From positions 288,427 to 352,426 of the forward strand of contig PUQB01000247.1 in NCBI GenBank assembly GCA_003024785.1: DNA of 64,000 nt. The letters are read 5' to 3'. Source of the DNA: Selaginella tamariscina. Its lineage: Eukaryota; Streptophyta; Lycopodiopsida; Selaginellales; Selaginellaceae. Position 1 is the stretch's first letter, and the number at the start of each line of letters is the position of its first letter. The notes under the pieces were generated by a model. It saw only the letters and a program-made list of their open reading frames with translations. It made no database searches and had not been told where the DNA came from. Below, in pieces: positions 1 through 64,000 of this stretch. The position numbers were made by a program, and so were the translations under genes.

Positions 1-160
1 TTTCTCGAGATATCTAAGGACAGCCGGCCGGACTACCCTAAACACCTAAGTGCACTAAGCGGGGCTGTTTCTCACTACATCTAGGGCTTGTCAACATAGT
101 ACAGTAGGTAACAACAGTCAACGTCCAAAGTAAAGAGGAGTCATAGTAAAAACTATGATA
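1..160 (-). mobile_element. LTR fragment, cut by the window edge
   Basis: This is the reverse complement of the first ~160 bases of the solo LTR at 25279-27003, including the same end with its short self-complementary stretch (TCATAG...CTATGA). The rest lies outside the window, so it cannot be seen whether it is a solo LTR or the edge of a longer fossil element. It abuts the left end of duplicated unit 1. Confidence 0.75.
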
Positions 161-490
161 GGGCTTTAAGGTTTCTGAAACACATAGCTAACAACCCAAT
201 AATGAAATTGGAGTTGCTAAACCAATGTGGAAATGGAAAGTGTCCATATGATTCACAACCATGTTTATGTGTTAGCACACATGTTAATGAAATCGGAAGT
301 TTCATGACATTTTCAAGGCACTTTGGTGTTGCAATAAGCTTTGGAATGCTGGTCTTTAAATGATCCATTTTGTTGTGAATCAAGTACATGTATTTTGATG
401 AACATGACACAGAAAGCATGCGGTGTGCATAGTACTGAGACTAACAAGTTTGTTGTGCAATTATGTGGGCCTTCATCATCTTTTGAATAG
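160..490 (-). pseudogene. Downstream part of an unrecognised spliced gene
   Basis: On the minus strand two overlapping open stretches of about 70-90 residues cover this piece (one includes HNKMDHLKTSIPKL, another CTPHAFCVMFIKIHVL). I do not recognise the family. It appears to continue from the unknown minus-strand pieces at 3875-5090, because in unit 2 the equivalent pieces (37216-37530 and 37533-38816) are contiguous. In unit 1 the gene is split by the 3.4-kb element inserted at 494-3871. Frame changes within the piece suggest introns or decay. It could be an old transposon-derived gene rather than a host gene. Confidence 0.4.
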
Positions 491-493
491 TAA

Positions 494-509
494 CACCGGA
501 AAATGTAAA
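494..509 (+). repeat. Left terminal inverted repeat of the gene-capturing element
   Basis: CACCGGAAAATGTAAA, an exact reverse complement of 3856-3871, preceded by the target duplication TAA at 491-493. Confidence 0.9.
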
Positions 510-721
510 ATAAACAAAGCAAAAAAACTATGCCTAATTTTATAAATACTAGGGTAAAAAAAATTTGACTAACATACTAGGGAAGTACTAAGGGTCCAAG
601 AACAAGGGTTGGTTTTTGGGTTTGTAACATGTATAAAATTATGTTATAATTCATTAAAATATAGTGAGCTAACCTAAACAGGGGATCCTAGAATATGCTT
701 TAGGGTTCTTTCTGTGAAGCG

Positions 722-1140
722 GTGGAGCGTGCTCCGCAGATCCGGCAGCATGGGTTTAGCTCTCCAAGATATGGCACTGTGCAATATCAACGGTGGCCAC
801 TCAATCTGGTGAGTGGATTCATGGACCCCAAGAATATGCACCGATCATCATCCCAGCGAATACTACCTCGTAATGAAGCTCTCTTGTTTAGCGGACAGTT
901 TCCACACCATCTGGACAGCAAGACCAACAAATGAGAGGAGCATCATCTCCATGGCCTTGGCCATCCATGACATGCCTGTGTACAGATTTCTATGCAATGC
1001 CAACAAGGATAGCTGTGCAATGGGTGGTCTGAGGTCCATGGATAGGCCCCAGAGAAGACCCAATTTCGATCGTCCCAGTAGAACAGAGAGAATCAACAAG
1101 ATGGTAAGATCAACCACATTTATCGATGTCCACAAGTAAG
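722..1140 (+). other. Unidentified gene-like stretch in the gene-capturing element
   Basis: This part is less AT-rich than its surroundings and open on both strands (about 108 codons plus, 90 codons minus), which suggests captured coding sequence. On the plus strand a GTGAGT-like donor follows CTCAATCTG near 809. It lies just upstream of the enoyl-reductase exons and could be a transit-peptide exon of that gene or a fragment of a third gene; I recognise neither. Confidence 0.35.
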
Positions 1141-1334
1141 TGTGTATTGTAGATATACAAGTTACAGATTCAATTAATTATATGAAAATGTGGTGTAGAT
1201 GTATATTATATAAACATAAACCACAGGGTCATCAACATATGTATATTGTGTATATAGATACACACACATAAATTCGTGTATGTATGTATATACATACATG
1301 TTTCTTTTATACAAATGGATGTTTATATAAAAAG

Positions 1335-2687
1335 AATAGTGGAGCTTCCTGGTCGTCCTCTTGAGAAAGGGGAAGTATGCGTCAAGATGCTGGCAGCTCC
1401 TATCAACCCATCAGACATCAACAGAATAGAAGGTTGAACGTGTGTGTACCCGTAACATAGCCACTTCAGTATCATACAGTGTTCTCAATAGTGTATGTAA
1501 GTTATAATGTTGTACGCTGTACACTTTACTATGGTTTAGCATTTGATTATAATCTATATGTATTGTATGTACATGTACATACATTTTATGTGTTAGAATT
1601 GGACTGGATTTTGAGAGAGAGAGATTTATTTGCGTTTATATATATTGATTGTAAGTTTATATATATATATATATATTATATATATAGATGTGGCAGACAC
1701 ATGTAGATATACATACATTATCAATGGTTTATTAATTTACATGTTTTATAAAAGTTTAATTTTTTTGTCTTTTTCTTGTTTTCAGGGTATATCCGATGCG
1801 ACCTACACCTCCTGCAGTTGCCGGTGGTGAAGGTGTTGGACAGGTAGTTTCTGTTGGATCGGATGTTAAACATTTGTCAGTAGGAGATTGGGTCATTCCA
1901 ACATATTCCGGAATCGGTTAGTATAATAAGTATATAATTTATATATAAATACTTTATCTTAATCCAGTTAAATAAATACATAGATAACCGAAGTTACTGA
2001 ACATTATAAAACTTAGCTTTTAAGTTACACACGTATCTGTGCAGGAACGTGGAGCACACATGTGCTAAAAGAGGAGAGTGTATGGTGTAAAGTTCCTGAT
2101 AATGTGCCCATGGAATACCTGGCTACCATCTCTGTCAAACCCTGCACCGCACTCAGAATGCTCGAAGATTTTGCTTCGTTAGAAGCTGGTAATTAATTAA
2201 ATATTAACTTACTAAAACTTCTATTAATTGTTATTTTTGAAGTTTTACGTTTAAAAACTAATATATGTATTTATATTTGTGTGTGTGCACGCGCGTTCGT
2301 TGCAGGGGATGTGGTTGTTCAGAACGGGTCTACGAGTATGGTTGGACAATGTGTCATACAAATTGCACACGCAAAAGGTCTCCAGACCATCAATATTGTG
2401 CGTGAGAGGTACATAACGTATATTTTGTGTACCGACGTACACATAGTCGTATACACGTACATATAGATAGCTATAACCTATGTATGTACGTACATAGTAG
2501 ATACACACGTCTTGTAAGTGACAATCATTACACGCTGATACATATGAATGCATATTGTGTGGTTTCTTATATAATTCGTGATTTCAGGCCAGGAATTGAA
2601 GACGCTAAGAAAAAGCTAATGGATTTAGGTGCAACGCAAGTCGTGCTTGACAGTCAATTTGATTCACCAAACTTCAAAAATATTGTG
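1335..2687 (+). pseudogene. Captured mitochondrial enoyl-[acyl-carrier] reductase (MECR/ETR1-like) fragment
   Basis: Five exons of a plant mitochondrial 2-enoyl thioester reductase are legible: about 1335-1432 (VCVKMLAAPINPSDINRIEG), 1786-1916 ([19 protein letters not shown]), 2045-2188 (GTWSTHVLKEESVWCKVPD), 2306-2408 ([20 protein letters not shown]) and 2588-2687 (AKKKLMDLGATQVVLDSQF). Introns have GT and AG ends. The family reduces enoyl thioesters in mitochondrial fatty-acid synthesis with NADPH; the MVGQ stretch sits in the nucleotide-binding fold. Only about the first half of the enzyme is present. By my reading the junction of the first two exons (1432/1786) does not keep the frame, and no C-terminal half follows, because the next exon belongs to a macro-domain protein. 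It is carried inside a transposon, so I treat it as a captured fragment, not the functional gene. Confidence 0.85.
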
Positions 2688-2709
2688 GTGAGTATTTCAT
2701 ATACGAACA

Positions 2710-3126
2710 GATGTAAGCACACACGTGTGTGGGGAGAAACCGACCCTCCCCCACCTCCGCCTCCGGAGCCACTCACTGGAGTGGTCAAGTACAAGCTGTC
2801 CGAGTCCAGCACTCTTGTTATCTGGAAAGGGGATATAGGGCTCTGGTTCATCGATGGACAAACAGATGCAGTCGTAAGTTTTTTGTTCTTCACACACACA
2901 CACCACACACACTGTATGTATGGACAGTTCAGACAGTTATAATTCCTTATAAGCAAATTATCATCTAAGTCTATATATGCATTTATACGTCTTGATACGT
3001 CTTATTTGATTGTTTATTTTGCTCATTGTTTGGATGATGTTTCACTCACAGGGCCGCTTTGAATCTGGCAACATCAGAAGGCATTAAGTACATTGCCTTC
3101 CCGGCATTGTCTTGCGAGCTTTATGG
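2710..3126 (+). pseudogene. Captured macro-domain (ADP-ribose-binding) protein fragment
   Basis: An exon ending at 2873 encodes a proline run (TDPPPPPPPEP) and then STLVIWKGDIGLWFIDG and TDAV, matching the first strand and GDI...DAIV motif of macro domains, which bind or hydrolyse ADP-ribose derivatives. A second exon, 3052-3126, encodes GIKYIAFPALSCELYG, matching the conserved IAFPAIS(C)G.YG strand near the end of the domain. The expected middle (NAAN and the glycine-rich loop) is absent. The order and spacing resemble a plant macro-domain protein with its central exons missing. It follows the enoyl-reductase exons on the same strand, so a spliced transcript could fuse the two; whether this happens is unknown. 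Normal donor and acceptor sites border both exons. Confidence 0.78.
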
Positions 3127-3855
3127 GTAAAGCTCGCAACTCTTGTCTCTCTCTCTTCTCTCACACATGTGTACACACACATGTACAATGGCTTTTCTTT
3201 TATCTAGTTATACACACACACAGAGGAGAAGAACACAAGACATGTAGCTTAAAAGAACAACAGTTTTCAGCCGAGTCCTATTATATATATTCCTATATAG
3301 CATACATACATGTATTCTAGATGTGTATGCATTCATATATATCAGGATTGACAATATACGTATAGGCTTGTGCTTACTGCAATAATATTATAAGCATATT
3401 TATCTATCTAGCTATACACACACAGTATAACTGGTGAATCTTGTTTACATTAGTTTCTTTTCTTGCAGAGGCCTCGTTGATGCAGAACCTCACGCATGAA
3501 GAAACGCTTCCGAAAGGTGGACTGGTGTGTGTGAGAGAGAGGGGATTCACAGAGAGATCACCAGAAATTAATAATGTTTATTATTTTTAATTTAATTAAT
3601 GAAAGTTAAAGAGTTTTTATTAAGTACAATTAAAATCAATAAATCAATCTAAAATTAAATAAAATAAATTATATAGAAAACAAATAGAAATTATTACTGT
3701 ATAAACAAGGGTAAAAACAAAATAATAATACAATGTATATTAACTATGTTAAAAAAAAACCAATGTTCGACCCCTAGTATGTTAACTACTTTTTACAAAA
3801 ACAAAGGCTTGTTTTCTAGTGTTGTTTTTTACCTTAAAAATGCTAAAAACTAGGG
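3127..3855 (+). other. 3' interior of the gene-capturing element
   Basis: A CA-rich intron-like stretch is followed by an acceptor (TTTCTTGCAG, near 3469) and an open stretch reading EASLMQNLTHEETLPKGG, which I do not recognise and which could be a third captured fragment. From about 3560 the DNA is AT-rich with the subterminal CCCTAGTATGTTA motif. Confidence 0.4.
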
Positions 3856-3871
3856 TTTACATTTTCCGGTG
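3856..3871 (-). repeat. Right terminal inverted repeat of the gene-capturing element
   Basis: TTTACATTTTCCGGTG, the exact reverse complement of 494-509, followed by the second TAA at 3872-3874. Confidence 0.9.
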
Positions 3872-3874
3872 TAA

Positions 3875-5090
3875 TGATCTCCACCAAGGTTTTTGCACAA
3901 GCCTCTGCAGCCTTTAATGATATACAAGTGTCACACTTGGAAAGCTAAAGTGTTTTGCAATCTCCACATCCTTAAAATGAGTATTTCATATGTTGTTAAA
4001 GGTACTAGTGCAAATTGTTTGAAGCCCCATTAAACTAAGGCATTTGTTCACATGTTCACACAGCTTCAATTGAGTGTAGATTGAAGGCAAAACCTTGAGA
4101 TTTTCCCTAACCCCTGCATTTGTGGTACAACATTTGTGAGGCATCCTGTCTGCATTTGCTTTCATAAAAGCCTTGAGTATTTCTATGGCTGCCATAATGT
4201 GAGAGCGGGTTTTGACCAAGCGAGTGTTTCCATGTACTGAAGTGCACGCTCCGTCTAACCACTCATCCCTTTAGTGGTAGAACATGGTCTTTAGGATCCC
4301 GTATATAGTGTACCAAGCTTTGAAGCAGATGGCCATTTTATTAAATATCATGGATGTACTCTGAAAACCTATGTTCAAGGTTATTCCATCAATACACCCA
4401 GTTAGTGCAACATATACAAACTCATGCCTTTACTTTTGGGTGAGCATACAAAAGGCATGTCTACATTGGGTAATTTCATTTCGGTTTGCCATCTGATAAC
4501 ACTTCTTCTTGCAACAGTCAATTGTGGAAATGCTACTTGACCCTCTTGCCGGAACTTGCAAGGGCAGATATTCAACCCATGAATCGCCTTTTTTTTAAAT
4601 ATAGGACCAATGTAAGGAACCTCTTCAAATATGAGTTGTCCTTCTGAATTATTATTATTAAAATCCAACCTTAGATATGTTGAACCATCTCGCCATTTTA
4701 ATTCAAATGTTTGCCACCTTGCGAGGGATCCAGGATGCAATGTGCCATAGGTGAAACCTCTATCAAAACTACACCCACGAAGTAGGCCCTTAGTTTTTCT
4801 TTTTGATACGGTTTTCATTGAATTTACAATTGTGATGATGCCCCTTCCAACCTCAATCTCATGACAAAAGAGAATCAACTCATCCATTACAGTAAGTAAG
4901 CCATCATCTTGTGAACTCGTACTAATATTTGTTTGTGACTCTGCATTCTTTGTGTCAACCTTGACTTCATCCACATTCCACAATACAAGAGAACCCTCTT
5001 CAAATTCCATTCCAGGAACCTCAACATGTCTTGCAAATGGTGTTTACCCATACATATACACAAGATCCTTGGGCAATATTGTGACATAAC
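3875..5090 (-). pseudogene. Unrecognised spliced gene, 5' and middle part
   Basis: The clearest piece is a 202-codon minus-strand frame at 4402-5010, starting MEFEEGSLVLWNVDEVKV and holding LARWQTFELKWRDGSTYLRL and GLNICPCKFRQEGQVAFPQL. A 77-codon frame lies at 3986-4219, and the piece at 160-490 is probably its continuation. I see no catalytic motif or known domain. Unit 2 carries the same pieces at 37533-38816 with more frame breaks. The long open frame with charged and hydrophobic alternation looks like real coding sequence, either a host gene of unknown family or an old transposon gene. Confidence 0.5.
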
Positions 5091-5319
5091 GCATTATCAT
5101 CTCGAACTTCCATAGTTCCAATGCTAACTATTTCATTGTTCCGAAGAAGATATACTTTATTTCCAATATTAAACATATTGTCCTGCACATAAATAATTAT
5201 GTCATTTACTATATCTATTTATGTAATATGCAATAAAATCTGAATTGATGGTGCTTAATATATATGCATATGCAATAATATATATATTATGTATAAGTAT
5301 AGATTCTCATGCTTGATTA
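5091..5319. other. AT-rich stretch, no gene seen
   Basis: Dinucleotide-rich DNA (TATATGCATATGC near 5260) upstream of the unknown minus-strand gene. It may contain that gene's first exon or promoter, but I cannot support either. Confidence 0.4.
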
Positions 5320-6085
5320 ATACAAGTGGTGGCGGGATTAATCTCATCCACAACTCTCTCCGATGAGAAAGAGGTCAGTGAGATTAAGCTCGCCCACAAC
5401 TCTCTTCGATTGGGAAGAGGTAGCAAGATTAATCCTGCACATAACTCTCTTCGACATGGAAGAGGGTGGAATTAATCCCGCCAATGCTTCCTTGCCTCCT
5501 AAAATTGGGGACATGATTAATCCCACTCACCATTTAGGAGACAGAGAAGCATTGGTGAGGTTAATTCACCTCCTAAAATGGTGGGCATGATTACATATTA
5601 GCTTGTTGTGATGTGCTATTTGGTGAAACTAGAATCCATTAAGGATTTATCTCGTTTACATATCCTCTTTAATTAGAATTTTTAATTAGCCGAGATTTCA
5701 GAAAGATCTCAATAGGGTGTAGGATTAATCCTGCCAATGCTTCCTTGCTTCCTAAATTGGTGGGTGGGATAAATTTCGCCCACAACTCTTTAAAACAGGA
5801 AAGGGGTGGCACCACCCCTTCCTCGCCTCCTAAAATGGTGAGCAAGATTAATCTCGCCCACAACTTTTTTAAAATTAATTTCGCTAGCTCTTCATTGTTT
5901 TTAAAGAGTTGTGGGCGGGATTAATCCTGTCGCCCTTTGTAAGAGGCGAAGAAGCATTAGCCGAATTAATTCCCTTTCCTACTTTAGAGAGTTGTGGGCG
6001 GAATTAATCCCGCTGACCATTTACGAGGCAGGAAAGGAATGGTCGGATTAATCCCACCACCCCATCGAAAACTCTTTAAAATCTT
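5320..6085. repeat. Interspersed ATTAATC / CCCACAACTCTTT repeats
   Basis: A field of degenerate short repeats built from three recurring phrases: (G)GATTAATC(C/T)CGCC, GCCCACAACTCT(C/T)TT, and CCTCCTAAAATGGTG. They appear more than ten times in both orientations with irregular spacing of about 35-60 bases. The same field is in unit 2 at 38940-39690. Several short open frames arise only because the phrases lack stops, so I do not call a gene. The inverted occurrences could let transcripts fold. Confidence 0.7.
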
Positions 6086-7184
6086 GACAAACCGAGAATT
6101 TTAAGGAATGTGTAAACGGGATAAATTCTTAATGAATTATAATGAAATCATAATGGATTTTTAAACTCTAAATTCTAATTTTAAGAGAGAATATAAGAAA
6201 GTGAATCTTTAGAAGTATTTTTAAATTTATTTATAATACTTATTTGTAAATAGCACAGAAGGTGCCGTGTTTTTTTTATAAACGATAGAACCTAATTTAG
6301 TGTTGCTTTTGAGGTGATCACTATCAAAGAAAGAGAAGATCTGAAGAAAGAAAATTATAAAAATAAAAAAACCCTTCCAAGAAAAAGAACCAGATTTGAA
6401 TTTAAGTAAAAAATTAAAAGCATTTTCAATTTACATGACAATACTTATGTTAGAATTTTAAATTTTTTGAAAAGAAAATAAAATTTAAAATGAGTTGACA
6501 CAAATAACCGACTCTTTAACATATATACTCTCTAATTCCAACGATTTTTATAAATTTATATTTAATTTATTTAATATTAACAAAGTGATTCAAGCTATTT
6601 AATTATACAATTTTTTAGTAATTATTTTACATTCTTATTATTCAAATATATTTTATAAATATATATACTTATACAATAAATAAAATGATATATTCATTTC
6701 AATGATGTAACATTTAAAATATATTCATAGTGTGTATATTAATATTTTTTTCTTAATTATTCAAATAATTATTCTACATTTGTTTATATTAATGGGATAC
6801 TCTTAATAAATTTCTTATTATTCCAAGAATATTCCAATATTAAACCTTATTATCAATATATTCTTATTATTTGAGTAATTATTCTACATTTGTTTATAAT
6901 AATGGGATTTTTTTAATTATTTTCTTATTATTTCAAGAATATTCCAGTATTAAGCCTTATTATCAATATTAAATATATATTATTAAAACTATATAAATAT
7001 ATTAGATAAAATGATATATTATTATGTATAATTTAAAATGTGTTCATAGTGTGTATATTATTATTATTTTCACTTTAATTTAATGTTTCTTTGCACACAT
7101 ATATAAACACAATAAAAAATTTACATATACATGCACACGCATTATAAGCCATATGCACACACATATATATGCTGATGAGTGGTT
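6086..7184. other. Very AT-rich stretch with a two-unit tandem repeat
   Basis: No gene is visible. A roughly 118-base unit containing TTATTCTACATTTGTTTATA and TTCCAGTATTAAGCC-like sequence is present twice in tandem at about 6768-7000. Unit 2 has the same pair near 40370-40580. Confidence 0.5.
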
Positions 7185-7760
7185 CACGATATAAGCAAAT
7201 GTTTAGGGTTTATCATCTAGCTTTATATTTACGATTTAGGGTTTAAATCCCAAACCAAACATTTATCGTTACACACACTTTACATTGGGGCTTACATATA
7301 CATACGCAAAATATTTATAAACTTCTACATGCACACAACACACTTGTTAAAATCATTCCACAATATGCATTAAAAGCACATATAGCTACACATATGCACA
7401 CACATACACACACAATGAGTAAATTACGATACAAATAATTAAATGTTTAGGGGTCTTGCATCTAGCTTTGTGTTTAAGGTTTAGGGTTTAAACCCCAAAC
7501 CAAGCATTTATCGTTACACACACTCTACACTGGGACTTACATATACACATACATGAATTACAAAGTATTTTTAGACTCAACACGTGTTAAAAACATCCAA
7601 TTGTGGGGCTTAGTGTTTAAGGTTTAAACCCTAAACTCATAAAGACAAATATGCACATACATACGATATAAATAATGTTTAGGGTCTAACGTTTAGGGTT
7701 TATGGTTTAAACCCCAAACCAAACATTTATCTTTACACACTGGGGCTTATAAGGTATGTA
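7185..7760. repeat. Telomere-like tandem repeat, three degenerate units
   Basis: Three units of about 240 bases start near 7198, 7440 and 7673. Each holds TTTAGGG-type words followed by their reverse complement (GTTTAGGGTTTAAACCCC) and then CCAAACCAAACATTTATC, TTACACACAC and GGGGCTTA(C/T)A. The pairing of TTTAGGG with CCCTAAA-like words makes short palindromes. It recurs in unit 2 at about 40785-41330. Confidence 0.65.
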
Positions 7761-9566
7761 TGTTTGTGTGTATACATGTGTGTATATATATGTGTACTAA
7801 TGTATGCAAAGTGTGCAAATTAATTTTTCAACACCTCTCTCTCATGATCCATATGTACTGATGTGACACATTCACATATATTATGTACTATGTATGTATG
7901 TCTATGTGATATGTGTATATTATATGTGTGTATATATGTATTGCTGCACATGAAAACTTAACACTCCCATAGACACACATATGTTAAACCCCTACATGAT
8001 CGCTATAATTTTTAGGTGTAATGAAAGAATATTCATTTAGGGTTAATATATATTTTATTCCTTTTAGGGGTTTAGGGTATATTCTTAGCAAAGAAGAAAG
8101 GCGGCGAGATGCTGCGGCGTGAAAGATGCGGCAGTGGTGCAATAGATCGATAGATCCACTCTCACAAGGCGTGGTGGTGCAAAAAGGCATGGCGGTGCAG
8201 TAGGGTTTGAAGGCGCATTCACACAAATATCTTTTCTCACACACTCCTATGTATATATATACATATATGCACGTTGTAACTAAAGTGGGCATGATACGTG
8301 AAAATGGGATTATAAAATAAATTACTAATTAATACTTAAGTTTTAATTATTAATTAATTATTTAATTAATATGTAATTAAGCCTTGAATATTAATTAATT
8401 AATAAATTAATCCTTCAATAACCTTACTTAGTAAGAAATATTCCTAAATATTTTAGAATATTCATATTATTCTAAAAATAATTTACAATAATTAAAAAAT
8501 GTTATCAAACATAATTACAAATGAAATCATTTTCTTATCAACATGTTAATTTTTTTATAAATACTTTCTTCCTATCATACAGAGAAATCTTCTCATTTTG
8601 TTTAAATCATTATTCTCCGGATTAATTAAATCATTTATAATAAAGTTATTATAAATATGTGATGTAGACTTAATCTTAAAGTAATTCAATATTGAATTAA
8701 ATAATATACTTAAAAGAATATAGACCTTTTCATCTTCATAGAGTTATGATAGAGTATATTCTAAGAATATGCTCTAACAAAAATATTAGGTTTTTATAGT
8801 TAAAATGAAATATATTTCAAAAAATGTTTTTAAATTATTACTTTTATGAAGTTATTATCATGTTTTAATACATTATATTTATATTATTACTTATTAACCT
8901 ATTTATATTATTATTTATTTATTATTTTTATTTTTCACATGACTTAAAATATAGATATTCTATATATCAAGATAACCTTTAGTTAAGTGTATCAAACCAC
9001 ATAAACCTTAGTTAAATTTTACCAACCCTTAGTAGTAGTATATACAGAGTATGTCTATAATTTCAACTTGATTTGTGTGTGTGTGTGAATTGCAAAACAT
9101 ATGCCTATTAGTTAAAAGCGTTTATGTTTTTATTTATTTATATGTATAGATTCACATCATATAGTGTGTGTGTATATATACATATATTCACTTTTCTATG
9201 TTAAATAGATTATGGTGTACAGGATGGTGCATATGATATATACAAATTGAGGCCATTTTTATACACTTTTTAATGTTTATTAAAACGTTATTCTATATTT
9301 TTTAAATAAAAATATTTTTCTAAATATACCTTTACCACTTACATTTTGTTTATTTTTTATAAATAATAAACATTTAAGAAAATTAGTTTATATTTTATAT
9401 TTGAATGTTTGTAGTATATCATTTGAACACTTGTAATAATTTTTGTCAGTACTTATAATGATTAATCTTTCTGGAAAATGTAACGTGAGAGCCAATTTGC
9501 AAGGGAACGTTCCACTTAAAAAGTCCATAGAAACTTTCTGTATATAAAATAAAACACACATTGTTG
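7761..9566. other. AT-rich intergenic DNA
   Basis: Mostly TA/CA dinucleotide-rich sequence. A short richer patch at about 8090-8225 (GGCGGCGAGATGCTGCGGCG...) is open on the minus strand for about 100 codons in both units (also 41664-41888), but the translation is low-complexity and unconvincing. I see nothing else supported. Confidence 0.5.
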
Positions 9567-9575
9567 AAATAATAA

Positions 9576-9611
9576 GGGTCTCGGCGAAAAGGAGGCTCCG
9601 GCTCAGGAGGC
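9576..9611 (+). repeat. Left terminal inverted repeat, copy A
   Basis: The 36 bases starting GGGTCTCGGCGAAAAGGAGG align without gaps to the inverted right end at 17677-17712 (24 identities). The same end is found at 28671 (B, inverted), 43173 (C) and 58353 (D, inverted). Confidence 0.88.
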
Positions 9612-9772
9612 TTCATATTATTCTAGTATATTCGCGGATATTCTAGGGTTATTCTAGCATATTCTAGAATATTCTCAAGAATATTCTAGAATATATAAGT
9701 TTTTTTAATATGTTGACTGGCTTAATATATGCCGACTGGCTTAATAAAGCATTATCCTAAACCCTAAACCAT
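9612..9772. promoter_or_regulatory. Left subterminal region with GAA/TTC palindromes and TGCCGACTG motif
   Basis: Between the inverted repeat and the transposase stop codon lie runs of TTCTAG and GAATATTC. At 9660-9697 the order GAAtaTTC/TTCtaGAA alternates with 2-base gaps, which is the spacing of plant heat-shock elements (nGAAnnTTCn). At 9713-9745 GTTGACTGGCTTAATATATGCCGACTGGCTTAA gives two related copies of the TGCCGACTG core also found in the central array. These could be transposase-binding sites, heat-responsive sites, or both. Confidence 0.6.
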
Positions 9773-12700
9773 TTATCCTTGTAGCACCGGTGGGTCATGA
9801 ACTCTGCTGCAATTCACCAGCAAACGGTGGACCTCCATCTCACTGAGCGATCGCCTTTGTAGAAAATATGTGACGTCCGGGTTCAAGCCAAGCACACGGC
9901 TGTAGACGAAGTACATGTGTACACATGGGCTCCAACTTTTGCTCTTCTGAAATGTAGAACAACTGCATGAAGGATAAGTATTAATAGTCACCTTTGCAGA
10001 GTCATTTCCTGCCGACACAACGAAAGCCTCCTTCCGTCCTCTAGCTGTCACTTCAACATTTCGCACACAACCTAAAAACGTCTTGGCCTTGCGGAAATTC
10101 TTCTCTTGTTCCTTAGACATTTTTGTTGGAGTCCGGACCATACGTCCTTCGAAAGGTGGAATTGTTGTAGATCCAGCTCCACGTGGTGGCGATGGTGTTT
10201 TGTCCTTCTGACCCTCATCTACTCTTCCTGCCATCCCCTGTAAACCTTCCAGAACAAAGCCTGCATCCTGTAGTTCTCTGACCTCCTCACTTGTCAGCTT
10301 CGTTTCCTTGAGCACAGGCCAAACCGTTGGTGGTGTTGGAATTCGTGACCGAAGAATTTTGCCGTTTGGCCGCGTGAAACACCCTGAATCTTTTGGGCAG
10401 AACCACATCATCTGTTGTACATACTCCTCATTCCCCAAGGCATCAATGTACATTCGTTTTCCATAGAATCCTGGTGCTGGCACTCTGCTTGGATAACCGA
10501 TTGGTTTTCCACACAGAGCAGTTCCTTCCTGATTCATCCCCAAACACTTAACCTTACTGGATGCTCCGATTCGTCTGATGGCCCACTCTGTTTGAGCAAT
10601 CTCTCTCTCCGAAACCTCTTCGAACCTTAACCTCTTTCTCCTGTTGTTTTGGACCACCCGCTCTGTGTACTCTACATCATGTCTGTGTGAACGTCGAGCA
10701 TCAGACTGTTCTGTTCCTGTGACTGTTCTCCTAACAGTTTGCACTCGAACGTTAGTGGTACTCGTGAACTCCGGGCTGGTCAAGTGTTCCTCGCCTTCCA
10801 CCAGATTGATAATTGTTGATGGAGATACACTTTTCCCCTCAGAGAGTTTGCGTTGCACTCGTTTCAACAGAGTTTCCTTCGAAGGCCCTGACCCTGTATA
10901 CCTCCCTTCTATTGCCGCTTTCACCTTCGCACTCTGCATAACTGCATCGGTGAGGTCTAACATTGTCGCCTCCAGCAGTGGTACTCTTTTGGCCAATCTT
11001 GCTCTTCTTGCTCTGCGTGAATCACTTCAGCATTGTTTGTAGTTGGAACGCTCGCAGTCCTTCTTCTGTCATGTCTCCCAGTTCCGCCATGGAGATGTGG
11101 TCCTCATGCCTGATCCACCAAGACAGCCATGTCTTCAAAGCTCGAATGTTTGACGCTCGTCCTTCCCAAAAAGACTCGAGAATTGCCAGTTGTTCTTTCT
11201 TAGATTGTTCATTCAGTGCTGCAGGCCAGGCACGAGCAAGCTTCATGTGTTCTTCGCGATGTTCTTCTGCGATCCATTTCTTTGTCACCTGACGCACGGA
11301 TTGCATAAAGTGAAACAGACAACTTCTTTCCCTCCCTTTCATCTTTGCTCCGTTGTTGAATACTTGGCGCAAGGCTATCCATATCGCTCCAGCCTCATCC
11401 GACATGAAACCAGCAAAGTTGACATTCTCCAAACCCTGCTTCTTACAAACCTCTAGCATTGTGTTCAAGAACTTCAGCACTGCAACATTATCTTCGCGGC
11501 ACATATCTGCGTAAGCTATAGTCACCATGGATCTGACACTGCAAGAGAGCGTTAGATAACGAAGATTAGAAAGTGTTATGAAGAGTTTTACAACTTACAA
11601 TGGGTCATAAAGGTGTATTCCAATTGTCGCCCAGTCTGGTATGCGGTGCGTGTGGTCCAGAACAACCCATTGATCATGAAGGTCTCCTCCACTTTGACAC
11701 CTTCTGATGTACTCAACTCCTGAACCCGGTCCCTCAACTGTCATTTTGAAGATCAGAGGCTGCTCCTCAGCACCATGCAGTTCCATCCCTGGAACATGTA
11801 TGACGTGAATGAAAGGTATTGGCAACTTTGTCTTCAGCTCCAGAAGACCCTCGTAACCCTCTCTAAAGTGTGTCTCCTTCTGTCTTGATTGTGTAATCCA
11901 GTCCCGAGTCCTAAAGAAAAGGTCACGTCAGTGTTTAGAGATCTAAAGAAAAATACCTTCGATGGTTTGTTAGAGGTTCAAGTTTTGAGAGTAAACCAGT
12001 GTACGAGACTTCTCCTTCTTCCTTGAAAAGTTCTTCAAAGATGAGCTCACGCGCGGCTTGAAACTCAATCACTCGTTGATTGGTTCGCGGACTGCTCTTT
12101 ACCACGTTGCTGACACTAGATCTGGCTCGCTGAACGTTTGAAGCTGACACTGAGGGGCTGACTGGATGCTGATGAACACCTCTGTGAATGAACAACCTTG
12201 TAAAAGAAATGTCGTCTGGCAGAATGTAGTACACATAAGCCGGACAAGTGTGCACCAGCAATGGCTCCTCTCCACAATGCTTACATTTCATGCCTATTAC
12301 TTTGCCTGTCTCAGTTGTCTTTGCCTTCTCCACAGCACCCTTGAAGTGACATTCATTTGCTTTCTTCTCAAAAGCCAAGTAGGGGCAGGTAGGATTGATG
12401 CATTTGAGATGTCCGACACATGAACTTCGACTGACTCGCGCCGGAACATGCCAGTGTGTTGTGCTCGGGTGTGTCCAATGGTAGCAGCCATCCTTGCGAT
12501 TCATCCCCGAGTACTTCTCTGTGCTTTCTTCTTAGGGGGAAGTTCGTAAATGACATTTCCATTGTATATCTGCGGTAGTTCAGAGACTCGTTTAACTTCA
12601 GACGAACCAATGAGATCCTTCCCTATCCTACATTTGTCTGCTCTTAGAAGACACACCAGCATGGATTCCTCACGCTCCTCTGTCCGCAACCTGAACAACG

Positions 12701-12935
12701 GGCCCTTTGCCGGGCACAATGTGTAAAAGACAAACTGGTTTGATGCATTGCCTTCTGGTAACAACTCCACATCTTCTCCAGAACTCGCAGAAACTGACAT
12801 CAATTGAACCACATGTATACTGAACCAACAAGGAATGTTGAAAGCAATGTGAAGATCATGTTCAAACACAAAAGCATTTCCATCTTCATCGACTGGGAAA
12901 TCTTTGTCAATGCCTTCATAGGTAACTCTGGCCAT
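9773..12935 (-). CDS. Mutator-like transposase with SWIM zinc finger (copy A)
   Basis: Cut-and-paste transposase, about 1018 residues in three exons: 12935-11957, 11910-11600 and 11538-9773. Introns are 46 and 61 bases with GT-AG ends. In order: an N-terminal region; a cysteine/histidine zinc-binding region with CVGHLKC...CPYLAF, CKHC and a HRGVHQH tail (about 12430-12160); the catalytic core with VLDHTHRIPDW (first acid, about 11641-11666), SDEAGA (second acid, about 11390-11410) and C..H in CLFHF (about 11310); and a SWIM finger CSCSTFQ...CVHMYF (about 9967-9913). The start ATG at 12933-12935 is shared by all copies. Relative to B and D, one-base shifts occur near 12530 and 11030, so this copy is nearly but not fully open; these may be sequence errors. 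It diverges from the accessory gene. Confidence 0.88.
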
Positions 12936-13480
12936 GACAACGCAAGGAGAAAGCTCGGTGGTTTAGGAAAGCAAAGCAAAAGATTAAACACACTTTCCCT
13001 CGCCAAAAAAAATTACAATCGTTATAATAAACGTGAATACACGTTTGTATATAATTAATTCTACGCTGCCCAGCTCACAGTGTTCTTAATGATGTCCTCT
13101 CTAGTATCACCGATTTAATTTAATTTCTACCTTTTATGATTTGAAATATCTTCACATTTACCAATTATTCACATATTTTAAAATAAACCCTAAATATTAA
13201 TGTCACATTTATTCCGTAGGGTTCACTGTTTTCATTGCGGCTAGGGTTTTTTGGTAGATAGGGTTTACTGTTTCCACTTGCGGCTAGGGTTCTTTCAATC
13301 TCAGATCTGTTTCCACTGCGGCAGATCCGAGGGTTTTTTCAATCTCAGATCTCAGAGTTACGGTTTCCACTGCGGCGCCATCCATTTCGACTCGATTCGT
13401 GCAGCGCCCAAGTATATCAATGGAGATTTCTGTGCCGATTTAGATTGTCGGCACCATCCTGCTCAGCCGGCGGCCACAAG
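12936..13480. promoter_or_regulatory. Bidirectional promoter region, transposase side
   Basis: This stretch lies between the transposase start and the first mini-exon of the accessory leader. It is AT-rich at first, then from about 13220 holds repeated phrases GCGGCTAGGGTTTTTT, TTTCCACTGCGGC and AATCTCAGATCT. The phrase order resembles a plant 5' untranslated leader (CTAGGGTTT), so transcription of the accessory gene probably begins about here. No clear TATA box is evident. Confidence 0.5.
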
Positions 13481-14253
13481 GTATGTGTAATTTCTGTATT
13501 TTATGATTTGCGGCTCAAAGTATTTCTTTTTCAGAGATATAGGGTCTTCCCATTTGTGCCGACTGAGAGCGACGGCACCATCCTGGTTCAGTCGGCAAAC
13601 ACAAGGTATTCGATTTATTTATTTTTTTCCTTGCGGCTCAAGTATCCGTGTCACAATGTTCTTTTTTCAGAGAATGGGTCTTTCCATTTGTGCCGACTGA
13701 GAGTGACGGCACCATCCTGGTTCAGTCGGCAAACACAAGGTATTTTCGATTTGTTTTTTTTTGCTTTCTGGCTCAAGTATTCGTATCACAATGTTTTTTT
13801 TTCAGAGTTAATGGTCTTCCATTTGTGCCGACTGAGAGTGACGGCACCATCCTTTCAGTCGGCAGCCACAAGGTATTTTGATTTGTTTATATTTTGCTTT
13901 GCGGCTCAAGTATCCGTATCACAATGTTTTTTTTTCAGAGTTAATGTGTCTTCCCATTTGTGCCGACTGAGAGTGACGGCACCATCCTTCTTCAGTCGGC
14001 AGCCACAAGGTATTTTGAATTAGTTTATTTTTTTCTTTGCGTCTCAAGTATTTCTTTTAAACCAGTTAATGGGTCTTCCCATTTGTGCCGTCTGAGAGGG
14101 ACGGCACCATCCTATCTCAGTCGGCACCATTATCTCTTCAGTGCCGTCTGAAAGGGTCGGCACAAACTATCTCAGTCGGCAGGATTTGTTCTTCTACATC
14201 TCTCTGCCGACTGAGAGGGTCGGCACCATCTAGCTTGAGTCGGCAGCCACAAG
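13441..14253 (+). repeat. Tandem mini exon-intron array in the accessory-gene leader
   Basis: A unit of about 130 bases is repeated. Each has a splice acceptor (polyT-CAG), an exon-like core of about 70 bases (AGTTAATGGGTCTTCC...GTGCCGACTGAGAG.GACGGCACCATCC...CAGTCGGCAGCCACAAG) and a donor GTATTT. Exon-like cores are 13535-13605, 13671-13739, 13806-13872, 13939-14009 and a longer one 14066-14253, with an upstream partial ending 13480. A last intron 14254-14320 joins to the coding exon. Each core holds GTGCCG...CGGCAC and TGCCGACTGA...TCAGTCGGCA inverted pairs. It is conserved in C and, inverted, in B and D. It could act as a spliced leader, a folded RNA or a binding-site array for the element's proteins. 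Confidence 0.85.
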
Positions 14254-14330
14254 GTTAGTCATCTTTGTTTGTTTTTTTATTTTGTCTCCTAATCAATTGA
14301 CTTGTGTGTTTGCTTTCCAGAGTTTACAAA

Positions 14331-17300
14331 ATGGTGAGAGCTTCAAAACGTCTACTAGAGACTGCGCCTGATGAAGAGCCACGGGAAGAGAAGAGGATAT
14401 CGAAGCAGAAGCGAGGCAAGAGAGGAGAACCATCTAATGTAGCAAAGGAGGATCCTCCAGTGACTCAGTCTGGAGTAGTACCAGTTGAGCAAGAACAGCC
14501 TCCACCAACCATCACAGATTTCCCGGAGAGCTCGTCGCAGTTGCCTCCTTCATCCGCTGAGGTTGCAGTCCTGAACGAGCAAGTGCAGATGACAGAGGCA
14601 GTTGAAGCTAGCGAGGACGACTTGGAGGAGGCAGTCAGCAAAAAGAGAGGCCGCGGGAAAGCTGATTCAAAAGGCAAGAAGGCGAAGAGCGATAAGGAGC
14701 CGAAGGAGTTATACAGCATACCGGCGAGCCTGCATTTGGAGAGCTCAGCAAACCTGCTCGACAAAATTACTATCAAGGGACTTGGTGATCCTCCTGATGT
14801 GCCCATCTGTAGAATACATTCGAACGAGGTGGTTCGACGAGTGAACCCAGGGGACTTGGACAGGCTGGTGTCATCGTTGAAGAAGGCTGGTTATCTACGC
14901 AACACGGCCTTGTTCATTCTGTCCATCGGAGATCGACTCACTGCTGAGGAGCTATCGGAGCTGTCGAAGGACACGATTCAGTACGAGCAGCACCGGTCTT
15001 TCGAGCAAGCTCTTACTCAGCCGGAGTACAAACAGTGGGCTTCAAGGCTCTCAAACAGGAAGTTTAGCTGCTGGGACGGGAACCATAGGCTACAGGCTTT
15101 GCAGAAGCTGTACCGAGAGGATGCAGAGGACAACCAGCGATGGGCTATTGCGTTCGATCGAGTTTCATCTCCACGGAGAACCTCGACATTCTTCAACTGG
15201 TTTCGATGTTCCAATCGATTAACATGTGAGTATTTTCTTTTCTTTTTGTTAAGAGTTTAGACTTACAGTTTCGTTGAACAGATCTTCAGCAACATCTGTG
15301 GAAACAACGCTACCACATATTCTCCTCGCTGTAAAGGCGGTCTGCACTAGTACAGAAGGAACTCAGAAAATCCTCGAGTCACTCACGGAGGTTGATCGTC
15401 TTGAGGTGCGGAAGTGGAAGGAGAGTTCAGCAGGAAAGACGGCTTGGCATCCTCTTCCGAACTGATCTGCGCAAAGATCCTTTTCAAGGTAACCTCCGAT
15501 TTAATTTATAGGAAAGAATTTTTTAACTTATTCTATGTGCAGAACGAGATCGACGATGATCTCGACAGAGCAGTCACCAGTGCTAAGGGCAATTCACAGG
15601 TTGAGGTGAACCTGAAGCAGCTAGTGTACAAGAAGCATGACAAGCGTATGCACAAGTTCCTCTCCATCATAGACCCAGACTTGGGGAGGAGTGGTTCCAG
15701 AAGGTGACAAACATCTCTCATAAGCAGTGTCGCTGGATGGGCATTGAGAAGCTGTATGCGATGTCAAAGGCGAAGATTCCAAACATGCTGCGACTCCGAT
15801 ACTGAACAAGCTCACCCGTCTCGAATCCAAGGCAGAACAACAGACACTTGGGCTACCGGCATGCAGGACAAAGAGTGGATCAAGTGGTTCACCTTGGACT
15901 TATATTGGAAGGCTGTGCGAGGAAGCCATTCAGATCCTTAAGGGGTTGCGAGAGGATGGTGAAGAAGTTGGAACGGATGTCGACTTCATGAGCTGGTTTG
16001 ACGAGATGAAACTCGGAGCAAGTGCCTGGTCTTTCAGCCCTTCCATGACTGCATTCGGTTCAATTATTCGATGGAGCCGAATGAGTTTCTGGAGCGTGAG
16101 GAATCTGCGCGTCGGATGATATGGAGGTAAGCTTTCAATCCAGCATTGCTACTGTCTGACTTTGTGTTACAGGTTCATACTGGCGAAGCAAATGACACCG
16201 TCCCATACGATGAAGCTGTGGACAGATCATACAAGCGAGCCTCACATGTGGTCGAAGAGCAGAGGAGCTCTAACACCGTTCGAACGGGAGCATGTTCCAT
16301 TCTGGCTCGACTGTCCGTCGCAACAGCCACCAGCTTGGGAGAGCTCACTGGCAAATGATCTACCAGCGATTGTTTGGGAGCCGGAAGAAGTAGAGGCTAT
16401 CAAGAAGAGCAAGATGAAGAAGACGGTGCGGAAGACAACTACACCTGCAAAGGGATCGGGAGCGGGACCAAGCTCTTCTACAGCACCTCCGCCGGCATTC
16501 GACTTTACAATCAATGAGGTGCAGCCACTTGTAGCTAGTTTGGACATCAAGGACGACCTGATGACCTTCATCCCGACCCTGGCTGCATCCCGTGGATCCT
16601 ACGACCTAGCTGTGTGCGACATGGAGGAGATGAGCAGGTCTTTCTTCGAGCCGGGTGCTTCCCAGACAGAGGTGTACACCAAGCTCCGACAACAGGTTGA
16701 CAGACTACATACGGTTGAGTCACAAACGGTGTTCCAGGAAGTGGTAGGTGAATACGGCTTCAACCTCATCATCCTCGACTTGCCCAATGAGCTTGTATAT
16801 GGAGGTGCTAGCATCAACAAGGACATTGTGCAGCTAGATCCGGTGAAGTTTGAGGAGGCCTTGCAGTTCAGTGGAATGCACTTGGCAGCGAGTGGTTTCA
16901 TGGTCGTCTTCGCGAGTTCTCCTTCTGTTTCGGCGGTGATTCAGGCGGCTGCAGTAATCAACTTGGAGGTTGCAGGGACTTACAGCGTCTACCGTGCACG
17001 AGGCTGGGGATACCGTGACAAAATTAAGGTAAGCTAGCTATTCAAGTTCAAGTTTAACTTGGTCTATGTGGCAGGATAACTTGTTAGTTCTCTTGGTGCT
17101 GCAAAGCTCTGAGAAGAAGTCGAAGAGGCCAAACCCTCTGGCGTTGACACGATCCTCGTCGACACCGCCGACCGTTATCAGGAGGCTTGGTAAGGAAGTA
17201 CTTTGCTTTTTTATCCTAATGGAAGTTTGTGCAGGATGATGATTCAACCGAAGAGTGTTCGACTCATGCAGCTTTTGATCGAGCGTCTCAGTAGACCTGG

Positions 17301-17532
17301 CGACCTAGTCTGGGATATTGGTTCCGGAACCGGGTCATCGTTGTTAGCTGCCGTCGAGCTCGGAAGGAATATTATAGGAACCGAGAAGAGTTTCAAACTC
17401 TCTAGGTTGGCAACAAACAAGCTCGCAGAGAACATTAGACCAGAAGAATTACCTACTCAAACACCTCCACGTCCAAGCGTAACTGGTGGTTCGAGAACTG
17501 CAGCTTTACTTAAGATGAAGAAGAAACTTTAG
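14331..17532 (+). CDS. ParB-like domain fused to beta-class DNA amino-methyltransferase domain (copy A)
   Basis: Accessory protein of about 980 residues. Coding exons are 14331-15225, 15282-15488, 15543-16126, 16173-17028, 17075-17189 and 17235-17532. Residues about 1-140 are basic and low-complexity with nuclear-signal-like KKRGRGK. Residues about 150-270 resemble ParB/sulfiredoxin-fold domains: DLDRLVSSLKKAGYL and WDGNHRLQAL (15072-15089). A long helical middle follows. The C-terminal third fits the N4/N6 DNA methyltransferase family in beta order: GFNLIILDLPNELVYGG at the motif IV position (16760-16800), then GFMVVFASSP, then GDLVWDIGSGTGSSL (17307-17345) for motif I and IIGTEKS for motif II. 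The usual DPPY/SPPY is DLPN here. This copy has single-base shifts near 15150 and elsewhere relative to C. The ATG follows acceptor TTTCCAG at 14320. Confidence 0.85.
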
Positions 17533-17676
17533 CTAATGTATATTGAGTAATAAATTAAGCTAATATAAAAAAAAAATAAGATAAAATACAACAGTTTTAA
17601 TAGAATTCTTTTTTGCCGACTGAGGCCAATACTGCCGACCAGAAAGAATATTCTATGAAATAATATTCGAGCCCAG
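17533..17676. promoter_or_regulatory. 3' end of accessory gene and right subterminal motifs
   Basis: A likely polyadenylation signal (AATAAA) lies about 20 bases after the stop codon. At 17614-17643 come TGCCGACTGAGG and CTGCCGACC, the same core as the central array, then GAATATTC-type palindromes to about 17672. In C the corresponding run (49791-49829) is longer and fits the alternating GAA/TTC heat-shock spacing better. Confidence 0.6.
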
Positions 17677-17712
17677 GCCTCCTGGCCCCAAGCCTCCAAA
17701 ATGGCGGCACTC
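17677..17712 (-). repeat. Right terminal inverted repeat, copy A
   Basis: Ends ...CCAAAATGGCGGCACTC next to the target duplication AAATAATAA. Read inward it starts GAGTGCCGCCATTTTGGAGG. Confidence 0.88.
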
Positions 17713-17849
17713 AAATAATAACATTAGTTTCTTTATTTAATAACATGGACAGATATTTCTCAGTAGCCAAAGCCAAACGGGTGAAAGCATTTAACAAGGT
17801 TGCTCACCCAATATGTTCTTCACAAGTAATAGCCCGTTGTGTGTGTGCT

Positions 17850-18640
17850 TCGCAATCGTTGCACAGATTGGATCTCAAGCAAAATCTCTGGTAAACAGGA
17901 TGTGTGGGTCATTTACACATAAATCATCTAAACATTCTTACCGAAGCACTTCATATATGCTAGTTAAGTCGAGATTGGATTGCTACATTAGAGGTGAACG
18001 GAGAGATGTATTGGGGAAGGTCAGCACGGAATCCTAAAGAAGCCAAGATTGAAGCAGCTCAAGCTGCAATAACTGCCATAGAACGACTTGAGAGAAGTAA
18101 GTATACATGTGCATGACCAAGTATCTGTAAGGAACATTTGTGGTCACATCATTGTGTACAGTATTGGCATGTGCATTTTCAAGGGTGTGGTTACTTATGA
18201 ATTTCTTACTGTATATAATATGCTTGAGTCTGTATATCAAGGCTTCCTATGCTAGAATATGTGAGTGAATATACATAACATATACATCTCATAAAGTTAT
18301 GCAGGTTTAATTTTTATTTTCCTTCTTATGTCATAACAATAATACATGTTAAATCTCTTTTACAAAGTATTGGAATTAAAGAGGGCCATTGTGCAAACTA
18401 GTTCAGGTTTGTTATACATACATCCGTACATTTTGTAGTTCTCTATATATGTTTTTACATAGTGTTTTGATGTGCGTGTGATCGAATAACATAGATTTTT
18501 AATTAGGTGTTCCTGGGGAAAAAGGTGAGGCTGCTCAACATCACACAACGTGAAGAACAAAAGATCCAATAAAAAACGAGTACGTGAAGATGGTGAAGGA
18601 TTATCAAGGATCAACCATTATAAAGCCTTCAATTATGTGG
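17850..18640 (+). pseudogene. dsRNA-binding-domain gene remnant between transposons A and B
   Basis: A plus-strand exon ending at the donor AGAGAA|GTAAGT (about 18096) encodes DWIATLEVNGEMYWG and NPKEAKIEAAQAAITAIERL, the last strand pair and second helix of a double-stranded-RNA-binding domain. Just upstream, SLVNRMCGSFTHKSSKHSY and YRSTSYML fit the first part, but in another frame; the shift is shared with unit 2 (50010-50260), so it predates the duplication or marks a splice site I cannot place. A further exon-like piece near 18509-18553 reads VPGEKGEAAQHHTT. The protein would be a small DRB-type partner of RNA silencing. The transposons on both sides isolate it from any normal context, so I call it a remnant. 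Confidence 0.6.
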
Positions 18641-19081
18641 AAGCCGAATATACATGTACATATCCGTCTATTTGTTTGGTTGATTCCTGGGTCACCATTG
18701 GCAAAGATACACATAATCTTGGATCTTTATGCATGTTTATCTATCTGATTATCACCTTATTACGAAGAGTGGGAGACATAATGGATACATTAATAAAACT
18801 ATTACAAGAGATTTCTTCATTGTGTTAATTGGTTTTAACACAAATGAATGTGTACAAAAATATGTAGATAGACAGACAGACATGCACGCTCATGTGCACA
18901 AGTGACGCGCACAAAACACACAGACACTCTATTTTTTAAATTATAGATAAAACACATGCGGTAAGCATTGGCTTAGGGGGTACGACGATCTCCTTAATAT
19001 CAGACCAATGTTCAATTTCCATTGCTTAGTCATGTGTAATGCACAATGTGAGATTGAAGTATTTCCAATTAAAATAAAGTG
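18641..19081. other. AT-rich stretch next to transposon B, no gene seen
   Basis: Non-coding DNA with CA-rich and TAGATAGACAGACAGACA runs, ending at the 9-bp target duplication TAGTTTTAT (19082-19090). Confidence 0.5.
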
Positions 19082-19275
19082 TAGTTTTATGAGTGCCGCC
19101 ATTTTGGAGGCTTGGGGCCAGGAGGCCTGGGCTCGAATATTCTAGAATATTTTAGAATATTCTTTCTGGTCGGCAGTATTGGCCTCAGTCGGCAAAAAAG
19201 AATTCTAGTAAAACTGTTGTATTTCTATCTTATTCTTTTTTATATTAGCTTAATTTATTACTCAATATACATTAG

Positions 19276-22200
19276 CTAAAGTTTCTTCTTCATCTTAAGT
19301 AAAGCTGCAGTTCTAACCACCGCTACGCTTGGACGTGGAGGTGTTTGAGTAGGTAATTCCTCTGGTCTAATGTTCTCGAGCTTGTTTGTTGCCAACTAGA
19401 GAGTTCAAACTCTTCTCGGTTCCTATAATATTCCTTCGAGCTCGACGGCAGCTAACAACGATGATCCGGTTCCGGAACCAATATCCCAGACTAGGTCGCC
19501 AGGTCTACTGAGACGCTCGATCAAAAGCTGCATGAGTCGAACACTCTTCGGTTGAATCATCATCCTGCACAAACTTCCATTAGGATAAACAAAGCAAAGT
19601 ACTTCCTTACCAAGCCTCCTGAAAACGGTCGGCGGTGTCGACGAGGATCGTGTTCGTCAACGCCAGAGGGTTTGGCCTCTTCGACTTCTTCTCAGAGCTT
19701 TGCAGCACCAAGAGAACTAACAAGTTATCCTGCCACATAGACCAAGTTAAACTTGAACTTGAATAGCTAGCTTACCTTAATTTTGTCACGGTATCCCCAG
19801 CCTCGTGCACGTAGACGCTGTAAGTCCCTGCAACCTCCAAGTTGATTACCGCAGCCGCCTGAATCACCCGAAACAGAAGGAGAACTCGCGAAGACGACCA
19901 TGAAACCACTCGCTGCCAAGTGCATTCCACTGAATGCAAGGCCTCCTCAAACTTCACCGGATCTAGCTGCACAATGTCCTTGTTGATGCTAGCACCTCCA
20001 TATACAAGCTCATTGGGCAAGTCGAGGATGATGAGGTTGAAGCCGTATTCACCTACCACTTCCTGGAACACCGTTTGTGACTCAGCCGTATGTAGTCTGT
20101 CAACCTGTTGTCGGAGCTTGGTGTACACCTCTGTCTGGGAAGCACCCGGCTCGAAGAAAGACCTGCTCATCTCCTCCATATCGCACACAGCCAGGTCGTA
20201 GGATCCACGGGATGCAGCCAGGGTCGGGATGAAGGTCATCAGGTCGTCCTTGATGTCCAAACCAGCTACAAGTGGCTGCACCTCATTGATTGTAAAGTCG
20301 ATTGCCGAGGAGGTGCTGTAGAAGAGCTTGGTCCCGCTCCCGATCCCTTTGCAGGTGTAGTTGTCTTCCGCACCGTCTTCTTCATCTTGCTCTTCTTGAT
20401 AGCCTCTACTTCGTCCGGCTCCCAAACAATCGCTGGTAGATCATTGCCATGCACGTCGAATAGTGAGCTCTCCCAAGCTGGTGGCTGTTGCGACGGACAG
20501 TCGAGCCAGAATGGAACATGCTCCCGTTCGAACGGTGTTAGAGCTCCTCTGCTCTTCGACCACATGTGAGGCTCGCTTGTATGATCTGTCCACAGCTTCA
20601 TCGTCTGAGACGGTGCCATTTTCTTCGCCAGTATGAACCTGTAACACAAAGTCAGACAGTAGCAATGCTGGAATGAAAGCTTACCTCCATATCATCCGAC
20701 GCGCAGACTCCTCACGCTCCAGAAACTCATTCGGCTCCATCGAATAAGTGAACCGTATGCAGTCATGGAAGGGCTGAAAGACCAGGCACTTGCTCCGAGT
20801 TCGCATCTCGTCAAACCAGCTCATGAAGTCGATATCCGTTCCAACTTCTTCACCATCCTCTCGCAACCCCTTAAGGATCTGAATGGCTTCCTCGCGCACA
20901 GCCTTCCAATATAAGTCCAAGGTGATCCACTCTTTGTCCTGCATGCCTGGTAGCCCAAGTGTCTGTTGTTCTGCCTTGGATTCGAGACGGTGAGCTTGTT
21001 CAAGTATCGGAGTCGCAGCATGTTTGAAATCTTCCTTTGACATCGCGTACAGCTTCTCAATGCCCATCCAGCGACACTGCTTATGAGAGATGTTCGTCAC
21101 CTTCTGGAACCACTCCTCCCCCAAGTCTGGGTCTATGATGGAGAGGAACTTGTGCATACGCTTGTCATGCTTCTTGTACACTAGCTGCTTCAGGTTCAGC
21201 TCAAGCGTGGATTGCCCTTAGCACTGGTGACTGCTCTGTCGAGATCATCGTCGATCTCGTTCTGCACATAGAATAAGTTAAAAACTTCTTTCCTATCAAT
21301 CAAATCGGAGGTTACCTTGAAAAGGATCTTTGCGCAGATCAGGTTTGGAAAGGATGCCAAGCCGTCTTTCCTGTTGAACTCTCCTTCCACTTCCGCACCT
21401 CAAGACGATCAACCTCCGTGAGTGACTCGAGGATTTTCTGAGTTCCTTCGGTACTAGTGCAGACCGCCTTTACAGCGAGGAGAATATGTGGTAGCGTTGT
21501 TTCCACAGATGTTGCTGAAGATCTGTTCAATGAAACTGTAAGTCTAGACCCTTAACAAAAAGAAAAGAAAATACTCACATGTTATCGATTGGAACATCGA
21601 AACCAGTTGAAGATTGTCGAGGTTCTCCGTGGAGATGAAACTCGATCGAACGAATAGCCCATCGCTGGTTGTCCTCTGCATCCTCCCGTAGAGCTTCTGC
21701 AAAGCCTGTAGCCTATGGTTCCCGTCCCAGCAGCTGAACTTCCGGTTTGAGAGCCTTGAAGCCCACTGTTTGTACTCCGGCTGAGTAAGAGCTTGCTCGA
21801 AAGACCGGTGCTGCTCGTACTGAATCGTGTCCTTCGACAGCTCCGATAGCTCCTCAGCAGTGAGTCGATCTCCGATGGACAGAATGAACAAGGCCGTGTT
21901 GCGTAGATAACCAGCCTTCTTCAACGATGACACCAGCCTGTCCAAGTCCCCTGGGTTCACTCGTCGAACCACCTCGTTCGAATGCATTCTACAGATGGGC
22001 ACATCAGGAGGATCACCAAGTCCCTTGACAGTAATTTTGTCGAGCAGGTTCGCTGAGCTCTCCAAATGCAGGCTAGCCGGTATGCTGTATAACTCCTTCG
22101 GCTCCTTATCGCTCTTCGCCTTCTTGCCTTTTGGATCAGCTTTCCCGCGGCCTCTCTTTTTGCTGACTGCCTCCTCCAAGTCGTCCTCGCTAGCTTCAAC

Positions 22201-22469
22201 TGCCTCTGTCATCTGCACTTGCTCGTTCAGGACTGCAACCTCAGCGGATGAAGGAGGCAACTGCGACGAGCTCTCCGGGAAATCTGTGATGGTTGATGGA
22301 GGCTGCTCTGCTCAACTGGTACTACTTCAGACTGAGTCACTGGAGGATCCTCCTTTGCTACATTAGATGGTTCTCCTCTCTTGCCTCGCTTGTGCTTCGA
22401 TATCCTCTTCTCTTCCCGTGGCTCTTCATCAGGCGCAGTCTCTAGTAGACGTTTTGAAGCTCTCACCAT
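19276..22469 (-). pseudogene. ParB-like/DNA-methyltransferase accessory gene, copy B
   Basis: Same protein and exon pattern as in A, read on the minus strand from the ATG at 22467-22469 to the stop at 19276-19278. The N-terminal basic region, ParB-like part (RLVSSLKKAGYL, SCWDGNHRLQAL, about 22010-21680), the helical middle, and ILDLPNELVYGG are present. Small frame shifts lie near 22310, 21200, 20430 and in the last exon, where the DIGSG motif frame is disturbed. The DLPN motif is unchanged from A. Whether every shift is real is uncertain because the differences from A are mostly 1-3 base gaps. Confidence 0.82.
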
Positions 22470-23595
22470 TTTGTAAACTCTGGAAAGCAAACACACAAGT
22501 CAATTGATTAGGAGACAAAAAAAAAAAAAAACAAAGATGACTAACCTTGTGGCTGCCGACTCAAGCTAGCTGGTGCCGACCCTCTCAGTCGGCACAGAGA
22601 TGTAGAAGAGCATATCCTGCCGACTGAGACAGGTTGGTGCCGACCCTCTCAGACGGCACTGAAGAGATAATGGTGCCGACTGAGCTAGGATGGTGCCGTC
22701 CCTCTCAGACGGCACAAATGGGAAGACCCATTAACTCTGAAAAAAGAAATACTTGAGCCGCAAAGCAAAAAAAAACAAATTCAAAATACCTTGTGGTTGC
22801 CGACTGAACCAGGATGGTGCCTCTCTCAGTCGGCACAAATGGGAAGACCTTTATCTCTGGGATTCCACACAAATGGGAAGACACATTAACTCTGAAAAAA
22901 AAAACATTGTGATACGGATACTTGAGCCGCAAAGAAAAAAATAAACAAATCGAAAATACCTTGTGGCTGCCGACTGAACCAGGATGGTGCCGTCCTCTCA
23001 GTCGGCACAAATGGGAAGACCCTTTATCTCTGAAAAATAAATTATTTGAGCCGCAAATCATAAAATACAGAAATTGCACATACCTTGTGGCCGCCGACTG
23101 AGCAACAATCTAAATCAACACAGAAATCTCGATTGATTTACTTGGGCGCACACAATCGACTCGAAATGGATGGTGCCGCTCCTCTCAAGCCCCTTGGAGA
23201 GATTTCAGAACTCAGATCTGAGATTGAAAAAACCCTAGCCGCAGTGGAAACAGTAAACCCTATCTACCAAAAAACCCTAGCCAATGAAAGTGAACCCTAC
23301 GGAATAAATGTGACATTAAGGATGTGACATTAATATTTAGGGTTAATATTAAAATATGTGAATAATTGGTAAAGGTGAAGATATTTCAAATCATAAAAGG
23401 TAGTAATTAAATTAAATCGGTGATACTAGAGAGGACAGCATTAAGAACACTGTGAGCTGGGCAGCGTAGAATTAATTATATACAAAAGTGTATTCACGTT
23501 TATTATCAACGATTATAATTTTTTTTGGCGAACGAGAGTGTGTTTAATCTTTTGCTTTGCTTTCCTAAACCACCGAGCTTTCTCCTTGCGTTGTC
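22470..23595. repeat. Central leader array and bidirectional region, copy B
   Basis: Inverted counterpart of 12936-14330. It holds fewer mini exon-intron units: cores of TCAGTCGGCAC...GGTGCCGAC are visible at about 22550-22735, 22785-22885 and 22960-23020. The reduction relative to A shows that unit number varies between copies. Confidence 0.75.
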
Positions 23596-26500
23596 ATGGC
23601 CAGAGTTACCTATGAAGGCATTGACAAAGATTTCCCAGTCGATGAAGATGGAAATGCTTTTGTGTTTGAACATGATCTTCACTTTGCTTTCAACATTCCT
23701 TGTTGGTTCAGTATACATGTGGTTCAATTGATGTCAGTTTCTGCGAGTTCTGAGAAGATGTGGAGTTGTTACCAGAAGGCAATGCATCAAACCAGTTTGT
23801 CTTTTACACATTGTGCCCGGCAAAGGGCCCGTTGTTCAGGTTGCGGACAAAGGAGCGTGAGGAATCCATGCTGGTGTGTCTTCTAAGAGCAGACAAATGT
23901 AGGATAGGGAAGGATCTCATTGGTTCGTCTGAAGTTAAACGAGTCTCTGAACTACCGCAGATATACAATGGAAATGTCATTTACGAACTTCCCCAAAGAA
24001 AGAAAGCACAAGAAGTACTTGGGGATGAATCGCAAGGATGGCTGCTACCATTGGACACACCCGAGCACAACACACTGGCATGTTCCGGCGAGTCAGTCGA
24101 AGTTCATGTGTCGGACATCTCAAATGCATCAATCCTACCTGCCCCTACTTGGCTTTTGAGAAGAAAGCAAATGAATGTCACTTCAAGGGTGCTGTGGAGA
24201 AGGCAAAGACAACTGAGACAGGCAAAGTAATAGGCATGAAATGTAAGCATTGTGGAGAGGAGCCATTGCTAGTGCACACTTGTCCGGCTTATGTGTACTA
24301 CATTCTGCAGACGACATTTCTTTTACAAGGTTGTTCATTCACAGAGGTGTTCATCAGCATCCAGTCAGCCCCTCAGTGTCAGCTTCAAACGTTCAGCGTG
24401 CCAGATCTAGTGTCAGCAACGTGGTAAAGAGCAGTCCGCGAACCAATCAACGAGTGATTGAGTTTCAAGCTGCGTGTGAGCTCATCTTTGAAGAACTTTT
24501 CAAGGAAGAAGGAGAAGTCTCGTACACTGGTTTACTCTCAAAACTTGAACCTCTTACAAACCATCGAAGGTATTTTTCTTTAGATCTCTACACACTGACG
24601 TGACCTTTCCTTTAGGACTCGGGACTGGATTACACAATCAAGACAGAAGGAGACACACTTTAGAGAGGGTTACGAGGGTCTTCTGGAGCTGAAGACAAAG
24701 TTGCCAATACCTTTCATTCACGTCATACATGTTCCAGGGATGGAACTGCATGGTGCTGAGGAGCAGCCTCTGATCTTCAAAATGACAGTTGAGGGACCGG
24801 GTTCAGAGTTGACTACATCAGAAGGTGTCAAAGTGGAGGGAGACCTTCATGATCAATGGGTTGTTCTGGACCACACGCACCGTATACCAGACTGGGCGAC
24901 AATTGGAATACACCTTTATGACCCATTGTAAGTTGTAGAACTCTTCATAACACTTTCTAATCTTTGTTATCTAATGCTCTCTTACAGTGTCAGATCCATG
25001 GTGACTATAGCTTACGCAGATATGTGCCCGAAGATAATGTTGCAGTGCTGAAGTTCTTGAACACAATGCTAGAGGTTTGTAAGAAACAGGGTTTGGAGAA
25101 TGTCAACTTTGCTTGTTTTCATGTCGGATGAGGCTGGAGCGATATGGATAGCCTTGCGCCAAGTATTCAACAACGGAGAAAAGATGAAAGGGAGGGAAAG
25201 AAGCTTCTGTTTCACTTTATGCAATCCGTGCGTCAGGTGACAAAGAAATGGATGCAGAAGAACATCGCGAAGAACACATGTCATAGTTTTTACTATGACT
25301 CCTCTTTACTTTGGACGTTGACTGTTGTTACCTACTGTACTATATTGACAAGCCCTAGATGTAGTGAGGAACAGCCCCGCTTAGTGCACTTAGGTGTTTA
25401 GGGGTAGTTCGGCCGGCTGTCCTTAGATATCTCGAGAAACTCTAAGCGAAGGTAGCACTTACCTTCTAAAAAACTCTTACCCTTGTTTTCCATGTCCCGA
25501 TTGGATTAATGGCTAGTTCTGGTGAGTTTGGCATGTCGGATATGCTTAGAAATACCCCAGGTTTGACAGGTTAGGGTTTAGGGGTTGATGGATAACTCAC
25601 CAAGTATGTTTTCTCTGGAATGAGATTTCAATGCTAGCCCACTTATGTAAACAGGAAAAAGGGGTTGGGGCCTCTGTCACATAAATAAGGTAGTATATAG
25701 GAGTGAGGGTTCTGGGTTCATGACTGAGCTCGTTACTCTTCTCCCGGTGCAAGCTCTAGCGGTGTCGTCAAGGCACAACCCTCTGTTGTGCCGCCCTAAC
25801 TTCCAGATGCCAAGGGTACGTCCCACTTTCGGGGTAGCTTACCCTTAACGTTGGCGAATCCATGCCTGGGAGGTCTTGTCGGAATGCACGTTCCAAGAGG
25901 CAGAGGTTGAGGCTTGTCCAGCCTCCTCCTCCACGTCAAGCTAGGTGTAGCACTCACAGCCAAGCAAGGCACATCCCGTGTACTAATTCCTGAGGGTTCA
26001 TTGAGGGGTTCTAGAGTTGGCATTTAGGAGCCACGTTTGTGGTACTTGGTGCAACTCTTGAATCTAAGGGCTATGGCATGATAGCCCACATCGGGGAAGG
26101 CAGTGTCACATGGAGATGTGACACTGGGCTAAATGTCACATGGTACAACGCCTGAGACACGCCCTTTGGGGTTGTGTCATGGGTTTGTCGCCAAGGGGTT
26201 GGATACTCTAGCCAATAGGCATGCTTGTGTTTGCACTAGGGTGCTAGCCTTGGGCATCTGCTCAACGGAGGTTAGGTCTCGTAACTAGGTGTGCTTTGGC
26301 ACACTTGGCTAGGGGAGTGTTCTCCTTGGAATCCAGAGGTTGAACAACCTAAGCTCATTAGCAGAAGCCCTTTCATGAGGCACTTGCAAGGTCATGTGCT
26401 TAGGGTTATCCCAAACCTAGCCTTAGGGAGTTTGCTTAGCAGGACACTCGTGTTCGCCTACGGTGCACACTCGTGTCCTCATTAAGTACTAGCTCTAGGT

Positions 26501-28474
26501 CTAGGGTATAACTTGGCCACTCAAACCCTTAGGGGTTAGTCGTGGTTCAGGGTACCCTTGTCGCCCTAAAGGGTTATACTTCCGGATGAGGGTGCTTCCT
26601 CAAGGGGTAAGTGATGATGCCTTAGCTCTGTCTAGGGGTATGTGTGGAACACATGTCTCCTTAATGGGGGTTAGGGCATGAGCCTGTCTAGGTCTTCTAG
26701 GGCAAGACCCTAAGTCAACTAGGGTTATCCCTCAAGGGTTTTGGGGGCAGACACTCTAGGGAGACTTAGGCTAAACCCTAAATCAACTAGGGTTATCCCT
26801 CAAGGGTTTTGGGGGTAGACACTCTTGGGAGACTTAGGCTAAACCCTAAGTCTCCTATCCACTTGGGCATTAGAGTCTAACCCTAGGGGTCGTTGGGGTT
26901 GTTTTGGGAAACTTAGCGTTGCTCACACAGGGTGATGACGCCAAATGGCCACCTGGTAGCCACGTGTCACCACGTGTTGGCCCTTTGCGTTAAAACTTTG
27001 ACAACACATGAAGCTTGCTCGTGCCTGGCCTACAACACTGAATGAACAATCTAAAAAAGAACAACTAGCAGTTCTTGAGTCTTTTTGGGAAGGATGAGCA
27101 TCAAACATTTGTGCTTTGAAGACATGGTTGTCTTGGTGGATCAGGCATGAGGACCACATCTCCATGGCGGAACTGGGAGACATGACAGAAGAAGGACTCA
27201 CGAGCGTTCCAACTATAAACAATGCTGAAGTGATTCATGCAAGAGCAAGAAGAGCAAGATTGGCCAAAAGAGTACCACTACTGGAGGCGACAATGTTAGA
27301 CCTCACCGATGCAGTTATGCAGAGTGTGAAGGTGAAAGCGGCAATAGAAGGGAGGTATACATGGTCAGGGCCTTCGAAGGAAACTCTGTTGAAACAAGTG
27401 CAACGCAAACTCTCTGAGGGGAAAAGTGTATCTCCATCAACAATTATCAATCTGGTGGAAGGCAAGGAACACTTGACCAGCCCGGAGTTCACGAGTACCA
27501 CTAACGTTCGAGTGCAAACTGTTAGGAGAACAGTCACAGGAACAAAACAGTCTGATGCTTGACGTTCACACATACATGATGTAGAGTACACAGAGCGGGT
27601 GGTCCAAAACAACAGGAGAAAGAGGTTAAGGTTCGAAGAGGTTTTGGAGAGAGATCAAACAGAGTGGGCCATCAGACGAATTGGAGCATCTAGTAAGGTT
27701 AAGTGTTTGGGATGAATCAGGAAGGAACTGCTCTGTGTGGAAAACCAATCGGTTATCCAAGCAGAGTGCCAGCACCAGGATTCTATGGAAAACGAATGTA
27801 CATTGATGCCTTGGGGAATGAGGAGTATGTACAATAGATGATGTGGTTCTGCCGAAAAGATTCAGGGTATTTCACGCGGCCAAACGGCAAAATTCTTCAG
27901 TCACGAATTCCAACACCACCAACGGTTTGGCATGTGCTCAAGGAAACGAAGCTGACAAGTGAGGAGGTCAGAGAATTACAGGATGCAGGCTTTGTTCTGG
28001 AAGGTTTACAGGGGACGGCAGGAAGAGTAGATGAGGGTCAGAAGGACAAAACACCATCGCCACCACGTGGAGCTGGATCTACAACAATTCCACCTTTCGA
28101 AGGACGCATGGTCCGGACTCCAAAAAATGTCTAAAGAACAAGAGAAGAATTTCCACAAGGCCAAGACGTTTTTAGGTCGTGTGAGAAATGTTGAAGTGAC
28201 AGTTAGAGGACAAAAGGAGGCTTTCGTTGTGTCGGCAGGAAATAACTCTGCAAAGGTGACTATTAATACTTATCTTACATGCAGTTGTTCTACCTTTCAG
28301 AAGAGCAAAAGTTAGAACCCATTTGTACACATGTACTTCGTCTACAGCCGTGTGCTTGGCTTGAACCCGGACGTCACATATTTTCTACAAAGGCGATCGC
28401 TCAGTGAGATGGAGGTCCACCGTTTGCTGGTGAATTGCAACAGAGTTCATGACCCACCGGTGCTACAAGGATAA
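23596..28474 (+). pseudogene. Mutator-like transposase, copy B, interrupted by a solo LTR
   Basis: Plus-strand version of the A transposase, starting ATGGCCAGAGTTACC and ending at TAA 28472-28474. The cysteine region, WVVLDHTHRIPDW (about 24860-24890), the same two short introns (near 24570 and 24930) and the SWIM part (CSCSTFQ near 28280) are recognisable. The coding region is split at 25279-27003 by an LTR. Stops and shifts elsewhere (for example a TAG near 27835 and another after CSCSTFQKSKS near 28313) show it is not functional as read. Confidence 0.85.
25279..27003 (+). mobile_element. Solo LTR of an LTR retrotransposon, inserted in copy B
   Basis: A 1725-bp sequence begins TGTCATAG and ends TTTGACA (TGTC/GACA inverted ends), flanked by the 5-bp direct repeat ACACA (25274-25278 and 27004-27008). 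Copy D holds the uninterrupted site. A TATA-like TATATAGG near 25694 could be the old promoter. Two tandem units of about 68 bases lie at about 26709-26845. No internal coding region or second LTR is present, so it is a recombined fossil; the superfamily cannot be told. It is younger than the segmental duplication. A piece of the same family lies at 1-160. Confidence 0.85.
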
Positions 28475-28680
28475 ATGGTTTAGGGTTTAGGATAATGCTT
28501 TATTAAGCCAGTCGGCATATATTAAGCCGGTCGGCATATTAAAAAAACTTATATATTCTAGAATATTCTTGGGAATATTCTAGAATATGCTAGAATAAAC
28601 CAGAAATATCCGCGAATATACTAGAATAATATGAAGCCTGCTGAGCCGGAGCCTCCTTTTCGCCAAGACCCTAGTTTTAT

Positions 28681-28965
28681 TGCGTATCAGATGTGTAAAT
28701 GCATATTCGATTGAGTTTATCTACTTAGAAATCTCTCTTGTGGAACGAAAAATTGATTTGAGTGTCTTTGAAATGGTTTCCATTCTCAACAGCTGATAAA
28801 GCAAATGACTGACAAGTATATTCAATAATATTTAAGCTGCAAAGTCAATTTATTTACTACTTAAAGTTTATTTTGAATGGCGAGTTAAAGACGAAGTATG
28901 TTTGCTATCTTATCGATGAAAGTTGAAGGCTGTAGATATGATTGTTTTGTTAACTTACATGCAGC
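28681..28965. other. Intergenic stretch, no gene seen
   Basis: AT-rich DNA right of transposon B. It may be an intron of the plus-strand gene remnant that follows. Confidence 0.4.
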
Positions 28966-29546
28966 ACAGATGCAAAAGCCTCATGCGTTTATGGAAGTGA
29001 ACGTAAATCTTATACTTAAGTATATATGTTGAAACCGTGGTGCCAGGTTGGAACTGCTGCTATGATTGAGCTATTCAATCCAAGTGGCCATCCATATGTT
29101 ATTTTGTGCCTCAATGTCTTTAGCTTTGAAGAGCTGGATAATGATATTTGTGTTCCATTTCATCAGCAATTGCGAAAGGTCATCCACACTCAACATCCCA
29201 ATTACAAGTGGAGGTATGTTTCGAACATTTTTTTGTTTTCAATTTTTGTCTTTTTTTTTTGCAGGCAATTATATACTGGCCTGAGTATTTTTTTTTGCAA
29301 GCAATTATATATTGGCATGAGTATTTTTTTTTTGCAGGCAATTATACTGGCCTTTGTTCATTTGCTTTCTTTCCCTCTAGTGATTCTGATATGTTTTTAA
29401 ATGTACAGGTGGTTGATGAAGGCCCTAACAATATCACTAGTGAAGATGACTACTAGGTAGAAGTCATTTAAACCTTGCATTTAACTGACACATTTTTTAT
29501 TTTCTAGTTGCTTAAAGATTGGGAAGAGACTATTGCCTACAATAGG
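28966..29546 (+). pseudogene. Unrecognised spliced gene remnant
   Basis: Exon-like pieces are bounded by good splice sites: about 28966-29000 (QMQKPHAFMEVN), 29048-29213 (VGTAAMIELFNPSGHPYVIL through QLRKVIHTQHPNYKWR), 29409-29456 (VVDEGPNNITSEDD) and 29508-29546 (LLKDWEETIAYNR). The phrase LR..IH..HPNYKWR loosely recalls the last helix of HMG boxes, but the preceding part does not fit, so I assign no family. Unit 2 has the same exons at 58650-59226 with a CAG codon where unit 1 reads a stop TAG at the end of the third piece. It may be part of a gene once joined to sequence left of transposon B. Confidence 0.45.
29251..29355 (+). repeat. Three tandem splice-acceptor-like units
   Basis: A unit of about 42 bases, polyT-GCAGGCAATTATATA(C/T)TGG..TGAGTA, is repeated three times inside the intron of the gene remnant, each with a pyrimidine tract and AG (the second reads GCAAG in unit 1). 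The same triplet is in unit 2 at about 58930-59035. Confidence 0.65.
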
Positions 29547-29907
29547 TGAGCAGGGTCAAAGGTTTGTGCTGGTCGTTAAGGACTCCACATGCCATATGTG
29601 GGATAGCCTCGATAGTCACCAAGACGCTATTGCGGATGCCCAATGTTGGGGTCCGGCCTTTACTTCAAGATATATATGAAAGTGCGGTGGTGGCCTTTAC
29701 TTGGATGCCAAGAGGGTTCATTTATTAGTAGATTGAAACTTCTTTCTAGCAGGGCTGGTGCCTTCTCTATTAGGGAAGCTGGACAAGGAGGAGGACAAAG
29801 ATTGGGGAGGTGGCAACCATAAACAAAAGAGATTTATATATATATATTGCCTTTTAGGAGTATAAGGTGGCCCCTTCCTCAAAGGTGGCCAGAGGAAGAT
29901 ACACACA
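29547..29907. other. Stretch without a recognised gene
   Basis: Short plus-strand open frames here (for example RVKGLCWSLRTPHAIC) are not matched to any family and are broken differently in unit 2. It could be the 3' end of the preceding gene remnant. Confidence 0.35.
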
Positions 29908-30629
29908 AATTGCCCCACGAACGGCACACACACATGTATACGAGTCACCTTGTGTTGTGAACGCAGCCTAATGCACATGACACACTCCTTGAACATGTGC
30001 CACAACAGCACATGTGGCTATGTTTTGGATCTAGATTCTCCTTCTTTTCTAAATCACCATCTTATTCTTGATCCAGCGTCTTTTTTCTCTTGAATTGTTT
30101 TTTTTATATTTTATACTTGTTTACATGGTAACTTTCGGTAGCAATGCTCCTATTAAATTCTCAAGCGAACAATTGCATGAGAACTTCCTATGCCATTGTT
30201 ACAATGTTGCAGCCCGCACTATCCATGTGGAGTTTGTGTGCCACGAATTTCCTAGTTGTGATTTAGATAGTATCTCTATATATTAAATCGGACGTGCTTG
30301 TCATATATAGCGGTGTGTTTGCGTTTCCTTGAAGACTCACCAGTGCCCACGTTTTTGCCACGCTCACTGTTGGCCTCAGTCTCATTAGATGCTCCGGCAA
30401 CTAAAATAAAAAAACACAAAATATAAAACTATAGAAATTTGCTACACGCATGTGTTGTTTGTGTACATTGATATCCAAAGATAATACGTGTGAATATATT
30501 TTACGTAAGCAAGACATATAATAGATAAGCATATGCCACACCGTACAGCTTCACATATAAGCCCTAGGGCTTGGGCTTGAGGAAACTAGACTTGAAATAC
30601 ATATTACATCTATACATATATTAGTTTAC
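29908..30629. repeat. 0.72-kb direct-repeat module, first copy in unit 1
   Basis: It begins ATTGCCCCACGAACGGCACACACA and ends ACATATATTAGTTTACTA. A second copy lies at 32372-33091, with two more in unit 2 (59580-60291, 62246-62956). The module contains the last exon of the DRB-like gene on the minus strand. Confidence 0.8.
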
Positions 30630-31494
30630 TATTTGAATAAATAGCTATACATTATAAAATAAATACATAAGACATCATATTGGGAAGTACCATTGTTAGA
30701 TGTGTTGCTCCTAGCATTCTCACCATGTTTGCGCACTTGTTCTCAATTCCCACTGTCACTTGGATTCCCTGAATGACGTAGACAATGTATACATTGCATG
30801 CTTAGGTATGTGTAGCTATCTTAATATATTTATTCTACATGTTTTTAATATATACATATTCCGAGTGAGTATACACATCAATCTCATGCTTATAAGTATT
30901 AAACTTACCGTTTTCTTGCTCTAAGATCCTCATAATCATCTTTGTTGCCTTCCTAGTGGCTTCTTGTTCACATTGTGCATGTCCCCCAAACATGTATCTA
31001 CCATCGTATTTAACTATTGCATACAGACCGTCCTCGTTTCTATGAAATGTATATATAGGAAAGCTGCGGCCGCTTTTGTGTACCAATTCCTGTAGCTTAG
31101 TCTGCGCCAGTTCAGTGTTAAATAATTACTCGGTAAGTTTCCAATACATGATAGAGAACTAAAATAGTATTTAATATGCATTATATGTATACCACACACC
31201 ATGAATTCTTATATTGCATCGACATGACAGTCAGATAAATAGATAAATGATTGATTATTATACTTACATCCAATTTAGCACCAGTAATGTCCTCGATGGC
31301 AGCTGCAGCAGCAGCAAGCTGAGCATCTTCAAGCTTTTTAAATCCTATGTACATGACATGCGGATAATAAGAGAGCATGCATGAGAAATATATTATTATC
31401 ATATTAATACGTTCCATTGTACTATTGCTAGAAAAGATAATATGTTATACCCATAATTAAGATAAGAAGCACCTGGACCAGATTGGTATTGATA
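30276..31494 (-). pseudogene. DRB-like double-stranded-RNA-binding protein gene, 5' truncated (unit 1)
   Basis: Minus-strand exons are 31494-31473 (stub of the first dsRBD exon), 31344-31268 (GFKKLEDAQLAAAAAAIEDI), 31101-30909 (second dsRBD: LQELVHKSGRSFPIYTF, VKYDGRYMFGG, EQEATRKATKMIMRILEQE), 30768-30691 (EQVRKHGENARSNTSN) and 30400-30276 (ESSRKRKHTAIYDKHVRF, stop TAG). All junctions keep frame. DRB proteins bind duplex RNA and assist Dicer-like enzymes; the basic SRKRKH tail could be a nuclear signal. In this unit most of the first dsRBD exon is missing (about 190 bases fewer than in unit 2), so an intact first domain cannot be made. The second dsRBD is fully open. Confidence 0.82.
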
Positions 31495-32371
31495 TGTGCA
31501 TGCAGCTAGTGGCCAATACTACAGTGCAAAATTGAATGCCATAAAATACATAAAGAATCTCTGTATACTTAATATCCCACCTTTGATATTAGAAGGGAAA
31601 TTCAATAAAACAAGGTAGATTGCACTAGAACCACCAGCCAAGGCTGCTATGGCACGCGGTAATTGCGATAGGCAAAGAGCGATGCTAATGTAGATGAACG
31701 TCCAAAGCGCCACAAGACACTAAGAATGCAAATGTGTAGGAAACTTACACTTATACATATGTATATATATAGGCGCCTTAGGTATGCGCGTCCACGCTAC
31801 GAGATTGCCACGTAGTTAATAATAACACGCATGACAAATTATTGTATATAGAATATTATAATGGAGAAAACTACTTAGAATTTGATTATTTACATTATAA
31901 TAAACCTCTAATAGTATTAAGCGAATAGCATTTTCTCGATTTCATGGAAAAGGCAATTATTTATAAATAAAGGATGGACTGATTTTCTTGAACAAAACTT
32001 AATATTTGTTACTACATAGTTAATATTGAAGTATTATTTAAAAACGCCTCAAACCTAAGCATACCTTCACTGACACAAAAATTATTTAGTGTACTCACAA
32101 ATTCTTAGTCTAATTCAAGGTTATTAATTAGAATGAATTAAGTCAATTTCACACTTAATGTGGTTTGTAGATATACAAAGACGGCTCCATCTTTTTTAGC
32201 CAGTGATATATGCCATAGTTATGAATTAGTAATTAAATTAGATTAATAATTAATAAATTCATAATTAAATTAGTAATTAAACATTTCTGTAGCATTTTTC
32301 GACATAGAATTTAATCATTGCTTCTAGTTGTACACAAAAGTATGACTTGTATTAAATTGCCAAATTGTGCC
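31495..32371. other. Upstream region of the DRB-like gene, no supported exon
   Basis: A 64-codon minus-strand frame (31519-31713; 61382-61576 in unit 2) stays open in both units and begins with a hydrophobic run, but its first codon is not ATG and it matches nothing I know. The rest is AT-rich. Confidence 0.4.
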
Positions 32372-33091
32372 AAATTGCCCCCAACGAACGGCACACACAC
32401 ATGTATACAAGTCACCTTGTGCTGTGAACACAGCCTAATGCGCATGACACACTATTTGAACATGTTCCACAACAGCACATGTGGCTGTATTTTGGATCTA
32501 GATTCTCCTTCTTTTCTAAATCACTATCTTATTTTCGGTCCAACGTCTTTTTTCTCTTGAACTGTTTTTTTTATTTTATACTTGTTTGCATGGTAACTTT
32601 CGGTAGCAATGCTCCTATTAAATTCTCAAGCAAACAATTGCATGAGAACTTCCTATGCCATTGTTACAATCTTGCAGCCCGCACTGTCCATGTGGAGTTT
32701 GTGTGCGACGAATTTCCTAATTGTAATTTAGATATTATCTCTATATATTAAATTGGACGTGCTTGTCATATATAGCCGTGTGTTTGCGTTTCCTTGAAGA
32801 CTCACCAGTGCCCACGTTTTTGCCACGCTCACTGTTGGCCTCAGTCTCATTAGATGCCTGGGAACTAAAATAAAAACAAAGTATAAAACTATAAAATTCA
32901 CTACACGCATGTGTTATTTGTGTACATTGATATCCAAAGATATACGTGTGAATATATTTTACGTAAGAAAGACGTATAATAGATAAGCATATGCCACATC
33001 GTACAGCTTCACATACAAGCCCTAGGGCTTGGGCTTGAGGAAACTAGACTTGAAATACCATACTACATCTATACATATATTAGTTTACTAC
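32372..33091. repeat. 0.72-kb direct-repeat module, second copy in unit 1
   Basis: Close copy of 29908-30629. It carries a second version of the DRB terminal exon on the minus strand (about 32865-32740), here upstream of the main gene and without its dsRBD exons. Confidence 0.8.
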
Positions 33092-33221
33092 ACATATATC
33101 AGTGTATATAATATGAATAATTATAGGTGTATTCAGAAATATTATAAATACACTTTCATATTAATATACCACATAAACGTTTTATTTATTCAATGCCACG
33201 GTGCGCACTAACATCTGGCCT

Positions 33222-33359
33222 TCAAAACTTGCCAGCGTACGGATGAAAACCAAAACGTATGGCTGCAGCCACCGCTGGCTCTGCATTACCACACATCCGC
33301 TGTACAAGCATGAGAAAGCTTAGAGATATTGCTTGCTTGTATGCATTGGTTGGAGCCAT
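33222..33359 (-). CDS. Small unrecognised minus-strand ORF with a TATA box
   Basis: ATG at 33357-33359 opens a 45-codon frame starting MAPTNAYKQAISLSFLMLV and containing CGNAEPAVAAAIRFGF. A good TATA box sits about 90 bases upstream. In unit 2 (about 63235-63050) the ATG is followed by CAGGTAAG, a strong donor absent here, so the true structure may be a short first exon plus intron and this frame may not be translated. The end of the frame also differs between units. No family recognised. Confidence 0.35.
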   Translation of the reverse strand: MAPTNAYKQAISLSFLMLVQRMCGNAEPAVAAAIRFGFHPYAGKF

Positions 33360-33450
33360 GACCCTTTTGTTGGAATGAATGATCTTAGAGAGTGTATAAG
33401 AATGAACAAGAAATATGAAGAACAAGTGCCTAGAACCTTGCAATCCTGCA

Positions 33451-33459
33451 TTTTATATA
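33451..33459 (-). promoter_or_regulatory. TATA-box promoter on the minus strand
   Basis: The minus strand reads GTATATAAAATGCAGG, matching the plant TATA box. It is preserved in unit 2 at about 63325. It would drive the small ORF at 33359 and perhaps transcripts reading into the duplicated DRB terminal exon. Confidence 0.55.
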
Positions 33460-34390
33460 CTGTAGAGCTGGGGCATTCAGCCACTGGATCTTGATAAAAG
33501 GACACGTGGCCTTATAATAGGTGGCTTATTAAAGGGTAATGAATAATATTTTAATTTTATTATTTGTTCTTTCTCTACATTTATTTGAAGCTAACAATAA
33601 AGTGACATGTTTTTTTAATTTAAAAAAATCTGACATCTTTTGTAGTAAACGTTATAGACTTCTAAACTTTTTAGTTTGTATTATTATTTTTTTATATTCC
33701 CAACCACTATAGCAGATTTGTTCTGTTATTTGACTTTATTATACACAATATTATTCATGCTAGGACAGCCCATATACAATATGATGCATTGAATATCTCA
33801 TTTTTTGATGCATGACTAAGCATGCATTTTAATTGGACATAACTTTGTTTACTCAGCCATATGTATAGTCATAACTTATTAAAAATTGAGAAGAAAAAGA
33901 ATAAATAAAAATTCTATCAACCAAACATTTTATTTTGTTATGCTTGTCAGTTATTTTGTGAAAAACGCCACCGAATATCCTATGCATGAAAATGTACATT
34001 CACTGACATCGTACACGTTCACATTGGTAAAATGCCTGAAAAAGCAGTGTTGTACACAGCGCTCACTTTTACAGAGTGCCCCAATTTTATGCCCATCCTT
34101 AGGAATATTATTGTTAACAATGCATTGTTGCGATAGTTTATAAATAATAATTAAAAGTCTATTTAAACTAGTGAAAATAAATAATAATAGTTTATAATTT
34201 ATAGTTTATTAAACAAATTTATTTAAGTAATTTATTAAATACTAAATTTTTTATTATATAGCTGTTTAAATAGGGTTATCAGGTGCCACGTGGCCATTTT
34301 CATCGTATTGAAGTTTAAATTCTTTATTAGTTTAACTTTAAAATTTAATGCCGAGTCAAATGGCATGTCACGCTTTAAAGGTGAATGTAA
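33460..34390. other. AT-rich intergenic DNA to the end of unit 1
   Basis: No gene seen. Similarity with unit 2 runs through about 34140, where unit 2 meets the right edge of the window; the true duplication end may lie further on. Confidence 0.5.
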
Positions 34391-35345
34391 GGGCATTCTC
34401 AGCTGCGAACCATAAATTCACCATATATATATGAAATATAGTCCTTTATAATATATTTATAGAATTTTTGAATGGAGTCTGCAGTGGATGCACCATAAAC
34501 TCATCATAAAATGTGACACGTGGTCTTTTTTCTTTTTCCTCATCCGGATTCCATCGTGGATATGTTGTAAGAAAGTACTAATGGTGTACTATATTTTGGA
34601 GATGATGAGGACGATGCAATGTTTTATCAACAATTGCTTAACAATAATCTATTATTATACATAACTTGGTGAATCAACACAAGGTCATCTCATTAATAAG
34701 ATTCGTAAACATGCACATGGACACGAGTGCGTGATGAATGATATTTTGTAGAGAACCCTGAAGTTATTGATTTCTACCGCTAGTTCCGTATGTCTTGTCT
34801 GCTATTTCTTCGCATTGAGGATACTTTACAACAGGTCAATAGTTACTTTTTGCAAAAGCCAAATATAACAGGGCAAATGGGCTTCTCAACACTACAGAAT
34901 TGCACCTCGGCAATGTGTCAATTGGCTTGTTGCATCTCGCCAAATTGATTGGTTGTCCCTACGTATGGAAGAGAGTACTAGTCGTGAATGTCTGCATCAC
35001 TTTGTTTAGCAATTGTGCAAGCATTTGGTGAGCATATCTACACTAACCAAATGAGCAAGATGTGCAACATTTATTAGTGGAAAATGCGGCTCGGGTTCTT
35101 AGGAATGCTTGGCTCATTCGATTGTATGCATTGGTTTTGGAAAAAGCTGTCTTGTTGCATGGGCTGGCTAGCACATTGGCAAGGCAAAGAAGCCCACATT
35201 TGTCCTTAAAGCTGTGCATCACAGGACCTTCACATCTGGCATGCCTTTTTTGGCATGTTGGGAGCACACAATGACATCAATGTGTTAAATTGTTCAAAGC
35301 AGTTCCATGAGCTTTGTAATGGACGAGCAACACCTGTCAACATGG
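34391..35345 (+). pseudogene. PIF/Harbinger-type transposase remnant in the spacer
   Basis: Broken plus-strand frames match plant Harbinger nucleases in order: FRMSCLLFLRIEDTLQQ (near 34800), GFSTLQNCTSAMCQLA (near 34880), FLGMLGSFDCMHWFWK (near 35100), SQDLHIWHAFFGMLGAHNDI (near 35220) and NGRATPVN (near 35330). DCMHW holds a catalytic acid of the DDE nuclease, which cuts TIR-ended transposons. Several in-frame stops and shifts separate the blocks. A possible left end TAA|GGGCATTCTCAGC lies at about 34388. I find no matching right end. Confidence 0.75.
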
Positions 35346-37215
35346 GGAGATGTAAACTAGTTTATTTAAGCTTTATGGGGAGATGTAAACTAAAATGGCA
35401 TGTTTATAATTCCATTTCTTAACAATTAGCAATTTTAGTTATTTAGTTTAGCATTTTCTAATATTAAATGAATATTCTTTAAAATAATATATATTTAAAA
35501 AAAGATTATTCTTTAGAAATATGTTTGAAAACAGAATATTCTATTTTTGTAATTAACCCTTATAGCATTTGTGGACTAAAAATTAATATTAACATTACAA
35601 AAGTAAAAGGTATTATATATATATTATATTTAAGATTGTATGGGCTTAATATAAAAATTATTAAAGAGCATGAGAGGTACATTATATAAATATTTATGTT
35701 ATTATTTAAAATAATAATATTTAAATATAACATTAATTAAAAAAATATATATATATTATATATAATCCTATATAGTCAATCTTCCATATCTTTTTAAAAT
35801 TTAATAGTTAAGTAAACAATTTAGTATTATTATTAAAGGGTTTATTATAATTATGAATATTAAATATACTATATTTTATACTTTTGTAATTACTTTAAAC
35901 TTCAGAAAATATACATTCTCTTGCAGTTTTGTTAATCGTGACTTTATCAATGCTTCTTGGCATTCACCCATATTAAATAGATTTAACATTTATAAAACAT
36001 GTTGTATTTTTTTAATTGGAGACCATATTTCTCTAAGCATCCATTATACCTTTTGCTCTTCTTCTCATGTTGCCTTTTTGTGGCTTTGAACCATGTAACC
36101 TTTACCATACTGTTTTTGTGATAACTTCAGTGTATCGATAATTTAACCCATCTAAATAAGTTGGTTATATGACACATCTGAAGTAATAAGGATGATCATC
36201 AGTTTTTGAAAATCCTTGCAGCAATCAAAGTATGGTTTAGGTTTTTAGTTCCTTCTTCAACAAAGTGTGGGTTTACACTTCCACATCACTACTGGCTTAT
36301 AGTCATCTGTGCTCATTTATGTTATTCAATCTTCTCTTGCCACCTTGTTTTAGTCAAAAAGGGTGTTACAATTTGTACTTGTGATAGTAGGCCCTTTTAA
36401 CTCAAATAATAATCTTTTAATAGTCGACCACATGCTTATATAATTTAGAGTAATAAGTTGCCTTATCAGAATTCTTTAGCATCGATTTTTGAACCCATGT
36501 CATATATTTTTTAATGCATTAATAATAAGCACTTGTTCCTTGAGTTAGACACTTAATAAAATAAGGTCTAGTTGTCCTTCTGTGAGAAGTGGCTTTCCAT
36601 TCTCTCCACTTTTGAAGAGCATTAAGCCCTCTTTTCGGGTACCACTCATGCTTTAATGGCGTAACTTGTACTGCATAAATAAATTACCATCTCTTATGGA
36701 GAAAAAGAATTATACTAGTACAAGGTGATCAATTAAAGAATTGCTTCCCTCTTTAATATATTCCTTAAGAAACTTTTTGGCACCTCAGTCATAAGCAAAG
36801 CACAACTTTGTTTGGAGATGCTATTTTCAAAAAGATTTATCATATGTGGTCAAACTTTGGCAACAAGCATTGACAAGTATGCTAATACATATCTAGAAAT
36901 AAAAGTAAGTATGAGCTTGAGAAACCCTTAATTAAAATGATTTACTTATTTTTGTTCTTGCATGCACAATTATCCATCTATAAAAGCAAATGAGAGGAAG
37001 CTTATTTGATGTTGAGGAACATGTACATATGTGAGCTAGATCCCTCCATTGAACTAGAACTCAATAGGGTCATGTATTTTTTGTGCAGGCTGCTGACAAT
37101 GCCTATGATATTCCCAAGTAACCTCAAGTACAGATGTGTTCATGAGAGCATTTTGTAAAGGTTGAAGGTGTTTTTTTCACTTTGAGATCACTATAACTTA
37201 TTTATGAGTGGGTTC
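35346..37215. other. Spacer between the duplicated units, no supported gene
   Basis: AT-rich DNA with short open frames, the longest about 78 codons (35853-36089). A somewhat richer part at 36140-37150 reads in broken pieces and may be an old gene remnant, but I recognise no domain. Confidence 0.45.
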
Positions 37216-38816
37216 AAGGTTTCTGAAACACATGGTTAACAACTCAATAATGAAATTGGAGTTATTAAACCAATGTGGAAATGAAAAGTGTCCATATGAT
37301 TCACAACCATGTTTATGTGTTAGCACACATGTTAATGAAATCGAAGTTTCATGACATTTTCAAGGCACTTTGGTGTTCAATAAGCTTTGGAATGTTGGTC
37401 TTTAAATGATCCATTTTGTTGTAAATCAAGTATATGTATTTTGATGACATGACACAGAAAGCATGCGGTGTGCATAGTACTAGACTGACAAGTTTGTTGT
37501 GCAATTATGTGGGCCTTCATCATCTTTTGAATGGCAATGATCTCCACCAAGGTTTTTGCACAAGCCTCTGCAGTCTTTAATGATATACAAGTGTCACACT
37601 TGGAAAAGCTAAATGTTTTGCAATCTCCACATCCTTAAAATGAGTATTTCATATGTTGTTAAAGGTACTAGTGCAAATTGTTTGAAGCCCCATTAAACTA
37701 GGCATTTGTTCACATGTTCACACTTCAATTGAGTGTAGATTGAAGGCAAAACCTTGAGATTTTCCCTACCCCTGCATTTGTGGTACAACATTTGTGAGGC
37801 ATCCTGTCTGCATTTGCTTTCACAAAAGCCTTGAGTATTTCTATGGCTTCCATAATGTAAGAGGGGTTTTGACCAAGCGAGTGTTTCCATGTATAAGTGC
37901 ACGCTCCGTCTAACCACTCATCCCTTTAGTGGTAGAACATGGTCTTTAGGATCCGTATATAGTGTACCAAGCTTTGAAGCAGATGGCCATTTTATTAAAT
38001 ATCATGGATGTACTCTGAAAACCTATGTTCAAGGCATTCCATCAATACACCCAGTTAGTGCAACATATACAAACTCATGCCTTTACTTTTGGGTGAGCAT
38101 ACAAAAGGCATGTCTACATTGGGTAATTTCATTTCGGTTTGCCATCTGATAACACTTCTTCTTGCAACAGTCAATTGTGGAAATGCTACTTGACCCTCTT
38201 GCCGGAACTTAGGGGGCAGATATTCAACCCATGAATCGCCTTTTTTCTTAATATAGGACCAATGTAAGGAACCTCTTCAAATATGAGTTGTCCTTCTGAA
38301 TTATTATTATTAAAATCCAACCTAGATATGTGAACCATCTCGCCATTTTAATTCAATGTTTGCCACCTTGCGAGGGATCCAGATGCAATGTGCTATAGGT
38401 GAAACCTCTATCAAACTACACCCACGAAGTAGGCCCTTAGTTTTTCTTTTGATACGGTTTTCATTGATTTACAGTTGTGATGATGCCCCTTCCAACCTCA
38501 ATCTCATGACAAAAGAGAATCAACTCATCCATTACAGTAAGTAAGCCATCATCTTGTGAACTCGTACTAATATTTGTTTGTGACTCTGCATTCTTTGTCA
38601 ACCTTGACTTCATCCACATTCCACAATACAAGAGAACCTCTTCAAATTCCATTCAGGAACCTCAACATGTCTTGCAAATGGTGTTACCCATACATATACA
38701 CAAGATCCTTGGCAATATTGACATAACGCATTATCATCTCGAACTTCCACAGTTCCAATGCTATGTTCCAAGAAGATATACTTTATTTCCAATATTAAAC
38801 ATATTGTCCTGCACAT
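37216..38816 (-). pseudogene. Unrecognised spliced gene remnant, unit 2 copy
   Basis: Counterpart of 160-490 plus 3875-5090, here uninterrupted. The 202-codon frame of unit 1 is broken into pieces, for example 38461-38652 (TNISTSSQDDGLLTVMDEL) and 37693-37917. The join at about 37528 is the empty insertion site of the 3.4-kb element. Confidence 0.5.
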
Positions 38817-38939
38817 AAATAATCATTTACTATATCTATTTATGTAATATGCAATAAAATCTGAATCGATGGTGCTTAATATATATGCATATGCAATAAT
38901 ATATAATTATGTATAAGTATAGATTCTCATGCTTGATTA

Positions 38940-39690
38940 ATACAAGTGGTGGCGGGATTAATCTCACCACAACTCTCTCCGATGAGAAAGAGGTCAGTGA
39001 GATTAAGCTCGCCCACAACTCTCTTCATTGGGAAGAGGTAGCAAGATTAATCTGCACACAATCTCTTTGACATGGAAGAGGTGGTGGAATTAATCCGGCC
39101 AATGCTTCCTTGCCTCTAAAATTGGGACATGATTAATCCCACCACACATTTAGAGACAGAGAAGCATTGGTGAGGTTAATTCACCTCCTAAAATGGTGGG
39201 CATGATTACATATTAGTTGTTGTGATGTGCTATTTGGTGAAACTAGAATCCGTTAAGGATTTATCTCGTTTACATATCCTCTTTAATTAGAAATTTTTAA
39301 TTAGTCCGATTTCAAAAGATCTCAATGGGTGGCATGATTAATCCTGTTAATGCTTCCTTACTTCCTAAATTGGTGGGGGATAAATTTCGCCCTCTTTAAA
39401 ACAGAAAAGGGGTGGCACCACCCCTTCCCGCTTCCTAAAATGGTGGCAAGATTAATCTCGCCCACAACTTTTTTAAAATTAATTTTGCTAGCTCTTCATT
39501 GTTTTAAAGAGTTGTGGACGATTAATCTCGTCGCCCTTTGTAAGAGGCGAAGAAGCATTAGCCGAATTAATTCCCCTTTCCCGCTTTAGAGAGTTGTGGC
39601 GGAATTAATCCCGCTGACCATTCTACGAGGCGGAAAGGAATGGTCGGATTAATCCCACCCCCATCGAAAACTCTTTAAGATCTTGACAAA
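38940..39690. repeat. Interspersed ATTAATC / CCCACAACTCTTT repeats, unit 2
   Basis: Counterpart of 5320-6085 with the same phrases in the same order and many small gaps. Confidence 0.7.
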
Positions 39691-42600
39691 CGAGAATTTT
39701 AAGTAAAGGAATGTGTAAACGGGATAAATTCTTAATGAATTATAATGAAATCATAATGGATTTTTAAACCCTAAATTCTAATTTTAAGAGAGAATATAAG
39801 AGAGTGAATCTTTAGAAGTATTTTTAAATTTATTTATAATACTTATTTGTAAATAGCACAGAAGGTGCCGTGTTTTTTTATAAACGATAGAACCTAATTT
39901 AGTGTTGCTTCTGAGGTGATCACTATCAAAGAAAGAGAAGATCTGAAGAGAGAAAATTTTAAAAATAAAGAAACCCTTCCAAGAAAAAGAACCAGATTTG
40001 AATTTAAGTAAAAATTAAAAGCATTTTCAATTTACATGACAATACTTATGTTAGAATTTTAAATTTTTTGAAAAGAAAATAAAATTTAAATGAGTTGACA
40101 CAAATAACCGACTCTTTAACATATATACTCTTTAATTCCAACGATTTTTATAAATTTACATTTAATGTATTTAATATTAACAAAGTGATTCAAGCTATTT
40201 AATTATACAAATTTTTAGTAATTATTTTACATTCTTATTATTCAAATATATTTATAAATATATATACTTATACAATAAATAAAATGATATATTCATTTCA
40301 ATGATGTAACATTTAAAATATATTCATAGTGTGTATATTAATATTTTTTTCTTAATTATTCAAATAATTATTCTACATTTGTTTATATTAATGGGTACTC
40401 TTAATAAATTTCTTATTATTCCATATTCCAATATTAAACCTTATTATCAATATATTCTTATTATTTGAGTAATTATTCTACATTTGTTTATAATAATGGG
40501 ATTTTTTCAATTATTTTCTTATTATTTCAAGAATATTCCAGTATTAAACCTTATTATCAATATTAAATATAAATATTATTATATATTAGATAAAATGATA
40601 TATTATTATGTATAATTTAAAATGTGTTCATAGTGTGTATATTATTTATTTTCACATTTAATTCAATTCTTTGCACACATATATAAACATAATAAATTTA
40701 CATATACATGCACACGCATTATAAGCCATATGCACACACATATATATGCTGATGAGTGTATCACGATATAAGCAAATGTTTAGGGTTTATCATCTAGCTT
40801 TATATTTACGATTTAGGGTTTAAATCCCAAACCAAACATTTATCGTTACACACACTCTACATTGGGGCTTACATATACATACGCAAAATATTTATAAACT
40901 TCTACATGCACACAACACACTAGTTAAAATCATTCCACAATATGCATTAAAAGCACATATAGCTACACATATGCACACACATACACACAATGAGTAAATT
41001 ACGATACAAATAATTAAATGTTTAGGGGTCTTGCATCTAGCTTTGTTTTAAGGTTTAGGGTTTAAACCCCAAACCAAGCATTTATCGTTACACACACTCT
41101 ACACTGGGACTTACATATACACATACATGAATTACAAAGTATTTTTAGACTCAACACATGTGTTAAAAACATCCAATTGTGGGGCTTAGTGTTTAAGTTT
41201 AAACTCTAAACTCATAAAGACATACATACGATATAAATAATGTTTAGGGTCTAACATCTAGCTTTGTGTTTAGGGTTTATGATTTAAACCCCAAACCAAA
41301 CATTTATCTTTACACACTGGGGCTTATAAGGTATATTGTTTGTGTGTATACATGTGTGTATGTATATATATGTACTAATGTATGCAAAGTGTGCAAAATT
41401 AATTTTTCAACACTCTCTCTCTCACACACACCATGCATGATCCATATGTACTGACGTGACACATTCACATATATTATGTACTATGTATGTATGTCTATGT
41501 GATATGTGTATATTATATGTGTGTATATATGTATTGCTGCACATGAAAACTTAACACTCCCATAGACACACATATGTTAAACCCTACATGATCGCTATAA
41601 TTTTTAGGTGTAATGAAAGAATATTCATTTAGGGTTAATATATATTTTATTCCTTTTAGGGGTTTAGGGTATATTCTTAGCAAAGAAGAAAGGCGGCGAG
41701 ATGCTGCGGCGGTGAAAGACGCGGCAGTGGTGCAATAGATTGATAGATCCACTCTCACAAGGCGTGGTGGTGCAAAAAGGCATGGCGGTGCAGTGGGGTT
41801 TGAAGGCGCATTCACACAAATATCTCTTTCTCACACACACTTCTATGTATATATATACATATATGCACGTTGTAACTAAAGTGGGCATGATACGTGAAAA
41901 TGGGATTATAAAATAAATTACTAATTAATACTTAAGTTTTAATTATTAATTAATTATTTAATTAATATGTAATTAAGCCTTAAATATTAATTAATTAATA
42001 AATTAATCTTTCAATAACCTTACTTAGTAAGGAATATTCCTAAAATATCTTAGAATATTCATATTATTCTAAAAATAATTTACAATAATTAAGAAATATT
42101 ATCAAACATAATTACAAATGAAATCATTTTCTTATCAACATGTTAATTTTTTATAAATACTTTCTTCCTATCATACAGAGAAATCTTCTCATTTTGTCTA
42201 AATCATTATTCTCCGGATTAATTGAATCATTTATAATAAAGTTATAATAAAATGTGATGTAGACTTAATCTTAAAGTAATTCAATATTGAATTAAATAAT
42301 ATACTTAAAAAAATATAGACCTTTTCATCTTCATAGAGTTATGATAGAGTATATTCTAAGAATATGCTCTAACAAAAATATTAGGTTTTTATAGTTAAAA
42401 TGAAATATATTTCAAAAATATGTTTTTAAATTAGTACTTTTATGAAGTTATTATCATGTTTTAATACATTATATTTATATTATTACTTATTAACCTATTT
42501 ATATTATTATTTATTTATTATTTTTATTTTTCACATGACTTAAAACATAGATATTCTATATATCAAGATAACCTTTAGTTAAGTGTATCAACCACATAAA

Positions 42601-43163
42601 CCTTAGTTAAATTTTACCAACCCTTAGTAGTAGTATATACAGAGTATGTCTATAATTTCAACTTGATTTGTGTGTGTGTGTGAATTGCAAAACATATACC
42701 TATTAGTTAAAAGTGTTTATGTTTTTATTTATTTATATGTATAGATTCACATCAATATAGTGTGTGTGTATATATACATATATTCACTTTTCTAAGTTAA
42801 ATAGATTATGGTGTACAGGATGGTGCATATGATATATACAAATTGAGGCCATTTTTATACACTTTTTAATGTTTATTAAAACGTTATTCTATATTTTTTA
42901 AATAAAAATATTTTTCTAAATATACCTTTACCACTTACATTTTTGTTTATTTTTTATAAATAATAAACATTAAGAAAATTACTTTATATTTTATATTTGA
43001 ATGTTTTGTAGTATATCATTTGAACACTTATAATAATTTTTGTCAATACTTATAATGATTAATCTTTCTGGAAAATGTAACGTGAGAGCCAATTTGCAAG
43101 GGAACGTTCCACTTAAAAAGTCCATAGAAACTTTCTGTATATAAAATAAAACACACATTGTTG
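39691..43163. other. AT-rich intergenic DNA with telomere-like units, unit 2
   Basis: Counterpart of 6086-9566: the ~118-base tandem pair near 40370-40580, the ~240-base telomere-like units at about 40785-41330, and a richer patch near 41690-41820. No gene supported. Confidence 0.5.
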
Positions 43164-43367
43164 AAATAATAAGGGTCTCGGCGAAAAGGAGGCTCCGGCT
43201 CAGGAGGCTTCATATTATTCTAGTATATTTGCGGATATTCTAGGGTTATTCTAACATATTCTAGAATATTCTCAAGAATATTCTAGAATATAAGTTTTTT
43301 TTAATATGTCGACTGGCTTAATATATGCCGACTGGCTTAATAAGCATTATCCTAAACCCTAAACCAT

Positions 43368-45097
43368 TTATCCTTGTAGCACCGGTGGGTCATGAACTCT
43401 GCTGCAATTCACCAGCAAACGGTGGACCTCCATCTCACTGAGCGATCGCCTTTGTAAAAAATATGTGACGTCCGGGTTCAAGCCAAGCACACGGCTATAG
43501 ACGAAGTACATGTGGACACATGAGCTCCAACTTTTGCTCTTCTGAAATGTAGAACAACTGCATGAAGGATAAATATTAATAGTCACCTTTGCAGAGTCAT
43601 TTCCTGCCGACACAACGAAAGCCTCCTTCCATTCTCTAGCTGTCACTTCAACATTTCGCACACAACCTAAAAACGTCTTGGCCTTGCGGAAATTCTTCTC
43701 TTGTTCCTTAGACATTTTTGTTGGAGTCCGGACCATACGTCCTTCGAAAGGTGGAATTGTTGTAGATCCAGCTCCACGTGGTGGCGATGGTGTTTGTCCT
43801 TCTGACCCTCATCTACTCTTCCTGCCATCCCCTGTAAACCTTCCAGAACAAAGCCTGCATCATGTAGTTCTCTAACCTCCTCACTTGTCAGCTTCGTTTC
43901 CTTGAGCACAGGCCAAACCGTTGGTGGTGTTGGAATTCTCGACCAAAGAATTTTGCCGTTTGGCCACGTGAAACACCCTGAATCTTTTGGGCAGAACCAC
44001 ATCATTTGTTGTACATACTGCTCATTCCCAAGGCATCAATGTACATTCGTTTCCATAGAATCCTGGTGCTGGCACTCTGCTTGGATAACGTCACGTCAGT
44101 GTTTAGAGATCTAAAGAAAAATACCTTCATGGTTTGTTAGAGGTTCAAGTTTTGAGAGTAAACCAATGTACGAGACTTCTCCTTCTTCCTTGAAAAGTTC
44201 TTCAAAGATGAGCTCACGCGCGGCTTGAAACTCAATCACTTGTTGATTGGTTCGCGGATTGCTCTTTACCACGTTGCTGACACTAGATCTGGCTCGCTGA
44301 ACGTTTGAAGCTGACACTGAGGGGCTGACTGGATGCTGATGAACACCTCTGTGAATGAACAACCTTGTAAAAGAAATGTCGTCTGGCAGAATGTAGTACA
44401 CATAAGCGGACAAGTGTGCACCAGCAATGGCTCCTCTCCACAATGCTTACATTTCATGCCTATTACTTTGCCTGTCTCAGTTGTCTTTGCCTTCTCCACA
44501 GCACCCTTGAAATGACATTCATTTGCTTTCTTCTCAAAAGCCAAGTAGGGGCAGGTAGGATTGATGCATTTGAGATGTCTGACACATGAACTTCGACTGA
44601 CTCGCGCCGGAACATGCCAGTGTGTTGTGCTCGGGTGTGTCCAATGGTAGCAGCCATCCTTGCGATTCATCCCCGAGTACTTCTCTGTGCTTTCTGTCTT
44701 AGGGGGAAGTTCGTAAATGACATTTCCATTGTATATCTGTAGTTCAGAGACTCGTTTAACTTCAGACGAACCAATGAGATCCTTCCCTATCCTACATTTG
44801 TCTGCTCTTAGAAGACACACCAGCATGGATTCCTCACGCTCCTCTGTCCGCAACCTGAACAACGGGCCCTTTGCCGGGCACAATGTGTAAAAGACAAACT
44901 GGTTTGATGCATTGCCTTCTGTAACAACTCCACATCTTCTCCAGAACTCGCAAAACTGACATCAATTGAACCACATGTATACTGAACCAACAAGGAATGT
45001 TGAAAGCAATGTGAAGATCATGTTCAAACACAAAAGCATTTCCATCTTCATCGACTGGGAAATCTTTGTCAATGCCTTCATAGGTAACTCTGGCCAT
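43368..45097 (-). pseudogene. Mutator-like transposase, copy C, core deleted
   Basis: The start ATG (45095-45097), N-terminal and cysteine region (CKHC, HRGVHQH) and the SWIM end (CSCSTFQ, CVHMYF) remain, but the internal deletion removes both catalytic acids and the C..H motif. Small shifts add to this. It cannot encode an active transposase; any mobility would need transposase from another copy. Confidence 0.88.
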
Positions 45098-46468
45098 GAC
45101 AACGCAAGGAGAAAGCTCGGTGGTTTAGGAAAGCAAAGCAAAAGATTAAACACACTTTCCCTCGCCAAAAAAAAATTACAATCGTTGATAATAAACGTGA
45201 ATACACGTTTGATATAATTAATTCTACGCTGCCCATCACAGTGTTCTTAATGATGTCCTCTCTAGTATCACCGATTTAATTTAATTTCTACCTTTTATGA
45301 TTTGAAATATCTTCACATTTACCAATTATTCACATATTTTAAAATAAACCCTAAATATTAATGTCACATTTATTCCGTAGGGTTCACTGTTTTCATTGCG
45401 GCTAGGGTTTTTTGGTAGATAGGGTTTACTGTTTCCACTGTGGCTAGGGTTAGATCTGTTTCCACTGCGGCAGATCCCGAGGGTTTTTTCAATCAGATCT
45501 CAGAGTTACGGTTTCCACTACGGCGCCATCCATTTCGACTCGATTCGTGAGTGCCCAAGTATATCAATGGAGATTTCTGTGCCGATTTAGATTGTCGGCA
45601 CCATCCTGCTCAGCCGGCGGCCACAAGGTATGTGTAATTTCTGTATTTTATGATTTGCGGCTCAAAGTATTTCTTTTTCAGAGATAATAGGGTCTTCCCA
45701 TTTGTGCCGACTGAGAGCGACGGCACCATCCTGGTTCAGTCGGCAAACACAAGGTATTCGATTTATTTATTTTTTTCTTGCGGCTCAAGTATCGTCACAA
45801 TGTTTTTTTTCAGAGTTAATGGGTCTTTCCATTTGTGCCGACTGAGAGTGACGGCACCATCCTGGTTCAGTCGGCAGCCACAAGGTATTTTCGATTTGTT
45901 TATTTTTTGCTTTCTGGCTCAAGTATTCGTATCACAATGTTTTTTTTCAGAGTTAATGTGTCTTCCATTTGTGCCGACTGAGAGTGACGGCACCATCCTT
46001 CTTCAGTCGGCAGCCACAAGGTATTTTGATTTGTTTATATTTTGCTTTGCGGCTCAAGTATCCGTATCACAATGTTTTTTTTTCAGAGTTAATGTCTTCC
46101 CATTTGTGCCGACTGAGAGTGACGGCACCATCCTTCTTCAGTCGGCAGCCACAAGGTATTTTGAATTAGTTTTTTTTTTCTTTGCGTCTCAAGTATTTCT
46201 TTTAAACAGTTAATGGGTCTTCCCATTTGTGCCGTCTGAGAGGGACGGCACCATCCTATCTCAGTCGGCACCATTATCTCTTCAGTGCCGTCTGAAAGTC
46301 GGCACAAACTATCTCAGTCGGCAGGATTTGTTCTTCTACATCTCTCTACTGAGAGGGTCGGCACCATCTAGCTTGAGTCGGCAGCCACAAGGTTAGTCAT
46401 CTTTGTTTGTTTTTTTATTTTGTCTCCTAATCAATTGACTTGTGTGTTTGCTTTCCAGAGTTTACAAA
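45098..46468. repeat. Central leader array and bidirectional region, copy C
   Basis: Counterpart of 12936-14330 with the mini exon-intron units conserved: polyT-CAG acceptors, cores with GTGCCGACTGAGAG.GACGGCACC and GGCAGCCACAAG|GTATT donors, from about 45600 to 46393, then the intron ending TTTCCAG before the coding exon. Confidence 0.82.
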
Positions 46469-49400
46469 ATGGTGAGAGCTTCAAAACGTCTACTAGAGAC
46501 TGCGCCTGATGAAGAGCCACGGGAAGAGAAGAGGATATCGAAGCAGAAGCGAGGCAAGAGAGGAGAACCATCTAATGTAGCAAAGGAGGATCCTCCAGTG
46601 ACTCAGTCTGGAGTAGTACAGTTGAGCAAGAACAGCCTCCACCAACAATCACAGATTTCCCGGAGAGCTCGTCGCAGTTGCCTCCTTCATCCGCTGAGGT
46701 TGCAGTCCTGAACGAGCAAGTGCAGATGACAGAGGCAGTTGAAGCTAGCGAGGACGACTTGGAGGAGGCAGTCAGCAAAAAGAGAGGCCGCGGGAAAGCT
46801 GATTCAAAAGGCAAGAAGGCGAAGAGCGATAAGGAGCCGAAGGAGTTATACAGCATACCGGCGAGCCTGCATTTGGAGAGCTCAGCAAACCTGCTCAAAA
46901 TTACTATCAAGGGACTTGGTGATCCTCCTGATGTGCCCATCTGTAGAATACATTCGAACGAGGTGGTTCGACGAGTGAACCCAGGGGACTTGGACAGGCT
47001 GGTGTCATCGTTGAAGAAGGCTGGTTATCTACGCAACACGGCCTTGTTCATTCTGTCCATCGGAGATCGACTCACTGCTGAGGAGCTATCGGAGCTGTCG
47101 AAGGACACGATTCAGTACGAGCAGCACCGGTCTTTCGAGCAAGCTCTTACTCAGCCGGAGTACAAACAGTGGGCTTCAAGGCTCTCAAACAGGAAGTTTA
47201 GCTGCTGGGACGGGAACCATAGGCTACAGGCTTTGCAGAAGCTGTACCGAGAGGATGCAGAGGACAACCAGCGATGGGCTATTCGCGTTCGATCGAGTTT
47301 CATCTCCACGGAGAACCTCGACATTCTTCAACTGGTTTCGATGTTCCAATCGATTAACATGTGAGTATTTTCTTTTCTTTTTGTTAAGAGTTTAGACTTA
47401 CAGTTTCGTTGAACAGATCTTCAGCAACATCTGTGGAAAACGCTACCACATATTCTCCTCGCTGTAAAGGCGGTCTGCACTAGTACAGAAGGAACTCAGA
47501 AAATCCTCGAGTCACTCACGGAGGTTGATCGTCTTGAGGTGCGGAAGTGGAAGGAGAGTTCAGCAGGAAAGACGGCTTGGCATCCTCTTCCGAACCTGAT
47601 CTGCGCAAAGATCCTTTTCAAGGTAACCTCCGATTTAATTTATAGGAAAGAATTTTTTAACTTATTCTATGTGCAGAACGAGATCGACGATGATCTCGAC
47701 AGAGCAGTCACCAGTGCTAAGGGCAATTCACAGGTTGAGGTGAACCTGAAGCAGCTAGTGTACAAGAAGCATGACAAGCGTATGCACAAGTTCCTCTCCA
47801 TCATAGACCCAGACTTGGGGGAGGAGTGGTTCCAGAAGGTGACAAACATCTCTCATAAGCAGTGTCGCTGGATGGGCATTGAGAAGCTGTATGCGATGTC
47901 AAGGAAGATTCCAAACATGCTGCGACTCCGATACTTGAACAAGCTCACCCGTCTCGAATCCAAGGCAGAACAACAGACACTTGGGCTACCGGGCATGCAG
48001 GACAAAGAGTGGATCAAGTGGTTCACCTTGGACTTATATTGGAAGGCTGTGCGCGAGGAAGCCATTCAGATCCTTAAGGGGTTGCGAGAGGATGGTGAAG
48101 AAGTTGGAACGGATGTCGACTTCATGAGCTGGTTTGACGAGATGAGAATCGGAGCAAGTGCCTGGTCTTTCAGCCCTTCCATGACTGCATACGGTTCACT
48201 TATTCGATGGAGCCGAATGAGTTTCTGGAGCGTGAGGAATCTGCGCGTCGGATGATATGGAGGTAAGCTTTCAATCCAGCATTGCTACTGTCTGACTTTG
48301 TGTTCAGGTTCATACTGGCGAAGCAAATGACACCGTCCCATACGATGAAGCTGTGGACAGATCATACAAGCGAGCCTCACATGTGGTCGAAGAGCAGAGG
48401 AGCTCTAACACCGTTCGAACGGGAGCATGTTCCATTCTGGCTCGACTGTCCGTCGCAACAGCCACCAGCTTGGGAGAGCTCACTATTCGACATGCACGGC
48501 AATGATCTACCAGCGATTGTTTGGGAGCCGGAAGAAGTAGAGGCTATCAAGAAGAGCAAGATGAAGAAGACGGTGCGGAAGACAACTACACCTGCAAAGG
48601 GATCGGGAGCGGGACCAAGCTCTTCTACAGCACCTCCGCCGGCATTCGACTTTACAATCAATGAGGTACAGCCACTTGTAGCTAGTTTGGACATCAAGGA
48701 CGACCTGATGACCTTCATCCCGACCCTGGCTGCATCCCGTGGATCCTACGACCTAGCTGTGTGCGACATGGAGGAGATGAGCAGGTCTTTCTTCGAGCCG
48801 GGTGCTTCCCAGACAGAGGTGTACACCAAGCTCCGACAACAGGTTGACAGACTACATACGGTTGAGTCACAAACGGGTTCCAGGAAGTGGTAGGTGAATA
48901 CGGCTTCAACCTCATCATCCTCGACTTGCCCAATGAGCTTGTATATGGAGGTGCTAGCATCAACAAGGACATTGTGCAGCTAGATCCGGTGAAGTTTGAG
49001 GAGGCCTTGCAGTTCAGTGGAATGCACTTGGCAGCGAGTGGTTTCATGGTCGTCTTCGCGAGTTCTCCTTCTGTTTCGGCGGTGATTCAGGCGGCTGCAG
49101 TAATCAACTTGGAGGTTGCAGGGACTTACAGCGTCTACCGTGCACGAGGCTGGGGATACCGTGACAAAATTAAGGTAAGCTAGCTATTCAAGTTCAAGTT
49201 TAACTTGGTCTATGTGGCAGGATAACTTGTTAGTTCTCTTGGTGCTGCAAAGCTCTGAGAAGAAGTCGAAGAGGCCAAACCCTCTGGCGTTGACGAACAC
49301 GATCCTCGACACTGCCGACCGTTATCAGGAGGCTTGGTAAGGAAGTACTTTGCTTGTTTATCCTAATGGAAGTTTGTGCAGGATTATGATTCAACCGAAG

Positions 49401-49679
49401 AGTGTTCGACTCATGCAGCTTTTGATCGAGCGTCTCAGTAGACCTGGCGACCTAGTCTGGGATATTGGTTCCGGAACCGGGTCATCATTGTTAGCTGCCG
49501 TCGAGCTCGGAAGGAATATTATAGGAACCGAGAAGAGTTTCGAACTCTCTAGGTTGGCAACAAACAAGCTTGCAGAGAACATTAGACCAGAAGAGTTACC
49601 TACTCAAACACCTCCACGTCCAAGCGTAACTGGTGGTTCGAGAACTGCAGCTTTACTTAAGATGAAGAAGAAACTTTAG
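46469..49679 (+). CDS. ParB-like/DNA-methyltransferase accessory gene, copy C
   Basis: Best view of several segments. The ParB-like part runs open through the exon end as RLVSSLKKAGYL, SCWDGNHRLQAL, then RWAIRVRSSFISTENLDIL, where A has a shift. The middle exon is open for over 200 codons (IDDDLDRAVTSAKG, DLGEEWFQKVTNISHKQCRW, KEWIKWFTLDLYWKAVREEA). The MTase part has ILDLPNELVYGG (about 48910-48945) and DIGSGTGSSLLAAVELG (about 49459-49510), stop at 49677-49679. Breaks relative to A lie near 46617 and 48877, so no copy is open throughout. It diverges from the deleted transposase through the leader array. Confidence 0.85.
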
Positions 49680-49881
49680 CTAATGTATATTGAGTAAAAA
49701 TTAAGCTAATATAAAAAAAATAAGATAGAAATACAACAGTTTTAATAGAATTCTTTTTGCCGACTGAGGCCAATACTGCCGACCAGAAAGAATATTCCAA
49801 AATATTCTAGAATATTCTTGAATATTCGAGCCCAGGCCTCCTGGGCCCCAAGCCTCCAAAATGGCGGCACTCAAATAATAA

Positions 49882-51239
49882 CATTAGTTTCTTTATTTAA
49901 TAACATGGACAGATATTTCTCAGTAGCCAAAGCCAAATGGGTGAAAGCATTTAACAAGGTTGCTCACCCATATGTTCTTCACAAGTAATAGCCCGTTGTG
50001 TGTGTGCTTCGCAATCGTTGCACAGATTGGATCTCAAGCAAAACTCTGGTAAACAGGATGTGTGGGTCATTTACACATAAATCATCTAAACATTCTTACC
50101 GAAGCACTTCATACATGCTAGTTAAGTCGAGATTGGATTGCTACACTAGAGGTGAACGGAGAGATGTATTGGGGAAGGTCAGCACGGAATCCTAAAGAAG
50201 CCAAGATTGAAGCAGCTCAAGCTGCAATAACTGACATAGAACGACTTGAGAGAAGTAAGTATACATGTGCATGACCAAGTATCTGTAAGGAACATTTGTG
50301 GTCACATCATTGTGTACAGTATTGGCATGTGCATTTTCAAGGGTGTGGTTACTTACAATTTCTTACTGTATATAATATGCTTGAGTCTGTATATCAAGGA
50401 TTCCTATGCTAGAATATGTGAGTGAATATACATAACATATACATCTCATCAAAGTTATGCAGGTTTAATTTTTATTTCCTTCTTATGTCGTAACAATAAT
50501 ACATGTTAAATCGCTTTTACAAAGTATTGGAATTAAAAAGGGCTCATTGTGCAAACTAGTTCAGGTTTGTTATACATACATCCGTACAGCTTGTAGTTCT
50601 CTATATATGTTTTTACATAGTGTTTTGATGTGCGTGTGATCGAATAACATAAATTTTTAATTAGGTGTTCCTGGGGAAAAAGGTGAGGCTGCTCAACATC
50701 ACACAACGTGAAGAACAAAAGATCCAATAAAAAACGAGTACGTGAAGATGGTGAAGGATTATCAAGGATCAACCATTATAAAGCCTTCAATTATGTGGAA
50801 GCCGAATATACATGTACATATCTGTCTATTTGTTTGGTTGATTCCTGGGTTCACCATTGCAAAGATACACATAATCTTGGATCTTTATGCATGTTTATCT
50901 ATCTGATTATCACCTTATTACGAAGAGTGGGAGACATAATGGATATATTAATAAAACTATTACAAGAGATTTCTTCATTGTGTTAATTGGTTTTAACACA
51001 AATGAATGTGTACAAAAATATGTAGATAGACAGACAGACATGCACGCTCATGTGCACAAGTGACGCGCACAAAACACACAGACACTCTATTTTTTAAATT
51101 ATAGATAAAACACATGCGGTAAGCATTGGCTTAGGGGGTACGACGATCTCCTTAATATCAGACCAATGTTCAATTTCCATTGCTTAGTCATGTGTAATGC
51201 ACAATGTGAGATTGAAGTATTTCCAATTAAAATAAAGTG
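49882..51239 (+). pseudogene. dsRNA-binding-domain remnant between transposons C and D
   Basis: Counterpart of 17722-19081. The dsRBD exon (DWIATLEVNGEMYWG-type frame and NPKEAKIEAAQAAIT) lies at about 50120-50252 with donor AGAGAA|GTAAGT, and the VPGEKGEAAQHHTT piece is near 50667-50710. The same internal frame change as in unit 1 is present. Confidence 0.55.
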
Positions 51240-51431
51240 TAGTTTTATGAGTGCCGCCATTTGGAGGCTTGGGGCCCAGGAGGCCTGGCCTCGAATATTC
51301 TAGAATATTTTAGAATATTCTTTTTGGTCGCAGTATTGGCCTCAATCGGCAAAAAAGAATTCTAGTAAAACTGTTGTATTTCTATCTTATTCTTTTTTAT
51401 ATTAGCTTAATTTATTACTTAATATCATTAG

Positions 51432-53932
51432 CTAAAGTTTCTTCTTCATCTTAAGTAAAGCTGCAGTTCTTGAACCACCGGCTATGCTTGGACGTGGAGT
51501 GTTTGAGTAGGTAATTCTCTGGTCTAATGTTATCTGCGAGCTTGTTTGTTGCCAACCTAGAGAGTTCGAAACTCTTCTCGGTTCCTATAATATTCCTTCC
51601 GAGATCGACGGCAGCTAACAACGATGATCCGGTTCCAGAACCAATATCCCAGACTAGGTCGCCATGTCTACTGAGACGCTTGATCAAAAGCTACATGAGT
51701 TGAACACTCTTCGGTTGAATCATCATCCTGCACAAACTTCCATTAGGATAAACAAAGCAAAGTACTTCCTTACCAAGCCTCCTGAAAACGGTCGGCGGTG
51801 TCGATGAGGATCGTTTTCGTCAACGCTAGAGGGTTTGGCCTCTTCGACTTCTTCTCAGAGCTTTGCAGCACCAAGAGAACTAACAAGTTATCCTGCCACA
51901 TAGAACAAGTTAAACTTGAACTTGAATAGCTAGCTTACCTTAATTTTGTCATGGTATCCCAGCCTCGTGCACAGTAGACGCTGTAAGTCCTTGCAACCTC
52001 CAAGTTGATTACCGCAGCCGCCTGAATCACTACCGAAACAGAAGGAGAACTCACGAAGACAACATGAAACCACTCGCTGCCAAGTGCATTCCACTGAATT
52101 GCAAGGCCTCCTCAAACTTCACTGGATCTAGCTGCACAATGTCCTTATTGATGCTAGCACCTCCATATACAAGCTCATTGGGCAAGTCAAGGATGATGAG
52201 GTTGAAGCCGTATTCACCTACCACTTCCTGGAACACCGTTTGTGACTCAGCCGTATGTAGTCTGTCAACCTGTTGTCGGAGCTTGGTGTACACCTCTGTC
52301 TGGGAAGCACCCGGCTTGAAGAAAGACCTGCTCATCTCCTCCATATCGTACACAACCAGGTCGTAGGATCCACGGGATGCAACCAGGGTCGGGATGAAGG
52401 TCATTAGGTCGTCCTTGATGTCCAAACCAGCTACAAGTGGCTGCACCTCACTAATTGTAAAGTCGATTGCCGGAGGAGGTGCTGTAGAAGAGCTTGGTCC
52501 ACTCCCGATCCTTTGCAGGTGTAGTTGTCTTTTGCACCATCTTCTTCATCTTGCTCTTCTTGATAGCCTCTACTTCGTCCGGCTCCCAAACAATTGCTGG
52601 TAGATCATTGCCATGCACGTCGATAGTGAGCTTTCCCAAGCTGGTGGCTGTTGCGACGGACAATCGAGCCAGAATGGAACATGTCCCGTTTGAACAGTGT
52701 TAGAGCTCCTCTACTCTTCGACCACATGTGAGGCTTGCTTGTATGATCTGTCCACAGCTCATCGTCTAAGATGGTGCCATTTCTTTGCCATTATGAACCT
52801 GTAACACAAAGTCAGACAGAATGAAAGCTTACCTCCATATCATCTGACGCACAGACTCCTCACGCTCTAGAAACTCATTCAGCTCCATCGAATAGTGAAC
52901 CATATGCAATCATGGAAGGGTTGAAAGACCAGGCACTTGCTCTGAGTTCGCATCTCGTCAAACCAGCTCATGAAGTCAATATCTGTTCCAACTTCTTCAC
53001 CATCCTCTCGCAACCCCTTAAGGATCTAAATGGCTTCCTCATGCACAACCTTCCAATATAAGTCCAGGTGAACCACTTGATCCACTCTTTGTCCTGCATG
53101 CCTGGTAGCCCAAGTGTCTGTTGTTCTGCCTTGGATTCGAGACGGGTGAGTTTGTTCAAGTATCGGAGTCGTAGCATGTTTGAAATCTTTGCCTTTGACA
53201 TCGCGTACAGCTTCTCAATGCCCATCCAGCAACACTGCTTATGAGAGATGTTCGTCACCTTCTGGAACCACTCCTCCCCCAACTCTAGGTCTATGATGGA
53301 GAGGAACTTGTGCATACGCTTGTCATGCTTCTTGTACATTAGCTGCTTCAGGTTTAGCTCAAGTTGTGGATTGCCTTTAGCACTGGTGACTACTCTGTCA
53401 AGATCATCGTCGATCTCGTTCTGCACATAGAATAAGTTAAAAACTTCTTTCCTATCAATCAAATCGGAGGTTACCTTGAAAAGGATCTTTGCGCAAATCA
53501 GGTTTGGTAGAGGATGCCAAGCCGTCTTTCCTGTTGAACTCTCCTTCCACTTCCGACCTCAAGACGATCAACCTCCGTGAGTGACTCGAGGATTTTTTGA
53601 GTTCCTTCAGTACTAGTGCAGACCGCCTTTACAGCGAGGAGAATATGTGGTAGCGTTGTTTCCACAAATGTTGCTGAAGATCTGTTCAATGAAACTGTAA
53701 GTCTAGACTCTTAACAAAAAGAAAAGAAAATACTCACATGTTAATCGATTGGAACATCGAAACCAGTTGAAGATGTGTCGAGGTTCTCCGTGGAGATGAA
53801 ATTCGATTGAACGTGAATAGCCATCGCTGGTTGTCCTCTGCATTGTGCTTCGATATTCTCTTCTCTTCCTGTGGCTCTTCATCAGGCGCAGTCTCTAGTA
53901 GACGTTTTGAAGCTCTCACCATTTTATAAACT
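51432..53932 (-). pseudogene. Accessory gene, copy D, ParB-like part deleted
   Basis: The ATG exon is kept for about 35 codons (VRASKRLLETAPDEEP) and then joins sequence after the GNHR motif (EDNQRW), so the ParB-like domain is gone. The helical middle, ILDLPNELVYGG (about 52195) and DIGSGTGSSLLAAVDLG (about 51600-51650) remain legible with several shifts. DLPN is again unchanged. Confidence 0.82.
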
Positions 53933-55045
53933 CTGGAAAGCAAACACACAAGTCAATCGTTTAGGAGACAAAATAAATAAAAAAAACAAAGATGACTAAC
54001 CTTGTGGCTGCCGACTCAAGCTAGCTGGTGCCGACCTCTCAGTCGGCACAAAGATGTAGAAGAGCATATCCTGCCGACTGAGACGGGTTGGTGCCGACCC
54101 TCCCAGATGGCATTGAAGAGATAATGGTGCCGATTGAGCTAGGATGGTGCCGTCCCTCTTAGACGGCACAAATGGGAAGACCCATTAACTCTGAAAAAAG
54201 AAATACTTGAACCGCAAAGCAAAAAATAAACAAATTCAAAATACCTTGTGGTTGCCAACTGAACTAGGAGGTGCCATCGCTCTCAATTGGCACAAATGGG
54301 AAGACCCTTTATCTCTGGGATTCCGACACAAATGGGAAGACACATTAACTCTGAAAAAAAAACATTGTGATACGGATACTTGAGCCGCAAAGAAAAAAAT
54401 AAACAAATCGAAAATACCTTGTGACTGCCGACTGAACCAGGATGGTGCCGTCACTCTCAGTCGGCACAAATGGGTTTAGCCTTTATCTCTGAAAAATAAA
54501 TTATTTGAGCCGCAAATCATAAAATACAGAAATTGCACATACCTTGTGACCGCGACTGAACCAACAATCTAAATCGGCATAGAAATCTCGATTGATTTAC
54601 TTGGGCACTACACGAATCGACTCGAAATGGATGGCGCCGCTCCTCTCAAGCCCCTTGGAGGAGATTTCAGAACTCAGATCTGAGATTGAAAAGACCCTAA
54701 CCGCAGTGGAAACAGTAAACCCTATCTACCAAAAAAACCCTAGCCGCAATGAAAATAGTGAACCCTACGGAATAAATGTGACATTAATATTTAGGGTTAC
54801 TATTAAAATATGTGAATAATTGGTAAAGATGAAGATATTTCAAATCATAAAAGGTAGTAATTAAATTAAATCGGTGATACTAGAGAGGACAGCATTAAGA
54901 ACACTGTGAGCTGGGCAGCGTAGATTAATTATATACAAAGTGTATTCACGTTTATTATCAACGATTATAATTTTTTTTGGCAAACGAGAGTGTGTTTAAT
55001 CTTTTGCTTTGCTTTCCTAAAACCGAGCTTTCTCCTTGCGTTGTT
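53933..55045. repeat. Central leader array and bidirectional region, copy D
   Basis: Counterpart of 22470-23595, inverted relative to A, with a reduced and more diverged set of TCAGTCGGCAC...GGTGCCGAC units at about 54010-54470. Confidence 0.7.
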
Positions 55046-58000
55046 ATGGCCAGAGTTACTTATGAAGGCATTAACAAAGATTTCTCACTCGATGAAGATG
55101 GAAATGCTTTGTGTTTAAACATGATCTTCACTTTGCTTTCAACATTCCTTGTTGGTTCAGTATACATGTGGTTCAATTAATGTCAGTTTATGCAAGTTCT
55201 GGAGAAGATGTGGAATTGTTACCAGAAGGCAATGCATCAACCCAATTTGTCTTTTACACATTGTGCCTGGCAAAGGGCCCGTTGTTCAAGTTGGGGACAA
55301 AGGAGCATGAGAAATCCATGCTAGTGTGTCTTCTAAGAGCAGACAAATGTAGGATAGGAAAGGATCTCATTGGTTCGTCTAAAGTTAAACGAGTCTTCTG
55401 AACTACCGCAGATATATAATGGAAATGTCATTTACGAACTCATCCCAAAGAAAGAAAGCACAGAGAAGTACTTGGGGATGAATCGCAAGGATGGCTGCTA
55501 CATTGGACACACCGAGCACAAACACTGGTATGTTCCGGCGCGAGTCAGTCGAAGTTCATGTGTCGGACATCTCAAATGCATCAATCCTACCTGCCCCTAC
55601 TTGGCTTTTAAGAAGAAAGCAAATGAATGTCACTTCAAGGGTGCTGTGGAGAGGCAAAGACAACTGAGACAGGCAAAGTAATAGGCATGAAATGTAAGCA
55701 TTGTGGAGAGGAGCCATTGCTAGTGCACACTTGTCCGGCTTATGTGTAGTACATTCTACCAGACGACATTTCTTTTACAAGGTTGTTCATTCACAGAGGT
55801 GTCTCAGCATCCAGTCAGTCCCTCAGTGTCAGCTTCAACATTTAGCGTGCCAGATCTAGTGTCAGCAACGTGGTAAAGAGCAATCCACAAACCAATCAAC
55901 GAGTGATTGAGTTTCAAGCTGCGTGTGAGCTATCTTTGAAGAACTTTTCAGGAAGAAGGAGAAGTCTCGTACACTGGTTTACTCTCAAAACTTGAACCTC
56001 TTACAAACCATCGAAGGTATTTTTCTTTAGATCTCTACACACTGACGTGACCTTTCCTTTAGGACTCGGGACTTGGATTACACACATCAAGACAAAGGAG
56101 ACACACTTTAGAGAGGGTTACGAGGGTCTTCTGGAGCTGAAGACAAAGTTGCCAATACCTTTCATTCACGTCATACATGTTCCAGGGATGGAACTGCATG
56201 GTGCTGAGGAGCAGCCTCTAATCTTCAAAATGATAGTTGAGGGACGGGTTCAGGAGTTGACTACATCAGAAGGTGTCAAGTGGAGGAGACCTTCATGATC
56301 AATGGGTTGTTCTAGACCACACGCACGTATACCAGATTGGGCGACAATTGGAATACACCTTTATGACCCATTGTAAGTTTGTAGAACTCTTCATAACACT
56401 TTGTAATCTTTCTTATCTAATGCTCTCTTACACAGTGTCAGATCCCATGGTGACTATAGCTTATGCAATATGTGCGCGAAGATAATGTTGCAGTGCTGAA
56501 GTTCTTGAACACAATGCTAGAGGTTTGTAGAAACAGGGTTTGGAGAATGTCAACTTTGTTGGTTTCATGTCGGATGAGGTTGGAGCGATATGGATAGCCT
56601 TGCGCCAAGTATTCAACAATGGAGAAAAGATGAAAAGGGAGGGAAAGAAGCTGTCTGTTTCACTTTATGCAATCCGCGCGTCAGGTGACAAAGAAATGGA
56701 TGCAGAAGAATATCGTGAAGAACACATGAAGCTTGCTCGTGCCTGGCCTACAGCACTGAATGAACAATCTAAAAAGAACAACTAGCAATTCTCGAGTCTT
56801 TTTGGGAAGGACGAGCGTCAAACATTTGTGCTTTGAAGACATGGCTGTCTTGGTGGATCAGGCATGAGGACCACATCTCCATGGCGGAACTGGGAGACAT
56901 GACAGAAGAAGAACTCACGAGCGTTCCAACTACAAACAATGCTAAAGTGATTCATGCGAGAGCAAGAAGAGCAAGATTGGCCAAAAGAGTACCACTACTG
57001 GAGGCGACAATGTTAGACCTCACCGATGCAGTTATGCAGAGTGTGAAGGTGAAAGCGGCAATAGAAGGGAGGTATACATGGTCAGGGCCTTCAAAGGAAA
57101 CTCTGTTGAAACGAGTGCAACGCAAACTCTCTGAGGGGAAAAGTGTATCTCCATCAACAATTATCAATTGGTGGAAGGCAAGGAACACTTGACCAGCTCG
57201 GAGTTCACGAGTACCACTAACGTTCGAGTGCAAATTGTTAGGAGAACAGTCACAGGAACAGAATAGTCTGATGCTTGACGTTCACACAGACATGATGTAG
57301 AGTACACAGAGCGGGTGGTCCAAAACAACAAGGAGAAAGAGGTTAAGGTTCGAAGAGGTTTTGGAGAGAGAGATTGCTCAAACAGAGTGGGCCATCAGAC
57401 GAATTGGAGCATCTAGTAAGGTTAAGTGTTTGGGGATGAATCAGGAAGGAACTGCTCTTGTGGAAAACCAATCGGTTATCCAAAGAGTGCCAGCACCAGG
57501 ATTCTATGGAAAACGAATGTACATTGATGCCTTGGGGAATGAGGAGTATGTACAATAGATGATGTGGTTCTGCCAAAAGATTCAGGGTATTTCGCAGCCA
57601 AACGGCAAAATTCTTCAGTCACGAATTCCAACACCACCAACGGTTTGGCATGTGCTCAAGGAAACGAAGCTGACAAGTGAGGAGGTCAGAGAACTACAGG
57701 ATGCAGGCTTTGTTCTGGAAGGTTTACAGGGGACGGCAGGAAGAGTAGATGAGGGTTCAAAGGACAAAACACCATCGCCACCACGTGGAGCTGGATCTAC
57801 AACAATTCCACCTTTCGAAGGACGTATGGTCCAACTCCAACAAAAATGTCTAAAGAACAAGAGAAGAATTTCCACAAGGCCAAGACGTTTTTAGGTCGTG
57901 TGAGAAATGTTGAAGTGACAGTTAGAGGACGAAGGAGGCTTTCGTTGTGTCGGCAGGAAAAACTCTGCAAAGGTGACTATTAATACTTATCTTACATGCA

Positions 58001-58160
58001 GTTGTTCTACCTTTCAGAAGAGCAAAAGTTAGAACCCATTTGTACACATGTACTTCGTCTACAGCCGTGTGCTTGGCTTGAACCCGGACGTCACATATTT
58101 TCTACAAAGGCGATCGCTCAGTGAGATGGAGTTCATGACCCACCGGTGTTACAAGGATAA
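55046..58160 (+). pseudogene. Mutator-like transposase, copy D
   Basis: No LTR and no large deletion: the order N-terminal region, cysteine region, VVLDHTH (about 56310), SDEVGA (about 56570), the MULE core and SWIM end is preserved. Many 1-2 base gaps and some stops (for example near 55750 and 57558) break the frame. It gives the uninterrupted site of the LTR (AAGAACACATGAAGC, about 56720-56735). Confidence 0.85.
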
Positions 58161-58649
58161 ATGGTTTAGGTTTAGGATAATGCTTTATTAAGCCAGTTGG
58201 CATATATTAAGCCGGTCGGCATATTAAAAAACTTATATATTCTAGAATATTCTTGGGAATATTCTAGAATATGCTAGAATAAACCAGAATATCCGCGAAT
58301 ATACTAGAATAATATGAAGCCTGCTGAGCCGGAGCTCCTTTTCGCCAAGACCCTAGTTTTTTGCGTATCAGATGTGTAAATGCATATTCGATTGAGTTTA
58401 TCTACTTAGAAATCTCTCTTGTGGAACGAAAAATTGATTTGAGTGTCTTTGAAATGGTTTCCATTCTCAACAGCTGATAAAGCAAATGACTGACAAGTAT
58501 ATTCAATAATATTTAAGTTGCAAAGTCAATTTATTTACTACTTAAAGTTTATTTTGAATGGCGAGTTAAAGACGAAGTATGTTTGCTATCTTATCGATGA
58601 AAGTTGAAGGCTGTAGATATGGATTGTTTTGTTAACTTACATGCAGCAC

Positions 58650-59226
58650 AGATGCAAAAGCCTCATGCGTTTATGGAAGTGAACGTAAATCTTATACTTA
58701 AGTATATATGTTGAAACCGTGGTGCCAGGTTGGAACTGCTGCTATGATTGAGCTATTCAATCCAAGTGGCCATCCATATGTTATTTTGTGCCTCAATGTC
58801 TTTAGCTTTGAAGAGCTTAATGATATTTGTGTTCCATTTCATCAGCAATTGCGAAAGGTCATCCACACTCAACATCCCAATTACAAGTGGAGGTATGTTT
58901 CGAACATTTTTTGTGTTTCAATTTTTGTCTTTTTTTTTTGCAGGCAATTATATACTGGCCTGAGTATTTTTTTTTGCAGGCAATTATATATTGGCATGAG
59001 TATTTTTTTTTTTGCAGGCAATTATACTGGCCTTTGTTCATTTGCTTTCTTTCCCTCTAGTGATTCTGATATGTTTTTAAATGTACAGATGGTTGATGAA
59101 GGCCCTAACAATATCACTAGTGAAGATGACTACCAGGTAGAAGTCATTTAAACCTTGCATTTAACTGACACATTTTTTATTTTCTAGTTGCTTAAAGATT
59201 GGGAAGAGACTATTGCCTACAATAGG
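58650..59226 (+). pseudogene. Unrecognised spliced gene remnant, unit 2 copy
   Basis: Counterpart of 28966-29546, with exon-like pieces ending HTQHPNYKWR (about 58893), VVDEGPNNITSEDDYQ (59090-59137) and LLKDWEETIAYNR (59189-59226). Here the third piece ends in CAG before a donor, so it may be the better copy. Confidence 0.45.
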
Positions 59227-59579
59227 TGAGCAGGGTCAAAGGTTTGTGCTGGTCGTTAAGGACTCCACATGACATATGTGGGTAGCCTCGTAGTCACCAA
59301 GACGCTATTGCCGATGCCCAATGTTGGGTCCGGCCTTTACTTCAAGATATATATGAAAGTGCGGTGGTGGCCTTTACTTGGATGCCAGAGGGTCATTTAT
59401 TAGTAGATTGAAACTTCTTTCTAGCAGGGCTGGTGCCTTCTCTATTAGGGAAGCTGGACAAGGAGGAGGACAAAGATTGGGGAGGTGGCAACATAAACAA
59501 AAGAGATTTATATTATATATTGCCTTTTAGAGTATAAGGTGGCCCCTTCCTCAAAGGTGGCCAGAGGAAGATACACACA

Positions 59580-60291
59580 AATTGCCCAACGAACGGCACA
59601 CACACATGTATACAGTCACCTTGTGTTGTGAATGCAGCCTAATGCACATGACACACTCCTTGAACATGTGCCACAACAGCACATGTGGCTATGTTTTGGA
59701 TCTAGATTCTCCTTCTTTTCTAAATCACCATCTTATTCTTGATCCAGCGTCTTTTTTCTCTTGAATTTTTTTTATATTTTATACTTGTTTGCATGGTAAC
59801 TTTCGGTAGTAATGCTCCTATTAAATTCTCAAGCGAACAATTGCATGAGAACTTCCTATGCCATTGTTACAATGTTGCAGCCGCACTATCCATGTGGAGT
59901 TTGTGTGCCACGAATTTCCTAGTTGTGATTTAGATAGTATCTCTATATATTAAATCGGACGTGCTTGTCATATATAGCGTGTGTTTGCGTTTCCTTGAAG
60001 ACTCACCAGTGCCCACGTTTTTGCCACACTCACTGTTGGCCTCAATCTCATTAGATGCTCTGGCAACTAAAATAAAACACAAAATATAAAACTATAGAAA
60101 TTCGCTACACGCGTGTGTTGTTTGTGTACATTGATATCCAAAGATAATACGTGTGAATATATTTTACGTAAGCAAGACATATAGATAAGCATATGCCACA
60201 CCGTACAGCTTCACATATAAGCCCTAGGGCTTGGGCTTGAGGAAACTAGACTTGAAATACTATATTAATCTATACATATATTAGTTTACTA
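59580..60291. repeat. 0.72-kb direct-repeat module, first copy in unit 2
   Basis: Counterpart of 29908-30629 containing the DRB terminal exon. Confidence 0.8.
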
Positions 60292-61279
60292 TTTGAATAA
60301 ATAGCTATACATTATAAAATAAATACATAAGACATCATATTGGGAAGTACCATTGTTAGATGTGTTGCTCCTAGCATTCTCACCATGTTTGCGCACTTGT
60401 TCTCGATTCCCATTGTCACTTGGATTCCCTGAATGACGTAGACAATGTATACATTGCATGCTTAGGTATGTGTAGCTATCTTAATATATTTATTCTACAT
60501 GTTTTTAATATATACATATTCCGAGTGAGTATACACATCAATCTCATGCTTATAAGTATTAAACTTACCGTTTTCTTGCTCTAAGATCCTCATAATCATC
60601 TTTGTTGCCTTCCTAGTGGCTTCTTGTTCACATTGTGCATGTCCCCAAACATGTATCTACCATCGTATTTAACTATTGCATACAGACCGTCCTCGTTTCT
60701 ATGAAATGTATATATAGGAAAGCTGCGGCCGCTTTTGTGTACCAATTCCTGTAGCTTAGTCTGCGCCAGTTCAGTGTTAAATAATTACTCGGTAAGTTTC
60801 CAATACATGATAGAGAACTAAAATAGTATTTAATATGCATTATATGTATACCACACACCATGAATTCTTATATTGCATCGACATGACAGTATAAATAGAT
60901 AAATGATTGATTATTATACTTACATCCAATTTAGCACCAGTAATGTCCTCGATGGCAGCTGCAGCAGCAGCAAGCTGAGCATCTTCAAGCTTTTTAAATC
61001 CTATGTACATGACATGCGGATAATAAGAGAGCATGCATGAGAAATATATTATTATCATATTAATACGTTCCATTGTACTATTGCTAGAAAAGATAATATG
61101 TTATACCCATAATTAAGATAAGAAGCACCTGGACCAGATTGGTATTGATAACGTCGATCCCCCTCAAACTCCACTGACACTTCAAACTGAGGACGGTGTG
61201 GCGGTCCCACTTGCATTGTGCTATAATGTGGGGACGACAAGTGTTTCTTTAGTGCTAGATACTCTAAAGATTTCTCCAT
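59943..61279 (-). CDS. DRB-like double-stranded-RNA-binding protein gene (unit 2)
   Basis: Minus-strand exons are 61279-61129 (first dsRBD: EYLALKKHLSSPHYSTMQ, GPPHRPQFEVSVEFEGD), 61000-60924 (GFKKLEDAQLAAAAAAIEDI), 60760-60569 (second dsRBD), 60428-60351 and 60066-59943. The first two exons join as SGP|GFKKLEDA and complete a canonical dsRBD with the GP.H.P.F signature. The usual product of about 200 residues binds duplex RNA as a partner of Dicer-like proteins. In this unit the second dsRBD exon is one base shorter than in unit 1 (four Cs against five near 60645), which shifts the frame; this could be a sequencing error. The start is taken at the exon-initial ATG at 61279; an upstream exon cannot be excluded. 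Confidence 0.8.
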
Positions 61280-62245
61280 CTACAGGGATGGATTAATTAT
61301 GTTTATAAGAAGATTGTAATTAGGTTCCAACCCCATCAAAATTACAAGTTACCAATATGTGCATGCAGCTAGTGGCCAATACTACAGTGCAAAATTGAAT
61401 GCCGTAAAATACATAAAGAATCTCTGTATACTTAATATCCCACCTTTGATATTAGAAGGGAAATTCAATAAAACGAGGGAGACTGCACCAGAACCACCAG
61501 CCAAGGCTGCTATGGCATGCGGTAATTGCGATAGGCAAAGAGCGATGCTAATGTAGATGAACGTCCAAAGCGCCACAAGACACTAAGAATGCAAATGTGT
61601 AGGAAACCTACACTTATACATATGTATATATATAGGCGCCTTAGGTATGCGCGTCCACGCTACGAGATTGCCACGTAGTTAATAATAACACGCATGACAA
61701 ATTATTGTATATGAATATTATAACGAGAAAACTACTTAGAATTTATTATTTACATTATAATAAACCTCTAATAGTATTAAGCGAATAGCATTTTCTCGAT
61801 TTCATGGGAAAGGCAATTATTTATAAATAAAGGATGGACTGATTTTCTTGAACAAAACTTAATATTTGTTACTACATAGTTATGCTTCGTACTATAATAT
61901 TGAAGTATTATTTAGAAATGCCTCAAACCTAAGCATACCTTCACTGACACAAAAATTATTTGGTGTACTCACGAATTCTTAGTTTAATTCAAGGTTATTA
62001 ATTAGAATGAATTAAGTCAATTTCACACTTAATGTGGTTTGTAGATATACAAAATGGCTCCATCTCTTTTAGCTAGTGATATATGCCATAGTTATGAATT
62101 AGTAATTAAATTAGATTAATAATTAATAAATTCATAATTAAATTAGTAATTAAACATTTCCATAGCATTTTTTCGACTTAGGATTTAATCACTGCTTCTA
62201 GTTGTACACAAAAGTATGACTTGTTAAATTACCAAATTGTGCCAA
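61280..62245. other. Upstream region of the DRB-like gene, unit 2
   Basis: AT-rich, with the 64-codon non-ATG frame at 61382-61576 noted for unit 1. No supported exon. Confidence 0.4.
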
Positions 62246-62956
62246 ATTGCCCCCAACGAACGGCACACACATGTATACAAGTCACCTTGTGCTGTGAACA
62301 CAGCCTAATGTGCATGACACATCCTTGAACATGTGCCACAACAGCAATGTGGCTATATTTTGATCTGATTCTCCTTCTTTTCTAAATCTGTCTTATTTTC
62401 GGTTCAACGTCTTTTTTCTCTTGAACTGTTTTTTTTTATTTTATACTTGTTTGCATGGTAACTTTCGGTAGCAATGCTCCTATTAAATTCTCAAGCAAAC
62501 AATTGCATGAGAACTTCCTATGCCATTGTTACAATGTTGCAACCTGCACTGTCCATGTGGAGTTCGTGTGCAACGAATTTCCTAATTGTGATTTAGATAT
62601 TATCTCTATATATTAAATTGGACGTGCTTGTCATATATAGCCGTGTGTTTGCGTTTCCTTGAAGACTCACCAGTGCCTACGTTTTTGCCACGCTCACTGT
62701 TGGCCTCAGTCTCATTAGATGCTCTGGGAACTAAAATAAAACACAAAGTATAAAACTATAAAAATTCGCTACACGCATGTTTGTTTGTGTACATTGATAT
62801 CCAAAGATAATACGTGTGAATATTTTTAAGTAAGCAAGACATATAATAGATAAGCATATGCCACATCATACAGCTTCACATACAAGCCCTAGGGCTTGGG
62901 CTTGAGGAACTAGACTTGAAATACCATACTACATCTATACATATATTAGTTTACTA
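62246..62956. repeat. 0.72-kb direct-repeat module, second copy in unit 2
   Basis: Counterpart of 32372-33091 with the extra DRB terminal exon on the minus strand. Confidence 0.8.
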
Positions 62957-64000
62957 ACATATATCAGTGTATATATATGATAGTTATAGGTGTATTCAAA
63001 TATTATAATACACTTTCATATTAATATACCACATAAACGTTTTATTTATTCAATGCCACGGTGCGCACTAACATCTGGCCTTCAAAACTTGCCAGCGTAG
63101 GAGGAAAACCAAAACGTATGGCTGCAGCCACCGCTGGCTCTGCATTACCACACATCCGCTGTACAAGCATGAGAAAGCTTAGAGATATTGCTTGCTTGTA
63201 TGCATTGGTTGCTTACCTGGGAGCCATGACCCTTTTGTTGGAATGAATGATCTTAGAGAGTGTATAAGATGAACAAGAAATACGAAGAACAAGTGCCTAA
63301 AACCTTGCAATCCTGCATTTTATATACTGTAGAGCTGGGGCATTCAGCCACTGGATCTTGGTAAAAGGACACGTGGCCTTATAATGGTGGCTTATTAAAG
63401 GGTAATGAATAATATTTTAATTTTATTATTTGTTTTTTCTCTACATTTATTTGAAGCTAACAATAAAGTGACATGTTTTTTTAATTTAAAAAAAAATCTG
63501 ACATCTTTTGTAAAACGTATAGACTTCTAAACTTTTTAGTTTGTATTATTATTTGTTTTATATTCCCAACCACTATAGCAGATTTGTTCTGTTATTTGAC
63601 TTTATTATACACAATATTATTCATGCTAGGACAGCCCATATACAATATGATGCATTGAATATCTCATTTTTTGATGCATGACTAAGCATGGATTTTAATT
63701 GGACATAACTTTGTTTACTCAGTCCATATGTATAGTCATAACTTATTAAAAACTAAGAAGAAAAAGAAAATAAAAAATTCTAACAACAAACATTTTATTT
63801 TGTTATGCTTGTCAGTTATTTTGTGGAAAACGCCACCCATATCCTATGCATGAAAATGTAACATTCACTGACATTGTAGACGTTCACATTGGTCAAATGC
63901 CTGAAAAAGCAGTGTCGTACACAGCGCTCACTTTTTATAGAGTGCCCAATTTTATGGCCACATCTTAGGAATATTATTGTTAACAATGCATTATTGCGAC
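62957..64000. other. Right end of the window: small minus-strand ORF region and AT-rich DNA
   Basis: Counterpart of 33092-34140. The TATA box (about 63325) and ATGGCTCC (about 63228) on the minus strand are kept, followed here by the donor-like CAGGTAAG. A downstream minus frame reads NAYKQAISLSFLMLV and continues past the unit 1 stop to FEGQMLVRTVALNK. No family recognised. Confidence 0.4.

Follow-up and report, generated by a model that had tools for sequence, protein, structure and literature searches.

A second gene for a putative ParB-like and methyltransferase-fold protein in a probable Mutator-like transposon family

Accessory proteins which combine a ParB-like domain with a DNA methyltransferase domain have recently been described for DNA transposons of algae. 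Sola1-1_Ec32, an element of 21.5 kb from Ectocarpus, harbours an opposite-strand gene whose product of 1104 amino acids contains ParB-like and N4/N6 DNA methyltransferase domains; the passages of the report dealing with this protein also cite comparable accessory proteins in green and red algal transposons, which are proposed to act as DNA-marking methyltransferases (PMC12477816). The gene described in the present study, to which we refer as the accessory gene, has in common with these, as far as those passages characterise them, its location on the opposite strand, the size of its product of about 1000-1100 amino acids and both domain types, the ParB-like one being weak in our case. It differs from them in the plant-like host and in a degenerate motif IV. 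Furthermore, while the Ectocarpus element belongs to Sola1, the element presented here is probably Mutator-like and creates a 9-bp duplication, and the two proteins are likened by their description in that source and not by their sequence.

A further parallel is provided by VANC, an anti-silencing protein of the VANDAL family of Mutator-like elements, for which a 9-base motif located in tandem repeats of non-coding parts is described in the pertinent passages of PMC5735166. A Mutator-like carrier, an array of a short motif in non-coding parts and, in all likelihood, host DNA methylation of the copies are common to VANDAL, as portrayed there, and the family studied here. The arrays of VANDAL, however, show a uniform orientation whereas ours consist of inverted pairs, and the likeness concerns the array and not the sequence of VANC. 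Second ORFs with a role in integration or DNA binding, namely mudrB of maize and mutB of the yeast element Mutyl, are mentioned in PMC6446971. Sharing with the accessory gene the status of a second ORF in a Mutator-like element, they are likened to it by position and not by domains, and the terms ParB and methyltransferase are absent from that source, passages of which treat second ORFs of Mutator-like elements. The same order of domains, a ParB-like part followed by a beta-class methyltransferase, is present in the ParB-methylase fusions of Wolbachia prophages and bacteria (PF02195 plus PF01555). These fusions, however, comprise about 400 amino acids and feature DPPY in nine of the nine sequences taken for our profile, whereas the protein described here comprises about 990 amino acids, is encoded by a gene with predicted introns and features DLPN instead. 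For a fusion of ParB domain and methylase, the function of a nicking nuclease is reported in the relevant part of PMC5512222.

Within the open-licence literature, as judged from titles and the beginnings of abstracts, we found neither a ParB-methyltransferase pair in a Mutator-like element nor a paper describing, for such a protein, the degenerate motif or an array of a 9-bp motif restricted to non-coding parts. The novelty claimed in a preliminary description of this DNA can accordingly be upheld in part: the domain pair as such is already known from algal transposons (PMC12477816, in the passages mentioned above), its presence in a Mutator-like element is what we did not encounter elsewhere. 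It is probable that the accessory protein is a member of this recently described kind of transposon accessory proteins, placed in a new transposase setting and equipped with a degenerate catalytic motif.

Two-gene elements in the window and across the genome

The window, i.e. the entire stretch of 64,000 nucleotides which was analysed, contains four copies of the element, designated A to D. Element A (9576..17712, forward strand) spans 8137 bp and comprises two divergent genes. Its terminal inverted repeats are short and imperfect, with the ends of the family matching at 14 of 22 positions. The 9-bp target-site duplication AAATAATAA is present both on its left (9567..9575) and on its right side (17713..17721), which bears out the preliminary description of a second, divergent gene within an element bounded by such a duplication. 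Element B (19089..28671, reverse strand, ends approximate) is associated with the target-site duplication ATAAAACTA; an insert of about 1.7 kb at about 25281-27002 splits its transposase. Element C (43173..49872, forward strand, end approximate) constitutes a duplicate of A including the flanks and is devoid of the transposase core, while element D (51247..58353, reverse strand, ends approximate) constitutes a duplicate of B in which about 700 bp are missing from accessory exon 1. Since flanks and target duplication are common to A and C and likewise to B and D (with one mismatch in the left copy of the duplication of D), and since the window contains a duplicated segment of roughly 17-20 kb with two elements in opposite orientation (8001-28700 versus 41593-58354; 97.6-97.8% identical over the longest two of the compared stretches), the four copies represent only two insertions, and four independent copies can be ruled out. 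The earlier statement that all four of them keep the gene had to be abandoned: the loss in D includes the ParB motifs, and in A, B and C the accessory gene is broken by small gaps.

A DNA search of the genome (300.7 Mb, 1391 contigs) with accessory exon 4 revealed at least 40 copies of 98-100% identity; of the 547 first-look candidates 40 were scored, and these 40 are the matches. Fourteen stretches (L027-L040) were fetched for comparison of the family. All 14 can be aligned to the accessory gene as well as to the transposase gene, the latter at least partially; L028, L035 and L037 are incomplete at one end or rearranged. Both ends are readable for 12 copies out of 15, namely A and 11 fetched ones. 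Exact 9-bp duplications, each within flanks of its own, are present in ten of these 12, and in L027 and L034 the 9-bp end duplications do not match. These independent insertions of the two-gene unit strongly support that the accessory gene belongs to the transposon, as had been supposed for the window. In seven of the 14 near-identical copies (L027, L030, L032, L036, L037, L038 and L040) there are more private gap or inserted bases than private substitutions. This points to residual assembly errors, and a part of the frame breaks observed in this genome may not be genuine.

The transposase gene (9773..12935, reverse strand) contains two short predicted introns and is broken in element A; according to the four-copy consensus its product has a length of about 1020 amino acids. 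Motifs of the type D / D / TTNNAE were assigned by eye, and their order is what we take to be that of MULE (Mutator-like elements). At the C-terminus a CxC..CxH cluster is present, for which the Pfam SWIM model yields 15.3 bits versus a cut-off of 19.6. A C-terminal SWIM finger is common, albeit not universal, in MULE. Neither the transposase consensus nor its core is matched by the Pfam MULE models at E values up to 10, and no relative was found upon scanning prokaryote genomes with the transposase as query. The length of the target-site duplication, 9 bp, is within the 8-11 bp range of MULE. We consider the family a two-gene and probably Mutator-like DNA transposon, with the assignment of the transposase being provisional. 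With the splice junctions used here, the transposase frame is not open throughout in any of 12 rows, namely A and 11 fetched copies out of 14; some rows vary in length at a homopolymer, which is an error-prone kind of site.

The accessory gene and its product

The accessory gene (14331..17532, forward strand) consists of six predicted exons which encode about 992 amino acids. Exon 1 (14331..15225), whose frame is broken near its end in A, encodes a basic N-terminus and the ParB-like motifs. It is followed by the predicted exons 2 (15282..15488), 3 (15543..16126; broken in A), 4 (16173..17028) and 5 (17075..17189) and by exon 6 (17235..17532) with the methyltransferase-like segment PKSVRLM...GDLVWDIGSGTGSS, all on the forward strand. 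Start and stop are located as originally claimed, and the spliced consensus protein contains in frame both WDGNHRLQAL and GDLVWDIGSGTGSS, the two stretches by which the protein had been recognised. Their spacing, given as about 550 residues in the preliminary description, amounts to about 670 (residues 247 and 921). All five predicted introns, which we infer to be spliced out, are of the GT-AG type in 16 of 16 rows (the 14 fetched copies, A and C). Among the 14 fetched copies, L028, L033 and L034 possess an accessory ORF which is unbroken over 992 codons.

Compared to the 16-row consensus, L039 carries 19 silent changes versus 20 replacements, and element A 14 silent changes versus 12 replacements. 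With 75% replacement changes expected in the absence of selection (calculated from the codons at a transition weighting of 2:1), the ratio of replacement to silent changes is, by our own arithmetic, in both cases about one third of that under neutrality. As some changes may be common to both, the two comparisons are not fully independent. For C, with 6 changes of either kind, and for L040, with 2 silent and 4 replacement changes, the numbers are too small to judge, and a codon-position test on the four copies in the window does not separate old from recent changes. The excess of silent changes between subfamilies indicates that the accessory protein was under selection. This excess, together with the presence of the gene in 14 of 14 fetched stretches, rules out a host gene captured by chance; a bacterial contaminant is ruled out by the five conserved predicted introns and the plant-like decay described below. 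No relative of the whole protein was found among 7993 scored word-sharing candidates from about 5.8 billion proteins, nor one of residues 145-300 among 479 scored word-sharing candidates from the same number of proteins, nor one of accessory exon 1 in a scan of viral contigs.

About 60 residues at the C-terminus match the part of beta-class DNA methyltransferases which extends from motif X to motif I. The N4/N6 methyltransferase segment put forward in the preliminary description is substantiated by the Pfam check on PF01555, which yields a significant match (E 9.7e-9; 35.9 bits versus a cut-off of 26.7; profile positions 164-219 of 221). The C-terminus also matches PHROG 67 (methyltransferase; E 1.5e-10) and the MboIIA chain (E 4.2e-4) and attains 32-35 bits with our own 12-sequence profile compared to a shuffle maximum of 8.3. 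When phages were searched by tblastn using the methyltransferase part as query, 230 records were matched, with the best rows mostly located around motif I. Our own profile reveals nothing resembling the motif IV half of the fold, and the pattern [DNS][PI]P[YFW] does not occur in the consensus protein. At the position where the catalytic DPPY is expected, and where a motif of this kind had been presumed, the protein displays DLPN instead (16777..16788, forward strand; residue 771), 150 residues upstream of motif I. DLPN is encoded in 16 of 16 rows and, as determined by eye, also in B and D. Because the catalytic motif was not found and DLPN is present in all 16 rows, we designate the C-terminus, from its sequence, as a methyltransferase fold and withhold the name “methyltransferase”. 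The replacement of DPPY by DLPN renders activity doubtful, and catalysis has probably been lost or changed.

The N-terminal part is likely, but not proven, to be ParB-like. This reading is based on two stretches, PICRIHSNEVVRRVNPGDLDRLVSSLKKAGYL and WDGNHRLQAL (15072..15101, forward strand), the latter of which resembles the GxHR box of ParB domains; in the ParB / sulfiredoxin superfamily this box comes after a strand-helix motif in the N-terminal part. Our own ParB profile, built from 22 phage, prophage and bacterial ParB domains and run with filters off, scores the exon-1 slice at 4.5 bits and the whole protein at 1.3 bits. It picks exactly PICRIHSNEVVRRVNPGDLDRLVSSLKKAGYL and subsequently WDGNHRLQAL, the expected order, separated by an insertion; among 5000 shuffles of the exon-1 slice 11 reach 4.5 bits, and the collinear pair is obtained in one. 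In a profile-profile comparison with 111 ParB-methylases, motif I is assigned a probability of 75% and the ParB motif one of 0.4-1.6%, which speaks against a ParB assignment. When the structure of the ParB-like stretch is predicted from its sequence alone, the mean pLDDT is 35; PHROGs and NCBIfam do not recognise this part, and tblastn searches of phages and plasmids with it produced one chance-level match each (E 3 and 8). The ParB domain of the preliminary description thus receives no match from the Pfam ParBc check (PF02195, E up to 10), while the two collinear motifs picked by our own profile lend it weak support. As the PF02195 match was not found, we keep the name at “ParB-like”.

The motif array and possible roles of the accessory protein

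Between the two genes of element A a central array is located (13431..14245), whose units of about 135 bp contain TGCCGACTG/CAGTCGGCA inverted pairs spaced 30-32 bp apart. Eleven TGCCGACTG sites are found between the genes and one near each end (left copy at 9730..9738, right copy at 17614..17622, both on the forward strand), while none is found in coding parts. The same holds true for the wider set of A and the 14 fetched copies: TGCCGACTG is present in the coding parts of none of these 15, and each contains 10-15 central sites forming 4-6 inverted pairs, the number of which varies between copies. At the right end the motif is present once in all 15 copies and at the left end once or twice in 13 of them, the exceptions being L028, whose left end is outside the fetched stretch, and L038, for which we could not locate the stop of the transposase. 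For the overlapping 9-mer GCCGACTGA, the window contains 61 matches with at most one mismatch compared to 6.15 expected, a count which overstates independence because the array units are tandem duplicates. The separate TGCCGACTG sites near both ends are a stronger hint than this count. If the array is aligned unit by unit, the core of the unit appears by eye more uniform than its surroundings in L033 and A. We would also like to mention that acceptor-like (T-run, CAG) and donor-like (AAG|GTAT) sequence delimits each unit of the array; conceivably, the units might undergo splicing as repeated leader exons.

Our preferred, albeit tentative, reading is that the second gene of this family encodes a sequence-specific DNA-binding protein, made up of a ParB-like part and a methyltransferase fold whose catalysis is probably lost or changed, which would counteract silencing or aid transposition. 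The accessory protein would load onto the TGCCGACTG sites of its own element, namely the inverted-pair array in the shared promoter region, with its sites about three helical turns apart, and the single sites near the ends. Once bound, it would either prevent silencing of the element by the host or join the ends for transposition, an action which may be likened to that of VANC on the motif arrays of VANDAL. The transposase, too, could be the binder of the array. A more far-reaching version, to which we give appreciably less credit, assumes that a phage-type ParB-methylase has become, within a Mutator-like element from a plant lineage, a catalytically dead anti-silencing factor which recognises its own element and whose ParB-like clamp at the inverted TGCCGACTG pairs in the promoter and at the ends blocks or reverses cytosine methylation. 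If true, this would amount to a second, independently evolved VANC-like system, derived from a prokaryotic module.

For the algal transposon with the same domain pair, an active methyltransferase has been proposed in print (passages on this protein in PMC12477816), and the accessory protein might likewise deposit an N6-methyladenine or N4-methylcytosine mark which protects the element from silencing or guides the transposase. The beta-class order with its recognisable motif I as well as the excess of silent changes would be in agreement with such activity. The consensus protein, however, lacks a canonical motif IV, with DLPN in 16 of 16 rows, and our own profile detects no motif IV half. We therefore regard an active enzyme as unlikely, and active DNA methylation as less likely than sequence-specific binding to the own array; the idea of the preliminary description that the element actively marks its DNA is, in view of the degenerate catalytic motif, not supported. 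The integration or DNA-binding role ascribed to the second ORFs mudrB and mutB (in the passages of PMC6446971 referred to above) suggests a helper of transposition which acts in end binding or integration and plays no role in silencing. The 9-bp motif indeed occurs near both ends as well, but the majority of its sites is located in the promoter array rather than at the ends, and we consider it improbable that the function of the protein is confined to this task. Finally, the TGCCGACTG array might be bound by the transposase or by host factors, or act as RNA in the form of repeated 5' leader exons with hairpins, with the accessory protein fulfilling an unrelated function such as DNA nicking. 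The former would be in line with the acceptor- and donor-like bounds of the units and the inverted repeats inside them, and for the latter the nicking nuclease with a ParB-methylase architecture sets a precedent (in the part of PMC5512222 concerned with it). The sites at the ends, however, fall outside the repeated leader, which argues against this combination, and we deem it quite improbable.

Irrespective of the exact role of the accessory protein, ParB-methyltransferase proteins of the prokaryote type are encountered repeatedly among eukaryotic DNA transposons which are unrelated to each other, i.e. in Sola1 of a brown alga, in green and red algal elements and in the probable Mutator-like family of this study. 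Their repeated capture by different transposases would suggest a general advantage conferred by a ParB-methyltransferase protein.

Decay of the copies in the window

Out of 119 private substitutions in copy D, 101 are C>T or G>A, with 39 of them in CG, 32 in CHG and 30 in CHH context. The corresponding changes account for 21 of 34 private substitutions in C, 5 of 10 in B and 2 of 11 in A. A deamination-like excess is accordingly strong in D and present in C and not clear in B or A. The excess observed in D fits the decay of cytosine-methylated DNA and is likely a record of methylation by the host, with methylation at CHG being a typical feature of plants. Taken together with the plant-type reductase-like gene mentioned below, this excess makes it likely that the host is plant-like. 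As the family comprises numerous near-identical copies, intact frames, a candidate motif and a decayed copy which has in all likelihood recorded methylation, it offers an opportunity to ask what the advantage of such a protein is. Apart from the elements, the window contains a plant-type trans-2-enoyl-CoA reductase-like gene, the exons of which were located by eye at about 1300-3500.
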